From positions 1 to 64,000 of the IMG/VR virus record IMGVR_UViG_3300049855_000239: DNA of 64,000 nucleotides; one strand, 5' to 3'. The translations under genes were made by a program, and so were the position numbers. Positions 1 through 64,000 of this stretch are shown here, piece by piece; within the stretch, counting starts at the first letter, position 1; each line of letters opens with the position of its first letter. The DNA comes from a virus. The notes beneath the pieces are model-generated. The model did not search any database, had not been told where the DNA came from, and was given only the letters and a program-made list of their open reading frames with translations.

Positions 1-2
1 TA

Positions 3-269
3 ATGCTCGAACAAGTTGGGAAATGGTACAATTTTGGAGCAACATTTCTGGCACAACCTTGGTACCAGTTAACAAACAAATATTGGGGATTTAGAAACCC
101 GAATAGTAGGAATTGCAGTCAATTTGCAGCAAAATGTTTGGGGTTTGAATGGTGGTATAGTGCTGATCCACAAGACCTATATAGAGAAGCGATTACAAAT
201 GAGTACATAATAAAAGAGACGGCAACAAAAAGAAGAATTTACGTTAACAATAAACTAAAAATAAAATGA
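3..269 (+). CDS. C-terminal part of a possible papain-like peptidase (probably 5'-truncated)
   Basis: The reading frame is open to the window edge, so the first Met may be internal and the gene probably begins upstream. The segment NCSQFAAKCLG, followed 15 residues on by DPQDLYREA, resembles the Cys-containing region of permuted NlpC/P60-like (YiiX/YaeF type) phage peptidases, where a Cys-Ser pair is followed by a 'TPDDLY' strand. The family call is weak because only one motif is visible. The next gene overlaps its stop by four bases (ATGA). Confidence 0.4.
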   Translation: MLEQVGKWYNFGATFLAQPWYQLTNKYWGFRNPNSRNCSQFAAKCLGFEWWYSADPQDLYREAITNEYIIKETATKRRIYVNNKLKIK

Positions 270-637
270 AAAATCTAATTCTAATTTTACTGACAGTATC
301 CAGTGTTTTTGCCCAAACACGCAAGAAACAAACAACGCAGTATTTAACACTAAATACTTACGTGAGAGATACTACATTGCAGAAGCCTTTTAAGATTGGG
401 TATTTGGCGTATACTCCGGTCGAGAAATGTATTTTAGTAAATAAAAAAGTATGGGCTTATCACTGCTTAAATGATGCAACCATTAAAGTAACTTCTACTC
501 AAAATCTAATCAAACACATCAAAGAATGCGATCCAAATGCAAAATCTAGAGTGACATATTATTCAACTGGTGGGCATGATGGGAGCTGGGGAAATGGTTT
601 AAAAACCGATTCGGTATTTAAGTATTTTCTCAAATAA
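266..637 (+). CDS. Small secreted protein of unknown function
   Basis: 123 aa. It begins with a textbook signal peptide (MKN, hydrophobic LILILLTVSSV, then a FAQ cleavage site near residue 17), so the mature product should be exported to the periplasm. I do not recognise the mature part. It is translationally coupled to the preceding gene through ATGA and lies directly upstream of the lysis-type genes, so a role at the host envelope is likely. Confidence 0.7.
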   Translation: MKNLILILLTVSSVFAQTRKKQTTQYLTLNTYVRDTTLQKPFKIGYLAYTPVEKCILVNKKVWAYHCLNDATIKVTSTQNLIKHIKECDPNAKSRVTYYSTGGHDGSWGNGLKTDSVFKYFLK

Positions 638-660
638 TTATTACATTTGTTGGATATTAT

Positions 661-870
661 ATGAAAATGATTGAGATTAAAACGGAAGCTGGAAACTTGT
701 TTGTAGATGCAATTTTCGGCTTCTCTATGTCTGCTTTGGTTAGCGGAATAATGCCCGAGGCAATACACGCAATTAGTACAATAGCGACTGGTTTAACGCT
801 AACGATTTGCGTTTTCTTTACTAATAGGTTTCTTAAAAAACGCTTTCCAGATGGCAAAAAAGACAATTGA
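661..870 (+). CDS. Holin-like membrane protein (candidate)
   Basis: 69 aa. A short N-terminal amphipathic stretch is followed by hydrophobic segments at about residues 16-36 and 40-56. It ends in a strongly basic tail (NRFLKKRFPDGKKD). The size, topology and position two genes before the endolysin fit a class II holin. There is no family motif, so the call rests on context. The following gene begins 20 bases before its end in another frame. Confidence 0.5.
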   Translation: MKMIEIKTEAGNLFVDAIFGFSMSALVSGIMPEAIHAISTIATGLTLTICVFFTNRFLKKRFPDGKKDN

Positions 871-1084
871 AAAACCTGTTCAGGAATTTGAACTCCTTTC
901 AAATTCAGCTCTTTCGATGGTCGGACTTTACGAAGATAAAGATGGATTATTTGACGTAATAGCTAATGAGAAAATAAAGCTAGAGCGTGGTTATTGTAAG
1001 CAGTTTGGTAATAGATTGTTTGTAGAAACGACCGAACAGGAATTAAGAGATTTGTTAAAAGCTGGCAAAATAAAGAGAGTATGA
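851..1084 (+). CDS. Small soluble protein between holin and endolysin
   Basis: 77 aa, mixed alpha/beta composition, ending in a Glu/Leu-rich helix (TEQELRDLLKAGKIKRV). Not recognised. It overlaps the holin candidate at its start and the endolysin at its end (ATGA, positions 1081-1084), so it belongs to the lysis operon. Confidence 0.65.
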   Translation: MAKKTIEKPVQEFELLSNSALSMVGLYEDKDGLFDVIANEKIKLERGYCKQFGNRLFVETTEQELRDLLKAGKIKRV

Positions 1085-1602
1085 TTCAAATTTCAAAATA
1101 CATTGAAAATTTTGGTAAAATTACTGACGAAGGATTTTGTAATTTAGTTGACATCATTACTTTCTTTCAAAACAAAAAGGTTGACAACAGTCAAATAGCC
1201 TACGTTCTTGCAACTATATACCACGAAACGGCTAAAACATTTAAGCCAATTGCAGAATATGGTCATGGTAAAGGGAGGCCATACGGAAATCCAAGGCCAA
1301 ACGGTAAAATATACTACGGAAGAGGCTACGTACAAATCACATGGGAGGAAAACTATTCTAAGTTTAAAAAACTTATTGGAGTAGATTTATTGGGTAATCC
1401 AGAATTAGCACTGAATCATGAAGTTGCTTTAAAAATATGCTACTTTGGAATGACAAAAGGCATGTTTACAGGCAAGAAATTAGGTGATTATATTAATAGC
1501 GAAAAGACTGATTACGTTGGCGCAAGGCGAATAATCAACGGGACTGATTGCGCAGCTATGATTGCAAATTATGCATTAAAATTTAACGATTTACTAAAAT
1601 GA
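1081..1602 (+). CDS. GH19 (chitinase-like) endolysin
   Basis: 173 aa, the usual size of a single-domain phage GH19 muramidase, which cuts the glycan chains of peptidoglycan. The catalytic acid is Glu49 in ATIYHETAKTF. The substrate-cleft signature YYGRGYVQITWEENY (about residues 80-95) is the GH19 'GRGxxQLTGxxNY' motif, and the C-terminal ARRIINGTD is also typical. There is no signal peptide, so release should need the holin. It starts by ATGA overlap with the preceding gene. Confidence 0.9.
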   Translation: MIQISKYIENFGKITDEGFCNLVDIITFFQNKKVDNSQIAYVLATIYHETAKTFKPIAEYGHGKGRPYGNPRPNGKIYYGRGYVQITWEENYSKFKKLIGVDLLGNPELALNHEVALKICYFGMTKGMFTGKKLGDYINSEKTDYVGARRIINGTDCAAMIANYALKFNDLLK

Positions 1603-1772
1603 GAAGTATCATACTAGCATTTATTGGGGCTATTTTATTAGCGTGTACTATTTGTATTTGCTTTAGTATTCACCCGTTTGAAATTGAAGATTTATTGGCT
1701 AAGTCGTTCGCTGGATTATGCACGTTAGTCGGTTCGTGCGCTTGTGTATACTTTACAATTACGGGCAAATGA
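1599..1772 (+). CDS. Small two-segment membrane protein
   Basis: 57 aa with hydrophobic stretches at about residues 4-25 and 38-52, both Cys-rich (ACTICICF; CTLVGSCACVY). It overlaps the endolysin stop by ATGA and the next gene by ATGA, so it is a real operon member. It may help in lysis (a second holin, or an i-spanin/o-spanin substitute), but that is inferred only from position. Confidence 0.6.
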   Translation: MRSIILAFIGAILLACTICICFSIHPFEIEDLLAKSFAGLCTLVGSCACVYFTITGK

Positions 1773-2194
1773 TAGCTTTTACACTTGCTATTTGGGCATT
1801 TGCTGAACTATTCGCATTGACAGACTTTATGTTTATCGTTACGTATAGACGAAACCCAAAACACTGGACACGGGCTGTTATTCGCTTTATAGTAATTACT
1901 TTGTTTGCTGGATTAGCTTGTAAATTTAGCTACGAAACGGCCTTTTATTTGGCTTATGGATGCGCTTTATTTTGGCTAATATTCGAAATACGATTAAATC
2001 AAAGGCGTGGTAATAGCCCGTTTTATATAGGCAAAACGGCATGGTCGGACAAGCTATTTAGAAGCCTACAAATAACAGGAGAAAAGCTATTTGTATTTAA
2101 AATAATCACGCTTTCATTCACAATAACAATGCTTTATTATTCAAAAGAGATTTACAATTTAACTATACAATTATGCCAACTCCTAAACAGTTAG
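1769..2194 (+). CDS. Multi-pass membrane protein, function unknown
   Basis: The start MIAFTLAIWAF at 1769 is chosen because it overlaps the previous stop (ATGA); the longer frame from 1718 would run through the previous gene. 141 aa with hydrophobic segments at about residues 2-22, 35-60 and near the C-terminus. No recognised family. Part of the lysis/membrane gene cluster. Confidence 0.65.
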   Translation: MIAFTLAIWAFAELFALTDFMFIVTYRRNPKHWTRAVIRFIVITLFAGLACKFSYETAFYLAYGCALFWLIFEIRLNQRRGNSPFYIGKTAWSDKLFRSLQITGEKLFVFKIITLSFTITMLYYSKEIYNLTIQLCQLLNS

Positions 2195-2406
2195 ATAAAT
2201 ACAGTACAATATTGGGCGTTATTTGCATCGGCATGTCCTTGGTAATGTTTTGGCTTCCAATGTTCGTAGATCTTAAAAAGGATTTGATTGAACAGTGGTG
2301 GTGGCCAGTTGGAACATTTGCCATTGGCGTGGGCATGATATTCAGTAAAGAAAGTTTTTTCAAAGCTTTGAATAACTTTTTCACCAGAAAGTCAAACAAT
2401 TTATAA
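2173..2406 (+). CDS. Small two-helix membrane protein
   Basis: 77 aa. Two hydrophobic segments (about residues 11-31 and 44-60) are separated by the charged turn VDLKKDLIEQ. It overlaps the end of the preceding gene by 22 bases. This is the last plus-strand gene before the cassette array. Its final codons lie in the outermost candidate recombination site (2391-2466). Confidence 0.65.
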   Translation: MPTPKQLDKYSTILGVICIGMSLVMFWLPMFVDLKKDLIEQWWWPVGTFAIGVGMIFSKESFFKALNNFFTRKSNNL

Positions 2407-2466
2407 GCAACTACGTATTATATATTCAAAGCTCATGGTGCCATTGCTTATACACGACCGTTAGCG
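2391..2466 (-). repeat. Candidate terminal attC-like site of the cassette array (degenerate)
   Basis: The right core GTTAGCG (2460-2466) is clear and pairs with GCTAAC at 2644-2649 across the cassette. The left side is weak: CAAAC near 2394 stands in for a core. The arms TATAAGCAA (2402-2410) and TTGCTTATA (2445-2453) are perfectly complementary. It would be the distal end of the array, abutting the lysis module. Confidence 0.45.
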
Positions 2467-2700
2467 AATAGTTTTAAAACGGCAATGCGTTATTTCTTGA
2501 AGTGGCCAATCATCATCGTTATACATTCTTGTTTCACCAGTTGAGAATTTTACTTCAACATCTTCATAATTAGCTTCTGATAGTTTTTTAGAAAGCTCCT
2601 TTCTTTTTTCATCATTTACTGTATAATCAAAAACAAACCATTCGCTAACGTTGTGTTCAAGCTGTTGTGGCGTTTCTTGGGTGTTGCTATTTTTTTCCAT
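2461..2700 (-). CDS. Cassette protein whose start codon lies inside the upstream attC-like site
   Basis: 79 aa. The cassette proper begins at the core site (2649). The conserved-looking part (EWFVFDYTVNDEKRKELSK, then GETRMYNDDDWPLQEI) starts immediately there with no Met for about 45 residues. The only good ATG, preceded by an A-rich stretch, is at 2698-2700 in the loop of the site and adds MEKNSNTQETPQQLEHNVS. The stop TAA is the core itself (TAACGG). Family unknown. Confidence 0.6.
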   Translation of the reverse strand: MEKNSNTQETPQQLEHNVSEWFVFDYTVNDEKRKELSKKLSEANYEDVEVKFSTGETRMYNDDDWPLQEITHCRFKTIR

Positions 2701-2774
2701 TTTACTATCAGTTTTTCGGTGGATACATTTTCGACATTTCATGCCACAAAAGCATGAACACTTCCTTGTTATAT
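2644..2774 (-). repeat. attC-like recombination site
   Basis: Left core GCTAAC (2644-2649), right core GTTATAT (2768-2774). The arms beginning GTGTTCAAGC on the left and ending GCATGAACAC on the right pair over about 20 bp. The loop holds the recurring 'CGGTGGATA' motif. The flanks of the two cores are unrelated to each other, as expected when they belong to different cassettes. Confidence 0.75.
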
Positions 2775-2854
2775 GCAATGCTAAAATTTCCTTCGGGATT
2801 TTCTAGCATCTTTTCTACACTAGCCACGTCTCCGTTCAGCCACCGCAAGCCCAA

Positions 2855-2949
2855 ATGCGTGTCGTTAGCAGAAACTATAAACGTGGCATTTTCCAGCACC
2901 TATACGCAAGCTTCGTTCCTCAGCTATGCGCATAGCTTTAGCGTTAGCA
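2855..2949 (-). repeat. Two degenerate attC-like right halves in tandem
   Basis: GTGTCGTTAGCAGAAACTAT (2861-2880) and TTTAGCGTTAGCAGAAACTA (2937-2956) are near-identical core-plus-flank copies about 75 bp apart with remnants of site loops between them. The minus-strand frame 2708-2899 crosses this region and is mostly site sequence, so I do not call it as a gene. The block looks like the debris of one or two deleted cassettes. Confidence 0.45.
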
Positions 2950-3063
2950 GAAACTATAAGAAACCACAGCCTTCCGATTTATAAGGTCATCGACTGTTAT
3001 TCCCAAGTAACGAGAAATAAGTACTATTTCTTCAAGGTTTGGAACTCCACCCCAATTCATCAT
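2944..3063 (-). CDS. Short HTH-like fragment
   Basis: 39 aa. The text LEEIVLISRYLGITVDDLINR has the spacing of the last helices of an XRE-type repressor ('IxxISxxLxVSxDDLI'). It starts 32 bases inside the 3' end of the 3032-3184 frame, and the two may once have been one gene split by a frameshift. The TAA stop is in the core GTTAGCA. Confidence 0.35.
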   Translation of the reverse strand: MMNWGGVPNLEEIVLISRYLGITVDDLINRKAVVSYSFC

Positions 3064-3184
3064 TCGATGCTTGACATGATTTAAGAATAGATTCAACGAA
3101 CAATTCGTGGTGTGTTTGACCCTTTTCTGCTCTTTCTATTGCCTCATTGGCTTGCTGTATAGCATTAATAGTATTTGGGTGCAT
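3032..3184 (-). CDS. Small cassette ORF, possibly the N-terminal half of a split gene
   Basis: 50 aa, start at 3184. It is helical and charged (QQANEAIERAEKGQTHHELF). Its last residues run out of frame where the HTH-like frame 2944-3063 begins, so a single-base indel near 3040-3060 is plausible. No family recognised. It lies in the cassette bounded by GTTAGCAGAA (2943) and TTCTGCTAAC (3240). Confidence 0.35.
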   Translation of the reverse strand: MHPNTINAIQQANEAIERAEKGQTHHELFVESILKSCQASNDELGWSSKP

Positions 3185-3232
3185 AATTTAATTAGTTATT
3201 TTTTTACATAGTCATGAATAAATAATAGTGTT

Positions 3233-3286
3233 CTGCTAACATCTAATTCTGAATTAATGTGAGTTCGTGTTACTAGTGCGTTCATA
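3233..3286 (-). repeat. Degenerate attC-like site
   Basis: The left core CTGCTAAC (3233-3240) matches the far end of its cassette (GTTAGCAGAA at 2943). The right core is poor (GTTCATA, 3280-3286) and the arms hardly pair, so this site has probably decayed or been replaced. Confidence 0.35.
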
Positions 3287-3287
3287 A

Positions 3288-3536
3288 TTACCAAGGAGTT
3301 TCGGGTTGATCTTCATAAATTACTATTGGATTTGGATCTAAAATTATATGCTGTTTTAGTTGTTTTACAGACCACCACTCGCCATTTAATCGGTATCGTT
3401 TAGGTGGCTGAATCTTTACTTCATGCCACCCGTACGATCTTTTTTTTCTAGTAAATGGCTTTTTGTAAATCTTTTTATCACTTCCAACTATATAATCTTT
3501 TAGCGATTCAAGTTTAAATTTCCATTTGCTATTCAT
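3288..3536 (-). CDS. Basic cassette protein, unknown function
   Basis: 82 aa, rich in Lys/Arg and Trp in its first half (KKPFTRKKRSYGWHEV) with an acidic C-terminal tail (YEDQPETPW). No domain recognised. It is one of the few cassette genes with its own clear promoter, only 5 bp upstream of the ATG, so expression should not depend on read-through from the array promoter. Confidence 0.65.
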   Translation of the reverse strand: MNSKWKFKLESLKDYIVGSDKKIYKKPFTRKKRSYGWHEVKIQPPKRYRLNGEWWSVKQLKQHIILDPNPIVIYEDQPETPW

Positions 3537-3540
3537 AATA

Positions 3541-3571
3541 CAAATATACCACTTTTAACCATACATGCAAA
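3541..3571 (-). promoter_or_regulatory. Bacteroidota-type promoter for the 3288-3536 gene
   Basis: Read on the minus strand: TTTG (3568-3571), a 19-nt spacer, then TATATTTG (3541-3548), an exact TAnnTTTG. Transcription would start at or just inside the start codon at 3536, giving a nearly leaderless mRNA. Confidence 0.7.
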
Positions 3572-3602
3572 TAGATTTAGCACTTTTGGTATTTTTTTAT
3601 TC

Positions 3603-3648
3603 GTCAACACTAATGTTATGGGCAACCGTAGAAGCCTAGCGGTCGCCC
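3603..3648 (-). repeat. Minimal/degenerate core pair plus a hairpin at a cassette 3' end
   Basis: TCAAC (3603-3607) and GTTATGG (3615-3621) are only seven bases apart, so the usual arms are missing. GTTATGGGC pairs with GCCCATAAC at 4157-4165 across the next cassette. Directly adjacent, GGGCAACCG (3620-3628) and CGGTCGCCC (3640-3648) form a hairpin just after the Tad2-like gene that could act as its terminator. Confidence 0.45.
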
Positions 3649-3654
3649 AGTTTA

Positions 3655-4098
3655 CTAGTCGAGAATGCACCAATCTTCCGAAATACAATCGTTGACACTT
3701 GGAACCCATGTACTGACAGTTCCGTCTACATTTTTGATTGCCAAATAAGGATTGTAGTAAACTTTTCCATCTTCATCTGCAATAGACTTACCTATATCGG
3801 TAGAGAATGGATAACGATTTGCAGGGATAAAGTAAACAAACATACCTTTTCCGTTCCAACCTTTTCTAGCAACTTTTTTACCAAGTTTCAACGCTTCCAA
3901 CGCTAATCCAAACGTTAATTCACTTATGTTTCTATATGCTTTTTCAAACACATCTTTTGGACTCCATGAAATATAACCATCTTCATAAACGACTTTGTAG
4001 CCTTCTTCTCCAGCGACAACCTTTCCCGATTCATCGGAGAACTCTTTCGCATCCATTGGAGTTGCGACAATTAATTTGACACCAATATACTTTTCCAT
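3655..4098 (-). CDS. tad2: Tad2-like anti-Thoeris protein (DUF2829 domain)
   Basis: 147 aa. Residues about 62-147 carry the DUF2829 pattern: FGLALEALKLGKKVARKGW, then FVYFIPA, then NPYLAIKNVDGTVSTWVPS and the terminal SEDWCILD. In Tad2, a known member, this fold forms tetramers that sequester the cyclic-ADP-ribose-type signal made by Thoeris ThsB, so the effector is never activated. Residues 1-60 (EGYKVVYEDGYISWSPKDVFEKAYR) are a separate small domain often fused in phage proteins. Domain assignment is from motif memory; the anti-Thoeris role is inferred from the family. It fills one complete cassette (3615-4165). Confidence 0.75.
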   Translation of the reverse strand: MEKYIGVKLIVATPMDAKEFSDESGKVVAGEEGYKVVYEDGYISWSPKDVFEKAYRNISELTFGLALEALKLGKKVARKGWNGKGMFVYFIPANRYPFSTDIGKSIADEDGKVYYNPYLAIKNVDGTVSTWVPSVNDCISEDWCILD

Positions 4099-4157
4099 TT
4101 TATTTGTTGGGTTTTATAACTCCGCCCAGAAGTTTATCGGTTGACAAAAAACGGCAG

Positions 4158-4290
4158 CCCATAACACTATATTTATGTAACAGGTGGCGTTTTTGGTTAT
4201 TTTCACTTTATTGCTCCCAGCTTATGTTTTGGCGGTGGATAGCTACGTCTTCGCTCATGCCACCTATTGCATAAATACCTAGCGTTAGCG
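4158..4290 (-). repeat. attC-like recombination site
   Basis: Left core CCCATAAC (4158-4165), right core GTTAGCG (4284-4290). The arms ATATTTATGTAACAGGTGGC and GCCACCTATTGCATAAAT pair with few mismatches. The loop contains GGCGGTGGATAGC and CGTCTTCGCTC, shared with other sites. The spacer is 3 nt on the left and 7 nt on the right, the usual asymmetry of this family. Confidence 0.85.
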
Positions 4291-4296
4291 GAAAGT

Positions 4297-4509
4297 CTAA
4301 GAAGTGACTGGTAAATCGACCGACATTGTAAAAATCGAGAATTTTCCGTTTTCTGAATGACTTTCAGCTTCTTCTCTATTTTCAAAAACTGGTAGAAATC
4401 CGTAAAGACCGCCTAGTTTATCCGAACAAGGAAGTCCAGTAATCGGATTTGTATATTCTATCATGGTTGATAATTTTGATACCATGAAAAGCTCTTTTTT
4501 GTTTGACAT
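4297..4509 (-). CDS. Small cassette protein
   Basis: 70 aa. The segment GFLPVFENREEAESHSENGKF suggests a small alpha/beta fold of a type seen in phage accessory proteins, but I cannot name it. A start at the internal Met-9 (MVSKLST) is possible. It shares its cassette with the upstream membrane-protein gene, only two bases away. Confidence 0.6.
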   Translation of the reverse strand: MSNKKELFMVSKLSTMIEYTNPITGLPCSDKLGGLYGFLPVFENREEAESHSENGKFSIFTMSVDLPVTS

Positions 4510-4511
4510 AG

Positions 4512-4712
4512 TTAAACGATTTGAGATTCAATTATAGGTTCTTTTGTTTCATGTGGTGGATATCCACGAAACGACACCATTATCATTTTGAAGAAATGAA
4601 AGAAAATTCTAACGATTCCATTAACAACGAAATAAAGAACCATTGCGATAATGCAGTACGAGCCAACGAAGACCCAAAAACTGCTAACTGTAAATTTTAA
4701 TAATTCTAACAT
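4512..4712 (-). CDS. Small membrane protein in cassette
   Basis: 66 aa. A long hydrophobic N-terminal region (about residues 8-45, likely two helices) is followed by a short polar tail (YPPHETKEPIIESQIV). First gene of the two-gene cassette 4284-4755; its start lies 36 bp from the core site. Function unknown. Confidence 0.6.
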   Translation of the reverse strand: MLELLKFTVSSFWVFVGSYCIIAMVLYFVVNGIVRIFFHFFKMIMVSFRGYPPHETKEPIIESQIV

Positions 4713-4747
4713 TTTGATAAATTTATACGTGAAGAAAAAAGACTATT

Positions 4748-4878
4748 CCGCTAACACTGTGCTTATGAAATTTTGGGGCTTTACTGTTTTGGATGGCGTT
4801 TTGCCCTCACGTAGTTCCCAGCGGTGGAGACTTTCGTCTCCATAAATCCCCAAATTTCAGAAGCACTTAGCGTTAGCA
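4748..4878 (-). repeat. attC-like recombination site
   Basis: Left core CCGCTAAC (4748-4755), right core GTTAGCA (4872-4878). The arms GTGCTTATGAAATTTTGGGG and CCCCAAATTTCAGAAGCAC pair almost perfectly. The loop contains AGCGGTGGAGACTTTCGTCT. The left core flank pairs with 4284-4293 across the cassette, not with the right core. Confidence 0.9.
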
Positions 4879-4884
4879 GTAAAT

Positions 4885-5256
4885 TTAAGAGAGTCCAAAT
4901 ACTCTCATTAGATTACTGAATAATAATTCCTTTATTGTATCAAAATTTTCTTGCCCTTTTTTTAATGATAAATATTCTGGAGTCCAAAATCCATTATTAT
5001 TACCGTCATAAACTCTTATTTCTGTTTGTGAATATGCTATTTCAAAACATAAATTACGGTCTGGCCTCATACCATAGCTTCCAAAAACGATAGAAACCTG
5101 TTGCCCAAAATAAGAACCATCTCCATCATAGCTTATATCGCACGTTTCTAATTTAGGAAGCATTTTACTAAACTCTTCTATAAAATCAGGGTCATTACAC
5201 GGCTTTATGCCATCTATTTGTTTCCAGTTACTGATGTATTCACTTAATATTTTCAT
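4885..5256 (-). CDS. Cassette protein, unknown function
   Basis: 123 aa, acidic, with a strand-rich middle (CDISYDGDGSYFGQQVSIVFGS) and EIAYSQTEIRVYDGNNNGFW. It fills cassette 4872-5296 alone, the stop being 7 bp from the core. The pattern resembles small immunity-type or host-takeover proteins, but no family can be claimed. Confidence 0.65.
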   Translation of the reverse strand: MKILSEYISNWKQIDGIKPCNDPDFIEEFSKMLPKLETCDISYDGDGSYFGQQVSIVFGSYGMRPDRNLCFEIAYSQTEIRVYDGNNNGFWTPEYLSLKKGQENFDTIKELLFSNLMRVFGLS

Positions 5257-5288
5257 TTTTGAATAATTTAACGGTTAAAAAAAATCTA

Positions 5289-5420
5289 CTGCTAACACTG
5301 TATTTTCGCATTTTCGGGGCTTGCTGGTAGTTCTAGCTTCACACCGTTAGGCTAGTTCACCAGCGGGGGATACAGCCGTCTTCGTCACTCCCGAAATTGC
5401 GTAAATACCGTTCGTTAGGT
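5289..5420 (-). repeat. attC-like recombination site
   Basis: Left core CTGCTAAC (5289-5296), right core GTTAGGT (5414-5420). The arms GTATTTTCGCATTTTCGGG and CCCGAAATTGCGTAAATAC pair well. An extra inner stem (CTGGTAGTTCTAGC / GCTAGTTCACCAG) extends the hairpin. Confidence 0.85.
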
Positions 5421-5426
5421 GCAATG

Positions 5427-6571
5427 CTAAGAAGGTTCTTGGATATAGCTAAGTATATGAGCAATCACATCTACTGTCCATCCATCACCCAAAAGACAAG
5501 CCGCTTCATTACGTTTTAATATGCTTGTGTACCCTTCCGGTACCGTTTGAAGCCTTTCAAGTTCTGTTTGTGTGAAATATCTCAAATCGCCATCCTGAAA
5601 TACAAAATACTCGTTATTTCGTAAAAGGCAATTAGATTTATCTTTCATCGAACGTCCTCTCCTAGTCTCGCTTGTTGGATAGCTTAAATCTACGGCTTCA
5701 TTATTTGCAATGTCTACAAAGCCTATATTGGTAGCTTCTTTTACTCTCAAATAGGTTTCCTTGTCTTTTGTAATTAATGTCGTAAAGCCACTATTAAAAA
5801 CCGATGCGCCATTTTATGTTGTTGTTTCAATGGTCGGCTTTCGCTTTCCAAAATGCAACGGCTCTTTTCCATTTGAACAAATCCACTTTCCAAAATAGAT
5901 TGTAGTTTTATTTTCTTGTCTTTTGGTTCAGGTATTCTACAATATCTAAATCCAAATAGGTCGAATGATTCCGGACCTATGTTTGTCCAATAAAATCTAT
6001 TCCTCATTTGAGCCGAAACCAATTCACTATTTATGTTCACTGGATATGTTCCCATGTACTGGCTTATCAGTTCCATATTTTTATCGGTCATGGCTACATT
6101 TTCCAATAGAAAATATTTTGGCTTTAGTGCTTTTAGAAGTCTCAAATACTCAAAAAACAATCCTGATTTTTCGCCTTGCAATCCTTTGCGTTCTTTGTTT
6201 GCTAAACTAAAATCTTGGCATGGGCTACCTCCAATTAATAAATCGATCTTTGGTAGGTTTTCAGGTTGTATATTTCTTATGTCTCCTAGCTGTATTGTAT
6301 TCGGGTAGTTGTGTTGTGTTACTTTTATTGCGTGTGCTTTTATCTCACTTGCATAGTATTGTCCGTACTTTATTCCGGCTTTATTTAAGGCAATTTGTCC
6401 GCAACTCATACCATCAAACAAAGAAAGCACTGCACCTAACACAAGCTTTGAATTATGCAAGGGTGTACTGGTTATTTGGGCTTCACACATATCAGATAAT
6501 TTTCCATAGTTTATACTTTTTGGCGGTTCAGCCTTGCACAATACAAAGCCATTGTCGTTAGTAGTAATCAT
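5427..6571 (-). pseudogene. C5-cytosine DNA methyltransferase, split by a frameshift
   Basis: The N-terminal frame (5774-6571) has motif I LFDGMSCG (residues 51-58), motif IV with catalytic Cys in GGSPCQ (117-119) and motif VI LLENV (157-159). The C-terminal frame (stop 5427) carries the target-recognition remainder, RYFTQTELERLQTVPEGY, and motif IX/X GDGWTVDVIAHIL. One extra T in the run near 5795-5800 separates the frames: removing it joins HRF to NSGFTTLITKDKE. Either the gene is inactivated or the homopolymer was miscalled. The intact enzyme would be about 380 aa, the family's usual length, and would protect phage DNA from host restriction. It overlaps the next upstream gene by ATGA. Confidence 0.8.
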
Positions 6572-6819
6572 AAAACGTCCTCGGCATAGCCATACTTTTG
6601 AAGGTAAGGTAATAGCTTTTTGAATTGCTTTTCAGTAATTACATCTGACTTAAATAGATTGGTCATGTAGTTTCTATTTTTGCCTATTTCCCTTGAAAAT
6701 TCAGACAATGAAATAGCTGGATGCAATTGGAAGAAATTATATACGCTTTGAAATGTACGTAGGTGATCAAATATTTTATTTCCCATTTTATGCCCAATAA
6801 AAGTTAATAGCTTGTCCAT
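6568..6819 (-). CDS. Small HTH-like protein upstream of the methyltransferase
   Basis: 83 aa. LSEFSREIGKNRNYMTNLFKS reads as a helix-turn-helix (residues about 39-59), followed by FKKLLPYLQKYGY. It is coupled to the methyltransferase by an ATGA overlap, so it may control its expression or bind DNA with it. Inference only. Confidence 0.55.
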   Translation of the reverse strand: MDKLLTFIGHKMGNKIFDHLRTFQSVYNFFQLHPAISLSEFSREIGKNRNYMTNLFKSDVITEKQFKKLLPYLQKYGYAEDVL

Positions 6820-6943
6820 CTTTGCCTTTTCGAAGTTTTTTGTTTAGTAGGCGTTTTATTTTCTTTTTTAACTTCCTGTTTTTTCGCTTGTTTTTTGTAA
6901 GCTTACATTGTTCGCATGTGCAAATAAATATTTTACAAGGCAT
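6788..6943 (-). CDS. Very basic Cys-containing small protein
   Basis: 51 aa. It begins MPCKIFICTCEQCKLTKNKR, with four Cys (C-x4-C-x-C-x2-C) followed by a long Lys/Arg-rich stretch. A metal-binding knuckle with a nucleic-acid-binding tail is plausible. It overlaps the 3' end of the upstream gene (stop 6933) and the start of the downstream gene (6819), which supports it as an operon member. Confidence 0.5.
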   Translation of the reverse strand: MPCKIFICTCEQCKLTKNKRKNRKLKKKIKRLLNKKLRKGKDGQAINFYWA

Positions 6944-7232
6944 GTTTTTTGTTTTTTAGGTTATCTAGCCTTATTCTTGCGCTACCTTTTAGTGTTGCAT
7001 TTATTGTCCTAGCTTCTTCTTCTAATCTTAAAACAACAGGTTCAAGCTCATTTATTTGCTCATCTATCGTTTTGTCTGTTTTCAAAAGCAAATCTTTAGC
7101 CTTAATACATGCCAAAGCTCCTCGTGTCCATAATTTACTTTCAAAATTTTGACTTATTATTCCTTGCTTTTCAAGTTCAAGTAAGAGGATTTGCTGCCTC
7201 TTACCTGATCCTTTTGTTATAGAGTTTCGCAT
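6933..7232 (-). CDS. Helical small protein of the methyltransferase cluster
   Basis: 99 aa, almost wholly helical (QQILLLELEKQGIISQNF; EQINELEPVVLRLEEEA), basic at both ends. No family recognised. Overlaps the upstream gene by 16 bases. Confidence 0.6.
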   Translation of the reverse strand: MRNSITKGSGKRQQILLLELEKQGIISQNFESKLWTRGALACIKAKDLLLKTDKTIDEQINELEPVVLRLEEEARTINATLKGSARIRLDNLKNKKHAL

Positions 7233-7411
7233 AGTTCTATAAATTCCTTTTCTGGCAATCTGTTCATTAAAATTTCCAATGCAGCATCAGAAATTAAATC
7301 AGCACCATCAGATAAATTATTAGCTAGTTTTTTTATTTCCATAATCAAATCGGAAGTAGAAAGAGCGTTTAATTTGCTTATTGCGATATTTTTAAATTCT
7401 TGCGTTGTCAT
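7217..7411 (-). CDS. First gene of the methyltransferase cluster
   Basis: 64 aa from the start MTTQEFKN at 7411. This start is chosen because a promoter -7 box lies at 7433-7440, inside the longer frame to 7513, which would place the promoter within the gene. Helical and acidic; not recognised. Confidence 0.6.
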   Translation of the reverse strand: MTTQEFKNIAISKLNALSTSDLIMEIKKLANNLSDGADLISDAALEILMNRLPEKEFIELCETL

Positions 7412-7432
7412 GTCCTTGTCGTTTTGTTGAAT

Positions 7433-7495
7433 CAAAGGTAACATAAAAATTGCAAACTGCAATATATTATTATCACAATTTGCAATATTTTTTAG
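7433..7495 (-). promoter_or_regulatory. Promoter with palindromic operator for the methyltransferase cluster
   Basis: The minus-strand -7 box TACCTTTG (7433-7440) lies 21 nt upstream of the 7411 start. Just upstream is the perfect palindrome ATTGCAaacTGCAAT (about 7450-7464), with a second half-site ATTTGCAAT near 7488-7496. The arrangement suggests a repressor-controlled promoter; the HTH-like gene 6568-6819 is a possible partner. Confidence 0.5.
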
Positions 7496-7526
7496 TCTAC
7501 CATCAGCGGACAAAGAAAATGACTAC

Positions 7527-7579
7527 TACTAACACTGTATATACGCCATTAAAACGGGCGTATATACCTAGCGTTAGGC
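7527..7579 (-). repeat. Minimal attC-like site (53 bp)
   Basis: TACTAAC (7527-7533), spacer ACT, perfect 11-bp stem GTATATACGCC / GGCGTATATAC with an 8-nt loop, spacer CTAGC, then GTTAGGC (7573-7579). The right core is the exact integron R-box consensus. It is the shortest and cleanest site in the window, close to the minimum length of known attC sites. Confidence 0.9.
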
Positions 7580-7774
7580 GATATTTTTAGAAGCCTTAAA
7601 CCGTACTAACAACTGACTAAATATCATGTCTGTATCGGTTGTTTTAACTGGAACGCTCATATGAAATGAATTACCTCCACTATGACACATTTTACTTAAC
7701 TCCTCGGTAGCAATTTTTACCAGTTCTTCATCTGGCATTTCTGCCTGTAATTGTCTAAATTCTTCTATGCTCAT
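7574..7774 (-). CDS. Small acidic cassette protein
   Basis: 66 aa, beginning MSIEEFRQLQAEMPDEELVK. Its TAA stop is the first three bases after the G of the core GTTAGGC, as in many integron cassettes. Cassette 7573-7819 holds only this gene. Function unknown. Confidence 0.6.
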   Translation of the reverse strand: MSIEEFRQLQAEMPDEELVKIATEELSKMCHSGGNSFHMSVPVKTTDTDMIFSQLLVRFKASKNIA

Positions 7775-7812
7775 TTTGATATTGGTTACGGTTTGATAAA
7801 TAAATAAAACAA

Positions 7813-7943
7813 TCGCCTAACATGATATTTAGTCATTTAAGGGCGTTCTGGGATCGGTTCTGTACTCGCATTAGTTGGCGTCCCACGGCGGATAGTTTCG
7901 TCTCTGTCACTCCCTTAAAAGCCCAAATACATGTTCGTTAGCT
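7813..7943 (-). repeat. attC-like recombination site
   Basis: Left core GCCTAAC (7813-7819), an exact RYYYAAC; right core GTTAGCT (7937-7943). The arms ATATTTAGTCATTTAAGGG and CCCTTAAAAGCCCAAATAC pair. It shares most of its arms and loop with the site at 17061-17190. Confidence 0.88.
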
Positions 7944-8016
7944 GCAACTATAATAATCACAACAACTCGACATTTATGTCAAATATACTATCTTTATACT
8001 TTATAATACTAAAGAT

Positions 8017-8862
8017 ATGCTAATAAATTACGGAGGAGAATTTCCTTTCAAAATGACCGACTTGTATGACAAGCTTGAACTTAGTCCGTCACAGTATAAT
8101 AGATGGACTAAAGCCAATCTACTAGAGTCATTTTATATAGAACTTGACTATGAGGCGGTACTCGACATGATGTCGAGTACCCCAAAAGGCGGTAAACTAA
8201 GACAAGAATACAGACTAACAAGACGTACTGCAGAAGAACTTGCGCTTCTATCTCGAACACAAAAGGGGAAAGAACTAAGAAAGTGGCTACTTGACTTAAA
8301 GGACAAAGTTGAGTCTAATGAATTATTAACATTAGAACAAGTCTATTTCTTAATTGACTTAGTTAATGCGTTTTCTTTTGTTGCACATCAAAAAGCAATT
8401 GAAGAATCACATAAACAATCATTTATAAACAACTATATTGATGAATACGGCAAAGTAAATATATCTGAAATATGTTCTAAGTTTAATTATTTAAGAAATG
8501 AGATTTTGGATATTTCGCCAGACATAATAAAAGAACGGATATTAAGATTTTATGATGAGGAAAAGCGACTTGTAAATAAGAAAACGAAACGAGAAGTACT
8601 TGCTGTTATTGATAAGTTTTCTTTAGTAGGAAATGCAGCATTTGACTTCATGGCATCTATTCAAAAACCATTAGACACAGCATCTAAAGTTGGAGAGATG
8701 GTAAAAGGAATGGCAACTAGATTAAATATTGAGATTAGAGACAAAAATGAGGCAGATCTTTTTAATGATGAGATTAAACTAAATCCAACAATCATGCAGA
8801 AAGTAAATCCATTTATAGGCAAGCCAAAACTTGATCCTAAAATCACAAAAAAACTAAAATAG
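8017..8862 (+). CDS. AntA/AntB-like phage antirepressor, reverse-oriented cassette
   Basis: 281 aa, plus strand, opposite to all other array genes. Residues 20-105 (SQYNRWTKANLLESFYIELDYE, then YRLTRRTAEELALLSRTQKGKE) match the AntA/AntB pattern, a DNA- or repressor-binding domain of antirepressors. The C-terminal 180 residues are helical and unrecognised. It fills cassette 7937-8873, whose ends GTTAGCTGCA and TGCAGCTAAC are complementary. About 75 bp upstream of the start are free for its own promoter (a TATCTTTA-like box near 7990); array read-through could not express it. Confidence 0.7.
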   Translation: MLINYGGEFPFKMTDLYDKLELSPSQYNRWTKANLLESFYIELDYEAVLDMMSSTPKGGKLRQEYRLTRRTAEELALLSRTQKGKELRKWLLDLKDKVESNELLTLEQVYFLIDLVNAFSFVAHQKAIEESHKQSFINNYIDEYGKVNISEICSKFNYLRNEILDISPDIIKERILRFYDEEKRLVNKKTKREVLAVIDKFSLVGNAAFDFMASIQKPLDTASKVGEMVKGMATRLNIEIRDKNEADLFNDEIKLNPTIMQKVNPFIGKPKLDPKITKKLK

Positions 8863-8866
8863 CTGC

Positions 8867-8996
8867 AGCTAACACAGTATTTAAGAAACCTAGGGCTATA
8901 TGAATTATTATTCATTATTCACATTTCATTAGTTTTTAGCGGTGGAGAATTTCGTCTCCGTCAATCCCTAAGTTTCTTAAATACATTGCGTTAGCG
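8867..8996 (-). repeat. attC-like recombination site
   Basis: Left core AGCTAAC (8867-8873), right core GTTAGCG (8990-8996). The arms GTATTTAAGAAACCTAGGG and CCCTAAGTTTCTTAAATAC pair nearly throughout. The loop contains AGCGGTGGAGAATTTCGTCT. Confidence 0.9.
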
Positions 8997-9557
8997 GAAA
9001 CCGTGAGGACATTCAACACGATCGAAACTGTAAACCCAAACCCACGGATTTAGATCCCAACTATCATTTCCATTAATTTTTTGCCAAAGCGACCTATAAG
9101 ACCTTTGGGCATTTGAACACCATACCGATGGGTCTTTATTGGTATAGCATACAAAATTTCTTGGACTAAATCTGCAATTCTCGACACCTTCGCTTATCGC
9201 ATCTATTTCTGAAATGTCGTTTAGCCTTTCGACTCTAACATTTGTAACTTTTAGAAATAACCGACAAGCCTCTTTTGGCATAAATAGGCTTGGTTTCCAT
9301 TTAGCAGACTCACAGCCAGATTTTATATATTCTTGTCTTAATTCTTCTCCTGAACTCCCTGTATCTGCCCTGTAATGCCAATAATTACGATGATACGTAT
9401 GTGTTTCTCTGACCCAAATAATATCACCAATTTTGACTGGCGATTTCGATAAAGTTTCATCCCAATTTCCTAACGGAACATTATCTTTCAAAGTTCGTCT
9501 TGTTTGGGTCTTGCTTCCATTTAATAATGCTCTGACCATCAGAGTTGAAAAAAGCAT
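8991..9557 (-). CDS. ASCH-domain protein
   Basis: 188 aa from MLFSTLMVRALLNGSKTQTR at 9557. This is the normal start of the family ('ILFSTPMVxAILxGxKTQTRR'); the longer frame to 9674 runs back through the attC-like site. WVRETH and the later NPWVWVYSF are also typical. ASCH folds are PUA-like, and some members bind RNA or hydrolyse modified nucleosides, but the role of this phage branch is not established. The stop codon lies in the core site. Cassette 8990-9582 has complementary ends. Confidence 0.8.
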   Translation of the reverse strand: MLFSTLMVRALLNGSKTQTRRTLKDNVPLGNWDETLSKSPVKIGDIIWVRETHTYHRNYWHYRADTGSSGEELRQEYIKSGCESAKWKPSLFMPKEACRLFLKVTNVRVERLNDISEIDAISEGVENCRFSPRNFVCYTNKDPSVWCSNAQRSYRSLWQKINGNDSWDLNPWVWVYSFDRVECPHGFR

Positions 9558-9575
9558 CGGTCTAAAAACGGCATC

Positions 9576-9706
9576 CGCTAACACTGTATTTGATAAATCA
9601 GGGGCGGTATTGGCTTTGGTTGCTGTATTCATTTTAGTTTCTATTTTTACGGTGGAGAGTTCCGCCTCCGTCACTCCCTAGTTTTCTTGAACACCTGTCG
9701 TTATAT
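9576..9706 (-). repeat. attC-like recombination site, apparently hybrid
   Basis: Left core CGCTAAC (9576-9582), right core GTTATAT (9700-9706). The left half is identical over 60 nt to the site at 11334-11464, but the right half is different, so its arms pair poorly (GTATTTGATAAATCAGGGG against a right arm ending CTTGAACACC). It looks like a half-site exchange between two sites. Confidence 0.75.
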
Positions 9707-9735
9707 GATAGTTTAAAATAGCAGCACAAACATGT

Positions 9736-10185
9736 TTAATACTCATCAGGTGCTTTGTTTTTCCAACTACTTGAACTATTCTGCATACGCAAACCTCTTA
9801 AATATCTTGAAGCACATGCAAGTTCACACATCAAAATCCACGCTCTTTCGTTTGGAGAAGAAAAATTCTTTCGTCTTTTCATCTTGTTTTTTTCTTCCTC
9901 TGATAATGCTTCAAAAGCGACACATTCATCGTATCTACGTTCTAGTTCTTTCCAGCAGTCAATATATGGCATCCATTGCTTATGTTGAATCATTACCTTT
10001 TCAATTTGAGGTCTTAAATCAGGCAATTTTCTGAGCATCCTTACACATCGACCAACATCAGAAATATCATGCGGTACATCACATTCCCCAGTTGGTATTC
10101 CTGTAATAGCAGCAAACATTGTTTTTGAAGAAATGCCAGTATCTCTACTTGCTAACCATTCCATCCATTCTTTTTTAACTTCCAT
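9736..10185 (-). CDS. Conserved-looking phage protein in cassette
   Basis: 149 aa. WMEWLASRDTGISSKTMFAAITG followed by DISDVGRCVRMLRKLPDLRPQI has the look of a widespread small phage protein of unknown role ('GDTGxSSxTMxAxxTG'). The long acidic/basic helix in the middle (ERRYDECVAFEALSEEEKNK) may be a coiled coil. Sole gene of cassette 9700-10229. Confidence 0.65.
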   Translation of the reverse strand: MEVKKEWMEWLASRDTGISSKTMFAAITGIPTGECDVPHDISDVGRCVRMLRKLPDLRPQIEKVMIQHKQWMPYIDCWKELERRYDECVAFEALSEEEKNKMKRRKNFSSPNERAWILMCELACASRYLRGLRMQNSSSSWKNKAPDEY

Positions 10186-10222
10186 ATTATTAATTTATTG
10201 CGTTGTAAATAAAAAACCAATC

Positions 10223-10309
10223 ATATAACACTATGTTTCTGATATGGGCGATAAAGTACTGGTAGTTCGGAATTTCCGAATGCCCACATCAGAAACATTT
10301 ACGTTATGC
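10223..10309 (-). repeat. Short attC-like site (87 bp)
   Basis: ATATAAC (10223-10229) and GTTATGC (10303-10309). The stem ATGTTTCTGATATGGGCG pairs with CCCACATCAGAAACAT, and the apical hairpin TTCGGAATTTCCGAA is a perfect palindrome. It is a compact variant with few unpaired bases. Confidence 0.85.
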
Positions 10310-10315
10310 ACAATG

Positions 10316-10582
10316 CTATAATGACGGCAATCCGAGCGAAGAACGTACTTTAGCTTCTGCCAGATTTTTGATAAAATCGCTATCTGAAAGAATCTCTTTT
10401 GCTTTTGCTGCAATCATTTCCTTGAAGTTTAATTCTTGCATTGCCTTATCTAGCCCTTCCCGTAATGCACCTTCTACACACCAATCTAATGCACTTTCAA
10501 AAGCATTTGCCTTATTGGACATAAAAGACTTTTGAAAGTATTCTGTCAATGCCCTTTGAATGTCAGGCATATGAGTTTGCAT
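10316..10582 (-). CDS. Helical cassette protein
   Basis: 88 aa, all-helical (LTEYFQKSFMSNKANAFESAL; EMIAAKAKEILSDSDFIKNLAEA). A second Met at residue 5 is an alternative start. Function unknown. The far end of its cassette lacks a proper left core (see 10600-10677). Confidence 0.6.
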   Translation of the reverse strand: MQTHMPDIQRALTEYFQKSFMSNKANAFESALDWCVEGALREGLDKAMQELNFKEMIAAKAKEILSDSDFIKNLAEAKVRSSLGLPSL

Positions 10583-10599
10583 TATATTAGCTTCATTTG

Positions 10600-10677
10600 C
10601 ATTAGTTTACTTTTTGTACGGTTGATACATTCGGCTTCGTTACTCCCGAAAAAGCGTGAATAAGTGTCTCGTTAGGC
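10600..10677 (-). repeat. Right half of an attC-like site, left half lost
   Basis: From the loop (TACGGTTGATACATTCGGC) to the right core GTTAGGC (10671-10677) the sequence follows the family, but the left arm and left core are absent. The gene 10316-10582 is joined directly to the loop. This looks like a deletion that removed half a site. Confidence 0.6.
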
Positions 10678-10683
10678 GAAATA

Positions 10684-10848
10684 TTAAAAATCACCATCCT
10701 CTAACCCACGAATAACGAAACAAACGAAAGAATAGATTATTGACAAGATGCCACAAAAAAACAATACTTTCAAATGCCCTGTACTTGAAACATTAAAGCA
10801 TATAATTAACCCTAAGCCGATAATGAATAATTTGTCAATGATTTTCAT
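10684..10848 (-). CDS. Small membrane protein in cassette
   Basis: 54 aa from MKIIDKLFIIG at 10848 (a Met seven codons upstream is also possible). Two hydrophobic stretches (about residues 5-21 and 28-46) end in the acidic tail RGLEDGDF. Cassette 10671-10878 has complementary ends GTTAGGCGAA / TTCGCCTAAC. Confidence 0.55.
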   Translation of the reverse strand: MKIIDKLFIIGLGLIICFNVSSTGHLKVLFFCGILSIIYSFVCFVIRGLEDGDF

Positions 10849-10871
10849 GTTGATAAAATTAAAATACATTC

Positions 10872-11002
10872 GCCTAACACAGTACTTATAAAACTGTGGG
10901 CTTTTTTGGTTATTGTTACTTTACTGCGCTCCACTCGCTTTTTTGCGGTGGATAGTGGCGTGGTCTTAAATCCCACAGCTTTAAAAGTACGTGCCGTTAC
11001 CT
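10872..11002 (-). repeat. attC-like recombination site
   Basis: Left core GCCTAAC (10872-10878, exact consensus), right core GTTACCT (10996-11002). The arms GTACTTATAAAACTGTGGG and CCCACAGCTTTAAAAGTAC pair. A close relative of the site at 15319-15449. Confidence 0.88.
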
Positions 11003-11003
11003 G

Positions 11004-11390
11004 CTATTTTGCAGACGAGTACCATTCAAATTCCTCATCCATTAATTGATAAGTTGTTTTCGCTTTACCACATTGCAAATCTTTTAAATAAGCAACGCAT
11101 CTTTGTTTAGGTGTCGGTTGTTGATAATTTTCATTTTTACCATCATTTACAGGATAAACCATATAGGTTGTTGCAATATTTTCAAACCAATCAAAAAGCT
11201 TTCCACCACCTAAATCAAATAAATGTCCGAATAAGCAATTTTTACCATCTTTTGTTTTTACTATATCTGTACACCAACTTTCCTCCGTTGTATTTTCCAT
11301 GTAAGTAATAATCACATCTAAAGAAAAAACAGCAGGTAACACTGTATTTGATAAATCAGGGGCGGTATTGGCTTTGGTTGCTGTATTCAT
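11004..11390 (-). CDS. Cassette protein with attC-supplied start
   Basis: Up to 128 aa. The first 17 residues (MNTATKANTAPDLSNTV) are encoded by the attC-like site; the cassette then contributes FSLDVIITYMENTTEESW and KNCLFGHLFDLGGG. A start at MENTT (11300) would cut into what looks like the first helix, so I keep the longer frame, with doubt. The pattern 'helix - W - CLxGxL' recalls DUF6197-type proteins, but weakly. Function unknown. Confidence 0.55.
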   Translation of the reverse strand: MNTATKANTAPDLSNTVLPAVFSLDVIITYMENTTEESWCTDIVKTKDGKNCLFGHLFDLGGGKLFDWFENIATTYMVYPVNDGKNENYQQPTPKQRCVAYLKDLQCGKAKTTYQLMDEEFEWYSSAK

Positions 11391-11464
11391 TTTAGTTATT
11401 GTTTTTACGGTAGATAAATTCGGCTTCGAAAAGCCCCTGTTTTCTCAAATACTTAGCGTTAGCT
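11334..11464 (-). repeat. attC-like recombination site with in-frame ATG
   Basis: Left core AGGTAAC (11334-11340), right core GTTAGCT (11458-11464). The left half is identical for 60 nt to the site at 9576. The loop has TACGGTAGATAAATTCGGC. On the minus strand an ATG preceded by an A-rich tract (11388-11390) opens a frame through the left core into the neighbouring cassette. Confidence 0.85.
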
Positions 11465-11465
11465 G

Positions 11466-11801
11466 CTATACTAACTGACGCCAAGTTTTACCACTATTGA
11501 ATATTGGGCTTTTTTCGTCAACTAAATTAAGCTTACCAATTAGTTCATGTGCTTGTTGTTTTGATATTTTGCATTTGCCATAATTATCGGAATCATAAAC
11601 TTTTACAAGAGTATATTCATCATTCCACTGGCTTATACTCCAGAAATTATTATCCCACAGTTTTACACATTTATCAATATCGACTTTGCAAGATACTGTA
11701 TTTGGAAATGTCAAAAGCACCTCTGTTAAAATAACAGTACAGCAGCTAACACTATGTTCTCGAACTTGTGGCGTTTTTTCAATCTTGATATTATTTTTCA
11801 T
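11466..11801 (-). CDS. Cassette protein with attC-supplied start
   Basis: 111 aa from ATG 11801, which lies in the loop of the site 11744-11875 after a good A-rich leader. The cassette-encoded part starts CCTVILTEVLLTFPNTVS and has no Met of its own, so the site must provide the start unless GTG/TTG is used. Later text KCKISKQQAHELIGKLNLVDEK is helical. Unknown function. Confidence 0.55.
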   Translation of the reverse strand: MKNNIKIEKTPQVREHSVSCCTVILTEVLLTFPNTVSCKVDIDKCVKLWDNNFWSISQWNDEYTLVKVYDSDNYGKCKISKQQAHELIGKLNLVDEKSPIFNSGKTWRQLV

Positions 11802-11875
11802 GTCATTTACATTTTTACGGGTGATACTTTCGTGGACTTTACATGCCACAACTTCGTGAACATTTAGCGTTAGTT
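11744..11875 (-). repeat. attC-like recombination site with in-frame ATG
   Basis: Left core AGCTAAC (11744-11750), right core GTTAGTT (11869-11875). The arms ATGTTCTCGAACTTGTGGC and GCCACAACTTCGTGAACAT pair with few mismatches. The ATG at 11799-11801 is in its loop on the minus strand. Confidence 0.85.
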
Positions 11876-12286
11876 TCAATCTTGTAAAACGAGTTCTTCG
11901 CCAACAAGAGCAAAATATAAGTTCTGTAACTGGTGTACAAATTCAATCAATCTTAAACATGTACCTCGAAACCAAAATTCATTTCCAATAAAATATATGT
12001 CATGATTTTCATCAAAATACCACATCTCGAAATCTTCTGAAATAAATCCAAACCGTTTCTTCCAGTTATTATCTAATGATATAGGGATAATTTCAACCAA
12101 ATTACCATCCTTTATATGATATTCAACATGAAGGATGTTTTCTGGATGAGCAAATATATGAACTTCATCATCTCTAATTTCGACAACATTAAAATGACAG
12201 TTAATATATTCTTCCTCTTCTAATTCTTTCTTAACTTCTTCGTTTATGAAGACAATATTCCCAAATCTTAACTCATTTACTTTCAT
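11876..12286 (-). CDS. Common Bacteroidota phage protein of unknown function
   Basis: 136 aa. It starts MKVNELRFGNIVF and ends VHQLQNLYFALVGEELV, with PISLDNNWKKRFGF in the middle. I recall this layout from many small phage and prophage proteins of Bacteroidota, none with a known role. It is the cassette nearest the plus-strand island; the matching left end of its cassette is not intact. Confidence 0.65.
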   Translation of the reverse strand: MKVNELRFGNIVFINEEVKKELEEEEYINCHFNVVEIRDDEVHIFAHPENILHVEYHIKDGNLVEIIPISLDNNWKKRFGFISEDFEMWYFDENHDIYFIGNEFWFRGTCLRLIEFVHQLQNLYFALVGEELVLQD

Positions 12287-12317
12287 GGTTTTATGGTTAC
12301 GGTTGACAAAAAAAAGA

Positions 12318-12371
12318 CTAAAACTACGGTGGATTTATTCGGCTTCGAAAAGCCCCTGTTTTCTCAAATAC
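12318..12371 (-). repeat. Truncated attC-like site at the island junction
   Basis: TACGGTGGATTTATTCGGC, then AAGCCCCTGTTTTCTCAAAT, equals the loop-right arm of the site at 11334, but the right core that should follow is missing. The 97-bp inverted repeat begins directly in its place. The left half is also missing. Confidence 0.7.
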
Positions 12372-12468
12372 TCTTTAAATACAGTGCAAATGTAGCATTT
12401 AAATAATCTAAAAAAAATATTATTTTGATTTTTTATTTATCTTTTTAGTGCTTACATTTGTTCCACTA
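12372..12468. repeat. 97-bp inverted repeat, copy 1 (divergent promoter)
   Basis: Identical, in opposite orientation, to 17890-17986. It carries a -7 box on each strand: TACATTTG on plus (12453-12460) toward the island genes and TACATTTG on minus (12387-12394) toward the cassette array. The perfect identity in an otherwise variable region indicates recent duplication or gene conversion. Confidence 0.9.
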
Positions 12469-12495
12469 CATTTGTGGCATATTAAGACAACGATT

Positions 12496-12642
12496 ATGAC
12501 AGTAAAATTTAAAACAGTCCCTACAACCTTATTGGTTATTTTTTTAATTGACCACATAAGCCAATCATTTACAAGTCACGTTACTAATTATCCTTATTGG
12601 GTTGTTTTGATTTTGTTTATGATATATTCAAAATTTGACTAA
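12496..12642 (+). CDS. Small membrane protein of the plus-strand island
   Basis: 48 aa starting MTVKFKTVPTT at 12496, 36 nt after the -7 box in copy 1. Two hydrophobic stretches (TTLLVIFLIDHI; YWVVLILFMIY). First gene behind the promoter. Function unknown. Confidence 0.55.
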   Translation: MTVKFKTVPTTLLVIFLIDHISQSFTSHVTNYPYWVVLILFMIYSKFD

Positions 12643-12650
12643 ATAAGATT

Positions 12651-13016
12651 ATGAATTTACAACTATCATTAATTAATAGGTGGTTTATAAAAACCGAAAT
12701 AGGCGAGAAATTAGAGGACTATCGGGAACTAACGCCTTATTGGTATGCTAGATTATGTTTGTATGATGGCAAAAAACAACCTAAAAGTTTTTGGGAATTT
12801 GCGCCAAGAACTAGCTTTAATTTTGATTCTAATAAAGTTACGTTTAAGAAATTCGAAGCAAACATTATGACATTAGGCTATCCTAAATCAACCGACACAG
12901 ATCGAATACTAAAATATAAACACGCTGGAATTGAAATAAGAACTGGTAATCCTAATTGGGGCGCAGAAGAAGGTAAATTATACTTTGTAATCAAGCATGG
13001 AGAAAAGATACGGTAA
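12651..13016 (+). CDS. ASCH/PUA-like protein
   Basis: 121 aa. LINRWFIKTEIGEKLEDYRELTPYW is the start typical of ASCH-related phage proteins ('WFDxIxSGEKxEEYREIKPYW'). Later IEIRTGNPNWGA and KLYFVIKHG fit the second half of the fold. It differs from the ASCH protein at 8991. Role unknown; RNA or nucleotide binding is the family expectation. Confidence 0.65.
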   Translation: MNLQLSLINRWFIKTEIGEKLEDYRELTPYWYARLCLYDGKKQPKSFWEFAPRTSFNFDSNKVTFKKFEANIMTLGYPKSTDTDRILKYKHAGIEIRTGNPNWGAEEGKLYFVIKHGEKIR

Positions 13017-13635
13017 TTGCGTATGTCACAATAGATATTCTAGTTTGAATGCTAAAGGTCTATGTCCAGAAGGCGCACGTGAGCGACATAAAAAGAGTGC
13101 CGAAAGTAAAGGATTTAAAGTAAAAGAATATGGAATTGATAGAAACACCAAAACAGAGGCTATTCAGGATAAAGAGTTTAGTTTTGAAGGAAATGGAGTT
13201 AAGGGAGAAACTACTTTCAAAAAGGCCAAAATCAACCGTGTTTCTGAAAACAAGGCAAAAGAAAACGCAGAATTGGCAAGACTTAAAAAGGCAAAGATAT
13301 TAGAGTTAGGCGAAAAGTGCGAAATGTGTCCTAGACATGGAAGTGTTGATTTATTTCACATCATCGGAGTAGGGGATAAAACCCACGCTACTAATCCAAA
13401 AAACTTACTTCTTTCATGTCGCTGGTGCCATCTTATTTGGGGTGCAAACGACTTCGAAAAGATACTCAAATTCAATAATTTTGATGATATAATGAACCGA
13501 TTGAAAGATTTGGATTCTGGTAAATATTGGAAGTTTAGGCACAAGATAGAAAAGCATGTAATTGAAAAGTATTTCGAGACAAAAGACAAAACAGATATGA
13601 ATAGGCTAGGTATAAAATTTGTGAGTCCATTATGA
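12997..13635 (+). CDS. HNH-type zinc endonuclease / NinG-like recombination protein
   Basis: 212 aa. The C-terminal half has C-x2-C (KCEMCP), DLFHIIGVG, and CRWCH, an HNH/treble-clef arrangement like NinG/Rap, which trims branched DNA in phage recombination. An N-terminal Cys pair (GNCVC) and a basic helical linker precede it. It overlaps the upstream gene's 3' end by 20 bases. Confidence 0.65.
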   Translation: MEKRYGNCVCHNRYSSLNAKGLCPEGARERHKKSAESKGFKVKEYGIDRNTKTEAIQDKEFSFEGNGVKGETTFKKAKINRVSENKAKENAELARLKKAKILELGEKCEMCPRHGSVDLFHIIGVGDKTHATNPKNLLLSCRWCHLIWGANDFEKILKFNNFDDIMNRLKDLDSGKYWKFRHKIEKHVIEKYFETKDKTDMNRLGIKFVSPL

Positions 13636-13958
13636 ACATTATTTTCATTTGTACTGCAAATAGGGATAGAAGCAGAACCGAAGAAATATATTTTCAAAAC
13701 AAATATCCTGAACATCGTTTTCGATCTGCTGGTATTAACAAGTATTTGAGCGAACGACACGGAGGTATTCACGTAAAAGCCTACATGTTAGATATTGCTG
13801 ACCGTATTATTTGCGCTGAACATATTCATTCTGATTGGATAGTACGAAACATAAACAAAAAGTACCTAGATAAAATATAAGTATTAGAACTGGCCGATAC
13901 TGGTACTTTTATGAGCAAAAGTTTAATAGATCGATTAGAAAGTAAGTTTAAAATATGA
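13632..13958 (+). pseudogene. Low-molecular-weight tyrosine-phosphatase-like protein with in-frame stop
   Basis: MNIIFICTANRDRSRTEE has the P-loop C-x5-R (CTANRDR) of LMW phosphatases, followed by RFRSAGIN and LDIADRIICAE, typical of short phage/Bacteroidota members. Translation stops at TAA 13878-13880 after 82 aa. The frame then continues VLELADTGTFMSKSLIDRL to a TGA at 13956-13958 that overlaps the next gene's ATG (ATGA). That overlap marks the original gene end, so the TAA is a premature stop removing the last 25 residues. Confidence 0.7.
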
Positions 13959-14305
13959 ACCACCCAGAAAGCGACTTACAAGCAAATTGTATAAAATGGT
14001 TTAGATACCAATACCCGCAACTAAAACTATGTTTGTTTAATGTGCCAAATGGATCAAAAAGAAGCAAGTCTCAACAAGCTATACTTAAAAAGGAAGGTGC
14101 TATTTCTGGAGTTTCTGACATTATTTTATTGGTGCCAAATAGCGAGTTCAATTCTTTATGTTTAGAAGCTAAGATTAAGCCTAATAAACAATCAGAATCG
14201 CAAATTGAATTCGAAAAGGCCGTTACTAATTTTGGTAATTGTTATAAGGTATTTTACTCATTTGAAGAGTTTAGAAGTATTGTTACTAGTTATTTATCTT
14301 CTTAG
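13955..14305 (+). CDS. VRR-NUC family nuclease
   Basis: 116 aa, the usual length of a stand-alone VRR-NUC domain (PD-(D/E)XK fold). It shows E5 and Q9 in HPESDLQ, NVPNGSKR, GVSDIILL (metal-binding Asp), LEAKIKPN (E-x-K) and SQIEFEKAVTNFG. Members cleave branched or damaged DNA, and some act as Holliday resolvases. The start is the ATG overlapping the phosphatase frame's TGA. Confidence 0.85.
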   Translation: MNHPESDLQANCIKWFRYQYPQLKLCLFNVPNGSKRSKSQQAILKKEGAISGVSDIILLVPNSEFNSLCLEAKIKPNKQSESQIEFEKAVTNFGNCYKVFYSFEEFRSIVTSYLSS

Positions 14306-14352
14306 TTTATACTTGCTTTAGATTTGAAGTTCATGTTTAAGAAATAGTATTA

Positions 14353-14382
14353 CCACAGCTTTATAAGTACGTGCCGTTATAA
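14353..14382 (-). repeat. Right half of an attC-like site at the island's other junction
   Basis: CCACAGCTTTATAAGTACG, then TGCC, then the core GTTATAA (14376-14382), matches the right arm of the site at 15319-15449. The left arm and core are gone, replaced by the end of the island after the VRR-NUC gene. Confidence 0.7.
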
Positions 14383-14388
14383 GCCATT

Positions 14389-14760
14389 TTAAGAAGCAGA
14401 TTCATAATAAAGATTTTTACCTCCTAATTGATAGTAGCAATCAAGAAGGGATTTTTTGGCTTCTTCTTTTATCCATTCTGTCTTGTGACCTAGATATGCT
14501 ACATCAATATCTATCCATAATATTTCGGGTAGTTTAGCCCATATATTTTCATTATCTAATAACTCTTTTGCAAAACGTCCCATTCCATCCCAACTTTTAG
14601 TTTTTTCGTTGGTTTTTAATTCATCTGCACTTTTTATAGGTAATTCCAAATCCTCGCCTATATGGTTTGCTACTTTATAAATCTCAAACACTTCTTGATG
14701 TATTTGAATACAGTTTGACCTCATTGTGTCAAAATCAATTATTGGTTTTTTACTTTCCAT
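14389..14760 (-). CDS. Helical cassette protein, unknown function
   Basis: 123 aa, acidic and helical (IHQEVFEIYKVANHIGEDLEL; AKELLDNENIWAKLPEILWID). Sole gene of cassette 14376-14813 with complementary ends GTTATAAGCC / GGCTTATAAC. No family recognised. Confidence 0.65.
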   Translation of the reverse strand: MESKKPIIDFDTMRSNCIQIHQEVFEIYKVANHIGEDLELPIKSADELKTNEKTKSWDGMGRFAKELLDNENIWAKLPEILWIDIDVAYLGHKTEWIKEEAKKSLLDCYYQLGGKNLYYESAS

Positions 14761-14806
14761 GTTTTAATTAAATTAAATTGTTATAATTAGTGCAAATAAA
14801 AACGGC

Positions 14807-14936
14807 TTATAACGTTGTATTTTCGCACTTAATGGCATTCTGGTTTACATCACTTCACTTGCATTCATTCAGGCTACTACAGTGGATAAATTCGACTCTG
14901 TTCATCCATTAAATGCGTAAATAGTCTTCGTTAGGT
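14807..14936 (-). repeat. attC-like recombination site
   Basis: Left core TTATAAC (14807-14813), right core GTTAGGT (14930-14936). The arms GTATTTTCGCACTTAATGG and CCATTAAATGCGTAAATA pair. The loop has CAGTGGATAAATTCGACTC. Confidence 0.88.
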
Positions 14937-14942
14937 GAAAAA

Positions 14943-15320
14943 CTAAGAGTCAAGGCAAGTTCTAACCTTTGCTCTTAATTCAGCTCCTTTTGGGTCGTTT
15001 TCTAAATGTGAACTGACTTCTTCGAGTAAGTCAATCATTTCCTTTATCCATTTTGGATGTTCTAAAATTTCAGATTCTTTGTCTTGATAATTGTCTAATA
15101 AAATGCCCAAATTTAACGGAACTATAAAAGATCTGTCAGGTATTTTTTTAGCCACATCAGCAATTTCTTCATTTGCTCGTGTGGTATCATATCCATCATT
15201 TTCTTTTATAATTTCTTCAAGTGAGTTAAGATATTCTCTTACTTCGTTCAGTTCTTTTTCGGTGCATTTTGCGACCGTTAATTGTTTTACTACAGTTGGC
15301 ATAATCAAGAAGTTCTTCAC
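14943..15320 (-). CDS. Coiled-coil-like cassette protein
   Basis: 125 aa (119 if it starts at MPTVVKQLT, 15302). Highly helical: EKELNEVREYLNSLEEIIKE, later MIDLLEEVSSHLENDPKGAE. Sole gene of cassette 14930-15325; the start lies close to the core. Unknown function. Confidence 0.6.
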   Translation of the reverse strand: MKNFLIMPTVVKQLTVAKCTEKELNEVREYLNSLEEIIKENDGYDTTRANEEIADVAKKIPDRSFIVPLNLGILLDNYQDKESEILEHPKWIKEMIDLLEEVSSHLENDPKGAELRAKVRTCLDS

Positions 15321-15449
15321 CTAACACAGTACTTATAAAACTGTGGGTTTTTTGGGTTGTTGTTACATTTTTGCGCTCCACTCACTTTTTGGCGGTGGAT
15401 AGTGGCGTGGTCATTACTCCCACAGCTTTATAAGTACGTGCCGTTAGCG
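15319..15449 (-). repeat. attC-like recombination site
   Basis: Left core ACCTAAC (15319-15325, exact RYYYAAC), right core GTTAGCG (15443-15449). The arms GTACTTATAAAACTGTGGG and CCCACAGCTTTATAAGTAC are near perfect. The loop contains GGCGGTGGATAGTGGCGTGG, shared with the site at 10872. Confidence 0.9.
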
Positions 15450-15455
15450 GAAACC

Positions 15456-15719
15456 TTAAAACCTTCTAGGCATTTTAAGGTAATCGCAACAAAAGTTTGA
15501 TACAACTTCAAATGTTGATTGAAGTTTGCTTTTGCCAATTTCATTTGGTTTTTGAGCAACAACACCGCTTCCATCATCAAATTTGGTTATCATTATTCCT
15601 CCACATGTAATACTGAATTGATATTCCTCCCCTTTTTCTTTGTCAGTAGGGAGGTTTTCTATTTTTTCAATTACTGGCATCAGTAAATCCATACTTTCAT
15701 TAAAAGCAAGTTTGCCCAT
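15456..15719 (-). CDS. Small cassette protein of a common phage type
   Basis: 87 aa. LAFNESMDLLMPVIEKIENL, a Gly-rich strand pair (SITCGGIMITKFDDGSG) and a C-terminal helix give a layout seen in many small phage proteins of unknown role. Its 5' cassette end is not conserved; non-cassette sequence begins near 15730. Confidence 0.6.
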   Translation of the reverse strand: MGKLAFNESMDLLMPVIEKIENLPTDKEKGEEYQFSITCGGIMITKFDDGSGVVAQKPNEIGKSKLQSTFEVVSNFCCDYLKMPRRF

Positions 15720-15848
15720 GTGTCCATTTCTGGTTAACGCTTTGAATCAAATAGCAAGTGGCTTTTATTTATTCCCATCCTATTCAATCGGTTCATTTTA
15801 ATTGAGACTCCAATCTTTACATTGGCTCAAATAAAGGCTAAAAATGAC

Positions 15849-15889
15849 AAAAGCCTAGATCTCGGGGGGAGCAATCTAGGCTTTTATTT
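15849..15889. terminator. Strong hairpin terminator, probably bidirectional
   Basis: AAAAGCCTAGAT (15849-15860) and ATCTAGGCTTTT (15874-15885) form a perfect 12-bp stem with a G-rich 13-nt loop, followed by TTTA on plus and preceded by A-rich sequence. It lies in the 270-bp gene-free stretch before the 15993 gene and would insulate that gene from the array. Confidence 0.75.
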
Positions 15890-15992
15890 AAAAAACTGGC
15901 TTGGTATTCACTTCTGCCATTATCTTTAATTGTGCTAATTATTCCCCCGAACAATCACAGTGTAAAATTACAAATAATTTCTAAATTGCAAT

Positions 15993-16508
15993 ATGAACGC
16001 AAAAATAAATAAAATATTGGCCGAAGTTGGCAAGGTAGTGGTAATAGTAGCAGGCTTCTATTTATTATTATGTTTGTACGATTGCACCCGAACTAAACAA
16101 AAGCCTATCAAGGGTAAAGAAAAGGTAGTAAAGCAAACGCATACCCAAAAGGCCGATACGGTATTAGTTCATGATACATTACTGGTCTATTCAAAGCCTA
16201 AAACAATAATCAAGTGGAAATATAAACCTATCGAATTCGAGAGGTTTAACTATTGCGATTCGACTACTATTCAAACCGACACAATAACCAAGGAAGGCGT
16301 AAAAGTTGCGATACTAGACACTATTAGAAACAATTCAGTAGTAGGGAGGCAAACGCAAATTATTAGCGCAAATCAAATAATAACCAATACGTCAATAGAT
16401 TCAATTTTTACCGTTCGAGTTGACACGATTTATGTTAGGAAAAACAACGGGATGCTTTGTGCTACATGCTTTGGTGCTGGATTTGTTTTAGGTAGTTTTA
16501 CAAAATAA
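15993..16508 (+). CDS. Membrane-anchored protein in an insulated unit
   Basis: 171 aa. One N-terminal TM helix (about residues 12-28, VVVIVAGFYLLLCLYDC), a long strand-rich extracytoplasmic region and a hydrophobic Gly-rich C-terminus (ATCFGAGFVLGSFT). The topology recalls spanin-like or tape-anchoring proteins of Bacteroidota prophages, but no motif decides. It is plus strand inside a minus-strand array and lies between two strong terminators, like a phage moron. Confidence 0.65.
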   Translation: MNAKINKILAEVGKVVVIVAGFYLLLCLYDCTRTKQKPIKGKEKVVKQTHTQKADTVLVHDTLLVYSKPKTIIKWKYKPIEFERFNYCDSTTIQTDTITKEGVKVAILDTIRNNSVVGRQTQIISANQIITNTSIDSIFTVRVDTIYVRKNNGMLCATCFGAGFVLGSFTK

Positions 16509-16531
16509 CTCAATCATTGTCTATAACGAAT

Positions 16532-16574
16532 TTCACTCCGAAAATAGTAACTTTTCGGAGTGAAGATTTTTTAT
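16532..16574 (+). terminator. Rho-independent terminator
   Basis: TTCACTCCGAAAA (16532-16544) and TTTTCGGAGTGAA (16552-16564) form a perfect 13-bp stem with a 7-nt loop, followed by GATTTTTT. It ends the 15993-16508 unit. Confidence 0.9.
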
Positions 16575-16575
16575 A

Positions 16576-16673
16576 TTATTGTAATCCGTGTTTTTGCGCT
16601 TCGCATAATTGGCTATCGTTTCTAGTCCTAAATACTTTCCAAGTAGTTCAATTTCATGACACGGATGTTATAT
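16576..16673 (-). repeat. Degenerate attC-like site
   Basis: The arms ATCCGTGT (16584-16591) and ACACGGAT (16659-16666) are perfectly complementary, and GTTATAT (16667-16673) is in the right-core position. No good left core is visible, and the inner sequence does not follow the family loop. Confidence 0.45.
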
Positions 16674-16684
16674 GCTATAAAGCA

Positions 16685-17032
16685 TTACCACTTGTTATTT
16701 TTAATTAAATGTAGCAGGTATTCAAGCACTATATCTTGGACAATATTATCATATCGTTTTAGATATTTTCGTTTACTATTCAAATAAGATTTTACCTTAT
16801 TTTCTGCCCATTTTTCAGGATGAGAACTATAAAGAAGACTGTCAAAATCTAGCTTCAAAACTCTACAAATACCAAGCAATGTATATTCATCAGGTACACA
16901 TTCCCCTGATTCTATTTTAGAAATTGCTTGTTTTGTAACTTTTGCCATGCCACCAAGGCTTTCTTGTGTCATGTTTCTAGCCTTCCTAGCTTCTTTTATA
17001 ATGGTTGTTATTTCAACTTTTTCAGGAAACAT
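16685..17032 (-). CDS. XRE-family helix-turn-helix regulator
   Basis: 115 aa. Residues 8-63 are a full HTH_3 domain: IIKEARKARNMTQESLGGMA, then VTKQAISKIESGECVPDEYTLLGICRVLKLDFDSLL. The C-terminal 45 residues are basic and helical, possibly for dimerisation. As the third gene from the 17.9-kb promoter it could control the array. Confidence 0.85.
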   Translation of the reverse strand: MFPEKVEITTIIKEARKARNMTQESLGGMAKVTKQAISKIESGECVPDEYTLLGICRVLKLDFDSLLYSSHPEKWAENKVKSYLNSKRKYLKRYDNIVQDIVLEYLLHLIKNNKW

Positions 17033-17060
17033 AGTAAATAGGATTAAAATAAAACTTTGC

Positions 17061-17190
17061 CACTAACATGATATTTAGTCATTTAAGGTCATTCTGGTGT
17101 CGGTTCTGTACTCGCATTCGGTTAGTTTTCTACGGTGGATAAATTCGGCTCTGTCACTCCCTTAAAAGCCAAAATACATGTTCGTTATAC
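17061..17190 (-). repeat. attC-like recombination site
   Basis: Left core CACTAAC (17061-17067), right core GTTATAC (17184-17190). Arms and loop are closely related to the site at 7813-7943 (both contain ATGATATTTAGTCATTTAAG and GTCGGTTCTGTACTCGCATT or near forms), although the two lie 9 kb apart. Confidence 0.85.
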
Positions 17191-17196
17191 GATATT

Positions 17197-17517
17197 TTAA
17201 CAGTAGAACGGCAAGCAGTACCAAACATCTTTTACTTTGGTATATATTTCACCTTCAAATGAATCGCCCTCTAGTCCAATGCTTCTTTGGTCAATATAAA
17301 CATCCTTGAATATCCCAAAGCCATTGTTTTGTTTATCTCCTTTTGGATTGTCAACTATTGTTATCTTTTCTGATATTTCGCAGCAGTCAGTTAAGCGATC
17401 AAAGTCTTTTTTAGCTTTTTCACCAAATGATTTTATTATATCATCATTGTGCTTTGCTACCTCTGCATTGTATTCGCTTAGTTCTTTATACATTAAATCT
17501 TCTTCTTCCTTAGTCAT
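17197..17517 (-). CDS. Array protein, unknown function
   Basis: 106 aa. A charged helical N-terminal half (EEEDLMYKELSEYNAEVAKH) and a strand-rich C-terminal half (GIFKDVYIDQRSIGLEGDSF, ending WYCLPFYC). Cassette ends are not complementary here, so the cassette has been remodelled. Confidence 0.6.
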   Translation of the reverse strand: MTKEEEDLMYKELSEYNAEVAKHNDDIIKSFGEKAKKDFDRLTDCCEISEKITIVDNPKGDKQNNGFGIFKDVYIDQRSIGLEGDSFEGEIYTKVKDVWYCLPFYC

Positions 17518-17530
17518 TTTTGGTATTATC

Positions 17531-17761
17531 CTAACAACGTAGTATGGTATCTTTTCCGATACCTAAATGATTGGGTTTTATGCTGTGAATTTCATTGAGT
17601 TCAGATTGATGTTTTTCATCTCCCATACTCGGATCAATTTCATGCTTAAAAACTAAATTCAAATGACTCTTAATTACTTGCGTTTGTTCTTTATTTATTG
17701 TTTCAGCATTACTTACTTCAAAAAACCCTTGTAGCCAAAAGGCAAAATCTCTACTTGTCAT
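17531..17761 (-). CDS. First array gene after the promoter region
   Basis: 76 aa. It starts MTSRDFAFWLQGFFEVSNAE, and VIKSHLNLVFKHEIDP follows. I recall 'DFAYWLQGFFEI' as the opening of a common small phage protein of unknown function. The last ~15 codons may be read from a decayed site (TCCTAAC near 17529, hairpin GGTATCttttccGATACC). Confidence 0.65.
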   Translation of the reverse strand: MTSRDFAFWLQGFFEVSNAETINKEQTQVIKSHLNLVFKHEIDPSMGDEKHQSELNEIHSIKPNHLGIGKDTILRC

Positions 17762-17794
17762 ATAAATGATTGTTTAAATTGTTTTATTCTTCTT

Positions 17795-17854
17795 TTAACC
17801 AAACTTGCACGTCCCTTTTGGTTTTATCAGTTCCTGTACTGCGGTGTTTTCCAT
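17795..17854 (-). CDS. Possible short leader peptide of the array transcript
   Basis: A 19-codon frame (MENTAVQELIKPKGTCKFG) between the divergent promoter and the first array gene. It is too short to judge by composition. If translated it would be the first product of the leftward transcript. The gap 17762-17889 holds nothing else recognisable. Confidence 0.25.
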   Translation of the reverse strand: MENTAVQELIKPKGTCKFG

Positions 17855-17889
17855 TGTTTTAAAGTTTATTGGTTCAAACGAACCGCCAA

Positions 17890-17986
17890 TAGTGGAACAA
17901 ATGTAAGCACTAAAAAGATAAATAAAAAATCAAAATAATATTTTTTTTAGATTATTTAAATGCTACATTTGCACTGTATTTAAAGA
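17890..17986. repeat. 97-bp inverted repeat, copy 2: divergent early promoter region
   Basis: Perfect reverse complement of 12372-12468. The plus-strand -7 box TACATTTG (17964-17971) is 24 nt before the first replication-module gene; the minus-strand -7 box TACATTTG (17898-17905) faces the array. T-runs lie at the -33 distance on both strands. This is the likely founding copy because it sits between the two large divergent units. Confidence 0.85.
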
Positions 17987-17994
17987 CAATAAAG

Positions 17995-18162
17995 ATGGCA
18001 AAGACAGTACATATAAGCGAAGAGACGCATTCAAAGATAGAAGACTTAAAAGAAATGTTTAAGAAAGAGATGTTGTTACCTGTTAGTATTAACCAAAAGG
18101 AGGCGGTTGAGATAGCAATAGATGAGGCTTATAAGCGTAGAACTAAAACAGTAAAAAAATGA
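17995..18162 (+). CDS. Small ribbon-helix-helix-like protein
   Basis: 55 aa. KTVHISEETHSKIEDLKEMF has a beta-strand plus helix opening like RHH regulators, followed by INQKEAVEIAIDEAYKRR. It is the first gene of the rightward operon, a common place for an autoregulator. Function inferred. Confidence 0.55.
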   Translation: MAKTVHISEETHSKIEDLKEMFKKEMLLPVSINQKEAVEIAIDEAYKRRTKTVKK

Positions 18163-18245
18163 CAACTGTAAAAAAAATAGGGTGGGAGTTAGACCTAGAC
18201 GAGGACGATGATCAAGAATATGAAACTATTCAAATACTAGTATGA
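18159..18245 (+). CDS. Tiny acidic protein
   Basis: 28 aa (MTTVKKIGWELDLDEDDDQE and seven more). It overlaps the gene before and the gene after by ATGA-type junctions, which is the main reason to accept it. Unknown role. Confidence 0.45.
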   Translation: MTTVKKIGWELDLDEDDDQEYETIQILV

Positions 18246-18451
18246 AAACCAAGGAGGAAATAATTAAAAAGTACTTTAAAGACGATCTTTCGGTAATGGA
18301 TGATAACGGGGAATTGACTCTTTTCGGGGAGGTTATCGCATCGGCAATGGAGGAATATAAAGAAGGTTTAAACGAAACGTTAAACGCTTCTAATCATTCA
18401 CATTTGATTATTGATTTTGAAAAAGGAGAAAATAATTTAAACAACAAGTAA
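18242..18451 (+). CDS. Small acidic protein upstream of SSB
   Basis: 69 aa, starting MKTKEEIIKKYFKDDLSVMD, with GEVIASAMEEYKEG; helical. Resembles short conserved proteins next to phage SSB genes; no function assigned. Two bases separate it from the SSB gene. Confidence 0.6.
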   Translation: MKTKEEIIKKYFKDDLSVMDDNGELTLFGEVIASAMEEYKEGLNETLNASNHSHLIIDFEKGENNLNNK

Positions 18452-18453
18452 AA

Positions 18454-18873
18454 ATGGGATCAGTTTGTAAGGTTATTTTATTGGGTAGGGTCGGGAAGGA
18501 TCCTGAATTAAAACAAGTAAAAGATTCTTATGTTTGTAATTTTTCAATGGCAACAACTGAAAGTTATAAAGATAAATCAGGTAACAGAGTAGATCAAACA
18601 GAATGGCATAATATCCAGTTTTGGGGCGAACAAAGTAAAATAATTGAAAAGTTCGTAAAAAAGGGACATGAGTTATATGTTGAAGGAACTATCAAAACCG
18701 AAACATGGGAAGATAACGGAGTTAAAAAATATGCCGTTAAAATTAAAGGAACTTCTTTTGTTTTAATGAATAACAAAAAAGAAGGTGAAACACATGTACA
18801 AGGCGAATCTAGCCAACGTAGTGAAACGACTATTCAATCACAAGATACAGACGGAGATAATTTACCATTTTAA
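18454..18873 (+). CDS. ssb: Single-stranded DNA-binding protein
   Basis: 139 aa, typical SSB length. The OB fold opens VCKVILLGRVGKDPELKQV and continues NFSMATTES, then TEWHNIQFWGEQ and GHELYVEGTIKTETWEDNGV. The C-terminus is acidic and ends DGDNLPF, the classic tail that recruits replication partners. It coats ssDNA during phage replication and recombination. Confidence 0.95.
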   Translation: MGSVCKVILLGRVGKDPELKQVKDSYVCNFSMATTESYKDKSGNRVDQTEWHNIQFWGEQSKIIEKFVKKGHELYVEGTIKTETWEDNGVKKYAVKIKGTSFVLMNNKKEGETHVQGESSQRSETTIQSQDTDGDNLPF

Positions 18874-18892
18874 TACCTAAAGAAGACTAAAT

Positions 18893-19936
18893 ATGGGAAT
18901 TTTAGATATAAAACCAGTAGTAAGAGGAGAAAGTAAAGTTTTATTAGCTTTTTCGGGACCAAGTGGAACAGGAAAAACACTATCGGCTTTGTATGTAGCT
19001 CGTGGGATGGTTTCTAAGCCATCGGAAATAGGTTTTTTAGATACCGAAAATGGTCGTGGTTCATTCTATTCAGATAAACTAGATGGACAGTTTATGTACG
19101 CAAATTTGAATCCACCTTTTTCGCCTGATAGATATGGGAAGGCTATTAAGGAATTTCAAGATGCTGGCGTAAAAGTTCTTGTAATTGATTCAATATCTCA
19201 CGAGTGGGAAGGGATTGGAGGTTGTGAAGAAATAGCTAACAGTTTAAAGCCAGATGGAACAGAGCGCAAGGTAGCGGATTGGAAGCGCTCCAAAAATGAA
19301 CATAGGACAAAGTTTATGAATGCTTTAATGTATACAGAAATGCATATTATATGCTGTGTTCGTGCTAGAGAAAAGACTGATTTTAAAGAACCTACAAAGC
19401 CAGTTAGTTTAGGTATTCAGCCAGTTTGTGAGAAAAACTTTTTATTTGAAATGATGGCTTCTGTTATGTTTTCAAATGAAGGTAAGAATCAGAAATGGAT
19501 AAAAGTACCTGACTATCTTAAAGAAGCTTTTGGAAATGGGAATGATTATTTAGGCCAAAATACAGGTAAAAAAATAATGCAATGGGTTAGGCTTGGAGAA
19601 AAAGAAGACCCAATTATAACAAAAGCCAGAGGGGAAATAATACTTGTATGTGAGAATGGGTTAGTTGCATTGCAAGAAGCTTGGAAAAAACTTTCACCTC
19701 TTGCAAAAGGTGCTTTAAATCCTGAATATAAAGTTCATGCGGCATCGGCAATTGCGTTTGATAAAGAAAGAGAACGCTTGCATGATAGTATAGATAAAGT
19801 TGACAAAGAAGCTGAACGTATTTATTTAATGCTTTCTGATTGTAAAACGCTTATTGAAGTTGAGGAATTGCAAAATCAGGTCATTGGACACGAAGAACTT
19901 TTTGTTAATCGTAAAGCAGAATTTAAAAATGCGTAG
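18893..19936 (+). CDS. Phage RecA-like ATPase (Sak4/AAA_24 type)
   Basis: 347 aa. Walker A GPSGTGKT at residues 22-29, Walker B VKVLVIDSISHEW at about 94-106, and a long C-terminal helical region. The order SSB, ATPase, PD-(D/E)XK nuclease is a standard phage recombination set, in which this protein would promote annealing or strand exchange with SSB. Its stop overlaps the nuclease start. Confidence 0.8.
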   Translation: MGILDIKPVVRGESKVLLAFSGPSGTGKTLSALYVARGMVSKPSEIGFLDTENGRGSFYSDKLDGQFMYANLNPPFSPDRYGKAIKEFQDAGVKVLVIDSISHEWEGIGGCEEIANSLKPDGTERKVADWKRSKNEHRTKFMNALMYTEMHIICCVRAREKTDFKEPTKPVSLGIQPVCEKNFLFEMMASVMFSNEGKNQKWIKVPDYLKEAFGNGNDYLGQNTGKKIMQWVRLGEKEDPIITKARGEIILVCENGLVALQEAWKKLSPLAKGALNPEYKVHAASAIAFDKERERLHDSIDKVDKEAERIYLMLSDCKTLIEVEELQNQVIGHEELFVNRKAEFKNA

Positions 19937-20909
19937 CCTACCTACAACCTTCGAACCCGATACAGTACTGTTTCGTTGTTCCTCACTCGGTTATCTAATG
20001 ACAGATAGCCGAGAAAAAACAAACATTGAAAAGTATAACGATGCTATTGAATCTGTTTCAAAAAAGCAAGAACAATACGCCAACGCCAAAAACAAGGAAA
20101 CTAAAACGGCTATTAAACTAGCCGAAGATATTAAAAAACTTCAATTCCAAATAGTAGAACTTGAAAAAGTAAAGCACGAAGAAACATTAAGCGAAACGGC
20201 AAAAACACATTGTATTGATGTGTTTGTCTCGCAAAAGTATAACCGTTTTACAGAACTAAGCGCAAAGCAATGTAACAAAGGAAACGATGTGGAAGATGAC
20301 TCAATTACCACAATCAGCCGAATAACAAAAAAGCTTTGGATTAAAAACACTAAAGAGGTAAAGAACGAATGGATAAGAGGAACGTGCGACATCCACAACG
20401 GAACATGCTTAATTTTAGAAGATGGTATAAACTGGAAAATACAAGCAACAGAAGTAAGGGATGCTAAAAGTAGTTGGGATGCTTACTCTTTTTTTCGGGC
20501 AAAACACAAAGACTTAAAAAAACAATACTATTGGCAAGTATTGGGCTACATGTGGCTTACAGGAGCAAGAAAAGGCAGTGTAGATTATTGCCTCAATAAC
20601 ACGCCATATCATATTGTTGAACGTGAATTAAAGTATGAATCGTACAATCATTTCGAAGGGAATACTCCAGCATGGATTGAACTCCAAATTATTGCAAACC
20701 ATGTTTATGATATTCAAACATTCAATGAGTATATCCAAAATAGGGGTTGTTATGCTACTGACGAAAACGCCTTGGCTGTTAAGGCTGGATTTGTACCAAT
20801 CCCTTTAGAAGAACGTCATTTCAATTTCGAGTTTGAATACAATGAAGATGACATCGATCTGGTGAAAAACAAAATATCACTAGCTAGGCAATACATTTCC
20901 ACATTATAA
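19929..20909 (+). CDS. PD-(D/E)XK nuclease (YqaJ/Cas4-like recombination exonuclease)
   Basis: 326 aa from MRSLPTTFEPDTVLFRCSSL (19929); the longer frame from 19854 lies inside the ATPase gene. RCSSLGYLMTD is the N-terminal Arg/Ser motif, TCDIHNG gives the metal-binding Asp, TEVRDAKSSWDAYSFF has E-x-K, and KQYYWQVLGYMWLTG is the QxxxY-type motif of exonucleases. Pairs with SSB and the ATPase. Confidence 0.8.
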   Translation: MRSLPTTFEPDTVLFRCSSLGYLMTDSREKTNIEKYNDAIESVSKKQEQYANAKNKETKTAIKLAEDIKKLQFQIVELEKVKHEETLSETAKTHCIDVFVSQKYNRFTELSAKQCNKGNDVEDDSITTISRITKKLWIKNTKEVKNEWIRGTCDIHNGTCLILEDGINWKIQATEVRDAKSSWDAYSFFRAKHKDLKKQYYWQVLGYMWLTGARKGSVDYCLNNTPYHIVERELKYESYNHFEGNTPAWIELQIIANHVYDIQTFNEYIQNRGCYATDENALAVKAGFVPIPLEERHFNFEFEYNEDDIDLVKNKISLARQYISTL

Positions 20910-20972
20910 AGATCAATTGGAAACAAAAGAAAAAAGATATTCAGAGCTTTTAAACCTTAAAAACTTACTCTC

Positions 20973-21059
20973 ATGTACTACACCAAAATAGAAACAGTCG
21001 CTATATTCTTTTGTTTAGGAATAGCTGGAATAGTAGAATCAATTTTAAACAACTTGTAA
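20973..21059 (+). CDS. Tiny single-TM protein
   Basis: 28 aa, MYYTKIETVAIFFCLGIAGI, one hydrophobic helix. It ends one base before the next start. Supported only by spacing and hydrophobic pattern. Confidence 0.4.
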   Translation: MYYTKIETVAIFFCLGIAGIVESILNNL

Positions 21060-21060
21060 A

Positions 21061-21339
21061 ATGAACATAGGCCAATCAATTAGAGAGATACGAAAGTCTA
21101 AAGGGTTGAATCAAAAACAACTATCCGAGCGATGCGGAATGTCATTTAATGCATTGTGTCAAATTGAAACGGGGAGAACGCTTCCACAACGGACAACGCT
21201 TAATAAAATATGTGTTATTTTAAACGTACCAGTTTCTTATATCTATTTCAATAGTTTAGATGAAAAAGATGTACAAGAAAACAAAATACCAGTTTTTAAA
21301 GCCTTAAAAAAGGCAATAATGGAATTTCTACTAAATTAA
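21061..21339 (+). CDS. XRE-family helix-turn-helix protein
   Basis: 92 aa. Residues 5-60 form the full domain: IREIRKSKGLNQKQLSERCG, MSFNALCQIETGRTLPQRTTLNKICVILNVPVSYIYF. A short tail completes it. A likely repressor or switch of this module. Confidence 0.88.
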   Translation: MNIGQSIREIRKSKGLNQKQLSERCGMSFNALCQIETGRTLPQRTTLNKICVILNVPVSYIYFNSLDEKDVQENKIPVFKALKKAIMEFLLN

Positions 21340-21344
21340 TAATT

Positions 21345-21578
21345 ATGATAACATGCACCAATAAACCATGCCCTTTGCGCTACATGTGCGAACGGGGAAA
21401 TGATACTCAAACAGGTGAATTCTTTGAGTATAAAACGCTTAAAGGACACGATAACCAAGGGAATATTAGGTATACCCACGGATGCGACTATTTCGAAAAG
21501 AAGAAAGATATATTTCAGATTTGTGATGAGGTATATGGAAAACTAGAACCAATTGAACTAGAAAAAGATGTTGACTGA
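21345..21578 (+). CDS. Small Cys-rich protein
   Basis: 77 aa, beginning MITCTNKPCPLRYMCERGND (four Cys spaced C-x4-C-x5-C, plus a later HGCDYFE). A zinc or iron-sulphur site is possible. Unknown function; overlaps the next gene by 11 bases. Confidence 0.55.
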   Translation: MITCTNKPCPLRYMCERGNDTQTGEFFEYKTLKGHDNQGNIRYTHGCDYFEKKKDIFQICDEVYGKLEPIELEKDVD

Positions 21579-22143
21579 GCGTGCGCATGAAATGTTCAAG
21601 CAATCTACCAAGTGCGCTTGTTTAGTTTTTAACCTTCAAAACGAAATAGACGGGTTTGAAGACAGAAAAGAATGTAAACACAAACTAAAAAGGTGGGTTC
21701 GGGATTTATTAAATGAAGTAAATACCGAAATAGATCACATTTGCTCAAAAGGACTAGGATTAAACGCAGATGCCCAGTATCAGTATGTTGAAATAACTAA
21801 CAAACTATGGCACGATATGCCAACAAATCACATGCTAAATACTGGTGTTATCAACTATTCAACTAGGTTAATAATAGTATGCAAGCAGTTAGAAATTGAA
21901 GCGGAAAGGCTTAATAATCTGGCAGATAAAAAGTGTTATCGTGTTCATCCAAAACTTATTAGATTACTTAAAAAAGTAATTGAATCGGTCGAGATAAATA
22001 TAAGTAGTAGGCGAATAGCCGAACTGGTTACGATGCATTTAAAATCAGCAGATGCAACATTAACGTACTTTCTTGGAACTTACAAAGAACAATTAGACGC
22101 AATTAAAGAATATCAAGATGATACGACCAGAATATTACAATGA
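21568..22143 (+). CDS. Helical protein, unknown function
   Basis: 191 aa, nearly all helix, with AHEMFKQSTKCACLVFNLQNEI near the start and KVIESVEINISSRRIAELVT later. No domain recognised. Overlaps both neighbours, so it is part of the operon. Confidence 0.65.
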   Translation: MLTERAHEMFKQSTKCACLVFNLQNEIDGFEDRKECKHKLKRWVRDLLNEVNTEIDHICSKGLGLNADAQYQYVEITNKLWHDMPTNHMLNTGVINYSTRLIIVCKQLEIEAERLNNLADKKCYRVHPKLIRLLKKVIESVEINISSRRIAELVTMHLKSADATLTYFLGTYKEQLDAIKEYQDDTTRILQ

Positions 22144-22483
22144 TGAATTTAGTAGCCTTTACTTGGTCGCATTCAAACGCAAATGGACACCATGGCAGTT
22201 TGATGCAATGAAACGTTTAGAGCGCTGTGAGCAAAAAGGAAGCTTCAAACAGGACATTGAAAAGACTATTACAGTCATCGAGCTTCTTAAAAGTGAATAC
22301 AATCCTAGTTTATGGCAGAAAGTAAAGTTCCTATTTAAAACACCTACGAATAAATTATCAGACCAAAGAGGATGGAATTTTTACGTTCATAATGTATGCT
22401 ATGCGCTAGAAACTGGACGTTATGATTTGGCAATAGCCGAATGTCGCAAGTACTACTTTGCCGTAACCAAAAATAATTTATAA
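22118..22483 (+). CDS. Small operon protein, unknown function
   Basis: 121 aa with WTPWQFDAMKRLERCEQKGSF, then LWQKVKFLFKTPTNKL. Mostly helical, basic. Last gene before the operator-promoter at 22495-22539. Confidence 0.6.
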   Translation: MIRPEYYNDEFSSLYLVAFKRKWTPWQFDAMKRLERCEQKGSFKQDIEKTITVIELLKSEYNPSLWQKVKFLFKTPTNKLSDQRGWNFYVHNVCYALETGRYDLAIAECRKYYFAVTKNNL

Positions 22484-22494
22484 ACTTTTGTATT

Positions 22495-22539
22495 AAATGT
22501 ATACAAGTATTCGAAAGGTTCGTATATTTGTATACATTT
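22495..22539 (+). promoter_or_regulatory. Promoter within a long inverted-repeat operator
   Basis: AAATGTATACAA (22495-22506) and TTGTATACATTT (22528-22539) are a perfect 12-bp inverted repeat. The right arm overlaps the -7 box TATATTTG (22523-22530). A dimeric repressor bound here would block the promoter of the 22555 gene. Confidence 0.7.
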
Positions 22540-22554
22540 AAACGACAACAAAAT

Positions 22555-23115
22555 ATGATAGTATCAGTAACATCTTCAATACATGATTCAAGTACAATGA
22601 AGTTTGTATTAGAATCAGACTCAGACGAATACGGTTTTTATGCAGCTATACTAGTCCCACATGATGGAGAGGATAATTATTCATTCGAAAGCTTAATCTT
22701 TGATTCAGAAACAAGTGAGGAGGATATAAAACGTGCTGTAATTTTTATCGAAAACCATGAAGCCGAAATTATACAGTCGTTATACTCCGAAACGCATCCA
22801 AATTTGAAGGTTTTAGACTTTAAAAAAAGCAATACAAAAGAAATTGAATACGATGACAGAATCGTACAAGTTCGTGAGATATTGGATAAGCATAATTTTT
22901 TCAGCAAACCGTACTGGTTTGGCAATGAGTTTGAAACTTATCAATTCGTTTTGGATTTGATTAAAGGAATGAGCAAAACAAGCGACCTAGCTAAATTGGC
23001 TACTCAAGAAAGATTACACGGGAATACGTCCAATTCTTTGAGAGACCTAAACGTAACGATTGACCTACTAAACGATCTAAACAATGCCAGAAAAGAAACA
23101 ACGTGGACAGCCTAA
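22555..23115 (+). CDS. Acidic protein behind the operator, unknown function
   Basis: 186 aa from MIVSVTSSIHDSSTMKFVLE; the longer frame from 22528 would begin within the operator. Segments EDIKRAVIFIENHEAEIIQS and YQFVLDLIKGMSKTSDLAKL are helical. Not recognised. Confidence 0.6.
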   Translation: MIVSVTSSIHDSSTMKFVLESDSDEYGFYAAILVPHDGEDNYSFESLIFDSETSEEDIKRAVIFIENHEAEIIQSLYSETHPNLKVLDFKKSNTKEIEYDDRIVQVREILDKHNFFSKPYWFGNEFETYQFVLDLIKGMSKTSDLAKLATQERLHGNTSNSLRDLNVTIDLLNDLNNARKETTWTA

Positions 23116-23233
23116 AAAAGATTATACTACCAAAGTAGCGTCTGAAAGAGTTCGTACTGAATGGTACGATTTAGTAAAAAAAGAAATGAAAGATTTTATT
23201 AAAAAACTGAAAGAAAAAGAAGATGGAGTATAG
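23084..23233 (+). CDS. Small basic protein
   Basis: 49 aa, MPEKKQRGQPKKDYTTKVAS followed by a Lys-rich helix. It overlaps the preceding and following genes. The N-terminal RGQPKKDY motif suggests nucleic-acid binding. Confidence 0.5.
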   Translation: MPEKKQRGQPKKDYTTKVASERVRTEWYDLVKKEMKDFIKKLKEKEDGV

Positions 23234-25424
23234 CGAATTTTTAGGGAATAAAAGAAAATCAGTTATAAAGTCTGGTTTTGAGGTAAAGGAATTTAAATGC
23301 AAAACTCTAAGAGAAGATCAAAAATTTGTAATTAAAAAAGGACTCCAATCAGGGCGTTTTGCTTTTTTTCAGGATTGCGGATTGGGTAAAACAGTAGAAC
23401 AGCTAGAATGTGCATGGCAAGTGTTACAATACACAAATAAGCCTGTTTTAATACTCACACTTTTAGCTGTAGTAGATCAAACAATGGATATTGAAGCTCC
23501 AAAGTTTGGATTTGAAATTTATAAATTAAAACAAAATTCAATAGTAGAACCAAAAATATACATTACAAATTACGATCAATTAGAAAATATTGATTCCAGT
23601 TTGTTTGAATGTATAATTTTAGATGAAAGTTCAAAACTTAAAAACGTTGATGGTAAAACTAGGAATTTATTAGTTGAAAAGTTTCTTAAAACACCCTATA
23701 AATTTTGCTTTACGGCAACCCCAAGCCCTAACGATCACATGGAACTTGGAAACCATTCTGAGTTCTTAGGACACATGTCATATGGTGAAATGTTGGCAAT
23801 GTTCTTTGTTCATGATGGTGGTGAAACTAGTAAATGGCGTTTAAGGAAGCATGCAGAAAATGATTTCTGGGATTATGTTTTGAGTTGGTCAATTGCCGAA
23901 ACAACACCAAAAAGTTTAGGATTCGATATTGATGGATTTGATTTGCCAGAGATTAACTTTATTGAACACTTTATAGATGTTGAAGGCGAAAACCTTAATT
24001 TATTTGGAGAGTCGGAAGTTTCGGCCACAGAATTACATGCTGATTTGAGATCAACAATAAATGAAAGGGTATTAAAATGCAAAGAGATAGTTTCGGAAAT
24101 ACCAAATGTACAATGGCTTATTTGGGGATTAGGTAATGCAGAAACTGATTTAATTGCAAAAACTATTGATGGATGCGTAAACGTACAAGGTTCAAATACT
24201 CCAGAAATTAAGGCCAAAAATCTGAATGCTTTTGCAACAGGAGAAATAAAAGATATGGTAACAAAGGCTAAAATAGCTGGTTTCGGTATGAATTACCAAA
24301 ATTGTTACAATATGATTTTTTCATCTTACGATTTTGGATTTGAATTGTTTTATCAGGCAATCAGAAGGGCTTATCGTTTTGGGAATCCTTATTCTGTAAA
24401 CGTACATTTAATTATCCCAAGAACTCAGATTAATGTAAGGAGTTCTATTTTATTAAAAATGAAAAAACACAAAGAAATGATGGAAAAGTTAGCACAAAAA
24501 TGCTTTATCTACCAAAAGAAAGAAGCTGAATTTGTAAAGAATGAAGATGTAAAAACTAGTGATTACTGGTTGATGAATGGAGATTGCGTTGAAAAATCAA
24601 AATTGATTCCTGATAATGCTGCTGATGTTTGCGTTTTTTCACCTCCATTTTCAGAGTTATATGTTTATTCTGATAAAATAGAGGATATGGGTAATTCAAA
24701 GGATTATACAGAATTTGAAACTCATTTTAAATACCTAATTCCTGAGATTAAAAGAGTTCTTAAGTCAGGCCGTATTTGTGCTGTTCATTGCATGGACCTT
24801 CCAATTCAGAAAGGGAAAGAAGGCTATATCGGTCTTAGAGACTTTTCGGGTATGTTGGTTGATTGGTTCACAGAAAAAGGATTTATTTACCATGCAAAGG
24901 TTACTATTTGGAAGAATCCAGTAACGGAAATGCAGCGCACAAAAGCATTGGGATTACTCCATAAAACAATAAAAAAAGATTCCGTAATGTCTCGTGTAGG
25001 AATACCAGATTACGTTTTGTTTTTCAGAAATGAAGGGGAAAATGAGGTACCAATTAGGCACCAAGACATCGACCAATCAAGGCCGGATTATTTACCAGTT
25101 GATTTGTGGCAAAAATACGCAAGCCCTGTTTGGATGGACGTTAACTATTCTCGTACACTTCAATATACAACGGCTCGAGATTCAAACGATGAAAAGCATA
25201 TTTGCCCATTACAATTAGATACGATTGAAAGAATATTGCATCTTTATTCGAATGAAGGTGAAACTGTTTTTAGTCCTTTTGGCGGTATTGGGTCAGAAGG
25301 TTTTCAATCTTTAAAAATGAATCGTAAATCAATTTCTATTGAGTTAAAAGAATCGTATTTTAAAGTAAATGTACAAAACCATAAAAATGCAGCCCTAAAA
25401 GGAACTTTAGAATTAGTATTTTAA
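23223..25424 (+). CDS. SNF2-type helicase fused to an N4/N6 DNA methylase
   Basis: 733 aa. The N-terminal half is a superfamily-2 helicase: FFQDCGLGKTVEQL (motif I, about residue 50-60), IILDESSKL (motif II), CFTATPSPND (motif III) and a C-terminal AIRRAYRFG (motif VI). The C-terminal half is a DNA methylase: CVFSPPFSELY (SPPF catalytic motif, about residue 473) and VFSPFGGIGSEGFQSLKMNR (SAM-binding, about residue 683). The order IV before I matches the beta class. The fusion may move along DNA while modifying it, giving protection from restriction or marking phage DNA. Coupled to short genes on both sides. Confidence 0.85.
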   Translation: MEYSEFLGNKRKSVIKSGFEVKEFKCKTLREDQKFVIKKGLQSGRFAFFQDCGLGKTVEQLECAWQVLQYTNKPVLILTLLAVVDQTMDIEAPKFGFEIYKLKQNSIVEPKIYITNYDQLENIDSSLFECIILDESSKLKNVDGKTRNLLVEKFLKTPYKFCFTATPSPNDHMELGNHSEFLGHMSYGEMLAMFFVHDGGETSKWRLRKHAENDFWDYVLSWSIAETTPKSLGFDIDGFDLPEINFIEHFIDVEGENLNLFGESEVSATELHADLRSTINERVLKCKEIVSEIPNVQWLIWGLGNAETDLIAKTIDGCVNVQGSNTPEIKAKNLNAFATGEIKDMVTKAKIAGFGMNYQNCYNMIFSSYDFGFELFYQAIRRAYRFGNPYSVNVHLIIPRTQINVRSSILLKMKKHKEMMEKLAQKCFIYQKKEAEFVKNEDVKTSDYWLMNGDCVEKSKLIPDNAADVCVFSPPFSELYVYSDKIEDMGNSKDYTEFETHFKYLIPEIKRVLKSGRICAVHCMDLPIQKGKEGYIGLRDFSGMLVDWFTEKGFIYHAKVTIWKNPVTEMQRTKALGLLHKTIKKDSVMSRVGIPDYVLFFRNEGENEVPIRHQDIDQSRPDYLPVDLWQKYASPVWMDVNYSRTLQYTTARDSNDEKHICPLQLDTIERILHLYSNEGETVFSPFGGIGSEGFQSLKMNRKSISIELKESYFKVNVQNHKNAALKGTLELVF

Positions 25425-25579
25425 TGCCTGAAATTCAGACCGCCCCTTTTACGTTTGAATCAAACGTAAAGCTAACAGGCGAAAAGGTACAGCTAATCGA
25501 ATTCGGAAAGAGTCGGTTAGCTGCTTACAACAAGCTATTCAAAAAGCATCGTTTAACGCATAACATAAAATGGAATTGA
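25424..25579 (+). CDS. Small basic protein
   Basis: 51 aa, starting on the last base of the helicase stop codon (TAATG). Text VKLTGEKVQLIEFGKSRLAA then YNKLFKKHRLTHNIKWN. Unknown. Confidence 0.5.
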   Translation: MPEIQTAPFTFESNVKLTGEKVQLIEFGKSRLAAYNKLFKKHRLTHNIKWN

Positions 25580-25662
25580 AAGCATTTGTAAAATACAATG
25601 GAATTTGGACTCCACTTGTAAACGGTCGAATACATGTGAAATACAGATTTTTAAACACTTAA
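25570..25662 (+). CDS. Tiny protein
   Basis: 30 aa, MELKAFVKYNGIWTPLVNGR. Overlaps the gene before and ends one base before the next. Accepted on spacing alone. Confidence 0.4.
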   Translation: MELKAFVKYNGIWTPLVNGRIHVKYRFLNT

Positions 25663-25663
25663 A

Positions 25664-25936
25664 ATGATAGACAAAATAATTGATACTGTTTTAGAGTATT
25701 ACGACATTACAAGAGAAGAATTGTTTTCGGCAAAAACAACCTATGAGATACATCACGCAAGGAAAATGACAATATATTTTGTACATCAAAAAACAGGGAT
25801 GGCATTTTATAAGATTGCCCCAATTTTTGGAAGGAATACCTCAAGTTGTTTTAAAATTGTCGAGAAAATACTTAACTCTAAAAACAAATACCTGAAAAAA
25901 CAATTGGTCGAAATTGACGCTTTAATTGGTAGTTAA
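25664..25936 (+). CDS. Stand-alone DnaA domain IV-like DNA-binding protein
   Basis: 90 aa. IHHARKMTIYFVHQKTGMAFYKIAPIFGRNTSSCFKIVEKIL follows the DnaA C-terminal pattern, in which the helix-turn-helix binds DnaA boxes. No AAA+ domain is present. It could mark the phage origin or compete with host DnaA. It lies just before the RNA candidate and the primosome genes. Confidence 0.8.
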   Translation: MIDKIIDTVLEYYDITREELFSAKTTYEIHHARKMTIYFVHQKTGMAFYKIAPIFGRNTSSCFKIVEKILNSKNKYLKKQLVEIDALIGS

Positions 25937-25956
25937 TTGGGAAATTGTTATCTTTG
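25925..25956 (+). promoter_or_regulatory. Promoter of the RNA candidate
   Basis: ATTG (25925-25928), 20-nt spacer, TATCTTTG (25949-25956). Transcription would start near 25963, at the foot of the first hairpin of the 25961-26075 element. Confidence 0.65.
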
Positions 25957-25960
25957 TGTA

Positions 25961-26075
25961 CTAAGTAAAACGGCTTAGTCTTCGTGTGGAAGCGATGAAA
26001 GAACTTGTCGATAGACAAACTAACCTCGATTGATAGCTACCTTCCACTAGCTTGATTTCGGGGTTTTTTATTTTA
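25961..26075 (+). ncRNA. Candidate structured RNA / attenuator with pseudoknot potential
   Basis: A gene-free 144-bp stretch with ordered pairing. CTAAG/CTTAG (25961-25978) forms a first hairpin. TTGTC-GATA-GACAA (26005-26018) is a perfect tetraloop hairpin. AACCTCGA ... TCGGGGTT with inner AGCTA/TAGCT forms a terminator-like stem followed by TTTTTAT. Its loop, CTTCCAC (26041-26047), is complementary over 7 bp to GTGGAAG (25986-25992) upstream. So either a pseudoknot forms, or the two pairings are alternatives as in an attenuator. No known family is recognised. Confidence 0.5.
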
Positions 26076-26080
26076 CAACT

Positions 26081-26173
26081 ATGGTAGTTTATTGTAAACA
26101 TTGCAAATCATATGAACGAGTAATAATGATTACATGTACGTGTATTAAATGCGGTAATAAATATGGAAAATAG
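26081..26173 (+). CDS. Tiny zinc-ribbon-like protein
   Basis: 30 aa with YCKHCK and ITCTCIKCGN, two Cys clusters of a zinc ribbon. It overlaps the next gene's start by 11 bases. If the upstream RNA is an attenuator, this would be the first gene controlled. Confidence 0.5.
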   Translation: MVVYCKHCKSYERVIMITCTCIKCGNKYGK

Positions 26174-26864
26174 AGATTTTAAAGGAGTTTGGATTCCTAA
26201 AGAAATATACCTAAATAAAGATCTTAGTTGGTCAGAAAAGATACTTTTAATCGAAATTGATTCTTTAGATAATGACGAAGAAAAAGGATGTTTTGCATCC
26301 AATAAATACTTGTCTGAATTTATTGGAATAAGCGAGTCAAGTATGGCCAATATGATTTCTAAATTAAAGAGCCAAAATTACCTATTTCAAGTCTTTTTTG
26401 ATGGAAGGAATAGAGGTTTGAGACTTCATAAAAATATGAAGTCAGGGTTCATAAAAGATGTTGAGACTTCACAAGAATATGAAGGCAGGGTTCATAAAAA
26501 TATGAAAGCTGAGTTAACAAAAATAGTAAAGCAGACTACACAAAAAAATGAACATAGTAATATAATTAATAATACAACTAGTAAAACAAGTATTGATGAT
26601 AGGAAAAACGCCTTTGGCTACACACTTAAAGAATTTGAAAGTAAATATCCTGTGCAAATGTTAGAAGCATTTTTTAGGTATTGGGCTGAAAAGAATAAAT
26701 CAGGTACAAAGATGAAATGGGAACTTGAAAAAACATTTGAAGTAGGATTAAGATTAGCAACTTGGGCAAGTAGAGATAAAACATTCAATTCACAACAAGG
26801 CCAAATTTTTACACCAGCACCACCTAAAAAACAAATGACAAATGAGGAAAGACGAAGAGCTTAG
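26163..26864 (+). CDS. Winged-helix replication protein (DnaD/replisome-organizer type)
   Basis: 233 aa. FKGVWIPKEIYLNKDLSWSE followed by GCFASNKYLSEFIGISESSM and ANMISKLKSQNYL is the winged-helix N-terminal domain of phage primosome proteins. A low-complexity linker follows, then a C-terminal part with FRYWAEKNKSGTKMKWELEK. It overlaps the DnaB gene and probably loads it at the origin. Confidence 0.8.
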   Translation: MENRDFKGVWIPKEIYLNKDLSWSEKILLIEIDSLDNDEEKGCFASNKYLSEFIGISESSMANMISKLKSQNYLFQVFFDGRNRGLRLHKNMKSGFIKDVETSQEYEGRVHKNMKAELTKIVKQTTQKNEHSNIINNTTSKTSIDDRKNAFGYTLKEFESKYPVQMLEAFFRYWAEKNKSGTKMKWELEKTFEVGLRLATWASRDKTFNSQQGQIFTPAPPKKQMTNEERRRA

Positions 26865-28308
26865 TTTAGTAAAACTACCTCCCCAAAACTTGGAGGCCGA
26901 AGAAGCTGTATTGGGGGCGATGCTTATAAGCCAAAATGATTTAATGGCACCAATTGGATTACTTTCAGGTGAAATGTTTTACAAGCCCCAGCATAAAATA
27001 ATTTTTGAAGCTATTAAAAATCTTTTTGTTTTACGTTATTCTGTTGATCTACTAACTGTAACAGACCAATTGCGAAAACTGGATAAGCTTGATTTTATTG
27101 GAGGTGCTTTACAGTTGCATGAATTAACACAAAGAGTAAGCTCATCGGCTAATATTGAATTTCATGCAAGAATCATTATCGAGCGATATTTGAAAAGAAA
27201 AATAATCGACATATCGAATGTTTCAATTTCAGAATCATACGACCAAAGTTTTGATGTATTTGAAATACTAGACAAGCTACAAACTGAAATACTTTGTCTT
27301 ACTAATAAAATAGGAACCAACAAACCTAAAACGCTAAAACAAATAGTACCAGAAGTACTTCAAACAATAGAAGAAAACCAAGGCAAAACAGGCTTTACTG
27401 GCATTGATACTGGACTTGAAAGCTTGAATAGCATTACTGGGGGGTTTCAAGAAGGTTTAATAATTGTAGGAGGTCGCCCAGGCATGGGTAAAACGGCCAT
27501 AGCTGTTTTGTTTGCCACACGTCCAGTTTTTCAACACAATAAAGTTGTTTTAGTTTTCAGCCTAGAGATGTCGGATAAAAGTTTGGCTTGTAGGATACTT
27601 TCCAGCCTTTCAGGTGTAAAGTATTCAAACATGACAAAAGGAAGCCTTACGGATCAAGATTTGGGGCTAATTTACGATAATATAGAGCCAGCCTATACCG
27701 ACAACCTGATAATTGACGAAACGCCATCTATTTCGGTCACTCAAATGAGAGCAAAAGCGATGGCAATAAAAATGGAACGTGGGCAATTGGATATGATTGT
27801 AGTAGATTATTTACAACTAGCAAAAGGAGAGGGTAAAGGCAATAGAGAGCAAGAAATAAGTAGTATTTCAAGAGGGTTAAAAATACTATCTAAGGAATTA
27901 AAAATTCCAGTTATTGCATTGGCTCAATTAGGACGTGCGACAGAGACAAGAAGTGGAGATAAACGGCCAATTTTAGCCGACCTACGTGAGTCTGGAGCTA
28001 TCGAGCAAGATGCCGATATGGTAATGTTTGTTTATCGCGAACAATACTATTTAGAGCAACAAAACCAGCCAGTTCCAGACGATGTAATAGATAAGATAGA
28101 AATAATTATTGCAAAGCAAAGAAACGGGGCTTTAGATTCAATTAAAACTAATTGTTACCTAGCAACAAACATAATCCAAGACGAAGAGTATATTCCAGAA
28201 AAAAGATACAATGTACTTGATAAGCAACGAAATACCGAATTATTAGATGGATATTCTTTAAATTATGAATCAGGAGATGTAAATAAAATCAATACACCAC
28301 CATTTTAA
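26842..28308 (+). CDS. dnaB: Replicative DNA helicase DnaB
   Basis: 488 aa, full length for DnaB. N-terminal domain: PPQNLEAEEAVLGAMLIS. RecA-like domain: Walker A GGRPGMGKT (about residues 210-218), VFSLEMS, Walker B MIVVDYLQLAKG, and the arginine-finger region LRESGAIEQDADMVMFVYR. A hexameric 5'-3' helicase at the phage fork. Confidence 0.95.
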   Translation: MRKDEELSLVKLPPQNLEAEEAVLGAMLISQNDLMAPIGLLSGEMFYKPQHKIIFEAIKNLFVLRYSVDLLTVTDQLRKLDKLDFIGGALQLHELTQRVSSSANIEFHARIIIERYLKRKIIDISNVSISESYDQSFDVFEILDKLQTEILCLTNKIGTNKPKTLKQIVPEVLQTIEENQGKTGFTGIDTGLESLNSITGGFQEGLIIVGGRPGMGKTAIAVLFATRPVFQHNKVVLVFSLEMSDKSLACRILSSLSGVKYSNMTKGSLTDQDLGLIYDNIEPAYTDNLIIDETPSISVTQMRAKAMAIKMERGQLDMIVVDYLQLAKGEGKGNREQEISSISRGLKILSKELKIPVIALAQLGRATETRSGDKRPILADLRESGAIEQDADMVMFVYREQYYLEQQNQPVPDDVIDKIEIIIAKQRNGALDSIKTNCYLATNIIQDEEYIPEKRYNVLDKQRNTELLDGYSLNYESGDVNKINTPPF

Positions 28309-28317
28309 TTGAAATAT

Positions 28318-28398
28318 ATGAAGAAAAAGAGGCTAATAGTAAAGGCAATTAAAGCATTAAAATCAATTTGGAACGAACATAAAAACGAGGTAAAATGA
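28318..28398 (+). CDS. Tiny basic protein
   Basis: 26 aa, MKKKRLIVKAIKALKSIWNE. Its stop overlaps the next start (ATGA). Accepted on coupling only. Confidence 0.4.
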   Translation: MKKKRLIVKAIKALKSIWNEHKNEVK

Positions 28399-28904
28399 AA
28401 AGTATAGATCTAGTTGGTTTTATAGAAAAAACAGAAAGTAAATATCGATGGGATGGTAATGAAGTATATTTATCTATATATTTTTGGGACATCAAGGAGT
28501 TTGTCGAATTTTTTTCTGAAAGTCCATTTCTAGCAAACAGAGACACAAAAATAGTCATTAAAGACCATTATTTCATATTTGGGATGGCAGAAATTTGTGA
28601 ATATTTTGATATAGAATTAGAATCAGTTTTCGGCCGTTCAATTGACTACTGTAACGGGCATGATGAACATCCAGAAAAACAATTACCTTTTGATTCGTCA
28701 GATCATGAATTATTATTAGGAGCTAAAATTCGTGAAAAACTAGACAAAAATATATCAGGATTGTGTATTGAGGTTCGAAGCGATGGGATAACAGTTGGAA
28801 AATGGGATATTGACTACGGAAACTTATCTATTAACTGCGAATATTTTAACGAAGTATTAAAAAAATGGATGCCATGCGTAAAACAAAATGGGACGACAAA
28901 ATAG
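28395..28904 (+). CDS. Operon protein, unknown function
   Basis: 169 aa. KYRWDGNEVYLSIYFWDIKE, then HYFIFGMAEICEYFDIELES and a strand-rich C-terminal half (GLCIEVRSDGITVGKWDIDY). No family recognised. Confidence 0.6.
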   Translation: MKSIDLVGFIEKTESKYRWDGNEVYLSIYFWDIKEFVEFFSESPFLANRDTKIVIKDHYFIFGMAEICEYFDIELESVFGRSIDYCNGHDEHPEKQLPFDSSDHELLLGAKIREKLDKNISGLCIEVRSDGITVGKWDIDYGNLSINCEYFNEVLKKWMPCVKQNGTTK

Positions 28905-28914
28905 GGGAATAGAA

Positions 28915-29217
28915 ATGAAAAATGCGATATTGCGACTTAAATTGGCGGACGTTTTTGTATCGGCAGAAAGAAAAAACACCTCTGGACTGGAGGAGTTTCA
29001 ATCAAAATTAAGAGAATTGATTGGTAAGGCTGAGGCTTTTATTAAAAAAAAGAAACTAGAAACGAAGAGGTTAGACGATGTTTATTGCGAAAAGTTAGAA
29101 ATCGCAAACAGAGATACATACATGAAACAGTTCATTTTTGAGTTTGAGGGAGAATATTATTTCGTGAAATGGGGGCAGTTAAAATGGTCGGAACCAATTA
29201 AAATAAAAACAATTTAA
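28915..29217 (+). CDS. Operon protein, unknown function
   Basis: 100 aa from MKNAILRLKLADVFVSAERK at 28915, chosen over the frame's first Met (28888), which lies inside the preceding gene; GGGGAATAGAA precedes it. A central Lys-rich helix is followed by EFEGEYYFVKWGQLKW. Confidence 0.55.
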   Translation: MKNAILRLKLADVFVSAERKNTSGLEEFQSKLRELIGKAEAFIKKKKLETKRLDDVYCEKLEIANRDTYMKQFIFEFEGEYYFVKWGQLKWSEPIKIKTI

Positions 29218-29221
29218 AATC

Positions 29222-29857
29222 ATGATACTAGGAGATAAAGCAATCAGAGAGTATTTGGGACAAGGTTCGGGCGTGATCGGCTACAAGGAAGAATACATTA
29301 ACCCTAACAGCGTAGACTTAACGCTGGCCAACGAAATTACAATGTACAAGAACGAAATACTGGATTGTCGAAAACCTAACGAAACGACAAAATTTAGTAT
29401 TGAAGGCGAGGATTATTTTCTTTTGCTTCCTAATCATTTGTATCTTGTAGCAACAAATGAAACACTTGATTTAAAGCCTTTTGAGTTTGAAAAAACAATT
29501 TGCTCAACTGGTTTTAAAATGAAAGCGCAAAAAACAATATGCGCACGGGTTGAGGGTAAAAGTTCACTTGCAAGGCTAGGGATGTGGTGCCATATTACCG
29601 CTGGATGGGTTGATTCGGGCTTTAAAGGTTCACTTGTGTTAGAGTTGGCAGTTGTAAAACCCTTGCGTATTTATCCTAATCAAAAGATTTGCCAGATTGC
29701 ATTCATGGAAAGTACCGAGGTAGAAACTAACTACGGGGAAAAAGTGGGAAGCAAATACCAAAATCAAGTAGGAGCGCAAGAATCAAAGATGCATGAAAAC
29801 TTTAAACCAAATTTAGAAAATTCATTAAATGAAGGTTTGAGTATAATGAAACACTAA
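29222..29857 (+). CDS. dcd: dCTP deaminase / dUTPase-superfamily protein
   Basis: 211 aa. NPNSVDLTLANEI, then CARVEGKSSLARLGMWCHIT with the catalytic Glu, AGWVDSGFKGSLVLEL and IYPNQKICQIAF match Dcd. It converts dCTP to dUTP on the way to dTTP, useful for an AT-rich phage. The C-terminal tail (about 35 residues) is longer than in the bacterial enzyme. Confidence 0.88.
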   Translation: MILGDKAIREYLGQGSGVIGYKEEYINPNSVDLTLANEITMYKNEILDCRKPNETTKFSIEGEDYFLLLPNHLYLVATNETLDLKPFEFEKTICSTGFKMKAQKTICARVEGKSSLARLGMWCHITAGWVDSGFKGSLVLELAVVKPLRIYPNQKICQIAFMESTEVETNYGEKVGSKYQNQVGAQESKMHENFKPNLENSLNEGLSIMKH

Positions 29858-29875
29858 AAAAATACCCCTCTGTTG

Positions 29876-30205
29876 ATGTTGATGTTGATCGGTAGACTTA
29901 AAAAGCATATGGATGTAAGTGAAAAATATAAATCTTTATTTGATTTTCTATCAAATGAGTATGGCATAATAGCAACTATAACGGAAATGGACGAAATAAT
30001 TCATGAATCTTTACGTGTTGCTAATAGTTTTGATCAATTTATTGAGTATTGCGAAGAAAAACCAAAAGAGTCAGGGCTTTATTTTGTGAAAGGCAAAAAA
30101 GATTACAAAGCTGTTGCTGAGTATAATCTAGATACTGATGAATGGGATTTGAAAGACCTCCCAATAAACTATTTCTCAAACGAAAATATTAGGTATTTAA
30201 AATAA
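29876..30205 (+). CDS. Operon protein, unknown function
   Basis: About 109 aa. The true start may be MDVSEKYKSLFDFLSNEYG at 29909, because the first codons are a run of ATGTTG repeats (TTGATGTTGATGTTGAT). ESGLYFVKGKKDYKAVAEYN and DEWDLKDLP fit a small beta domain. Confidence 0.55.
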   Translation: MLMLIGRLKKHMDVSEKYKSLFDFLSNEYGIIATITEMDEIIHESLRVANSFDQFIEYCEEKPKESGLYFVKGKKDYKAVAEYNLDTDEWDLKDLPINYFSNENIRYLK

Positions 30206-30206
30206 G

Positions 30207-30491
30207 ATGGATAATTTAAGAAATTTACTCGAAATGTTGTCAGAAACAAAAATAGTTGAAGACACTATAAAAAGGACGGAAGTTTATGAGGCTATAAACA
30301 GCGACATTACACTTTTAGAGCTTAGAATAGCGGATCTGGACAGAACACGAAAAAATCAAGATTTCGAAGAGTCAGAACCAGCAAAGGTTATTCGTGCGGA
30401 ATGCTTAGCTAAAATTGAAGCCTTATTGGCATTGTTCCAGTCAATAGTATGGGTCGTAGGTTCAAGCCCTGCCGTGACACCTTTAAAATAG
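30207..30491 (+). CDS. Small helical protein whose end is tRNA-like sequence
   Basis: 94 aa. The first ~75 residues form a coherent helical protein (ITLLELRIADLDRTRKNQDF). The last ~15 (SIVWVVGSSPAVTPLK) are encoded by a stretch that looks like a tRNA 3' end, so the natural C-terminus may have been replaced. Last gene of the replication operon. Confidence 0.55.
   Translation: MDNLRNLLEMLSETKIVEDTIKRTEVYEAINSDITLLELRIADLDRTRKNQDFEESEPAKVIRAECLAKIEALLALFQSIVWVVGSSPAVTPLK
30456..30481 (+). other. tRNA 3'-end-like fragment (T-arm plus acceptor strand)
   Basis: GTAGG-TTCAAGC-CCTGC is a perfect T-arm: 5-bp stem and 7-nt loop of form TTCRANY. It is followed by seven bases CGTGACA and CC, the layout of an acceptor strand. 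The matching 5' half of a tRNA is not found upstream. It could be a captured host fragment or an old attachment core. Confidence 0.45.
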
Positions 30492-30560
30492 TTTTGCTAT
30501 CCTCTGATGATTGGAATTCTTGATGCATATTGACTATCCAAGTCTTTTAGTTTTTCACTA

Positions 30561-30701
30561 AAGAAAGTATCTTGCGAAACTGCTTTCAAGTACTAACCCA
30601 AATGGGGATAGTTTTGCATTTAATTGTTCAAAATCAGATATTTCACCACTGATTATTTTATCAGATAGGCATTTTAGTATTAAGGCTTCCATATTTTTCA
30701 T
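30561..30701 (-). CDS. Last small gene of the minus-strand operon
   Basis: 46 aa, MKNMEALILKCLSDKIISGE; its start overlaps the upstream gene's stop (ATGA). A second frame downstream (TFFSEKLKDLDSQYASRIPI, ending near 30498) continues well after a one-base shift, so the gene may be frameshifted and was perhaps about 70 aa. The 70 bp to the convergent operon hold no clear terminator. Confidence 0.45.
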
Positions 30702-30910
30702 CTTGCCAAGTTGTTTCCTGTTTCTTCAAAGTACACCGAAAGCAAAGCGTTGGTCATTATCAGGTTGCATTTCTTGCGCCCAAAATGTTCAATTATTTCT
30801 ATTGGAGTTTTGACGCTGAAATCTTCCGATACAGCCTTGAATTTAGTTTTGCGTCCTGCATTTGGGTTTTTAGAGCCTTTTGGCCTTCCTACTGGTTTCT
30901 TGTTTTCCAT
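30698..30910 (-). CDS. AT-hook-like small DNA-binding protein
   Basis: 70 aa. N-terminal VGRPKGSKNPNAGRKTKFKA contains a GRPKGSKN motif, the AT-hook core found in many phage proteins. A helical remainder (PIEIIEHFGRKKCNLIMTNA) follows. Start four bases after the upstream stop, which lies in a CAAAACTAA motif. Confidence 0.6.
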   Translation of the reverse strand: MENKKPVGRPKGSKNPNAGRKTKFKAVSEDFSVKTPIEIIEHFGRKKCNLIMTNALLSVYFEETGNNLAR

Positions 30911-30913
30911 AAA

Positions 30914-31405
30914 TTAGTTTTGCTTATTACATTTAACTTTTAGGCCATGCAAAGGACATGTTTTTATGCCATCTACACATTCTGTTTGTGACAAATCATG
31001 CCCACGGTGCGGACATTTGCCGTTTTTCTCATAATCACGTTTTAGTTTTGATTTACTAATCATGTTCACTGGTGTATGTCTAGTTTCGTTCGACCTTACA
31101 ACCCTAATATTAAACCACTGTAGCGAATTAGTTTCATCTAATACCTGTCTATAGAAGTCACAATCGTAAAATACTTTTGCTCCCTCAATCTTGCACTTAT
31201 AGACAGGTACACCGTTTTTAATCTTTACGATTATGAACCTGTTATCAGCGTGATAATGGATATAGTTTTGCCCATTTTCTTTATCACTGTGAGGCGTATT
31301 GATGACTGGCGTTATTCTTGTGCCATCTTTTGAAACAACACAAGGGACACGAACAATTTCACCTTTTACCAAAGGTCTATAAATGTTATCTATCCTTGAA
31401 ATCAT
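30914..31405 (-). CDS. Phage protein with C-terminal Rieske-type motif
   Basis: 163 aa. Residues 131-153 read CPHRGHDLS ... DGIKTCPLHGL, that is C131-x-H133, 16 residues, C150-x2-H153: the Rieske [2Fe-2S] ligand spacing with the usual 'CPHRG' and 'CPLHG' contexts. The first 125 residues are strand-rich and unrecognised. Whether it binds a cluster or zinc cannot be read from sequence. It is the largest gene of this operon. Confidence 0.75.
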   Translation of the reverse strand: MISRIDNIYRPLVKGEIVRVPCVVSKDGTRITPVINTPHSDKENGQNYIHYHADNRFIIVKIKNGVPVYKCKIEGAKVFYDCDFYRQVLDETNSLQWFNIRVVRSNETRHTPVNMISKSKLKRDYEKNGKCPHRGHDLSQTECVDGIKTCPLHGLKVKCNKQN

Positions 31406-31447
31406 TTTGTGAAATAGTTTTGCTTAAATAAGACTAGAAATTGGCTT

Positions 31448-31561
31448 TTATAGCCATGCTACCTGTTTGTGTTGCCCGTTTGTTTTGGAGTCTGAAATAT
31501 ACTCAAAATAGTCTCCTAACGTCTCAAACTCTAGTCCTTTTATTGTTGCTTTCGTTACCAT
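31448..31561 (-). CDS. Tiny protein
   Basis: 37 aa, MVTKATIKGLEFETLGDYFE. Preceded at 18 nt by CAAAACTA. Short but well formed; position within the tight operon supports it. Confidence 0.45.
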   Translation of the reverse strand: MVTKATIKGLEFETLGDYFEYISDSKTNGQHKQVAWL

Positions 31562-31571
31562 GGTTTTTTGA

Positions 31572-31703
31572 TTAAATAGTTTTGTTCAATTCGTTTGCTT
31601 TCTTAGTACAAAATAGTTTTCCTTTGCCTTCAAAGTAGTATATCCTAGTTGTTAGGCATAAAACAGCCCATTTATTACGGTTTAATACAGCTTGAAATTT
31701 CAT
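31572..31703 (-). CDS. Tiny basic protein
   Basis: 43 aa, MKFQAVLNRNKWAVLCLTTR, then KGKLFCTKKANELNKTI. Its final codons and stop are ACAAAACTATTTAA, i.e. overlap the motif preceding the next gene. Confidence 0.45.
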   Translation of the reverse strand: MKFQAVLNRNKWAVLCLTTRIYYFEGKGKLFCTKKANELNKTI

Positions 31704-31723
31704 GTTCTTAGTAGTTTAAAAGA

Positions 31724-31993
31724 TTAGTTTTCTATTGTCAAATATTTTCTATAAACATTACCCTTCTTTGAGGTGCAAAAAACAAATAGTTTTCCCTTTG
31801 CAGTCTCGTAAATAGGTAGTTTTTCACCTGATTTAATTACGAACACCTTACCAGTATCTTTGTACGTGCCTAATTTTGCATTTGAGACACTTTGAACGTA
31901 TTCGCCAGTATTAGACTCCTTAATTATAGTTTGTGCCTTGCAAGTTGAATTTAAGGCACAAAACAAGCTGATTGAAAAGATTAGTTTTTGCAT
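31724..31993 (-). CDS. Small secreted protein
   Basis: 89 aa from MQKLIFSISLFCALNSTCKA (31993), a signal peptide cleaved near residue 20. The frame's earlier Met lies in the upstream motif region. Mature part has SNTGEYVQSV and KLPIYETAKGKLFVF. Function unknown; exported. Confidence 0.6.
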   Translation of the reverse strand: MQKLIFSISLFCALNSTCKAQTIIKESNTGEYVQSVSNAKLGTYKDTGKVFVIKSGEKLPIYETAKGKLFVFCTSKKGNVYRKYLTIEN

Positions 31994-32004
31994 GGTTGAA
32001 ATGG

Positions 32005-32196
32005 TTATATAGTTTTGATCCATTTATTATTTTGTTTGCTTGATATTTCAGTGGCTACATAGCCACAATTAAAACGAACCGATACAGAAGAATAACCGTT
32101 TCGAGTAGCGTAGTTTTTTGCGCCTTTTTCTGTTTTTGATGTGTCAACGTGTACACCGTTTGAAAGTACACCATAAACATTTTGAGAATTTGCCAT
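32005..32196 (-). CDS. Small protein, unknown function
   Basis: 63 aa, NVYGVLSNGVHVDTSKTEKG, then NGYSSVSVRFNCGYVA; strand-rich. AAAAACTA lies two bases from its start. Confidence 0.5.
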   Translation of the reverse strand: MANSQNVYGVLSNGVHVDTSKTEKGAKNYATRNGYSSVSVRFNCGYVATEISSKQNNKWIKTI

Positions 32197-32206
32197 AATA
32201 GTTTTT

Positions 32207-32404
32207 TTAAGAGTTTTTTATGAAAAAATCCGATTCTTTACCGTTTAGCGTGGTATTATCTTGCCACGTTAAACCAATACAATTACCTGAATGATGTTTT
32301 ATTAAATAGTTTTCTTTTGAGTCTTTAATTACTTGGTAGCCGATGTTTGACCAACAAACAGTTTGACCGTTTGCAATAGCTTGTTTAATTTCTGATAGGT
32401 TCAT
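32207..32404 (-). CDS. Small protein, unknown function
   Basis: 65 aa, MNLSEIKQAIANGQTVCWSN, then IKHHSGNCIGLTW. This looks like a compact alpha-beta domain repeated across Bacteroidota phages; no role known to me. Confidence 0.55.
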   Translation of the reverse strand: MNLSEIKQAIANGQTVCWSNIGYQVIKDSKENYLIKHHSGNCIGLTWQDNTTLNGKESDFFIKNS

Positions 32405-32469
32405 AATAAAATATATTTAACAAGTTCCTAATATTTGTTCTAATGGTAAATCTTGCAAAGCCATAATAT

Positions 32470-32574
32470 TTAGTTTTGTGATTGAAGAAACAAAGCAATA
32501 AAATAAAGGGTTGTAAGTAGGAAGCCGATAATTAAACAGCTTCCTAATAAGTCGATAATAGCACGTTTAAGCAT
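32470..32574 (-). CDS. Tiny membrane protein
   Basis: 34 aa, MLKRAIIDLLGSCLIIGFLL, then a second hydrophobic part and SQN. Preceded by CAAAACTA five bases before the ATG. A still shorter frame (MALQDLPLEQILGTC) follows it. Confidence 0.45.
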   Translation of the reverse strand: MLKRAIIDLLGSCLIIGFLLTTLYFIALFLQSQN

Positions 32575-32840
32575 TATATTAGTTTTGACAATTCGATATG
32601 AAGCCCGAAATTATGGAGCGGTACAAATTTGTGCGACACATTCAAACGTAGCATTATTTTTACGCTCAAAAGGTTCATATACTCAAAGTTTGAGTCCGCA
32701 CCGTAAAGCCTTTTATATTCCTTAGCTGCTGTTTTCTCCAAGTATTCAAAATACTTTTCTTGTGGCTCAAATGACATTCTATAAACCTCATTTGCCAGTC
32801 TTTTTATATCTCGGTTTAATTCTTGCTTTGTCATAATCAT
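32574..32840 (-). CDS. Small helical protein
   Basis: 88 aa (or 86 from the second Met), MTKQELNRDIKRLANEVYRM with KTAAKEYKRLYGADSNFEYM. No family recognised. Stop overlaps the next start. Confidence 0.55.
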   Translation of the reverse strand: MIMTKQELNRDIKRLANEVYRMSFEPQEKYFEYLEKTAAKEYKRLYGADSNFEYMNLLSVKIMLRLNVSHKFVPLHNFGLHIELSKLI

Positions 32841-33089
32841 TTAATTTATAATGTGTAGAAATTTTTTTGTTTGTAACTTTTTAAAATCCGTTCCGTTCTT
32901 GTTAAATTCTGAAGTAAACCATCCCCCTCTTTCTCCCCAATAAAAAAGAGTGTTATTTTCTATCTTATAGAATTTTTCTATAAATGTATTTTTGGGGTTC
33001 ATTGCTGCAAATTGAGCCTGCGCAGGGACAAAACCACTTATATTTTGCCTTTCTTGAGTTCTAATTATGATTAATTCCGAATCTTTCAT
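32841..33089 (-). CDS. Small protein, unknown function
   Basis: 82 aa, with MNPKNTFIEKFYKIENNTLF and YWGERGGWFTSEFNKNG. Adjacent to its downstream neighbour with no gap. Confidence 0.55.
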   Translation of the reverse strand: MKDSELIIIRTQERQNISGFVPAQAQFAAMNPKNTFIEKFYKIENNTLFYWGERGGWFTSEFNKNGTDFKKLQTKKFLHIIN

Positions 33090-33092
33090 ATA

Positions 33093-33392
33093 TTAAACAG
33101 TTTTAGTAATACCTTCAAATTTAAAAGAGTTTTTAGCGGCTAGTAAGCCACGCAAATAAGCGCACATTTCGCCCTTTGATTTACGTGAATGACTATCGAA
33201 AGCGGATTGGCTAGTTGTCGTATGTACAATCATAAGCACATAACCTCCATAACAAGAATTATGATCCATTTTAATAAAATCGTTAGAATAGAACTCTTTT
33301 TGTTCCGGATTCTCGCGCCTAGTTTTTGCGCTTGTTTTTAAGTTGTAAGCCTCACAAAACTCTTCAAATAATGCTTTAATTTCCTTGTTCAT
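33093..33392 (-). CDS. Small protein, unknown function
   Basis: 99 aa, EIKALFEEFCEAYNLKTSAK, then SCYGGYVLMIVHTTTSQSAF and KGEMCAYLRGLLAAK. Looks like a folded alpha/beta domain common in phages of this host group; no function. Confidence 0.55.
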   Translation of the reverse strand: MNKEIKALFEEFCEAYNLKTSAKTRRENPEQKEFYSNDFIKMDHNSCYGGYVLMIVHTTTSQSAFDSHSRKSKGEMCAYLRGLLAAKNSFKFEGITKTV

Positions 33393-33419
33393 AATAATAA
33401 ATGATTAAATAGTGAATGA

Positions 33420-33632
33420 TTAGATTAAATTTGAGTTCATTTTGAAATCGATACATGAATTATCAGTAATTGTAATAATTCCATTATTGCGGTATCTATA
33501 ATTAGAGTCCTTTTTTACGTGTCTTCTAATTTCGGCTATCGAGTTACCACTAACGAAACCTAAACAAGTAAAACCGCCTGTTTTATCGTTGATTTTTACG
33601 ACTGAACAATGATATTTATAAGTTACTTCCAT
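33420..33632 (-). CDS. Small protein, unknown function
   Basis: 70 aa, beta-rich: TYKYHCSVVKINDKTGGFTC, then NSIAEIRRHVKKDSNYRYRN. Unknown. Confidence 0.55.
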   Translation of the reverse strand: MEVTYKYHCSVVKINDKTGGFTCLGFVSGNSIAEIRRHVKKDSNYRYRNNGIITITDNSCIDFKMNSNLI

Positions 33633-33643
33633 TATTATACAAT

Positions 33644-33778
33644 TTAAAACGTGATATACTTGCTAACTAAATCGGCCAAAACTTCAACCGATGTATTAAG
33701 GATTGACGCTATACGGTCAGGGCTTAACCCTTGTGCGTATAATTTTATTGCCTCTATTCTGATTAATGTTGTTTCCAT
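33644..33778 (-). CDS. Short HTH protein leading the minus-strand operon
   Basis: 44 aa. IRIEAIKLYAQGLSPDRIAS ILNTSVEVLADLV is a helix-turn-helix of the sigma-like/resolvase type. First gene after a strong promoter, so an autoregulatory role is likely. Confidence 0.55.
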   Translation of the reverse strand: METTLIRIEAIKLYAQGLSPDRIASILNTSVEVLADLVSKYITF

Positions 33779-33810
33779 TTTCTTTGTGGTTAATTGCGTT
33801 TCTGATATGA

Positions 33811-33841
33811 CAAAGGTATATAATTAATTTAACCCTGCAAA
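33811..33841 (-). promoter_or_regulatory. Strong Bacteroidota promoter of the minus-strand small-gene operon
   Basis: On the minus strand: TTTG (33838-33841), 19-nt spacer, TACCTTTG (33811-33818). Both boxes are exact consensus. The first gene starts 33 nt downstream. Confidence 0.8.
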
Positions 33842-33900
33842 ATTAATTAAGAATAGAGGCAATTATTTTGAAAGTATTTTACAACTCGTTAAGGATCAGG

Positions 33901-33908
33901 TATCTTTG
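33901..33908 (+). promoter_or_regulatory. -7 promoter box
   Basis: TATCTTTG lies 14 nt before the ATG of the 33923 gene; no consensus -33 is seen at the usual distance. Together with 33811-33841 it makes the 33.8-33.9 kb gap a divergent promoter region. Confidence 0.55.
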
Positions 33909-33922
33909 AAATAAAAAAAAAT

Positions 33923-34399
33923 ATGCCGATTAAACAACAAAATCGAAAATTCTACAAAAAACCGCTAATTGAAGGGCTTGAATCAATAGACCTAAACACT
34001 TTACTATATATACTAGCTTATTCAAATAGAATACTATTCTTAGCAGCCAAACAAATAGCACTAGACCAAAACGAACGTTTGGTATTAAATACGCTACATA
34101 CTCGTTACTTATTACTTATTTACATTCAATCACAATTCACAAAGTATATAGCACACGCAGCAATAGAGCAAAACGACTATACAAGCAGAAAGAAACAACA
34201 CAATAGACTAATAATAACAAACGAACTAAACCGGCTAGGATTAATAAAACACGCAAAAAACAGCCATTCACAAAAACTACCTAGTTACCAACTTACCGAC
34301 CTAGGACACGAAGCAATTAACACCATTTTTAAAATAGCAAACGAAACATTTTTAAGCTATCCAAAACAAACAAGTAAAGCGTTGTTTCCAGAAAAATAG
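33923..34399 (+). CDS. Winged-helix-like small protein
   Basis: 158 aa. The helical first half (LNTLLYILAYSNRILFLAAK) and QHNRLIITNELNRLGLIKHA followed by YQLTDLGHEAINTI resemble a MarR-like recognition helix plus wing ('LTxLGxxAI'). A regulator is plausible. Codon use (many CTA, AAA, ACA) is strongly AT-biased. Confidence 0.5.
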   Translation: MPIKQQNRKFYKKPLIEGLESIDLNTLLYILAYSNRILFLAAKQIALDQNERLVLNTLHTRYLLLIYIQSQFTKYIAHAAIEQNDYTSRKKQHNRLIITNELNRLGLIKHAKNSHSQKLPSYQLTDLGHEAINTIFKIANETFLSYPKQTSKALFPEK

Positions 34400-34573
34400 G
34401 TCTAATATTCTTTATAGTTTAGAATTCCCATTTAATACGCTTGTTTGAAGGTGTTACAGTCTACCACAATCACAACTAAATCCTATTTTTAATCGAAAAA
34501 ACACGGGAAAACACGACCTTATACATAGAATAATACAATTACGACTTGTTTAATTAATCAATGTTAAGTATAT

Positions 34574-34981
34574 TTGAATATGGAAAAGAACTATTATAAT
34601 TATCATATTACTAGTAATGGAGTAATATATAGCTTTGAAAGGAATAGGTATATGAAACCTTCAAAGCAAGTAGTAAACGGTAAAGAAACAGGATATTTGT
34701 GTCAAACATTGCTTGTGAATGGTAAGTCAAAGCGGTTTTATATTCATAGGCTTGTAGCTATTATCTATATTCCTAATCCTTCAAATAAACCTTGGGTGAA
34801 CCATATAGACGGGAATAGGAGTAATAATAATATAAATAATTTAGAATGGTCAACGATAAGCGAAAATATTAAACATTCTTATACTAATCTAGGACGTACA
34901 TATAAAGGACGTTTAGTAGGGTTTAGACATAGCGAAGAAACTAAATATAAAATGTCAATCGCCAAATTAAGTAAAAAATAA
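34574..34981 (+). CDS. HNH homing endonuclease
   Basis: 135 aa (or from MEKNYYNYH at 34580). N-terminal NUMOD4-like strand region, then FYIHRLVAIIYIPNP, then WVNHIDGNRSNNNINNLEW, the HNH core. The C-terminal GFRHSEETKYKMSIAKLSKK is a NUMOD3-type DNA-binding helix. A free-standing homing endonuclease, the usual mobile passenger of phages. Confidence 0.9.
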   Translation: MNMEKNYYNYHITSNGVIYSFERNRYMKPSKQVVNGKETGYLCQTLLVNGKSKRFYIHRLVAIIYIPNPSNKPWVNHIDGNRSNNNINNLEWSTISENIKHSYTNLGRTYKGRLVGFRHSEETKYKMSIAKLSKK

Positions 34982-35283
34982 ATGTCCTAAAATTGGCTAT
35001 TTATTGCACTTTTCAACGCTAGATTAAATATGTTTCAATTAAGTAATATTGTTAATGCAAAATATAATTCTGTTTGTTCGCTTAATAGTATTGTAGCTTT
35101 GTAATATAGTTTTAATAGCAATAATAAAGCTTTGATACATAATATGTTACATTATGCTTGATAAAAACGTGGAGTAAATTAGCCCCCCCCGTTCATTTAT
35201 TTGCGTTTCAATGTCGGAGCGTACTAGGGGGTATATTTGACGTATCGTTTGTCACACACACAGATAAGTAAGTTTCATATAAT
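34982..35283. other. Gene-free stretch
   Basis: About 300 bp with no convincing frame. It is AT-rich, contains a C8 run at 35184-35191 and ends at the promoter box 35284-35291. No repeat or RNA structure stands out. Confidence 0.5.
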
Positions 35284-35291
35284 TACCTTTG
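35284..35291 (+). promoter_or_regulatory. -7 promoter box
   Basis: TACCTTTG, 12 nt before the ATG of the broken phosphatase gene. No exact -33 partner. Confidence 0.5.
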
Positions 35292-35303
35292 CAAGAAAAG
35301 CTT

Positions 35304-35575
35304 ATGGTAAGGGTTTTTGGGAATTATTGGATTGGTACGCATGATGATTGTGCTGGGAGTGGGATAGCTATTGTTCATGCTTGGTTCACTGTAACAAGGG
35401 AGAAAGTAGGAGTCCATCGGTGCTGATGTGTTGGCTGGCTATTGAGGGGGTTATATCGAGTGGTTCATTTGAGGAAGCGTATGATTCGTTCGTGGATATG
35501 TATGAGGAGTATAGTCCGAACTTGGGGATTAGGTTATTTTTACATGCTAAGTGGGGAGAATTAATGTTGTTGTAA
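35304..35575 (+). pseudogene. Dual-specificity phosphatase-like gene, frameshifted
   Basis: The frame ending at 35575 contains LVHCNKGESRSPSVLMCWLA, the active-site HC-x5-R loop of DSP/PTP enzymes, and a normal helical C-terminus. It has no ATG and meets a stop at 35345. The ATG after the promoter (35304) opens another frame (MVRVFGNYWIGTHDDCAGSG) that ends after 40 aa. A +1/-1 change near 35360-35390 would join them into about 90 aa. Either a decayed gene, a sequencing indel, or frameshifted expression. Confidence 0.6.
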
Positions 35576-35644
35576 CCTGTTATAAAGAGTGAAAAGAATA
35601 TAAGAAGAGAGAATAGTCTTTTGCCTGATAATCAGATAGATAGC

Positions 35645-35708
35645 TTCCCTCTTTAGGGAAGAAAAGTGGCATATTTTGTCCTCTTTAGGGAAAAATTGGG
35701 TACATTTG
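35645..35708 (+). promoter_or_regulatory. Promoter with repeated palindromic operator
   Basis: TTCCCTCTTTAGGGAA (35645-35660) is a palindrome, and TCCTCTTTAGGGAA (35679-35692) repeats it 34 bp on. The -7 box TACATTTG (35701-35708) follows, with TTTG at 35675-35678. The operators overlap the promoter, suggesting autorepression by the 35729 gene or another local regulator. Confidence 0.65.
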
Positions 35709-35728
35709 TTGTAAATGTTGAGTTATTT

Positions 35729-36247
35729 ATGGCGAAGAGAGGGTATAGTGTGACTGTGGGGTTGAATCATGACGAGGTCGCTGCGAGGGTTAATTCTGAC
35801 AGTGGTGAGGTTATTATTATTGGGAAAGGTAGAGTTCCAGAGGGGAAGGAAATGGTTTCTATTGGTAAGTTTTCTAGGTGTCATACTGAGGCGTGGATTT
35901 ATTTAGAGAGACACCTTAGTACGTTGGAGTTTGCCGTTGCAAATAGGATGGCGTTGATGGCTGGGGCTTATACGAATAGTTTAAGGCCGTTGAATGACGA
36001 GAGTACGATATTCGAGTTGATGAATAAGTTAGGGATAGGGAAGAATAAGGTAATATCTGTTACTAAAAAGTTGTTTGACTTGGGGGTATTTGCCAAGTTT
36101 GACGTAAAGGAGGTTGATGTTGAATATAAGAAGTATTGGATATTTAACCCATACTTGTCGTTTAATGGGAGGTTTATTGATATGTCAATGAAGAATTTGT
36201 TTAAGAATACATTGCCAGCAAAAGTAATGAGGGGTGAGATTAGTTAG
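35729..36247 (+). CDS. RepL-like winged-helix protein
   Basis: 172 aa from MAKRGYSVTVGLNHDEVAA at 35729; the longer frame starts within the operator. WIYLERHLSTLEFAVANRMA, then FELMNKLGIGKNKVISVTKKL with FDLGVFAKFDV, and IFNPYLSFNGR near the end match the layout of plasmid/phage RepL replication initiators or related regulators. G-rich codon use (GGG, AGG) differs from its neighbours, a hint of transfer. Confidence 0.55.
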   Translation: MAKRGYSVTVGLNHDEVAARVNSDSGEVIIIGKGRVPEGKEMVSIGKFSRCHTEAWIYLERHLSTLEFAVANRMALMAGAYTNSLRPLNDESTIFELMNKLGIGKNKVISVTKKLFDLGVFAKFDVKEVDVEYKKYWIFNPYLSFNGRFIDMSMKNLFKNTLPAKVMRGEIS

Positions 36248-36551
36248 TCACCCCTTTAAATCTTCTTGTGAATGATTTTTCTCTGATATACCATAGGGTG
36301 GGTTTCTGTGTTGATTTTATATGTGCTATAACCCCGTCCCACCATTTTTGATGAAAGGCATATATTGTTTGATAATCGTAGTCGGAACATAATACGTGAA
36401 TGTAGAATGAATTTTCCACAGCCCATAGGTTTGGGAATATGCGATCATACTCCGCTATCATTAGCCTTTTTTGTTCTCTATTTATTGGCCTGACTAGAGG
36501 CTGGAATATATCCAGTAGAATAGGGTAATTAGGGCTTGTTAGGTCTTTCAT
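36240..36551 (-). CDS. Small protein, unknown function
   Basis: 103 aa. NREQKRLMIAEYDRIFPNLW, then HQKWWDGVIAHIKSTQKPTL. The stop overlaps the end of the convergent 35729 gene. Unknown; several aromatic residues suggest a folded domain. Confidence 0.55.
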   Translation of the reverse strand: MKDLTSPNYPILLDIFQPLVRPINREQKRLMIAEYDRIFPNLWAVENSFYIHVLCSDYDYQTIYAFHQKWWDGVIAHIKSTQKPTLWYIREKSFTRRFKGVTN

Positions 36552-36657
36552 TATTACATTTGGTACAAGTGAGTATATTGTTTTTCCATTTAAAGTATGT
36601 AAGCTTTTTTACACATTTACAATACTGTACAATGGTTATGTGTGACTTGTCATTCAT
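36529..36657 (-). CDS. Tiny zinc-ribbon-like protein
   Basis: 42 aa with YCKCVKKLTYF and ILTCTKCNNE, two Cys pairs 17 residues apart. It overlaps the gene before (8 bases) and after (23 bases), which supports it. Confidence 0.5.
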   Translation of the reverse strand: MNDKSHITIVQYCKCVKKLTYFKWKNNILTCTKCNNERPNKP

Positions 36658-36940
36658 TGAATGGCGGTGGTGTTTGTTTGCATTTTACACATCTTGCTTC
36701 GTATGGAGCATCTGCATTACCGTGACTTCCGTTAACGCATACAGCTTCATAAATACAATTCCCTTCTTTTGTGCATTTAGTTACAAATGGATAGCATAAA
36801 CGTAAGGAGAAATTATTCGTTAGGCTATCTGTTTTGTCCAAAAGTTCTTTGATCCTTTTTGCGATGTTCAATTGGGTGTCATATGGGCTATCGGCCACAT
36901 AAACCTCGTTCAGTACTTCTAGTTCTTGTTCTGGAGTCAT
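36650..36940 (-). CDS. Small Cys-rich protein
   Basis: 96 aa. The C-terminal half has seven Cys (TKCTKEGNCIYEAVC, then ARCVKCKQTPPPF), a likely metal site. N-terminal part helical (TPEQELEVLNEVYVADSPYD). Unknown role. Confidence 0.55.
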   Translation of the reverse strand: MTPEQELEVLNEVYVADSPYDTQLNIAKRIKELLDKTDSLTNNFSLRLCYPFVTKCTKEGNCIYEAVCVNGSHGNADAPYEARCVKCKQTPPPFNE

Positions 36941-36956
36941 TTGATTTTCTTTTTTG

Positions 36957-37169
36957 TTAACGGAAAATTTCTTCCATTGAAATATCGTTTGTCTTCCCAG
37001 TATTCATTCCCTCTTTTACTATTGTGTCAACAATATAACTAGCATAAAGATGTTCAGCGAATAATACTGTTATGTCATATGGATTTCTAGTTGTCATTTG
37101 CGCATATTCTTTATGCGCGTATTCAGAAGCTTCTATTAATCTTTTTTCTAAAAAAACTACAACTCTCAT
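36957..37169 (-). CDS. Small helical protein
   Basis: 70 aa, FLEKRLIEASEYAHKEYAQM, then LFAEHLYASYIVDTIVKEG. Unknown. Confidence 0.5.
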   Translation of the reverse strand: MRVVVFLEKRLIEASEYAHKEYAQMTTRNPYDITVLFAEHLYASYIVDTIVKEGMNTGKTNDISMEEIFR

Positions 37170-37201
37170 GGTTTTATGCTTTACTGTAAATTATTTGATC
37201 G

Positions 37202-37642
37202 TTACTTTCCAATATCCTTAACAGTTAAATTATACAAATGTATAGCATCGGCCTCATTGTCGTCTTTTGGCGTAAAACCTAATTCAATAGCCTTGGCAAT
37301 CATTAGTTCTTTGTTTGCATTTCCCTTGTCGGTGGCGAACTTCTTTATTTCTGTTGCCGAATAACAAGCGAGGTCGATAGACTTTTCAATACATAGGTCT
37401 TTTAGAACGCCAACCATTTCAGAAGCTACCATTATACTAGACTTGTGCATACCTGCTGGTCTTTCGTATGATATAAGTGTTATTCCCTCTAATTGTATCA
37501 GTTCCTTAACCTTACTTTTAAACCTGACTAGCCTCATGCCATCGGACTCGCCTCTGTTTGGCTTTAAATCCCAAACACCGCTTGATGTTTCTGTTCTCCA
37601 ACCTGTCTTTGTTGCGATGTCGAGTGCTAGTATCTTTTTCAT
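37202..37642 (-). CDS. RuvC-like Holliday junction resolvase
   Basis: 146 aa from MKKILALDIATKTGW (37642). Acidic catalytic set: D7 in LALDIATKTG, E in ISYERPAGMHKSS, and the C-terminal DNEADAIHLY. This is the RuvC fold of phage resolvases that debranch DNA before packaging, and the gene lies close to terminase. The frame's first Met (37678) adds 12 unlikely residues. Confidence 0.85.
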   Translation of the reverse strand: MKKILALDIATKTGWRTETSSGVWDLKPNRGESDGMRLVRFKSKVKELIQLEGITLISYERPAGMHKSSIMVASEMVGVLKDLCIEKSIDLACYSATEIKKFATDKGNANKELMIAKAIELGFTPKDDNEADAIHLYNLTVKDIGK

Positions 37643-37843
37643 ATTGTGGTTAAAGTGGCACTTTATCGTTAGTGCCATACGGTCTTCTAATTCTTTCCTT
37701 GAATAACTTTAATACCACTCGGTTTGTGCATATGATAGCTAAATTTCACCGAAAAGAAGAAACGGCTGGTTGGCGGACATATCAGTAGCAAGAATTAGCC
37801 TAACAATGCAGACGGGCATTAGCTTTATGCGTGGGCGCCTCAC

Positions 37844-38032
37844 TTACTTTACAGACTCTCTTTCTTCCTTAATCAAAGCCCTTGTTTCAGTACAAAGCTT
37901 TTTGATTTCGGAAAGGTTGTTTCTTAAACGGATGGATGCCTGAAAGTTTCCTTTTTCTTCAAACTTTTCGCAATCATTAACGCAAGCATGAAATAAATCT
38001 TGCATTTTGGATAGATTTTCAGATGGTTTCAT
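37844..38032 (-). CDS. Small helical protein
   Basis: 62 aa, LSKMQDLFHACVNDCEKFEE, then ASIRLRNNLSEIKKLCTETR; coiled-coil-like. The 160 bp downstream hold only a possible 26-aa frame (MPVCIVRLILATDMSANQPF) and a small hairpin around GCCTAAC at 37799-37805. Confidence 0.55.
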   Translation of the reverse strand: MKPSENLSKMQDLFHACVNDCEKFEEKGNFQASIRLRNNLSEIKKLCTETRALIKEERESVK

Positions 38033-38086
38033 TTATGACTAACTTTAAATACGCACAAATATTGCTATAATACTTCTGAATCGCAA

Positions 38087-38701
38087 TTATTTTTTCTTCA
38101 AAGAAGCGTAATATTCAGGCGTTCGTGATATTTTCTTGTCAGAAATGGATGCAGCACGTTTATTGTCGCCAAAAATCTCTTTTCGCAGTTTGTCGATAAT
38201 CACAATCAGGTCGCTGGCAGGTTGGGTTATCTTTACTTTGGTTTCCATTGCCTTCAAAGCCTTATCGTCACCTATTACAAAATTTACCTTGCTTCTAAGT
38301 TTTTGTGTGTACTCTGAAAATAGCGTTTGGTAGGTTATGTAAAGCTCAAATTTGTAATTGTGCTGTATTCTGGAAAGGTAGCACGAAATCATGTCCTCTA
38401 TCTGTAATTGTAAAGGGTTTGGTATGTCTTGCGCCTCGCCAATATTCTCCAAAGTGCCTTGCAAAACCAATACCTCGCATATTTCTTTGTCTTCTATTGG
38501 GTGGTTCTTGAAAATAATGGATAGCCTGTCGTTAAAAAACTCGTATTGGCGCACGTAAGGCGATTCGGTACTATAAGCATACTGGATAAAGTCAGTTATT
38601 TGCTTCTTTTCCTTGTGCTGGAAAGAGGAAAATTCCTCGTAGGCATTAAGTAAATCGTCATTTACGAGCCAAGAATCTGTAATAGCTATTTCTGTTGACA
38701 T
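38087..38701 (-). CDS. Possible small terminase subunit
   Basis: 204 aa from MSTEIAITDSWLVNDD (38701). All-helical, with a charged C-terminus (DNKRAASISDKKISRTPEYYA). No TerS motif is readable; the call is from its position immediately beside terL, in divergent orientation. Could equally be another packaging-region protein. Confidence 0.4.
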   Translation of the reverse strand: MSTEIAITDSWLVNDDLLNAYEEFSSFQHKEKKQITDFIQYAYSTESPYVRQYEFFNDRLSIIFKNHPIEDKEICEVLVLQGTLENIGEAQDIPNPLQLQIEDMISCYLSRIQHNYKFELYITYQTLFSEYTQKLRSKVNFVIGDDKALKAMETKVKITQPASDLIVIIDKLRKEIFGDNKRAASISDKKISRTPEYYASLKKK

Positions 38702-38756
38702 AATTATATTTGGTATATGACGTAAAATTCGCAATTTTGTATCGAAATGCAACATT

Positions 38757-40877
38757 TTGTACGAACATACTAGCAACCCATATACGTTCAAGTACCTTCA
38801 AACTTCCATCAAAGGAGATGGGATAGAATGCGTTTACCTGCCAAAAGTCCCAGATTCTTCTTTAATACTCGATTTCGGTGGTAAATGGGTAAAGCAAGAC
38901 CTTCCTGAACAATGGGATGATTGGAACGACATTGAGGTATATGAGAACGCTAAGATTCGTAAATTCAATGAAGCCCAGAAAAAAAGACTGGAAGAAGGGT
39001 TGGAGTATCAACCACAGAAACCTCCTTATGTACATCCAAAGAAAGAGGAATATATTGAGCAGGAGTGGGATAGGCGACTAAATGGATGTTGGCTGTATAT
39101 CATGCAGGGTGGGCAGAAGTTACCAGTCTACATTACGGGACTTCATTATTTTGTGCTTCAATGGTGGGATGTTTCATTTGAAGTACATTACCGTGATACA
39201 GACAGGGAGATTTACTACTGGATTGACTATTGGATGAACGACCCACGTTCACTAGGTGGTATTCTGGGAACAATGCGCCAGTACGGCAAATCCGTGATAC
39301 TTGGAGGCTGGGGAATAGAATCAGCCACAAGGACAATAGGCGGCCACTTGGGGATGCAGGGAGAAACCGAAAGGTCTATTTCGGAGTTCTATCAAAAGCA
39401 TATTCTTTATGGTTTCGATAGGTTGGTGGAATTCTTTACGCCACAGTACGACAAAGATGGCAAGCAAAAGGGAGGGATTGAATTTGTTGCCACCAAAAAG
39501 AAGAATAAGCGTTTAAGTAAGGATGAATTACAAGCATCGCTGAATGGTAAGGTTGACTTTGGTGGTTCTAATATCAACTTTTACAATGGCCGAACTCTTA
39601 CCCAGTATATTGGAGAGGAATCAGGAAAGGTAACGGAAGTAGACATTTATGAAAGGCACGAGAAAGTAAAGCCAGCATTACGTAGAAGAAACGGAAAGGC
39701 GTTCCACGCAAGTACATCAGATGAGATAAGCGAGAAGGCCAAGTCGTTCAAAGAGTTGGTGATTGATTCTGATTGTGGACAACGCAAGGCAAATGGAGAA
39801 ACTAAGTCTGGTCTTTATTTTGCGTTTCTTCCTTCGCATCATGCTTATAGCTACGACCAATATGGGATGCCTCGCAGCGATGAAAACCTCAAAGCATTAC
39901 AAGTGGATAGGGAGTCGTATGCCGACAATCCTTCTAAATACACAATGGTATGTAGGCAGTACCCATTGACGGTAAATGAGTATTTTTATCTACCTGCCGA
40001 TAAGTGCTGTTTCAATGTTAGGATATTGCAAGAGAACCTTCAAAGGGTTTATGAAAATCCACAATTGACCACTACCGTAGATTTCATTTGGGAAGGTGGC
40101 GTGGAAGATAGCAAAGTGATGTTTGTCCACGACAAGATGGGGAAGTTCGAGGTATCTACACTTCCTAAAGACCTAGATAAAGAAGCAAATTTGGTGTTTG
40201 ATAATGGGGTTGATGCAGGAGATTTCCGATTTGAGCCATTGAATGATGTAAACTACTGCATTGGAGTTGACCCTATTGATTATGGGGTGGGGTCGGGTGG
40301 TAGGATGTCACGACCAGTCGCCTATGTAAAACGGAAGTATAGCGTTGCTTTGGAAGGCGAGTTGACTCCGCAAGAAAAGCATCAGCGCATGTTGGATAAG
40401 TATGAATACAAGACAGGACTACCAGAGTGTCAATACGATTACAGACCGCACGACCCAATCTTATTTTACGAGCATGTAATTAGATTATGTAGGTTCTATG
40501 GATGTAAAGTACATATTGAGTCAACTAGAGGTCAAGCAATGATTCAGCACTTCCAAAAAAGAGGGTATGCAGCTTTTGTGATGAAACGTCCAGCAATTAC
40601 CCGAACAAGCTCTCGCTGGAATCAAGACACTGACGGAACACCAGCATCGCAGGGGCTTACTCAGGCATATACGGCCATGATTGCACACGATGTTCAGTAT
40701 TATGGACACAGGCATCCATTTAAAGATTTGGTGGAAGACCTTTTAAAGTTCGACCCTAAAAATACCTTAGAGAGTGACTATGCGGTCGCTTGGGGATATA
40801 CATTAATGGCTGAACAAGACGACAAGATAGAGGAAAAACAGCCAGAGATTGATTTGTCCATCTTCAAAAGACACTAA
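38757..40877 (+). CDS. terL: Terminase large subunit
   Basis: 706 aa. Walker-A-like GTMRQYGKS at residues 171-179 and nuclease motif CIGVDPIDYG near residues 501-510, with IESTRGQAMIQHF and a C-terminal DYAVAWGYTLMAE carrying further acids. Length and motifs resemble crAss-like TerL. It drives ATP-dependent DNA packaging and cuts the concatemer. No in-frame ATG exists before residue 1: the start is TTG 38757 or ATT 38754, downstream of a stop at 38718. A TATATTTG box lies at about 38706-38713. Confidence 0.92.
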   Translation: MYEHTSNPYTFKYLQTSIKGDGIECVYLPKVPDSSLILDFGGKWVKQDLPEQWDDWNDIEVYENAKIRKFNEAQKKRLEEGLEYQPQKPPYVHPKKEEYIEQEWDRRLNGCWLYIMQGGQKLPVYITGLHYFVLQWWDVSFEVHYRDTDREIYYWIDYWMNDPRSLGGILGTMRQYGKSVILGGWGIESATRTIGGHLGMQGETERSISEFYQKHILYGFDRLVEFFTPQYDKDGKQKGGIEFVATKKKNKRLSKDELQASLNGKVDFGGSNINFYNGRTLTQYIGEESGKVTEVDIYERHEKVKPALRRRNGKAFHASTSDEISEKAKSFKELVIDSDCGQRKANGETKSGLYFAFLPSHHAYSYDQYGMPRSDENLKALQVDRESYADNPSKYTMVCRQYPLTVNEYFYLPADKCCFNVRILQENLQRVYENPQLTTTVDFIWEGGVEDSKVMFVHDKMGKFEVSTLPKDLDKEANLVFDNGVDAGDFRFEPLNDVNYCIGVDPIDYGVGSGGRMSRPVAYVKRKYSVALEGELTPQEKHQRMLDKYEYKTGLPECQYDYRPHDPILFYEHVIRLCRFYGCKVHIESTRGQAMIQHFQKRGYAAFVMKRPAITRTSSRWNQDTDGTPASQGLTQAYTAMIAHDVQYYGHRHPFKDLVEDLLKFDPKNTLESDYAVAWGYTLMAEQDDKIEEKQPEIDLSIFKRH

Positions 40878-40899
40878 AAAGTATATAGGTATTATTGTT

Positions 40900-40907
40900 T
40901 AATTTTG
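40900..40907 (+). promoter_or_regulatory. -7 promoter box before the portal gene
   Basis: TAATTTTG, ending 14 nt before ATG 40922. If active it excludes the alternative TTG start at 40895. Confidence 0.5.
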
Positions 40908-40921
40908 CAAAAAGCGAGTAC

Positions 40922-43288
40922 ATGTTAGGATTACAGGAAGGTCGTATAGTTCCAATAGAGGAAAAGGTAAAGCCTGAATATGGGTATAAGGCTGTTAGTA
41001 ATATGTGGTCTACCTACTCGAACTCCCCAATAGGGGTAGGGTACAACTCGATAGACTATATCAAAAACATGGACTTGGCTCTTGGTAGGCCATCTCAATT
41101 CAGGGAAAATATCTCCAGATTTTTAGGAGCTAGAAATAACGACCTGCTTTCTTCATACGGCATAAATAGCATTGATCCACAGTTAGTAAACCTTTGTCCA
41201 AAGTTCGTCAACCATGTTCATGGGAAATTGATGAATTTCGAATATGAGATTGGGGTGGATGTAATAGATGCTACTTCTGTTAATGAAAAGAAACAGATAA
41301 GAGCTGAATTAGAAGCATACGTCAAATTAAAAGACTTCTATGCAGGTCTTGGTGTTCAGGTGGAGCAAGTACGTAAAGAGTCAGGTATTGAAGAGCTTCC
41401 TGAAACGCAAGAAGACATTGAATTGATAATGACTACTACCTACAAACACCATGAGGCAATGAAAGCCGAATTGGAGTTGAAGGCTATCCATAATCTCAAC
41501 GATTGGAATGCGATAAAAAGTAAGTTTGTTTGGGAATTGATTGTTCAGGGGCAATCTGGAGTCAGGACATTTGTAGACGAATACGGCACTATTAGGGAAG
41601 AATGGTTTCCTATGAACCGTTTTGTTTCTTCTTATTCCGAATCAGAAGACTTTAATAAACTGACACATGCAGGTATTATTGATTACATTACAGTAGATCA
41701 ATTCTATGCAGAAGCAAAAGATTCATTAACAGAGGCGCAAATATTTGATGTCATTAAAAACCATACAACCACAAGTATGGGTATGGCATCGGAAAACCCT
41801 ACTTTCATTACTCCGCAAGCAACAGGAAATGTCAAGTATGTAAAAATCATGCGTTTCCAGTTCTTAGAGGAAGATGTTGAGAACTACGTAAAAAAGAAAG
41901 ATAAGAATGGCAATTGGGGGCATGAGAAAAAGAAAGCAAATTTCTCTATTGCGCCAGAAGAAAAACCTTTTTACGATGCTGGGGAAAAAATACACATTCA
42001 AACATGTATAAAAACTAAGTACGGAGGAACTTGGGTAGTTGGTACTCAGAATGTTTATGATTACGGAATTATCCAACAAGGCAATGACGTAAGACTTGAC
42101 TACCATGTTTATGCGCCAAACATGCGCAATGGCAGGGTTGTTTCTATGGTAGCCCAAATAAGAGAGCCATTGGAAATGATTTCGGTTGCTTGGACAAGAT
42201 ATAAAGACGTTATCGGAAAAGGGTACAATGGGTTACTTGAAATTAATATTGACCTATTAGCAGACCTTACGCTTGGGAAAGGCGGAACGAACCCCAACTG
42301 GAAACACGCACTTGATTTGTTTACTGTGAATGGTATTGTGCTTTCTAAATCAAAAAGAAACGTGCACGACCAAAATATAGGCAAAGCTATTGATATATTA
42401 AACCAAGGGTTGACATCTACCGACTTTGAGAATGTTATCAATCTTAGTATTAGTATGATACGCAGCATTTGCGGCATCAATGAATTGTCGGACGGCTCTA
42501 CACCAAAAGCAGGAACACTGAATGGGGTAATGCAAATGAGTAATCAAGCAACTGATAACAACTTGCAGTATTTCTATCGTGCCTACAATTCTGTTTATCG
42601 CAGAACATCATTAGCGATACTTGGCTACTGGAAGTCAATACCAAGTAACGAAGCATGGAATAGAGAGTATATTATTGGTGTTGAAGCAGCTACCACACAG
42701 GAAGAATGGGCTGCATTCTATGCCAGCCTTGATAGGCAAACGCAAATACCATTGGGAGATGGTGGTCTTAAATATTCCGACTTCATAGAACTTCATAATG
42801 TAAAGAACTTGAAGCAAGCGGAGTTGATGGCTAAGAATCGTTGCCGTAAAAACATGGCAGAAGCTAGGGCAATGCAAGCTGAGCAAATGAAACAGCAGCA
42901 AGATCAATCGGCACAGGCAGCACAAATGGCGAATGATGCCAAGATGCAACAAATGCAGTTGGATTTAGAGATATTCAAGCAAAAAGAGTCATTCTTGACA
43001 TCGCAGATTCTTGTAAGACAAGAGAAGATAAATGAAGGCTTAATATTAAGCAAAGAAGTATCTAACGAAGGTGCATTGGCTGTTGCCAATACCAACATGA
43101 AAGCAATGGTAGTGAAGGAGGCGCAACGCTCAAATTCAGACCAAAAAATCCAAGAGATGAAGAATCAAATGGAACAAATGCGAACTATATTGGAACAAGA
43201 AATGCACGACCTCGAAATGCAGATAAAAGCATCAGAGGTCGCACAAAAGAAAGAGGAGGCTAGCGAGAGTAAGACCACCAAAAGTTAG
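40922..43288 (+). CDS. Portal protein
   Basis: 788 aa from MLGLQEGRIVPIEEKVKPE. It follows terL and has the length of podovirus/crAss-like portals. LGARNNDLLSSYGINSIDPQ, then a helical core, and a C-terminal 130-residue Gln/Lys-rich coiled coil (AEQMKQQQDQSAQAAQMAND and on) that would form the barrel or crown. Assignment rests on order, length and the coiled-coil barrel. Confidence 0.8.
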   Translation: MLGLQEGRIVPIEEKVKPEYGYKAVSNMWSTYSNSPIGVGYNSIDYIKNMDLALGRPSQFRENISRFLGARNNDLLSSYGINSIDPQLVNLCPKFVNHVHGKLMNFEYEIGVDVIDATSVNEKKQIRAELEAYVKLKDFYAGLGVQVEQVRKESGIEELPETQEDIELIMTTTYKHHEAMKAELELKAIHNLNDWNAIKSKFVWELIVQGQSGVRTFVDEYGTIREEWFPMNRFVSSYSESEDFNKLTHAGIIDYITVDQFYAEAKDSLTEAQIFDVIKNHTTTSMGMASENPTFITPQATGNVKYVKIMRFQFLEEDVENYVKKKDKNGNWGHEKKKANFSIAPEEKPFYDAGEKIHIQTCIKTKYGGTWVVGTQNVYDYGIIQQGNDVRLDYHVYAPNMRNGRVVSMVAQIREPLEMISVAWTRYKDVIGKGYNGLLEINIDLLADLTLGKGGTNPNWKHALDLFTVNGIVLSKSKRNVHDQNIGKAIDILNQGLTSTDFENVINLSISMIRSICGINELSDGSTPKAGTLNGVMQMSNQATDNNLQYFYRAYNSVYRRTSLAILGYWKSIPSNEAWNREYIIGVEAATTQEEWAAFYASLDRQTQIPLGDGGLKYSDFIELHNVKNLKQAELMAKNRCRKNMAEARAMQAEQMKQQQDQSAQAAQMANDAKMQQMQLDLEIFKQKESFLTSQILVRQEKINEGLILSKEVSNEGALAVANTNMKAMVVKEAQRSNSDQKIQEMKNQMEQMRTILEQEMHDLEMQIKASEVAQKKEEASESKTTKS

Positions 43289-43700
43289 ACTTAGCATTAG
43301 GCGCAAACCAGTAATAAGAGCATGGATCGTTAGGATGCGCAGTTTGAACGTCCTCTTTGAAATATAAAGATGAATAGTCAGAATATGGTACACAATTAAC
43401 CCACCATATTCTGATTTCAAATACAGAGTCGGGCTTATTACCATTACAATGACAATTCCATTTATACACGTCAGCTTTCGGTATATGAACATCGTCATGC
43501 CTGATAAACGTAACGTTCAATGAACCACTGTTTTTGAATGGTAGCCCAATTTGGGTAAAGTCCTTATAATATGGAGTTTGTTTAGTCTCTTGCACTACAA
43601 CTGGCGTAGCGGTATTAACTTGTGGTTGTGGGTCTTCTGTTTTCTTTTTTGAACAAGAAAATACAGAAGCGATTGCGAGTAATAAGATTAGCTTTTTCAT
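43260..43700 (-). CDS. Phage-encoded lipoprotein
   Basis: 146 aa. Signal sequence MKKLILLLAIASVFSC with the lipidated Cys at 16, then a Ser/Lys/Pro-rich linker and a folded domain with a Cys pair (WNCHCNG; WWVNCVPYS). It would be anchored in the host outer or inner membrane. Minus strand within the late region, overlapping the portal's 3' end by 29 bp. Superinfection exclusion is a reasonable guess. Confidence 0.8.
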   Translation of the reverse strand: MKKLILLLAIASVFSCSKKKTEDPQPQVNTATPVVVQETKQTPYYKDFTQIGLPFKNSGSLNVTFIRHDDVHIPKADVYKWNCHCNGNKPDSVFEIRIWWVNCVPYSDYSSLYFKEDVQTAHPNDPCSYYWFAPNAKSNFWWSYSR

Positions 43701-43706
43701 TTTACT

Positions 43707-44606
43707 TTATTTAGAATGTTTATAAACAATACCGCTTTCTTTTACAATAATAAAATCCCCAATAGGCGATTCAAATATTCCCAAGAAATCCTCAAAGCTG
43801 ACATAATCGCCTACGTTTACATTCAATACTTCATCCCCAATAAAAGCCACTTCTCCTTTAGGAAGAAACTTCCTATGTGATTCAGGAATAAACACACCAC
43901 CTTCTGTTTTGTCTTTTTCGGGTTCAGGAGAAATAAGAATATAATCTTCTACTACCACAAATTCATCAGTATGCTTAATAGCAAACACATCCGATTCTTT
44001 CATGGCATAATAGACTTTGCCATTTATCGTCACCTCGGAATTTGAGTTAGGAAGAAAGTAAACATCACATCCACGATAGTTATTTGAATAAACAATCGTA
44101 CCACAATTCAAATGCTTTTTGACTTCCGACTGTATAAACAGCCCACTACTTGTCTTAATTTCGTCCTCGCTTTGAAAAATAGGCTCTAGTAAGATAAAAT
44201 TCTTGTTCATCAGAATATCTTCGCCACGAGTAACGCATATTGCCCTCCAAGCAGGTAGCAGATAAGTGAACGACATTTTAATGTTTCCGTTCTTGTCTAC
44301 TTCACCCCAAAGCTTTTTCTTTTCAATCTCACGATCTTTGTTTAGTGCCGACCAGTAAAAGTGAACCGTATCGCCTACTTCAAATACAGTAGCACCACCT
44401 TCTTTTTCGCACCTTTCAGTTAATCGTTGTGGCGTGGCAATAATTGTGGCATACGTTTTCTTGTACTTATTCGGGTTATAAAGAATATCCTTTTCATCCA
44501 ATGAAATTGTCTTCTCAAAGAACTGCGAAGAACTATTTCCTACGATTAAACCTGTTTCATACAGGCAATCTAGTTCTATGATGTAATTATCTAATACTCC
44601 TTTCAT
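43707..44606 (-). CDS. Co-chaperonin with tandem GroES-like domains
   Basis: 299 aa. The last domain (about residues 215-299) is a clear GroES: EDYILISPEPEKDKTEGGVF, then KGEVAFIGDEVLNVNVGDYV and FIIVKESGIVY. Residues about 133-213 repeat the pattern (NFILLEPIFQ, KTSSGLFIQ, GTIVYS, YYAMKESDVFAI). Residues 1-132 seem to be a third, diverged copy (NYIIELDCLYETGLIVGNS, VGDTVHFYW, ICVTRGEDI). It probably caps host GroEL to fold the capsid protein, as T4 gp31 does, here with several domains in one chain. Confidence 0.75.
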   Translation of the reverse strand: MKGVLDNYIIELDCLYETGLIVGNSSSQFFEKTISLDEKDILYNPNKYKKTYATIIATPQRLTERCEKEGGATVFEVGDTVHFYWSALNKDREIEKKKLWGEVDKNGNIKMSFTYLLPAWRAICVTRGEDILMNKNFILLEPIFQSEDEIKTSSGLFIQSEVKKHLNCGTIVYSNNYRGCDVYFLPNSNSEVTINGKVYYAMKESDVFAIKHTDEFVVVEDYILISPEPEKDKTEGGVFIPESHRKFLPKGEVAFIGDEVLNVNVGDYVSFEDFLGIFESPIGDFIIVKESGIVYKHSK

Positions 44607-44636
44607 ATTTATGAATTAATCCACTGTTTTAACTCG

Positions 44637-44822
44637 TCAATCATTTTGTTCGCATCTTCTTTGGAATATAATTGCGAAAAGGCCATCACACTCTTCTGTA
44701 AACAGAATGCCATCTTTTTCTTTTACAACAGACAATATTCTTGCATCGCCCCCAATTAGTACAATTCCCAAAGCCCCATATCCATTACAGGACTTTTCTT
44801 CTTTCCATTGAGTCAGTACCAT
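44637..44822 (-). CDS. Small protein, possibly frameshifted
   Basis: 61 aa, LGIVLIGGDARILSVVKEKD. A neighbouring frame (MAFSQLYSKEDANKMIDELK, stop near 44611) continues the reading after a one-base shift near 44680, so the original gene may have been longer. Unknown role; first gene of the minus-strand insert. Confidence 0.45.
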   Translation of the reverse strand: MVLTQWKEEKSCNGYGALGIVLIGGDARILSVVKEKDGILFTEECDGLFAIIFQRRCEQND

Positions 44823-44906
44823 TTAGTTGATGTTATGCCCAAAAGTAGATAAACATTTCGATTCCGCAATGAAATCGCAATAAAAAAGCAAATAAATTTT
44901 CTTATT

Positions 44907-44914
44907 TACCTTTG
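44907..44914 (+). promoter_or_regulatory. -7 promoter box
   Basis: TACCTTTG, 22 nt before the start of the 44937 gene, after a T-rich tract at the -33 distance. Confidence 0.6.
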
Positions 44915-44936
44915 CATAAATCAAAATGATAAAGAC

Positions 44937-45491
44937 ATGACAAGTAATACTCCAGTTATCCCAATCACATCTTACGATGCAGTAAAAGACGAAGCTAAAA
45001 TTGTTTACGAATCAATAGTGGCTTTAAGAAGTGTATCATACCTTGGAACGGCAGCAAATGCAGAAGTTAAGTATATGAAAAGTGGTATTACAGATACCAT
45101 CGCTGCTCTTGAATCTCCTGCTACACTAAAATATTTAGCAGGCGTAAATACCGCTACTTCAACTGGGCTTACCGTTCTAGGCGCAAACGTAGCAGGAACA
45201 AACGTAGGTTCGGCATCGTCAGGAACAACTAACATTATCAATTATATCACTTACGGTTCGGCTGCTACTGGCGTAAAATATACGCTTCCTGCAATCGCAA
45301 AAGGGTTGTGTTATACAATATTTAACACACATGCTTCAAGTGCTTTGAGTATCTATCCTGTTACTGGTGATTATATTGATGCTTTGGCAGTTGACACAGC
45401 TGTATCAATCCCTGTAGGTGGAAGCAAGACTTTCTATACAAAATCAATATCTGCAACTGCAACAGCAAAAAAAGGTTGGTTCTCGTTGTAG
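44937..45491 (+). CDS. Head decoration / fibre-like structural protein (candidate)
   Basis: 184 aa, Ala/Thr/Ser-rich beta protein: NVAGTNVGSASSGTTNII, then ALSIYPVTGDYIDALAVDTA and a C-terminal TAKKGWFSL. Own promoter and terminator imply high expression. Its composition and place between portal and capsid suggest a capsid-surface protein; not proven. Confidence 0.55.
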   Translation: MTSNTPVIPITSYDAVKDEAKIVYESIVALRSVSYLGTAANAEVKYMKSGITDTIAALESPATLKYLAGVNTATSTGLTVLGANVAGTNVGSASSGTTNIINYITYGSAATGVKYTLPAIAKGLCYTIFNTHASSALSIYPVTGDYIDALAVDTAVSIPVGGSKTFYTKSISATATAKKGWFSL

Positions 45492-45518
45492 TACGGAAAA
45501 TATTATGTTTGGTATTAT

Positions 45519-45560
45519 AACAGAAATCCTCTTGCGGTGTCGTAAGGGGATTTTTCTGTT
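45519..45560 (+). terminator. Rho-independent terminator
   Basis: AACAGAAATCCTCTTGC (45519-45535) pairs with GTAAGGGGATTTTTCTGTT (45542-45560), a long stem with a 6-nt loop. The T-run lies inside the 3' arm, so it may work in both directions. Confidence 0.8.
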
Positions 45561-45589
45561 ATACAGAATATTATTTGGTAGTTATGGTA

Positions 45590-45621
45590 TTTGATATATC
45601 AATTATTTTGCTATAAATTTG
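45590..45621 (+). promoter_or_regulatory. Strong late promoter for the scaffold-capsid genes
   Basis: TTTG (45590-45593), 20-nt spacer, TAAATTTG (45614-45621). Both boxes are exact; the scaffold gene starts 50 nt downstream. Confidence 0.8.
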
Positions 45622-45670
45622 CTTGTAAACGGAATAATATTTCGCAAAAACATAATAAATCGAAACAAAA

Positions 45671-46810
45671 ATGGATGAAAACGAAATCGACCCATTAGAA
45701 GCTTCTTGGGAAAGTGCCGAACAAGCACCAGTGGCCGAAGAAGCAAAAACAGAAGAAACTCCTGTTGCTCCTTTAGAGGAAGAAAAAGTTGAAGAAAACT
45801 CGTTACCTGACATTGTTCCGTTAGAAGACGAAGAACCTATTGTAGAAACACCGCAAGACGTTGATACGTTTTTGCAAGAAAAATATTCAGACTATGGCAT
45901 CAAATCAGGAAAAGATTTAGATGCCTTTTTTCAAAAGCAGTCGGCTTACGAAAGTCAAATAGCTGAACTAAATGCCAAATTGGAGGACGCTTCAAAAAAG
46001 GCAAACCCATTTGAGAACGATGCACAACGCAAGTTATTTGAGTTTGCAAAGTCTTTCGATGGAACAAATGCTAAGGTATTAGCGGAGTTTGAGCATTTGC
46101 AGTCATTAGACGTTGAAAAAATGTCGGCTAAGGACGCTCTGAAAGAAGCCTACGTACAAGCAAATAAAACATTTGGTCGGGCAAAAGCCGAAGAGATGTT
46201 CGATTTGAACTACGAAGACACTTACGATACGAGCGCACTTGACCCTGATGACGATGCAAAGGAGATTCGCAAACGCAGTTTAAAGCTAGAGTTCGATTCT
46301 GTTGATGCCAAAAGAAAGCTGGCAGATACGATAAAGACTTTTAAGCCAGAAGCGACAAGCGAGAAACAAGCCCCAATTAATACAGTGCTTGAAGCGGAGG
46401 TACAGAGAACACTTAAAAATGCCGATGAGGTGTTGTCCAACTTTAAGACCGTAGACATAGTGCTTGATAAAACAGGTGCTAGAAAGTTTACAGTTGGTCT
46501 TTCAGAAAATCAACAAAACATCGTGAATCAAGAGGTTCGCAACTACTTGTCGAACAGGGCAAATTATGACGAAAAAGGAAATTTGCTTAATGGGGCTACT
46601 CCACAATCGGTTGCACAATTTATCACAAAAGCAGCGTTTAACGACCTGATGATAAGGAAGGCATACGAGAGAGGATTGCACGAGAAAGAAATGGAATACG
46701 TGCAAAAGAACGTACCAAAAGCAGGGAAACCTATTTCGGCGGGAAGTAACGCACATCAAGTGGCTACTTCCGAACAAGAGGCATTTGAGATGTCCCTTGC
46801 ATCAAAATAA
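45671..46810 (+). CDS. Scaffolding-like protein
   Basis: 379 aa. Very acidic N-terminus (MDENEIDPLEASWESAEQAP), long central coiled coil (QSAYESQIAELNAKLEDASK), basic C-terminal part ending EAFEMSLASK. This is the usual profile of a capsid scaffold immediately upstream of the major capsid gene. Confidence 0.7.
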   Translation: MDENEIDPLEASWESAEQAPVAEEAKTEETPVAPLEEEKVEENSLPDIVPLEDEEPIVETPQDVDTFLQEKYSDYGIKSGKDLDAFFQKQSAYESQIAELNAKLEDASKKANPFENDAQRKLFEFAKSFDGTNAKVLAEFEHLQSLDVEKMSAKDALKEAYVQANKTFGRAKAEEMFDLNYEDTYDTSALDPDDDAKEIRKRSLKLEFDSVDAKRKLADTIKTFKPEATSEKQAPINTVLEAEVQRTLKNADEVLSNFKTVDIVLDKTGARKFTVGLSENQQNIVNQEVRNYLSNRANYDEKGNLLNGATPQSVAQFITKAAFNDLMIRKAYERGLHEKEMEYVQKNVPKAGKPISAGSNAHQVATSEQEAFEMSLASK

Positions 46811-46839
46811 ATTAACCACAAAAATCAAAGAAAAAGAAA

Positions 46840-48216
46840 ATGGCATATACACAAGCCTCCGCAATTACGAGACAATCTACCGACATGGTGTCGTTGATGG
46901 ATTATATCGACAAACCTCAATATTGGGGTAAATTTATTCAGACCTTCAAAGACCAATACGATTTGGGCTTGATGAAGCAAATGGAAATGATGGACGAAAT
47001 CGTTGGGGGTGAACAATACTTCTGGGAAGAAAACGATAAGTTTATTACTGTTCCTGTTGCTGCTGGTGCGCCAGTAAACAATACTACCTATGCTACTATT
47101 ACTTATGACGCAGCTAGTCATACAGATAGTGGAAAGAAATCATACGGCCGTGTTGGGGAAACCATTGAACTACCAAACTATTTGTCAGGTTTAATTACTG
47201 CTAAAAACACAAGTGTTGATGGCGCACATACAATTGATGTAAAACCAATTGGCACTGACAGTTCTGGCGCAGCTATTACTGTTGCTGCATTGGTGGCTAA
47301 TATCACCGCAGGTATGCCATTGCCAATTATCACTAACGGTTGGACAGAAGGTGGAGCTGGTTTGGGTTCTACTATAATGTCAAGTGTATCTAAATTCTCG
47401 AATAGAATCCAAAATATCACAGAGACTTATGAGGTTACATTCAACTCTCAAACTAATGAGACTTGGGTTGATTTCCCTTTTAATGCACCTGATGGTACTG
47501 CTAAGAATCGTTATTGGGTAAAACAAGCACACGAAGCGGAAATCAGAATGATGAGGGCAATTATGTTGGCTTCGTTCAATGGTAAAGGTGGCTCTACTAC
47601 TGATGCCTCTGGTAATACAGTTTACTTCACGGAAGGTCTTTATACTACTTCTGAAAAATATGCTACTCTATTGCCTTATGGTTCTACCATCTCTAAAGCA
47701 TACTACGATCAATTAGAGAAAATCACTCGTAATAACTTCTCTGGGAACGAGTATACTCAATTTGTAGGTTTGACAGCAAATCAGAAACTACAAGACTTGA
47801 AGGTTGATTACAAAAAGAATCGTCCTGATGGCGTTAGTCCTGAATTGATTAATACACGTGTAAACAGAATGGAGATTGGCGACAATACCTACGACATTGT
47901 TCCGTTGAAAGTTCTTTCTGACCCTTATTCATTGGGTGTTATTGGTACTAAATACCAATCTACTATCCTTACTTTGCCTTCTGGTGCTTCTACTGTAATG
48001 GTGGATAATAAACCAGTTGAATCTAAGTATTTTATGATGAGGTACAAGCCACGTGTACGTCCATACAAAGGCAAGTCTTACTTTGCAGTAGAGACTCTAG
48101 GTTATAACGGTTCAGTTGCTACTAATGCAAATGACGTTAAGACTTACGCTTGGAAAGCATCTATCGGAGCGCAAACACACTCTGCTAGAAACTTCGTCTT
48201 GTCTTACGCTTCTTAA
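46840..48216 (+). CDS. Major capsid protein
   Basis: 458 aa. It lies between scaffold and a strong terminator. TQASAITRQSTDMVSLMDYI at the N-terminus, IRMMRAIMLASFNGKGGST in the middle and YMMRYKPRVRPYKGKSYFAV-like text near the end fit an HK97-type capsid protein of crAss-like size. Codon use is more GC-balanced than neighbours, as for a highly expressed gene. Confidence 0.8.
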   Translation: MAYTQASAITRQSTDMVSLMDYIDKPQYWGKFIQTFKDQYDLGLMKQMEMMDEIVGGEQYFWEENDKFITVPVAAGAPVNNTTYATITYDAASHTDSGKKSYGRVGETIELPNYLSGLITAKNTSVDGAHTIDVKPIGTDSSGAAITVAALVANITAGMPLPIITNGWTEGGAGLGSTIMSSVSKFSNRIQNITETYEVTFNSQTNETWVDFPFNAPDGTAKNRYWVKQAHEAEIRMMRAIMLASFNGKGGSTTDASGNTVYFTEGLYTTSEKYATLLPYGSTISKAYYDQLEKITRNNFSGNEYTQFVGLTANQKLQDLKVDYKKNRPDGVSPELINTRVNRMEIGDNTYDIVPLKVLSDPYSLGVIGTKYQSTILTLPSGASTVMVDNKPVESKYFMMRYKPRVRPYKGKSYFAVETLGYNGSVATNANDVKTYAWKASIGAQTHSARNFVLSYAS

Positions 48217-48222
48217 TTTGAT

Positions 48223-48256
48223 AAGGGAGGTGAAATATCCTCCCTTTCTTTTTTTT
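48223..48256 (+). terminator. Rho-independent terminator after the capsid gene
   Basis: AAGGGAGG (48223-48230), 8-nt loop, CCTCCCTT (48239-48246), then TCTTTTTTTT. A classic terminator. Confidence 0.92.
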
Positions 48257-48287
48257 GTTATAATACCAAAACATAACCACAATAAGA

Positions 48288-49280
48288 ATGTCAGCAAAAT
48301 CATTATCACCAAAATTGCAAGAGGTTCTTGATAAGAGAATCGCAGATAGAGTTAGATTCCACACCGATTCGGCAACAGGACTAACTACTCCATTTGTATT
48401 CAAACTAGAGGGTGCAGATGCTATTGATAAAACGGTATCGCCACCTAAATTGATGCGTAAGAACGCATATTTACCACCCAAGACAGACATCTACGACCCA
48501 TACGACAAAAAACAACCTGTAAAGATTGTCAGGAACGTAACGGATGTAGATATTCGTTGGGATGACGATAAACAACGTGAAGTAAGCGTTGAAACAGTGC
48601 AATCAGTAGAGTTTATTCAAAGTCACTGCTATGTGCAAGTGAACGAGATAAACAAGCTTGCCTACTTGATGTTTGGCGATGGCAATATGTCAAAACCAAA
48701 ATTCCTTCAACGTCAAGGTGCAAAACCAATGATTAAATGGGAAGAATCTAGTTCTACATTACATTCAGGTCGTGACAGAAACGAGGTAGGCGAAATCATG
48801 TTACTTTCTAAAGCATTGGAAGTAGCTAAAAGAGCCGATTTTGCAAGACAGAAACTTGTATTATCAACTATTTGTAAGGAAGAAAAATTTGCGTCATTCG
48901 ACCCTAATGGGAAAGATTCAACTGCCATCAATAACGACTTCTTTATCTTTGCCAAGAACTATCCAAAGTCATTCCTACATACAAATGTAGAAGACAATGT
49001 AAAAGTAGAAGTATTGGTAACAGAATCGGAATTGAAGGGTATTATCAAGAATGACAAAGGAACTGCTACATGGAAGATTGAAAGTGGTGATGGATTTGTA
49101 AAATTAATGGCTTACAACGCTATTACTGACACAGACCCAGATAAAGCACTTGTGAAATTCTTGCTTGACCCAAAGAACGAAAGGGCGTTGAAAAACCTAG
49201 AGTTCAAAAATAAACCGAAGCACCACCCATACATGCCTGCCGATGAAGTAGAGCCTGTTTTAGAGGAGGTTACTGCTTAA
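48288..49280 (+). CDS. Structural-region protein, unknown function
   Basis: 330 aa. MSAKSLSPKLQEVLDKRIAD, then KTDIYDPYDKKQPVKIVRNV and a C-terminal MPADEVEPVLEEVTA. Position after the capsid gene suggests a head or head-completion protein. No motif. Confidence 0.55.
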   Translation: MSAKSLSPKLQEVLDKRIADRVRFHTDSATGLTTPFVFKLEGADAIDKTVSPPKLMRKNAYLPPKTDIYDPYDKKQPVKIVRNVTDVDIRWDDDKQREVSVETVQSVEFIQSHCYVQVNEINKLAYLMFGDGNMSKPKFLQRQGAKPMIKWEESSSTLHSGRDRNEVGEIMLLSKALEVAKRADFARQKLVLSTICKEEKFASFDPNGKDSTAINNDFFIFAKNYPKSFLHTNVEDNVKVEVLVTESELKGIIKNDKGTATWKIESGDGFVKLMAYNAITDTDPDKALVKFLLDPKNERALKNLEFKNKPKHHPYMPADEVEPVLEEVTA

Positions 49281-49302
49281 AAAGCGATTCAAAATCGTTT
49301 GT

Positions 49303-49310
49303 TACATTTG
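49303..49310 (+). promoter_or_regulatory. -7 promoter box
   Basis: TACATTTG, 17 nt before the 49328 start. A small hairpin (GCGATT / ATCGTT) precedes it. Confidence 0.45.
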
Positions 49311-49327
49311 TGAAAAGAAAAGGATAG

Positions 49328-50536
49328 ATGGCATTAACTATATCGGCTTCCCCACTAGGCTATTTAGGTGGGTCGGTAACTATAACAGCATCAAGCATTC
49401 CAACGTCTCCTAGTAGATGGGGATTGTTCCTTTTTTACAAAGCCGTAACAAGTGCGACACCATATTATAGCAGTCCAGTAGCAGGAAATTATCTAAACCC
49501 TGCTACTGATACTTATTGGGATGTAACACTCCCAATGAATGCCACATATACATTTTATTCATTTGCCATATTAGCATACAACAATACCTATCCTTATGGA
49601 TTGGGTGATTGGGTATTTAATCCCGTTGATGGGTGTATTTATATATCTAACGCAGGGTCTAATAATGGACACGCTTTAGATAATCAAACTTGGTGGAGGA
49701 AGATGGATTCTGACGACTACCAAGATGTCCCATTAAAAGGGGATAATTATAGTTCCATATCTTTCCCAGTAACAACGCTAGAAAGAGCAAGCCTTGTACA
49801 GTCTGTTACCAACAATACAGCATTTCTTGGGTTGAACCTAAAGATGCGAATGTCATGTGATTCTAGTGTACAGACAATTGCATTGAATGACCAAACGGGC
49901 AATTTTGTTTTTGACACTAATCCAAATGGCTATGGTGGAGTAAACGCATATCGTGGCGACTATGCCTATGCTTCATTCCTGACCAATACAAGAGCCGATG
50001 GATCGGTTTATACTTATACGCCAAGAACCTACTCGTATCGTTCGGCATTGAAGTACAATATTGATGTACCTAGAGATGGGTTGTATAGACTAGATTTATT
50101 CATGGCACAATTATATGTGTCAGGAACTAGTTATAATACTAACGATTTAGTATTTGAAGAAACAAGCAATACATTCTATAAGTCACTGATAGACTATAAT
50201 TTAGATGCCGTTTCGGTTAGCACATCATGGATTGCTATTAGTACGCTAAGTGAGTTTCAATCGGTAGATTACTACCAATTGTGTCAATTCTATTTTATAC
50301 AAGACAATAACGGAAGGAAGTTGTTGTATGACTTGGGAGCTGGTATAAAAGATTCTTGTCCTTGCGGATGTACTTCTAAGTGTGGCGATGATTTGTACAA
50401 GAAATATATGTTTGTAATGCAGTGTATTGAAAATGCTTGCTTTGCGAAACAATTAGGGAAATATGAGTTGGCCCAGTGTTTCCTAGAAAAGATACCTAAA
50501 AATTGTGCGCCTTACGTTTCGATATACAAATGCTAA
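49328..50536 (+). CDS. Beta-rich structural protein with Cys cluster
   Basis: 402 aa. An Ig-like N-terminal start (LTISASPLGYLGGSVTITAS), Tyr/Asn/Ser-rich strands throughout, and a C-terminal Cys cluster (DSCPCGCTSKCGDDLYK) followed by a helical tail (CFLEKIPKNCAPYVS). Likely a surface or appendage protein; the Cys-rich element is unusual. Confidence 0.55.
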   Translation: MALTISASPLGYLGGSVTITASSIPTSPSRWGLFLFYKAVTSATPYYSSPVAGNYLNPATDTYWDVTLPMNATYTFYSFAILAYNNTYPYGLGDWVFNPVDGCIYISNAGSNNGHALDNQTWWRKMDSDDYQDVPLKGDNYSSISFPVTTLERASLVQSVTNNTAFLGLNLKMRMSCDSSVQTIALNDQTGNFVFDTNPNGYGGVNAYRGDYAYASFLTNTRADGSVYTYTPRTYSYRSALKYNIDVPRDGLYRLDLFMAQLYVSGTSYNTNDLVFEETSNTFYKSLIDYNLDAVSVSTSWIAISTLSEFQSVDYYQLCQFYFIQDNNGRKLLYDLGAGIKDSCPCGCTSKCGDDLYKKYMFVMQCIENACFAKQLGKYELAQCFLEKIPKNCAPYVSIYKC

Positions 50537-50745
50537 CGAACGCTCAATTACATACTAAAAAAGTAGAATCTACTCAGATTGGGGAGCAATTGCTTTATCA
50601 AGTGAATGGAGGACAAGATATATGTTGTATATTATCGCAATGGGGAAAAGATTGGAGTACTTACAATAAGTATTCTACACCACCAAACGAGACAACATCC
50701 GATAATAGGTTATTTGCAATGGAATTTGACGTAGAATTTGAATAA
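50530..50745 (+). CDS. Small structural-region protein
   Basis: 71 aa from MLTNAQLHTKKVESTQIGEQ (50530), overlapping the previous stop. Ends MEFDVEFE. Unknown; its last base is the first of the next gene's ATG. Confidence 0.55.
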   Translation: MLTNAQLHTKKVESTQIGEQLLYQVNGGQDICCILSQWGKDWSTYNKYSTPPNETTSDNRLFAMEFDVEFE

Positions 50746-51641
50746 TGGATAATATAAAAGTTGCCCAAAAAGCTACTGTTGCATCTAGGATAACAGACAA
50801 AACAGTAGATTATTCTATTGCAAAGCAAGATATAGGAAGTACCTATAATGAAATAATAGACTTGCTTGGAGCAGTGCTTGTTAATGTAGATTTAGTTTAT
50901 CCAATAGGATTCCCAGTATATACCACAAGCCCTTTTGCTGTATACATATCAAAGGTAGATAACGTCTATGGAGATGTAACTAATCAGACGAATTGGTTGA
51001 AAATTGCAGGTTCTGGGTTACCTTATTTGGTTGCTGACGTAGATGTCGTGGTTACACCCGTATCTTATCAATCATCAGACTATTATGTGTCAGAACCTAT
51101 TTCACTAGCTAGTAATGCAGGTAAATTGTTTGATTTAAGGCTAACTGGAGTACCTATATCTAATACATCTCAACTTGGATATGCAATATCAATAAGTACA
51201 ACTGGAGCGATAACAGGAAGTTCTCTGTTTATAAAAACTGATTGTAATGGAGTCGGGATGCACACGCTGTTAGTAGATGGTACATACAGTGAAAGATTGG
51301 AAGCTGGAGCTACCTATTTGTTTTCCAAAACATATGATGGCGAGGATTCTGATGGGTATGTTTTAATAAAACTAGGGAGGAGTGGTTTAAAAATTGGGTC
51401 TACTTATGCTTATAAGGTTTCTACTGGAAAAACTCTTATAAACGGAACAAATACTATAACATTACCACTAGCAGTAGGATTACATGGCGAAGATGTGGAA
51501 ATAATACTTATATCGGCAGGTACTATCACAGTACTGTTAAGTGGCTCTGATACGTTGGTAAATATTGGAGGAGCGTCATTTAATAGGCCTATAATGAGGT
51601 TTATTAGTGATGGAGTAGATAAATGGTATTACGCAGGTTAA
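50745..51641 (+). CDS. Beta-rich virion appendage protein
   Basis: 298 aa, Thr/Ser/Ile/Gly-rich strands (ISISTTGAITGSSLFIKTDC; TGKTLINGTNTITLPLAVGL) and a C-terminal FISDGVDKWYYAG typical of fibre or decoration tips. Unknown family. Confidence 0.55.
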   Translation: MDNIKVAQKATVASRITDKTVDYSIAKQDIGSTYNEIIDLLGAVLVNVDLVYPIGFPVYTTSPFAVYISKVDNVYGDVTNQTNWLKIAGSGLPYLVADVDVVVTPVSYQSSDYYVSEPISLASNAGKLFDLRLTGVPISNTSQLGYAISISTTGAITGSSLFIKTDCNGVGMHTLLVDGTYSERLEAGATYLFSKTYDGEDSDGYVLIKLGRSGLKIGSTYAYKVSTGKTLINGTNTITLPLAVGLHGEDVEIILISAGTITVLLSGSDTLVNIGGASFNRPIMRFISDGVDKWYYAG

Positions 51642-51645
51642 TGAT

Positions 51646-52374
51646 ATGAAAAGATACCCAGTACTCATATTGGCATACAAACGAACAACTGAATTAGAGT
51701 TGACTTTGGAGTCATTAAAACAACTAAATCCTTCTATTGTTTATTTTCATATACACAATGCCCCAGAAGGGGATATTGAAGGCCAAAAACAAGTAGAGGC
51801 TGTAAAAAAAATAATCATATCGTATCAAGGAGCGAAAGAAGTAAGATACCCAAAAGAAGCGTTGGGAGTAAGGGAGAGCATGTACTCTGCTTTAGCTTGG
51901 ATTTCTGAGAAGGAAGATTTTTTTTATGTATGGGAAGATGATATTGTGTTAAAGCCAAATAGCGCAAAGAAGTTAGATAAATACATGTCACAGCTTGAAA
52001 AAGAGGATGGAGTATTAAAATTTGGCGAGTATAGAAATTGGGCTGTATACTGGGGGTGGGCAACAACATCTAAAACGGCAAAAAGGCTTATTGATAAGTC
52101 GGTATGGGAATTGCCTAGTGAAGTTGTTAAGCCTTACTTTCAAGACTCGTTTCATTATAAAGGGACAATGGAATTGTATAGGCGTGGACAGTTTCATGCT
52201 TGGGATGATGAATTTGGATTGGTGACTAAAATATTAGGGGTAAATCAAATTCTTTCAGAAGAGCAACTTACAGACCATATCGGATTTCAGTCTACAAGAA
52301 TAAGTAATGGAATAGATAAAGTGTTTGGAGAAGGGACCCATGTAACTTTTAGAAACGGAAAATTAGTAGACTAA
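51646..52374 (+). CDS. Glycosyltransferase in the structural operon
   Basis: 242 aa. YPVLILAYKRTTELELTLES is the GT-A opening, FYVWEDDIVLKPNSAKKLDK carries the DxD-type metal site, and later WAVYWGWATTSKTAKRLIDK fits GT13/GT2-like enzymes. It would transfer a sugar from a nucleotide-sugar. It is translationally coupled (ATGA) to the collar-fibre gene that follows, so the fibre may be its substrate. Confidence 0.75.
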   Translation: MKRYPVLILAYKRTTELELTLESLKQLNPSIVYFHIHNAPEGDIEGQKQVEAVKKIIISYQGAKEVRYPKEALGVRESMYSALAWISEKEDFFYVWEDDIVLKPNSAKKLDKYMSQLEKEDGVLKFGEYRNWAVYWGWATTSKTAKRLIDKSVWELPSEVVKPYFQDSFHYKGTMELYRRGQFHAWDDEFGLVTKILGVNQILSEEQLTDHIGFQSTRISNGIDKVFGEGTHVTFRNGKLVD

Positions 52375-53690
52375 TGAAAAGGATTTATTTTGATAAAGGC
52401 GGTTGTGATGATGGGTGTAATGCCAACGCCAATTCTTATGAAGAATCGCTAAGGGGCGCACAAGGAGTACAAGGCAAGCAAGGTATTCAGGGGATTGACG
52501 GCAAAAGTTCATTGATTAACGGAAGTGTTACTGACGGCACGACTGATTCGGATGGAACGGCTGATGATGCACTGGACAATACAGCAAAGACGAATCTTAA
52601 CTCAATGGGCTTTAATGTAGAAACAGATTCTACACTTAGACCTACAATAGATACATCTGATACGGTCAATAAAAAAACATGGGTAAGACTATCTAATAAG
52701 GTGCTAAACCTAATTGGGCTGGAAATTAAGCCTAATTTATTGCCAAGCGTAGGCTCGGAAGGTCAAGTGCTGACAGTTGCAAGTGGACTTTGGACACCAC
52801 AAACTCCTGTAAATGAAATTTACAATACCACATCTGTTACTTCATTGGCAATTACAGAGTCAATGGTTGGGAACAATGTTGGGCTATCGGTAGGTACTGG
52901 TTTGGCATATAAGTTTGGGATTCCCGTCAGGGCTACGGACGCAGCTAGTAATAATAATTATATTGAAGGTGTTGTTGCTTCATATTCAGGTTCAACATTA
53001 ACGTTTAATGTGACAAGGGTTGTAGGCAGCGGAACTCCTGCTTCTTGGAGGGTAGCTTTAGGGTCGTTGCTGAATGTGCCTTATATCTCTTCGAGTACAG
53101 CAAATAAGGTATTAATAAATGATGGATTAAATTCTTCATGGGGAGATTCGACAATAATTACGGGGTTCTGTATGCCTTGGTTTTCGCCAACCCTACCATC
53201 TGGAGGATGGCTTTTCTGTAATGGGGCGCCTTATGATATAGCAGTACAAACCTATCTAACTCCATTATATAATTTATTATGCCCATCTGGAACTAATAAA
53301 TTTAATGACGGCCTCCCTGCTGGTCAATTTCGTGTTCCCAATCTTACAGGAAGAGTACCTGTTGGTAGAGATTCTGATAATGCAAATATAAATGAACTAG
53401 GAGAGACATATGGTGCTGTAACCACTATACTGTTGGCAGAAAACCTTCCTGAGGTATGTCCATATCCTACCGTGAACGGAGCAGGAACTAGTGACCTTGC
53501 AGGGATTACTCCACTTACGGGAGTTCCTGGGAACAGTGGAGGGGGTGGAACTGTCTTGATTCCTGGGGCAAATACAGCAGTCCAAAATATAAGTACTAAT
53601 GTCACAATGGGAACAAATACCGCAACTGGCGACGCTCCTTTTAGTAACTTTCAGCCCTCTACTGTTTGTTATTGGATTATAAAATACTAA
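52374..53690 (+). CDS. Tail-collar fibre protein
   Basis: 438 aa. Short collagen-like stretch near residue 25-45 (GAQGVQGKQGIQGIDGKSS), beta-rich shaft, then a phage tail collar (microcystin-dependent-protein type) domain from about residue 265: MPWFSPTLPSGGWLFCNGAP, then FRVPNLTGRVPVGRD and a Gly/Thr-rich tip ending NFQPSTVCYWIIKY. Likely a receptor-binding or short fibre. Confidence 0.85.
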   Translation: MKRIYFDKGGCDDGCNANANSYEESLRGAQGVQGKQGIQGIDGKSSLINGSVTDGTTDSDGTADDALDNTAKTNLNSMGFNVETDSTLRPTIDTSDTVNKKTWVRLSNKVLNLIGLEIKPNLLPSVGSEGQVLTVASGLWTPQTPVNEIYNTTSVTSLAITESMVGNNVGLSVGTGLAYKFGIPVRATDAASNNNYIEGVVASYSGSTLTFNVTRVVGSGTPASWRVALGSLLNVPYISSSTANKVLINDGLNSSWGDSTIITGFCMPWFSPTLPSGGWLFCNGAPYDIAVQTYLTPLYNLLCPSGTNKFNDGLPAGQFRVPNLTGRVPVGRDSDNANINELGETYGAVTTILLAENLPEVCPYPTVNGAGTSDLAGITPLTGVPGNSGGGGTVLIPGANTAVQNISTNVTMGTNTATGDAPFSNFQPSTVCYWIIKY

Positions 53691-53691
53691 A

Positions 53692-54468
53692 ATGAACGCA
53701 GGAGAAGCATATTCTTTCGTACAATATTTGGCAAACAAATCTAGCAGTGGAGGATTCATTAAACCTGAATACTTCACTGACCTAATGCAACGTGCCGAAA
53801 TGGAATTTGTGTTCAAGAATTACAACAATAATAAGCAATACACAAGAAACGAAGCTACTCCTATTTATGGATTTGGAATGTCCCAAAGAATGAGGGATAA
53901 CCTAAGACCGTACAAAAAAACGTATGTATTCACATCTTTGAGTAACGGAAGTGCAGCTTTACCTTCTGACTATTTACATCCGATAGGGTTCTTTGCTGAT
54001 TATTATTCTAGTTCTTCTAGCACATCAAACACGACAGAATCATTGGATTGTGGAATACCTGCGTTCCCAAAAAAGAATGCTACGCTAGTGTATAGTACAA
54101 CGGCTAAATCGGTAGAGGTAAAGTTACTGGAAGATGACGAGTTTGGGTCTAGGGTTGGAAGTGTAACAAGAACACCAACCAATGAATACCCTATTGCGAA
54201 GTTTGTAGGCAATACTGCTTATTTCGCACCTACAACCACGTCAAGACCCACATTGCATTATATCAAAAAGCCTGATGGGGCTATCTTTGGGTACACGCTA
54301 GATGTTAATGGTGACGCTATTTATAGCCCATCTACAAGCAAGGATTGGGAAGCCCCAGTTGATTGTCATAATGAGTTGTGTATAATGATTTGTCAGTATG
54401 TAGGCATTCACGTTTCTTCCGATACCATAACCGAGTTCTCACGCTATAAAGAAAACACTGGGATATGA
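53692..54468 (+). CDS. Head-tail connector / ring protein (candidate)
   Basis: 258 aa. AEMEFVFKNYNNNKQYTRNE, SALPSDYLHPIGFF-like text and the following two genes of similar style (all overlapping by ATGA) match the row of ring/adaptor genes in crAss-like phages. Assigned by order only. Confidence 0.5.
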   Translation: MNAGEAYSFVQYLANKSSSGGFIKPEYFTDLMQRAEMEFVFKNYNNNKQYTRNEATPIYGFGMSQRMRDNLRPYKKTYVFTSLSNGSAALPSDYLHPIGFFADYYSSSSSTSNTTESLDCGIPAFPKKNATLVYSTTAKSVEVKLLEDDEFGSRVGSVTRTPTNEYPIAKFVGNTAYFAPTTTSRPTLHYIKKPDGAIFGYTLDVNGDAIYSPSTSKDWEAPVDCHNELCIMICQYVGIHVSSDTITEFSRYKENTGI

Positions 54469-55109
54469 CAAAGAGAGAACACGCTGAAATAATCTTGAAT
54501 TACCTAGCCGAGTATACCATAGGTATGGATTTGCAATATGAAGAAAGGGATATTTACCCTATTCTTGATAGTGTAACCAATGCCTATGCTAAGAAGAACA
54601 TGTTGGAAAACATGAAACTAGGTGATCCGAATATTTCAGATCAGTATGCTTTGGAGTTCAAGAATTTAGAGATATTCTTTGATAAAGATTATGCTTTTTG
54701 TTACAGTAATCTTCCTGCAAAGCCAATAGCATTACCCAATGGTAGAGGCGTTGATTTTGTGTCAGGAATGCGTAACAGGAACAATCAATACTATGTAGTA
54801 AATAGAAACCAATTGACACTACAGCCAGAACAAGAAATAGAAGGGAATGTATATTGTTGGAAAGAAGGTTCACGTATTTATTATTCAAAACGATTTGACG
54901 AAACCGATGCTCCTAGAGTTTTTATGCGACTTATCGTTTCTAGTGCTTCAAGTGTGGACGCAGATGCCGAATATCCTTTAGATCCTAGTGTGGAGTTTGA
55001 CGTAAGAAAAGAGGTCATTAATTATTTTATGGCAATAAGCGCATCAAGCCAAGACTTGACAAAAGATGCACAAAACGAATCAAAGACACAACCTATTGCT
55101 AGGAGATGA
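54465..55109 (+). CDS. Connector / neck protein (candidate)
   Basis: 214 aa, coupled to both neighbours by ATGA. YEERDIYPILDSVTNAYAKK, then EYPLDPSVEFDVRKEVINYF; likely a neck ring. No motif. Confidence 0.45.
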   Translation: MTKREHAEIILNYLAEYTIGMDLQYEERDIYPILDSVTNAYAKKNMLENMKLGDPNISDQYALEFKNLEIFFDKDYAFCYSNLPAKPIALPNGRGVDFVSGMRNRNNQYYVVNRNQLTLQPEQEIEGNVYCWKEGSRIYYSKRFDETDAPRVFMRLIVSSASSVDADAEYPLDPSVEFDVRKEVINYFMAISASSQDLTKDAQNESKTQPIARR

Positions 55110-55900
55110 CAAACGATAAATACACCATAACGGCAGTAGCGCAAAAGGTAGCCTCTGATTTAGAAGACTTTAGTGGTCACAAGATACTCACGTATATCAA
55201 TTGGGCAAAAGCAGGTTTAAGGGGTTTGCAACAAGAGGTATTACAAGAGGTAAAAACCATTAAGGTTGCTATGAATAGCTATTACGCTATTGATTTGCCT
55301 GATGATTGTGTCGATTGGGTGAAGGTTGGCGTTCAATATGGGGACAAGATATTTGTACTTGGAATAGCCAATGACATAGCACTATTTCAAGACGAAACGG
55401 ATTGTGGCGAAAAGACTGCAAACGTACATTACCCTAGCGTTGATGACTTGACAAATGGAATTAGTTTAGAGGCATATACTCCGTTTTACTTTACTAACTT
55501 TTATGGTTCTTATCCAAGTCAAGGGAATTGGAACGATGGGTTGTATGGGTTATATTCAGGATTACCTAGTAAAGGGTTCTTTAGAGAAAACAAACAGGCA
55601 CGTCAATTACAGTTCAGTAGCAACGTAAAAGCACCATACATTTACTTGGAGTATATTACCGATGGTAGTGTATGCAATGGTTCTACACAAGTAGACCCGA
55701 AAGTATTTGATTACTTGGTGCAATTTGTACACTACGAAAGAATGAAGTTTAGACTGGACGTTCCTGATGGACTAAAACATAGAACACAATCTGACCTGCA
55801 TTACATGTTCTTGGAAATAAAACGTAGAACCGCAGGTATCACGATGAAAGATATTGTGAATGGAGTAAGGGCAGGGTACAGAATGACACCACACATATAA
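55106..55900 (+). CDS. Connector / tail tubular-like protein (candidate)
   Basis: 264 aa. KILTYINWAKAGLRGLQQEV, then YYAIDLPDDCVDWVKVGVQY ('LPxDxxDWxKVG') is a pattern common to podovirus adaptor or tail-tubular proteins of Bacteroidota phages. ATGA-type overlap with neighbours. Confidence 0.55.
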   Translation: MTNDKYTITAVAQKVASDLEDFSGHKILTYINWAKAGLRGLQQEVLQEVKTIKVAMNSYYAIDLPDDCVDWVKVGVQYGDKIFVLGIANDIALFQDETDCGEKTANVHYPSVDDLTNGISLEAYTPFYFTNFYGSYPSQGNWNDGLYGLYSGLPSKGFFRENKQARQLQFSSNVKAPYIYLEYITDGSVCNGSTQVDPKVFDYLVQFVHYERMKFRLDVPDGLKHRTQSDLHYMFLEIKRRTAGITMKDIVNGVRAGYRMTPHI

Positions 55901-58752
55901 TGGCACAAGCTTCTGCAATAAACATATTTACAGGTGGCATGAACATGGATATTAACCCATCGTTCATGAAAGATGGTGATTATACCTATGCCGAAAATGT
56001 GCGTATCGGATTCTCCGAGTCGGACAATATGGGTGCGGTTGAGAATGTAAAAAGTACACTTCCAATCCTAAATACCTACTTGGATAATGTTACTGGAAGA
56101 TATAAAACCATTTGTGCTGCACCTTATGAATCAAAAAGTATCTTGTATTATTTCGTAAAAGATACACAAGGCACTAATGATGCCATTTATGAGTTCAACC
56201 TAAAGACGAGTGCCATAGTACAAGTATTAAGTGGTGTTGTGCTTGGCTTTGGAGACGATATTAAATCAGCCAACTATTTTAGCGACATGCTAACATGGAC
56301 TGATGGAGTAGGTGAGGTGAGGCAGATTTTTGTTTCATTGGCAAAACAAGGAGTATATCAGTCATTTATGGGCGAGTATACAACCCTTATAAAACCACAA
56401 CCTGATACTACAATAATTGCGACCCTAATGGAAGACGCTACCGTAAGCAGTTCGTCTTTTGAGGATAAAAATTATCAGTTCATTTATAGGTACGTATTCT
56501 TTGGAAATCAAAAGAGTGCATGGTCGATGCCTAGTAGAATGGTAGCTTATGGCTATGATACTAACCTGAAAAAGATGCGGTTAAGCATGAACCCATCGGA
56601 GGTCAGGCAAGCACCATATTTTCAAAAACTAATAGCCTATATTGAAATAGGGATGCGTGACGAGGACTCACAGCCTTGGAAGTTAATTAAGCGATTAACA
56701 TTCCCTACTGTTCAGTCAAATGATTTTTACTATGATTTCTACAATGATTCTATTTATCCTGTAATATCCACATTAGAGACAAATAGGTTCTATGATGATG
56801 TGCCACGTACTTCACAGGCGATGGCACTAGTGAATAGCAGGTTGATGTTGGGGAATAATAAAACAGGTTTTAATAATGTACCTCTCATCCAAGCGTTAGA
56901 TTTTACACCATCGTTAATAACAGACCCATTAATAGATAATGGATGTTATTTTAAAAGTGGAGGGACATATGGAGTAGGAGTGGAGTTGTATGATAGATAC
57001 CAAAGGAGAACGTTTACTTATCCATTGGGAGGTTTTACGGCTATTGAACGAAATGGCTCTTTCAAGGCAACACAAGTAGGCTTTAAATTAGTAGGTGGAA
57101 GTACAGAAGGGTTGCCTGAATGGTGTGAGTATTGGGCGATTGCAATGACAAAATGCAACAATAAAGGATCGTTCCAGCAGGTACATGTAACTATTGATGG
57201 TAGCAGTACAAATCATAAAATAATATTCTCTTCTACGTTTGCAACACCAACAAAACCACAAATAGCATGGGTGTATTCAACGGGGGATAAGTGCAGTATT
57301 AGGACAGTAGACGCAGCAGGAAACCCATCAGGAGCAGGTTTTTTCAATATCCCATTGCAATTAGATAGTACAAGTGGTAATTTTTATATTGAATGGGATG
57401 GAACTACGGTATTGCCAACATGTACCACTGGTGCTATATTTGAATTATTTGCTCCCATTAAATCTACCGAAACACAGTTCTATTATGAGGTAGGAGAATT
57501 GAATCCAATTACCTTAGATGTGAATGGTAAGCGCAGGTTCGGTACGGACTTTTCGCAAGTAGGGAAAACTATAACAATTACTGGTGGCGATACACAATAT
57601 AGAGTGTCAGACAACTGTGAAGCAATGGCATCCTCTGAAAAGTTCTTTGAAACATGGTCGCATAATATTGGAAGGCCGAATACAATAGATACCGAAACAG
57701 AGGGGGAAAACTTAGGTATATCAGAACTAGCTTATAGTAATGCTTATTCTCAAGGAACAAAACTAAATGGGCTAAACACCTTTGAGTTTCTTTCAAAGGA
57801 AACATACCCTATGGAACTTGGGGCTATCACTAAACTGACTGTTGCAAGGGATTTTGAAGTAAACGGATCGGTGTTACTAGTGACTACCGAATACAATAAT
57901 TACAGCGTTTACATTGGGAAGACACAAATAAAAAACCCCGATGGAAGTACGCAATTAGTGACTAACAACGCTATTCTTGGTACATATAACCTATTAGCAG
58001 GAGGCTTCGGAAGTATAAACCCAGAGTCAGTACATGCTTTCGGAACAACAGTAAGAGGATTTGATTTGTTAAAAGGAGTCCTGTGGAGGTATAGTACGGA
58101 TGGATTGACAGCGATTAGTCAACAATATGGCACAAATAGCTATGTGTCACATAAGGCATCAGAAATATATGCCACAACACAAAAGAATGTAGCTGCATAC
58201 GACCCATATTTTGACGAATATGTTATCTGTATAAAAGGGGTTAACGAGCAAAATCCGAAATGCTTGGCATTCAATGAAGATGCTAATAAGTTCAGTACAT
58301 TCTATGACATGAATCCTGATTGGATGGCTACACTGAATAGGTATCTTATATCATGGAAAAATGGAGTGCTTTATGTTCACAGGAAAGGAAGCGACTACAA
58401 TACATTGCAGGATAAAAAAGTAAAAAGTAAAATATCCTACGTGGCAAAATCTAGTCCTTTTTTAACAGTGAACTCTATTTCTGAAAGAGTTTATTCTCAA
58501 GATGAATGGAAGTTGAAGGTGGAGGGATGCAAGAAATCTACAAAACCAAGGCAAGTATCAGAGACCTTGAAAGCCGATTACGGAGAAGAATCATATTTGT
58601 ATCCTATAAAAGTAGATACGAATACTCGTAATGATATGAAATCTAGGCACTTTGTAATATCTTTGGAATTAGGTAATAATGTAGATTATTTATCGGTATT
58701 GTATGGTACTGAAACTATTCTATCAGGAAGCAATCCTAGTCCAGCAAAATGA
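55900..58752 (+). CDS. Large neck/tail stabilisation protein
   Basis: 950 aa. INIFTGGMNMDINPSFMKDG, then YTYAENVRIG at the N-terminus and many beta strands (propeller-like repeats) through the middle: the layout of the stabilisation/'muzzle'-type proteins of crAss-like and phi14:2-like podoviruses. It would close or extend the tail tube. Assigned by length, opening motif and order. Confidence 0.6.
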   Translation: MAQASAINIFTGGMNMDINPSFMKDGDYTYAENVRIGFSESDNMGAVENVKSTLPILNTYLDNVTGRYKTICAAPYESKSILYYFVKDTQGTNDAIYEFNLKTSAIVQVLSGVVLGFGDDIKSANYFSDMLTWTDGVGEVRQIFVSLAKQGVYQSFMGEYTTLIKPQPDTTIIATLMEDATVSSSSFEDKNYQFIYRYVFFGNQKSAWSMPSRMVAYGYDTNLKKMRLSMNPSEVRQAPYFQKLIAYIEIGMRDEDSQPWKLIKRLTFPTVQSNDFYYDFYNDSIYPVISTLETNRFYDDVPRTSQAMALVNSRLMLGNNKTGFNNVPLIQALDFTPSLITDPLIDNGCYFKSGGTYGVGVELYDRYQRRTFTYPLGGFTAIERNGSFKATQVGFKLVGGSTEGLPEWCEYWAIAMTKCNNKGSFQQVHVTIDGSSTNHKIIFSSTFATPTKPQIAWVYSTGDKCSIRTVDAAGNPSGAGFFNIPLQLDSTSGNFYIEWDGTTVLPTCTTGAIFELFAPIKSTETQFYYEVGELNPITLDVNGKRRFGTDFSQVGKTITITGGDTQYRVSDNCEAMASSEKFFETWSHNIGRPNTIDTETEGENLGISELAYSNAYSQGTKLNGLNTFEFLSKETYPMELGAITKLTVARDFEVNGSVLLVTTEYNNYSVYIGKTQIKNPDGSTQLVTNNAILGTYNLLAGGFGSINPESVHAFGTTVRGFDLLKGVLWRYSTDGLTAISQQYGTNSYVSHKASEIYATTQKNVAAYDPYFDEYVICIKGVNEQNPKCLAFNEDANKFSTFYDMNPDWMATLNRYLISWKNGVLYVHRKGSDYNTLQDKKVKSKISYVAKSSPFLTVNSISERVYSQDEWKLKVEGCKKSTKPRQVSETLKADYGEESYLYPIKVDTNTRNDMKSRHFVISLELGNNVDYLSVLYGTETILSGSNPSPAK

Positions 58753-59279
58753 CATTTAGGCTAGAAGAGTCGTTTGATATTGACGAAACTATCAAGGAGG
58801 TATTTCTTGGGGATGTCAATTTATTCTTGAAATACCATTACGAAAGCCCTACCGATCATGCGGAAGCTAGCCAATACACCTCGCTATATACCATAAGGGA
58901 TGTTCCGAGAGAGACTGTATTTTACTCCATATACTTAGACGATATATTGTTTGGGTATATTGCATTTGAGCATAATAATATTTGGGATATAGCATTTTCT
59001 ATAAAATACAGGGAAGGTGATTATATAAACAAATTCTACAATTATTTTTTTAGAGAGGTATTGCAAGAAGGAACGATACGTTTGTGCGAGCGCAATCATC
59101 GTGACATAAACCTATTATTAAAATCAAAGCTTGCCAGACCTGTTGCGTTTGACAGGTATATTGGCAAGCGTGATTATACGGAATTGGCACAGGAGGGTGC
59201 TGTCAAAAACAAAGAGAAGCACATATTGTATATCCCTTTGTCGCAGATAATTCTTAGCTTTGGAACAAATGAAGCTTAA
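58749..59279 (+). CDS. Possible GNAT-like protein in the tail operon
   Basis: 176 aa. SIYLDDILFGYIAFEHNNIW, DIAFSIKYREGDYINKFYNY have the strand-helix rhythm of an acetyltransferase fold, but no acetyl-CoA P-loop is clear. Overlaps both neighbours. Confidence 0.4.
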   Translation: MTFRLEESFDIDETIKEVFLGDVNLFLKYHYESPTDHAEASQYTSLYTIRDVPRETVFYSIYLDDILFGYIAFEHNNIWDIAFSIKYREGDYINKFYNYFFREVLQEGTIRLCERNHRDINLLLKSKLARPVAFDRYIGKRDYTELAQEGAVKNKEKHILYIPLSQIILSFGTNEA

Positions 59280-59781
59280 AAAACTAAGAAACAAGTATTT
59301 GGCAAAATCTGTCAACAGGAAGTCTATTATCGAGATAGAGGATTCTATCAAAAATATGGACGGTTCTTTTATTGGTGATAGTGTTAATTGCCCTTTAAAG
59401 CACTCTTTTTCGGATGGTATTTATGTAAGGGAGATATTTATACCTGCCAACACAATACTAACAGGAAAGATACACAAACACGACCATCCCAATTTTTTAT
59501 TAAAAGGAAAGGTTGTTGTGGCTACGGAATTTGGAGGGGTGGAAGAATTGGACGCCCCTTTGTCTATGATTTCAAAAGCAGGCACCAAAAGGGTGGTGCA
59601 AACTATCACCGACACGGTATGGGTAACAATACACCACAATCCTACAAATACGCAAGACCTTGAAAAACTAGAGCGAGATATTATCGCAAAGGATTATCAA
59701 GAGTACGATTCTTTCAGAACAAAAAGGATTGGCCTGAAAAATATTATCTTTGCGTATATCAAGAAGTACCTAAATATATAG
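59269..59781 (+). CDS. Cupin-fold protein
   Basis: 170 aa from MKLKKLRNKYLAKSVNR (59269; a TTG at 59260 is possible). REIFIPANTILTGKIHKHDH, then NFLLKGKVVVATEFGGVEEL and a His in WVTIHHNP are the two conserved cupin motifs with metal-ligand His. Such genes lie in many Bacteroidota phage tail operons; the substrate is unknown. Confidence 0.7.
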   Translation: MKLKKLRNKYLAKSVNRKSIIEIEDSIKNMDGSFIGDSVNCPLKHSFSDGIYVREIFIPANTILTGKIHKHDHPNFLLKGKVVVATEFGGVEELDAPLSMISKAGTKRVVQTITDTVWVTIHHNPTNTQDLEKLERDIIAKDYQEYDSFRTKRIGLKNIIFAYIKKYLNI

Positions 59782-59783
59782 AT

Positions 59784-60515
59784 ATGACATGGGTAGCAGC
59801 AGGTGTAGCTTCGGCAGCCGTTACGGTAAAGGCTTATCAGGCATATAAAGCAGATAGAAATGCCAAAAATGCCAAAAAAGAACAAGACAAGCTAAGGGAG
59901 AATAGGCCTCAATATACCATCCCAGAGGAATATCAGAAGAATATTGACTTGCAAACTGGCATAGTAAAGGGGTACGAGCCTTATACTAAGACATCGCAAT
60001 TGGCAGGGCAGTCCTATATGCAAAATAGGATTGATGCCAACACGGCAAATCAAACAGCATTGGCATCTCAACAGGGAGTCAGTTCTCCTAGTGGAATGGC
60101 GGCTTTATACGGTTCGGCAATGAACGCACAGAACGAAGCTACTACTGACATGAATATAAAAGGTGCTGAGAATAGAAAAGACTACCAGCAATTATATGCT
60201 AATGAAACTGGTAATTTGCAAAAAGCAAACGCTGATATGGCGGATCAAAAGGCACTAGAATGGAATCAGAACACATTTAGCCCTTACGCTAGTCTTATTA
60301 ATGAAAAGACTAATATGATTAGAGACTATACCCAAAGAAGTCGAGAAAGGGCGGATAGTGCTATTGAATCAGGCACAAGTGTTGGTAGCATGGCAGGTAG
60401 CGGAGCTAGTATGTATGGAAATGGGATGTCTGCATCCAAGAAAGGAAAGAAAAATAAAGGTAGCGGAGGTTTTGATATGAATGACGCTCAAATGAACACA
60501 TCATATTCAAGTTAA
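59784..60515 (+). CDS. Internal virion / ejection protein (candidate)
   Basis: 243 aa. A hydrophobic N-terminus (WVAAGVASAAVTVKAYQAY), long helical Ala/Gln/Asn-rich middle (NTANQTALASQQGVSSPSGM) and Gly/Ser/Lys tail are the usual form of podovirus internal proteins (T7 gp14-like role). Confidence 0.6.
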   Translation: MTWVAAGVASAAVTVKAYQAYKADRNAKNAKKEQDKLRENRPQYTIPEEYQKNIDLQTGIVKGYEPYTKTSQLAGQSYMQNRIDANTANQTALASQQGVSSPSGMAALYGSAMNAQNEATTDMNIKGAENRKDYQQLYANETGNLQKANADMADQKALEWNQNTFSPYASLINEKTNMIRDYTQRSRERADSAIESGTSVGSMAGSGASMYGNGMSASKKGKKNKGSGGFDMNDAQMNTSYSS

Positions 60516-60517
60516 AA

Positions 60518-62620
60518 ATGGCATACGATACAACTGCACCATTATCATATTATGATGTACCAGAGGTAATACAAGTACCACAGGCGCATCTTCAAGCCGC
60601 TGCGCTCGTACACCAAAGAGTAGAAGCTCAAAAAGATAAACAAGCAGCACAAGAGGAAGCTAAGGGAGAAGCTGAAAGGAAGAGACTATTGGCATTGAAA
60701 GCAACAGAAGCTAGTTCCCCTTATGAAGTAGATGCCCGAAAAATTGGAGAACTGGCTAATCAACAAATTAACTCCAAGATGTTAGGAGATGAACCTGCAC
60801 ATGGCAAATATGGATTGCAAATGACAGATATTCAAAATATAACAAAGGCACAAAAAGGGAGAGAAGATGCTCAAATAAAAGACATAGACAATAAAACGGC
60901 ACAAGGTTTTATTCCGAAAGGAGACTATCTAACCGCATATAGAAATAAGGTTGCAAATTCGGGTTTTAGTAATAGGGATGCAGTTCAAGACGAACACGAT
61001 AATATAATAGCCACAAAACCACACGAAGTTTTTAGTACAGATAATACATGGAGGGCTTCTGTACTTACTGATAAAAATTTCCCTGTAACACCCTATAAGT
61101 TTGACAAGACCACCGAAAAAGGTTCAACTACCTATAATACTGGTGCTGAAATGAATAGTAGGTTTTTTATACCTACTAAAGAAGTCGAAAAAGATGCACA
61201 GGGAAATCCTATAATGGTAGGTGGCCAGCCTGTTTATAAGCCAAAGCCTGTTACAACAATAGAAGAAGCTAGAGAATTAGTACCAAACCTAATTGGTAGT
61301 AAGATTCCTAAAGATTATGTATCACTAGAAGCATCAGAGGTTTATAGCGACCCAAAGAATAAACAAGAAATTGACGAAAAAGTAAAAGAATACGAGAATA
61401 CTGCAGACCCAGTAACAGGCAAACCTGATGCAAATTCTGTATCTATTTTTAAAGAGGGATTAAAAGAAAAGTATGCACAAGAAAAAATTGCAGAAAGAAT
61501 CCTGAACGAACAAAAGGCATATCAAAGGTTATCTTCTATTAAAGTAAGTGAAAAGACTGAAAAGCCTACGGAAAAAGAAAAAGAGGATGCATCTTTTCAA
61601 AATAAACGGAAGAAATCTGGTTCATCTGGAACATTAGTACCAGATGTTTATTTGACTCGTGCTGATGGTAATAAGTCAGAATTTAATAGCCAAGTAGGAC
61701 GTGCTACTGACATGAACAGACCAAATTTATTATCTATTCAGAAAAAGAAAGGTAATATTATGGGAGACGTAGACCCCCAAACAGTGAACTTTAGCGGAAC
61801 GGTAACTGATGAAGTTACTGGGTCGAAATATAAAATATCAGACAAGAACCCTGTAGTAGTAACAAACATATATCCAGTACTAGAGCATTATAATGAAAAA
61901 ACTGATAAATGGGTAAGGACGGTTTTTGACAAAAACCAGAATCATGATGATTTTGAAAATCAAATTCATGCCTATGGAAAGAAAGGAGTCCCTATAAGAG
62001 TAACAATGCAGGGAGATGTGAACATGTCTACCAAGAACAATAAAACAGGCACTCTTACAACAGAAGAATCTCAGGAAATGGCTACTCTGGCAGCTACAAA
62101 AGAGAGGGATGAAGAGCAAACTAAAAGGCTTGGCGAACTACAAGGGAAATTAGCACAAGAGCAAGGGAAAACCATAAGAGTAAATATGGAGGATTCTGGT
62201 ATTTTTAAACAAGTAACAGGATATAACAATATGAATGAAGTGGCTAAACATGCCGACACTCCAGAAGTAAAAAATGCAGCGAAACTTAACTCAAAATGGA
62301 TAAATATAGCTAATACGTACAATAAAAATAAGGGACACGACATTGTTGCTATTGATAAAAAGTCGGAAGAAATTCAGAAGTCTAAAGAGGACGTAAAAGC
62401 AAAAATAGAAGAGTTCAAAAGAATAAAAAAAGATGAAGGGGATGCGGCTGCTAGGGAATATGCCGAATCTCACGGAGCAAGGAAAGATTCAGAAGGCCGT
62501 TATGATTTCGCCAAACAAGAACCATCACAACCTGTGAAAAAGAAAACAGAACCAATGGTAGGCAGGAAGCAAGGTGGACAGCCAGTATTTAATAAAGGTG
62601 GTAAAAAATTAGGAGAATAA
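60518..62620 (+). CDS. Large internal virion protein (candidate)
   Basis: 700 aa, charged and helical with low complexity at the C-terminus (KKKTEPMVGRKQGGQPVFNK). EKGSTTYNTGAEMNSRFFIP and a repeated 'KTEKPTEKEKED' style region. Probably ejected with DNA; the ending MVGRKQGGQPVFN recurs in the next gene (MIGRGAGGKPVYE), suggesting a shared processing or docking motif. Confidence 0.6.
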   Translation: MAYDTTAPLSYYDVPEVIQVPQAHLQAAALVHQRVEAQKDKQAAQEEAKGEAERKRLLALKATEASSPYEVDARKIGELANQQINSKMLGDEPAHGKYGLQMTDIQNITKAQKGREDAQIKDIDNKTAQGFIPKGDYLTAYRNKVANSGFSNRDAVQDEHDNIIATKPHEVFSTDNTWRASVLTDKNFPVTPYKFDKTTEKGSTTYNTGAEMNSRFFIPTKEVEKDAQGNPIMVGGQPVYKPKPVTTIEEARELVPNLIGSKIPKDYVSLEASEVYSDPKNKQEIDEKVKEYENTADPVTGKPDANSVSIFKEGLKEKYAQEKIAERILNEQKAYQRLSSIKVSEKTEKPTEKEKEDASFQNKRKKSGSSGTLVPDVYLTRADGNKSEFNSQVGRATDMNRPNLLSIQKKKGNIMGDVDPQTVNFSGTVTDEVTGSKYKISDKNPVVVTNIYPVLEHYNEKTDKWVRTVFDKNQNHDDFENQIHAYGKKGVPIRVTMQGDVNMSTKNNKTGTLTTEESQEMATLAATKERDEEQTKRLGELQGKLAQEQGKTIRVNMEDSGIFKQVTGYNNMNEVAKHADTPEVKNAAKLNSKWINIANTYNKNKGHDIVAIDKKSEEIQKSKEDVKAKIEEFKRIKKDEGDAAAREYAESHGARKDSEGRYDFAKQEPSQPVKKKTEPMVGRKQGGQPVFNKGGKKLGE

Positions 62621-64000
62621 TGCCGAACGATATAATAATAAATGCACATAAATCATTAATAAAAAATGGCTATGAAGTGCCTAAAAATGTTAATGATTTT
62701 GAATCAGAGCTTTCTTCTAATCCAGATATGGTAAAAGACCTTCATACCTCTTTTGTAAAAATGGGATACGAAGTACCTGAATATGAGGAATTTTCTAAAT
62801 CTTTAGCATTAAAAAAAAAAGAAGAAACTACATCAGAAAATTCTTCGACTCCTGCATCAAGTCCTTTACAGCCTTCAAAAACGAGTGGCGAGATTCCTAG
62901 TAATATCGTAGAAGCTACTACCAAAACTCCAGTAATGATAGGTCGTGGAGCTGGTGGTAAGCCTGTTTACGAAGGAGAAAAGTCAGGCAAAACATATAGC
63001 GTAGAAGATCAAATAAAGAATAAACCACAAGATAATTATATAAAGGAAGGTGTAAATATTCCCATCCCGAAAGAATTAGAGCAATCTATAAAAACATCTA
63101 AGGAAGTAGCCGAACAAGACAGGCTGGCTAAGATAAAAGAGGACGAAGCCTACAATAAAATAGCAGAGTCACTTCCATTTTCTATCAAGGCAAAAACAGT
63201 AGGTAGTTCTATTGTTAAGGGGGCGATAGAGGTATTACCTACGATAATGGATGTATATGCTAATGCTACAGGAAGCGCCTTAGACAAGGCAGATGTATTA
63301 AAGGTTCGTGATTTTTTAGACGAAACATTCAAAGAAGACGATCGCTATAAAAAGACAACAGTAAATGCAATTGCTAGAAATGTAGCAACAGCAGGAGCTA
63401 TGATGGCTACTGGAGGTGCTGGCGCAGCGGCACAGGGGGCTGTAATGGCAGGTAATGAATCTTTTAATGATGCGATAAGCAATGGAGCAAGCAAAAGCAC
63501 GGCAACTAAAGCAGCAGTTATAAATATGCTAGGTGGGGCTGCGCTTGAATCAATTCCAGTGTTTAGGGCATTAAATAGAGTTGGAGCGAAAACAGGTAGT
63601 AATATCTACAAAAATATATGGGATGCTTCCAAAAATACCGTAAAGGGAGGGGTAGAAGAAGCTATAACTGGTGGGCTACAACAAACATTGTCAAATGCTA
63701 CAGCAAATGTAATGTATGATTCTACTAGGGATATATCTGACAACGTGTTTAACAGCGGAATGGATGAAGGAACTGCTGGATTTATACTAAATGGGTTGCT
63801 AAACACGCTTGCGCTAAAAAGAGGAAAGACTACCATTAAAAGTGAAATAGCAAAAATAGATAATGCTATAAAATATGCTACTGAAACAAAACGGGCTGTA
63901 CTAGAAAAGTTTAAGAAGAATGGACAAGTGCCAATACCACAGTCGGCTGAACGACAGACCGTTGACACCACAGGAACGGAACAAGGTGTTATTAAAACTG
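62620..64000 (+). CDS. Very large internal virion protein, 3' end outside the window
   Basis: At least 460 aa, starting MPNDIIINAHKSLIKNGYEV on the last base of the previous stop and open to the window end. Two short repeats of 'SLIKNGYEVPKNVNDFESEL' / 'SFVKMGYEVPEYEEFSKSL' open the protein. A hydrophobic Ala/Gly-rich stretch (VATAGAMMATGGAGAAAQGA) follows around residue 260. Typical of a giant ejection protein with lytic or membrane-active segments. Confidence 0.65.
   Translation, partial: MPNDIIINAHKSLIKNGYEVPKNVNDFESELSSNPDMVKDLHTSFVKMGYEVPEYEEFSKSLALKKKEETTSENSSTPASSPLQPSKTSGEIPSNIVEATTKTPVMIGRGAGGKPVYEGEKSGKTYSVEDQIKNKPQDNYIKEGVNIPIPKELEQSIKTSKEVAEQDRLAKIKEDEAYNKIAESLPFSIKAKTVGSSIVKGAIEVLPTIMDVYANATGSALDKADVLKVRDFLDETFKEDDRYKKTTVNAIARNVATAGAMMATGGAGAAAQGAVMAGNESFNDAISNGASKSTATKAAVINMLGGAALESIPVFRALNRVGAKTGSNIYKNIWDASKNTVKGGVEEAITGGLQQTLSNATANVMYDSTRDISDNVFNSGMDEGTAGFILNGLLNTLALKRGKTTIKSEIAKIDNAIKYATETKRAVLEKFKKNGQVPIPQSAERQTVDTTGTEQGVIKT

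Follow-up and report, generated by a model that had tools for sequence, protein, structure and literature searches.

A fixed non-Watson-Crick pair in the cassette ends of a phage array and of Flavobacteriaceae suggests an integron kind that marks strands by wobble pairs

In an integron-like cassette array of a phage, the two ends of each cassette are complementary up to position 10, are mismatched at position 11 and pair again over the following bases. The same mark is found in arrays of Flavobacteriaceae located beside an unusual recombinase. This suggests that a little-known type of integron uses wobble pairs to mark its strands. In our interpretation, to which we give about even chances, the two ends of a cassette form the outer (R) arm of an integron attC site; sites of this type are common in Flavobacteriaceae, and their wobble/mismatch set would favour one strand. 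A central problem of integron biology is the choice of one strand at a site that is almost a palindrome, and the current answer is that extrahelical bases are contacted by the integrase. The sites described here represent a large natural set with fixed wobble or mismatch pairs, linked in bacteria to a recombinase without the IntI-specific insertion. If our interpretation is true, they provide a second solution to integron strand choice, integron-like arrays are common in one family of a phylum in which integron software reported very few, and such arrays represent one means by which phages carry exchangeable cargo.

The window, i.e. the whole stretch of DNA that was analysed, comprises 64,000 bases of a virus record of 72,698 bases. 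It was scanned with the covariance model R1, whose source alignment contains 32 sites from the window, six viral contigs, a Polaribacter contig and a Cytophagaceae contig and shows a hairpin covariation score of 0.514, compared with 0.10-0.23 for slid partners. The scan revealed 15 full-length matches (E ≤ 1.8e-8) and one partial match, all on the minus strand, in an array whose bounds, judged from R1 matches and cassette ends, are approximately 2460 and 17187 and which overruns the stretch given in the first-pass annotation. The attC-like sites, which mostly measure about 117 nt between the R boxes, are located at 2646-2771 (85.3 bits), 4162-4287 (99.8 bits), 4752-4875 (96.9 bits), 5293-5417 (88.6 bits), 6437-6560 (59.3 bits), 7818-7940 (81.0 bits), 8870-8993 (108.5 bits), 10875-10999 (104.3 bits), 11337-11461 (111.3 bits), 11747-11872 (99.2 bits), 14810-14933 (87.8 bits), 15322-15446 (104.7 bits) and 17064-17187 (84.8 bits). 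The array also holds, likewise on the minus strand, a short site at 7530-7576 (43.3 bits), in the fold of which the terminal loop region is nearly absent, a chimeric site at 9579-9703 (82.3 bits), of which one half is about identical to that of 11337-11461 and the arms are unpaired in the fold, a shorter site recognized by its fold at 10226-10306 with 73 nt between the R boxes, and a truncated site at 10539-10662 (34.0 bits, the partial match). Each site was oriented by its spacers, of which one is longer (6-7 nt) than the other (4 nt), and the strand so defined, hereafter S, is also the one on which R1 scores best. In the window S is the minus strand, and most cassette genes lie on it as well.

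The array shows the features by which a CALIN is recognized, namely at least two attC sites with R'', L'', L' and R' boxes folding into a hairpin, and an R' complementary to its own R'' and differing from cassette to cassette. No match to the sites of the array was found in Rfam. Since the phage record of 72,698 bp, itself perhaps a fragment, contains no PF00589 match and hence shows neither an integron integrase nor another tyrosine recombinase, the phage would borrow a recombinase of its host. The cargo of the cassettes likely includes an anti-defence gene. A stretch of 97 nt at 12372-12468 is a perfect inverted copy of 17890-17986 and carries TAnnTTTG-like boxes on both strands; judged from its sequence, it may serve the array as a divergent promoter.

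The pairing of the cassette ends was analysed for the 16 window cassettes with both ends, after the right ends had been reverse-complemented. The two ends of a given cassette match in all cases at positions 1-9 (100%), in 88% at position 10 and in 0 of 16 at position 11; after this mismatch, they match in 75, 75, 81 and 88% at positions 12-15, and the background is reached from position 16. Own ends match in 94 of 96 cells at positions 5-10 and in 51 of 64 at positions 12-15, while the maxima in 20,000 permutations of the ends were 73 and 45, respectively, and none of the 20,000 reached the observed total for either block, which rules out chance matches as the source of the end pairing and bears out the position-11 mismatch with resumed pairing that the first-pass annotation had described. 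Because the start of one cassette and the end of another match far less at positions 5-7, 9, 10 and 12-14, the matching at these positions is cassette-specific. Position 8 is hardly so (88% match across cassettes), and position 15 is uninformative in the window, with both ends being mostly T and 88% matching in own or crossed pairings. Together with the attC hairpin model, this cassette-specific end complementarity supports the earlier assignment to an integron-type cassette array.

At position 11, the left base is A in all of the 22 left ends of the window, and the right base, reverse-complemented (n = 17), is G in 11, T in four, C in one and A in one. Since the base on each side is fixed, position 11 is mismatched in every pairing, own or crossed; it consists of two conserved bases unable to form a Watson-Crick pair and is not a variable pair disrupted by chance. 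In the cassette 11458-11750, for example, the plus strand at 11458-11472 reads GTTAGCTGCT-A-TACT, where the fixed A (T on the minus strand) occupies position 11, and the opposite end, read on the minus strand at 11736-11750, is GTTAGCTGCT-G-TACT with G as base 11. The corresponding plus-strand ends are GTTAGCAGTA-A-ATTT at 4872-4886 (cassette 4872-5296), GTTAGCTGCA-A-CTAT at 7937-7951 (cassette 7937-8873), GTTATAAGCC-A-TTTT at 14376-14390 (cassette 14376-14813) and GTTAGGTGAA-A-AACT at 14930-14944 (cassette 14930-15325), and these five examples had already been quoted, exactly as they stand in the DNA. In four cassettes (4284, 7573, 9700 and 10671), and also at 2864/2943, pairing beyond the mismatch is either offset by one base or broken up.

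R1 matches 222 of the 299 Flavobacteriaceae genomes (the family of the Polaribacter genome) and none of the 61 Vibrio genomes, where it has to be considered that related genomes share history and that counts of genomes and cassettes are thus non-independent events. Two cassette subsets were picked by their match at positions 5-7 only: a chromosomal set of 84 cassettes with matched R box from 26 loci, and a viral set of 17 cassettes from seven records including the window. Pattern scans of viral contigs, both of which also caught many unrelated stretches, had yielded 59 loci, two of them with arrays, in a first scan and at least four more in a second. The chromosomal cassettes match in 96, 90 and 74% at positions 8-10, in 0 of 84 at position 11 and in 89, 94 and 80% at positions 12-14, followed by background; the pairing ends because T-rich stretches are located on S at both ends from about position 15-16. 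Among the 84, the bases at position 11 are G/T in 74 cassettes and C/T in the other 10, so that the T side is invariant (84/84), and only one of the 17 viral cassettes matches at this position. The first-pass annotation had named the vanishing of the mismatch once relatives are aligned as the outcome that would speak against it, and this did not occur.

A control of 35 Vibrio cassettes, which was drawn from other arrays because too few sites were obtained from Rheinheimera, Shewanella and the Vibrio contig examined first, matches in 94, 89, 66, 63 and 51% at positions 8-12, with background from position 13; neither a fixed position 11 nor a block at 12-15 was found in these 35. For most gene cassettes, the pairing of the R boxes has been reported to reach 9-11 consecutive nucleotides (Bouvier et al. 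2009, PMC2727003). The earlier statement that canonical attC sites are matched over only about 7 bp is therefore wrong, considering this report and the pairing through position 12 in the Vibrio control. The extension of the ends is in itself ordinary; the array stands out by its fixed position 11 together with another paired block at positions 12-14/15.

On S, T on the 5' side stands opposite G on the 3' side at position 11, which is a wobble, and on the complement A stands opposite C, which is a mismatch. This polarity stays with S in phages and chromosomes alike. The genes run mostly with S in the six viral contigs and the window and against it in the Cytophagaceae contig and 19 chromosomal loci, and they are evenly mixed in one locus (L346). 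Mainly because the polarity of position 11 is independent of gene direction, we place its role in recombination. A gene-end signal, i.e. a stop or start codon context, was considered and rejected, since gene direction flips between phage and chromosome and the polarity does not.

A recombinase of Polaribacter (L297) has 389 residues and matches the models of XerA (219.5 bits, cut-off 220 bits) and IntI (TIGR02249; 207.5 bits, cut-off 265 bits). An alignment with three IntI proteins showed that the IntI insertion is missing from it and that about 95 extra residues are present at its N terminus; these have no match in Pfam. The IntI-specific insertion is absent from all aligned homologues of the recombinase, which places them outside the integron integrases as defined by this insertion. 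Among 20 loci that were chosen from a list of recombinases blind to attC, all of the 52 R1 matches, distributed over 15 loci, are located 3' of the recombinase gene and on the opposite strand; in 15 of these 20 unbiased loci, the recombinase gene therefore adjoins an array. Per genome, the presence of the recombinase and of attC sites is associated with an odds ratio of about 8.8, and many genomes have one of the two alone, for which reason the linkage at the loci is the better evidence. In four loci (L351, L354, L404 and L407), the first cassette begins 45-79 bp past the end of the recombinase match, and the interval contains an AT-rich, partly palindromic stretch that is a candidate attI. 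No recombinase was found in the viral contigs using a query of close relatives. In Bacteroidetes proper, IntegronFinder 2.0 reported one complete integron, that of Salinibacter ruber (PMC9024848), and we found no description of the present flavobacterial platform in the open-access papers searched.

Non-Watson-Crick pairs are fixed in the inner (L) arm as well. In 167 chromosomal sites, counted from the first pair past the spacer as set by the site finder, which demanded ungapped arms and thus under-represents bulged sites, G faces T at positions 6 (81%) and 11 (90%) and faces A at position 16 (57%), with G on the 5' side. These G.T pairs are less frequent in the L arms of the phages (29% and 39%). 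In the folding calculation, S forms a more stable hairpin than its complement in 84 of 84 chromosomal sites, by 5.0 kcal/mol on average, and in 16 of 17 viral sites. After position 11 had been set to Watson-Crick, both strands were stabilised and the strand difference still amounted to 4.1 kcal/mol; position 11 hence contributes only about 0.9 of the 5.0 kcal/mol, and the remainder likely comes from the fixed G.T pairs of the L arm. In the Vibrio sites, the bottom strand is the less stable one, by 1.7 kcal/mol on average relative to the gene-sense strand, so that a stability bias of the S type is, as computed here, not a general property of attC sites. The first-pass annotation had proposed the fixed mispair as a strand-choice signal and suggested folding of the site as a check: the pair is indeed polar (G.T versus A.C) and S is the more stable strand, but position 11 accounts for only a small part of this difference. 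A role of the fixed mispair in strand choice is plausible. Folding energy need not matter for it, because strand choice at classical attC sites is based on protein contact with extrahelical bases.

In the mechanism that we propose, the end and the start of a free circular cassette would flank the attC core, and all of these parts would fold into one long hairpin, the R arm of which would consist of 10 Watson-Crick pairs, one fixed non-Watson-Crick pair and three to four further pairs. As the paired extension is complete only in the circular cassette, selection on it is expected at insertion and not at the junctions within an array. In chromosomal sites, both recombinase-binding arms carry a polar mark at about equal distance (in the L arm at positions 6 and 11), and S is, according to the calculation, stabler than its complement through G.T pairs and other features. 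Known integrons recombine the bottom strand of attC, and in the chromosomal arrays S, being opposite to the genes, is its counterpart. The wobble/mismatch set might replace the extrahelical bases and favour both the folding of one strand and the loading of the recombinase on it, and the linked recombinase might contact positions 12-15 through its additional N-terminal domain. Counting against a strand mark, six of the 17 right ends of the window lack G and form T.T or other pairs, which are no wobble.

The constancy of the bases at position 11 of the chromosomal cassettes (G in 74 and T in 84 of 84, with C in 10 of 84 as the sole other start base) exceeds what a purely structural mismatch requires and points to a second, rather unlikely explanation, in which the recombinase, perhaps with the extra domain of the linked protein, reads G/T as sequence and the lack of pairing is a by-product without any strand signal. 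Viral sites, however, tolerate T, C or A on the G side, and the L arm repeats this non-Watson-Crick geometry at its own positions 6 and 11, which suggests that geometry matters. We regard it as quite improbable that the extension reflects how cassettes are formed, or the arm length that any tyrosine recombinase needs, with position 11 at the edge of the protein and of no special role: classical cassettes also pair past the R box, over 9-11 nt (PMC2727003) and to position 12 in Vibrio, but an unconstrained edge would vary, whereas position 11 is fixed and cassette-specific pairing resumes beyond it. Pairing of the 5' and 3' ends of a cassette transcript in the mRNA, for which the sense RNA of the phage cassettes would carry a G.U wobble at position 11, is very improbable and, like a gene-end signal, disfavoured, because the G/T polarity tracks the asymmetry of the attC site and the reversed chromosomal genes would give A.C in sense RNA with the DNA-strand polarity unchanged.

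Beyond a strand mark in the cassette ends, we tentatively propose, with somewhat less than even confidence, a separate integron lineage common to Flavobacteriaceae and their phages, which would use an XerA-like recombinase without the IntI insertion and with an added N-terminal domain, would specify strand choice by fixed G.T/A.C pairs in both arms and not by extrahelical bases, and would have its cassette genes reversed in phages.

Compared with classical attC sites (Vibrio VCR, class 1 cassettes), the sites share AAC/GTT R boxes, a folded hairpin, an unpaired central spacer and a cassette-specific pairing of the R boxes, which here as there extends over 7 nt and beyond (PMC2727003). They differ in the fixed G.T/A.C at position 11 followed by further pairing at 12-14/15, and in the G.T pairs in register at fixed positions of the L arm. 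Position 11 is a mispair in register, unlike the extrahelical base of classical attC; no consistent extrahelical base was found in R1, and the arms align in register in the sites of the finder, which took ungapped arms only and would miss bulged sites. The closest viral counterpart is the CALIN of Polaribacter phage P12002L, likewise an attC cluster without integrase in a flavobacterial phage, of which IntI1 is reported to have recombined one of two tested attC sites (Qi et al. 2023, PMC9892861). Two of its sites match R1 (E = 1.5e-6 and 1.7e-5), compared with at least 15 sites in the window, and the parts of the published account considered here do not mention end pairing or position 11. With chromosomal integrons that encode IntI, the flavobacterial platform shares a recombinase gene adjoining the array and a candidate attI before the first cassette, whereas its recombinase lacks the IntI-specific insertion, has an additional domain at the N terminus, does not reach the IntI cut-off and is encoded in the same orientation as the cassette genes.

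Among the cassette genes of the window, the one at 3655-4098 (minus strand) encodes a Tad2-like (anti-Thoeris) domain, matched at E 9e-24, and a C5 cytosine methyltransferase gene, whose coding sequence is divided between two reading frames, lies within a single cassette at 5427-6571 (minus strand). The AntA-type antirepressor cassette gene at 8017-8862 (plus strand) is oriented opposite to most other cassette genes.

The sites at 9579-9703 and 11337-11461 have a near-identical half in common. The former is a chimera, the arms of which do not pair with each other, and it looks as if it were a product of homologous recombination. The array is broken up by a plus-strand gene block at 12651-14305; beside this block, at about 12325-12371, one half of an attC site is present as a truncated copy. 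A perfect 97-nt inverted repeat is located at 12372-12468 and 17890-17986, with the copies 5.4 kb apart, and contains TAnnTTTG-like boxes on both strands; it could possibly represent a duplicated divergent promoter or else the ends of an invertible segment.

In many Flavobacteriaceae, an attC array and a recombinase occur as one chromosomal platform (loci L335-L354, L396-L410 and L423-L442), which is a separate finding. The recombinase of this platform lacks the IntI insertion. Relative to the attC asymmetry, the phage cassette genes, both in the window (2460-17187) and in six viral contigs with related arrays (L051, L058, L062, L067, L074 and L097), mostly run in the direction opposite to that of the chromosomal ones.
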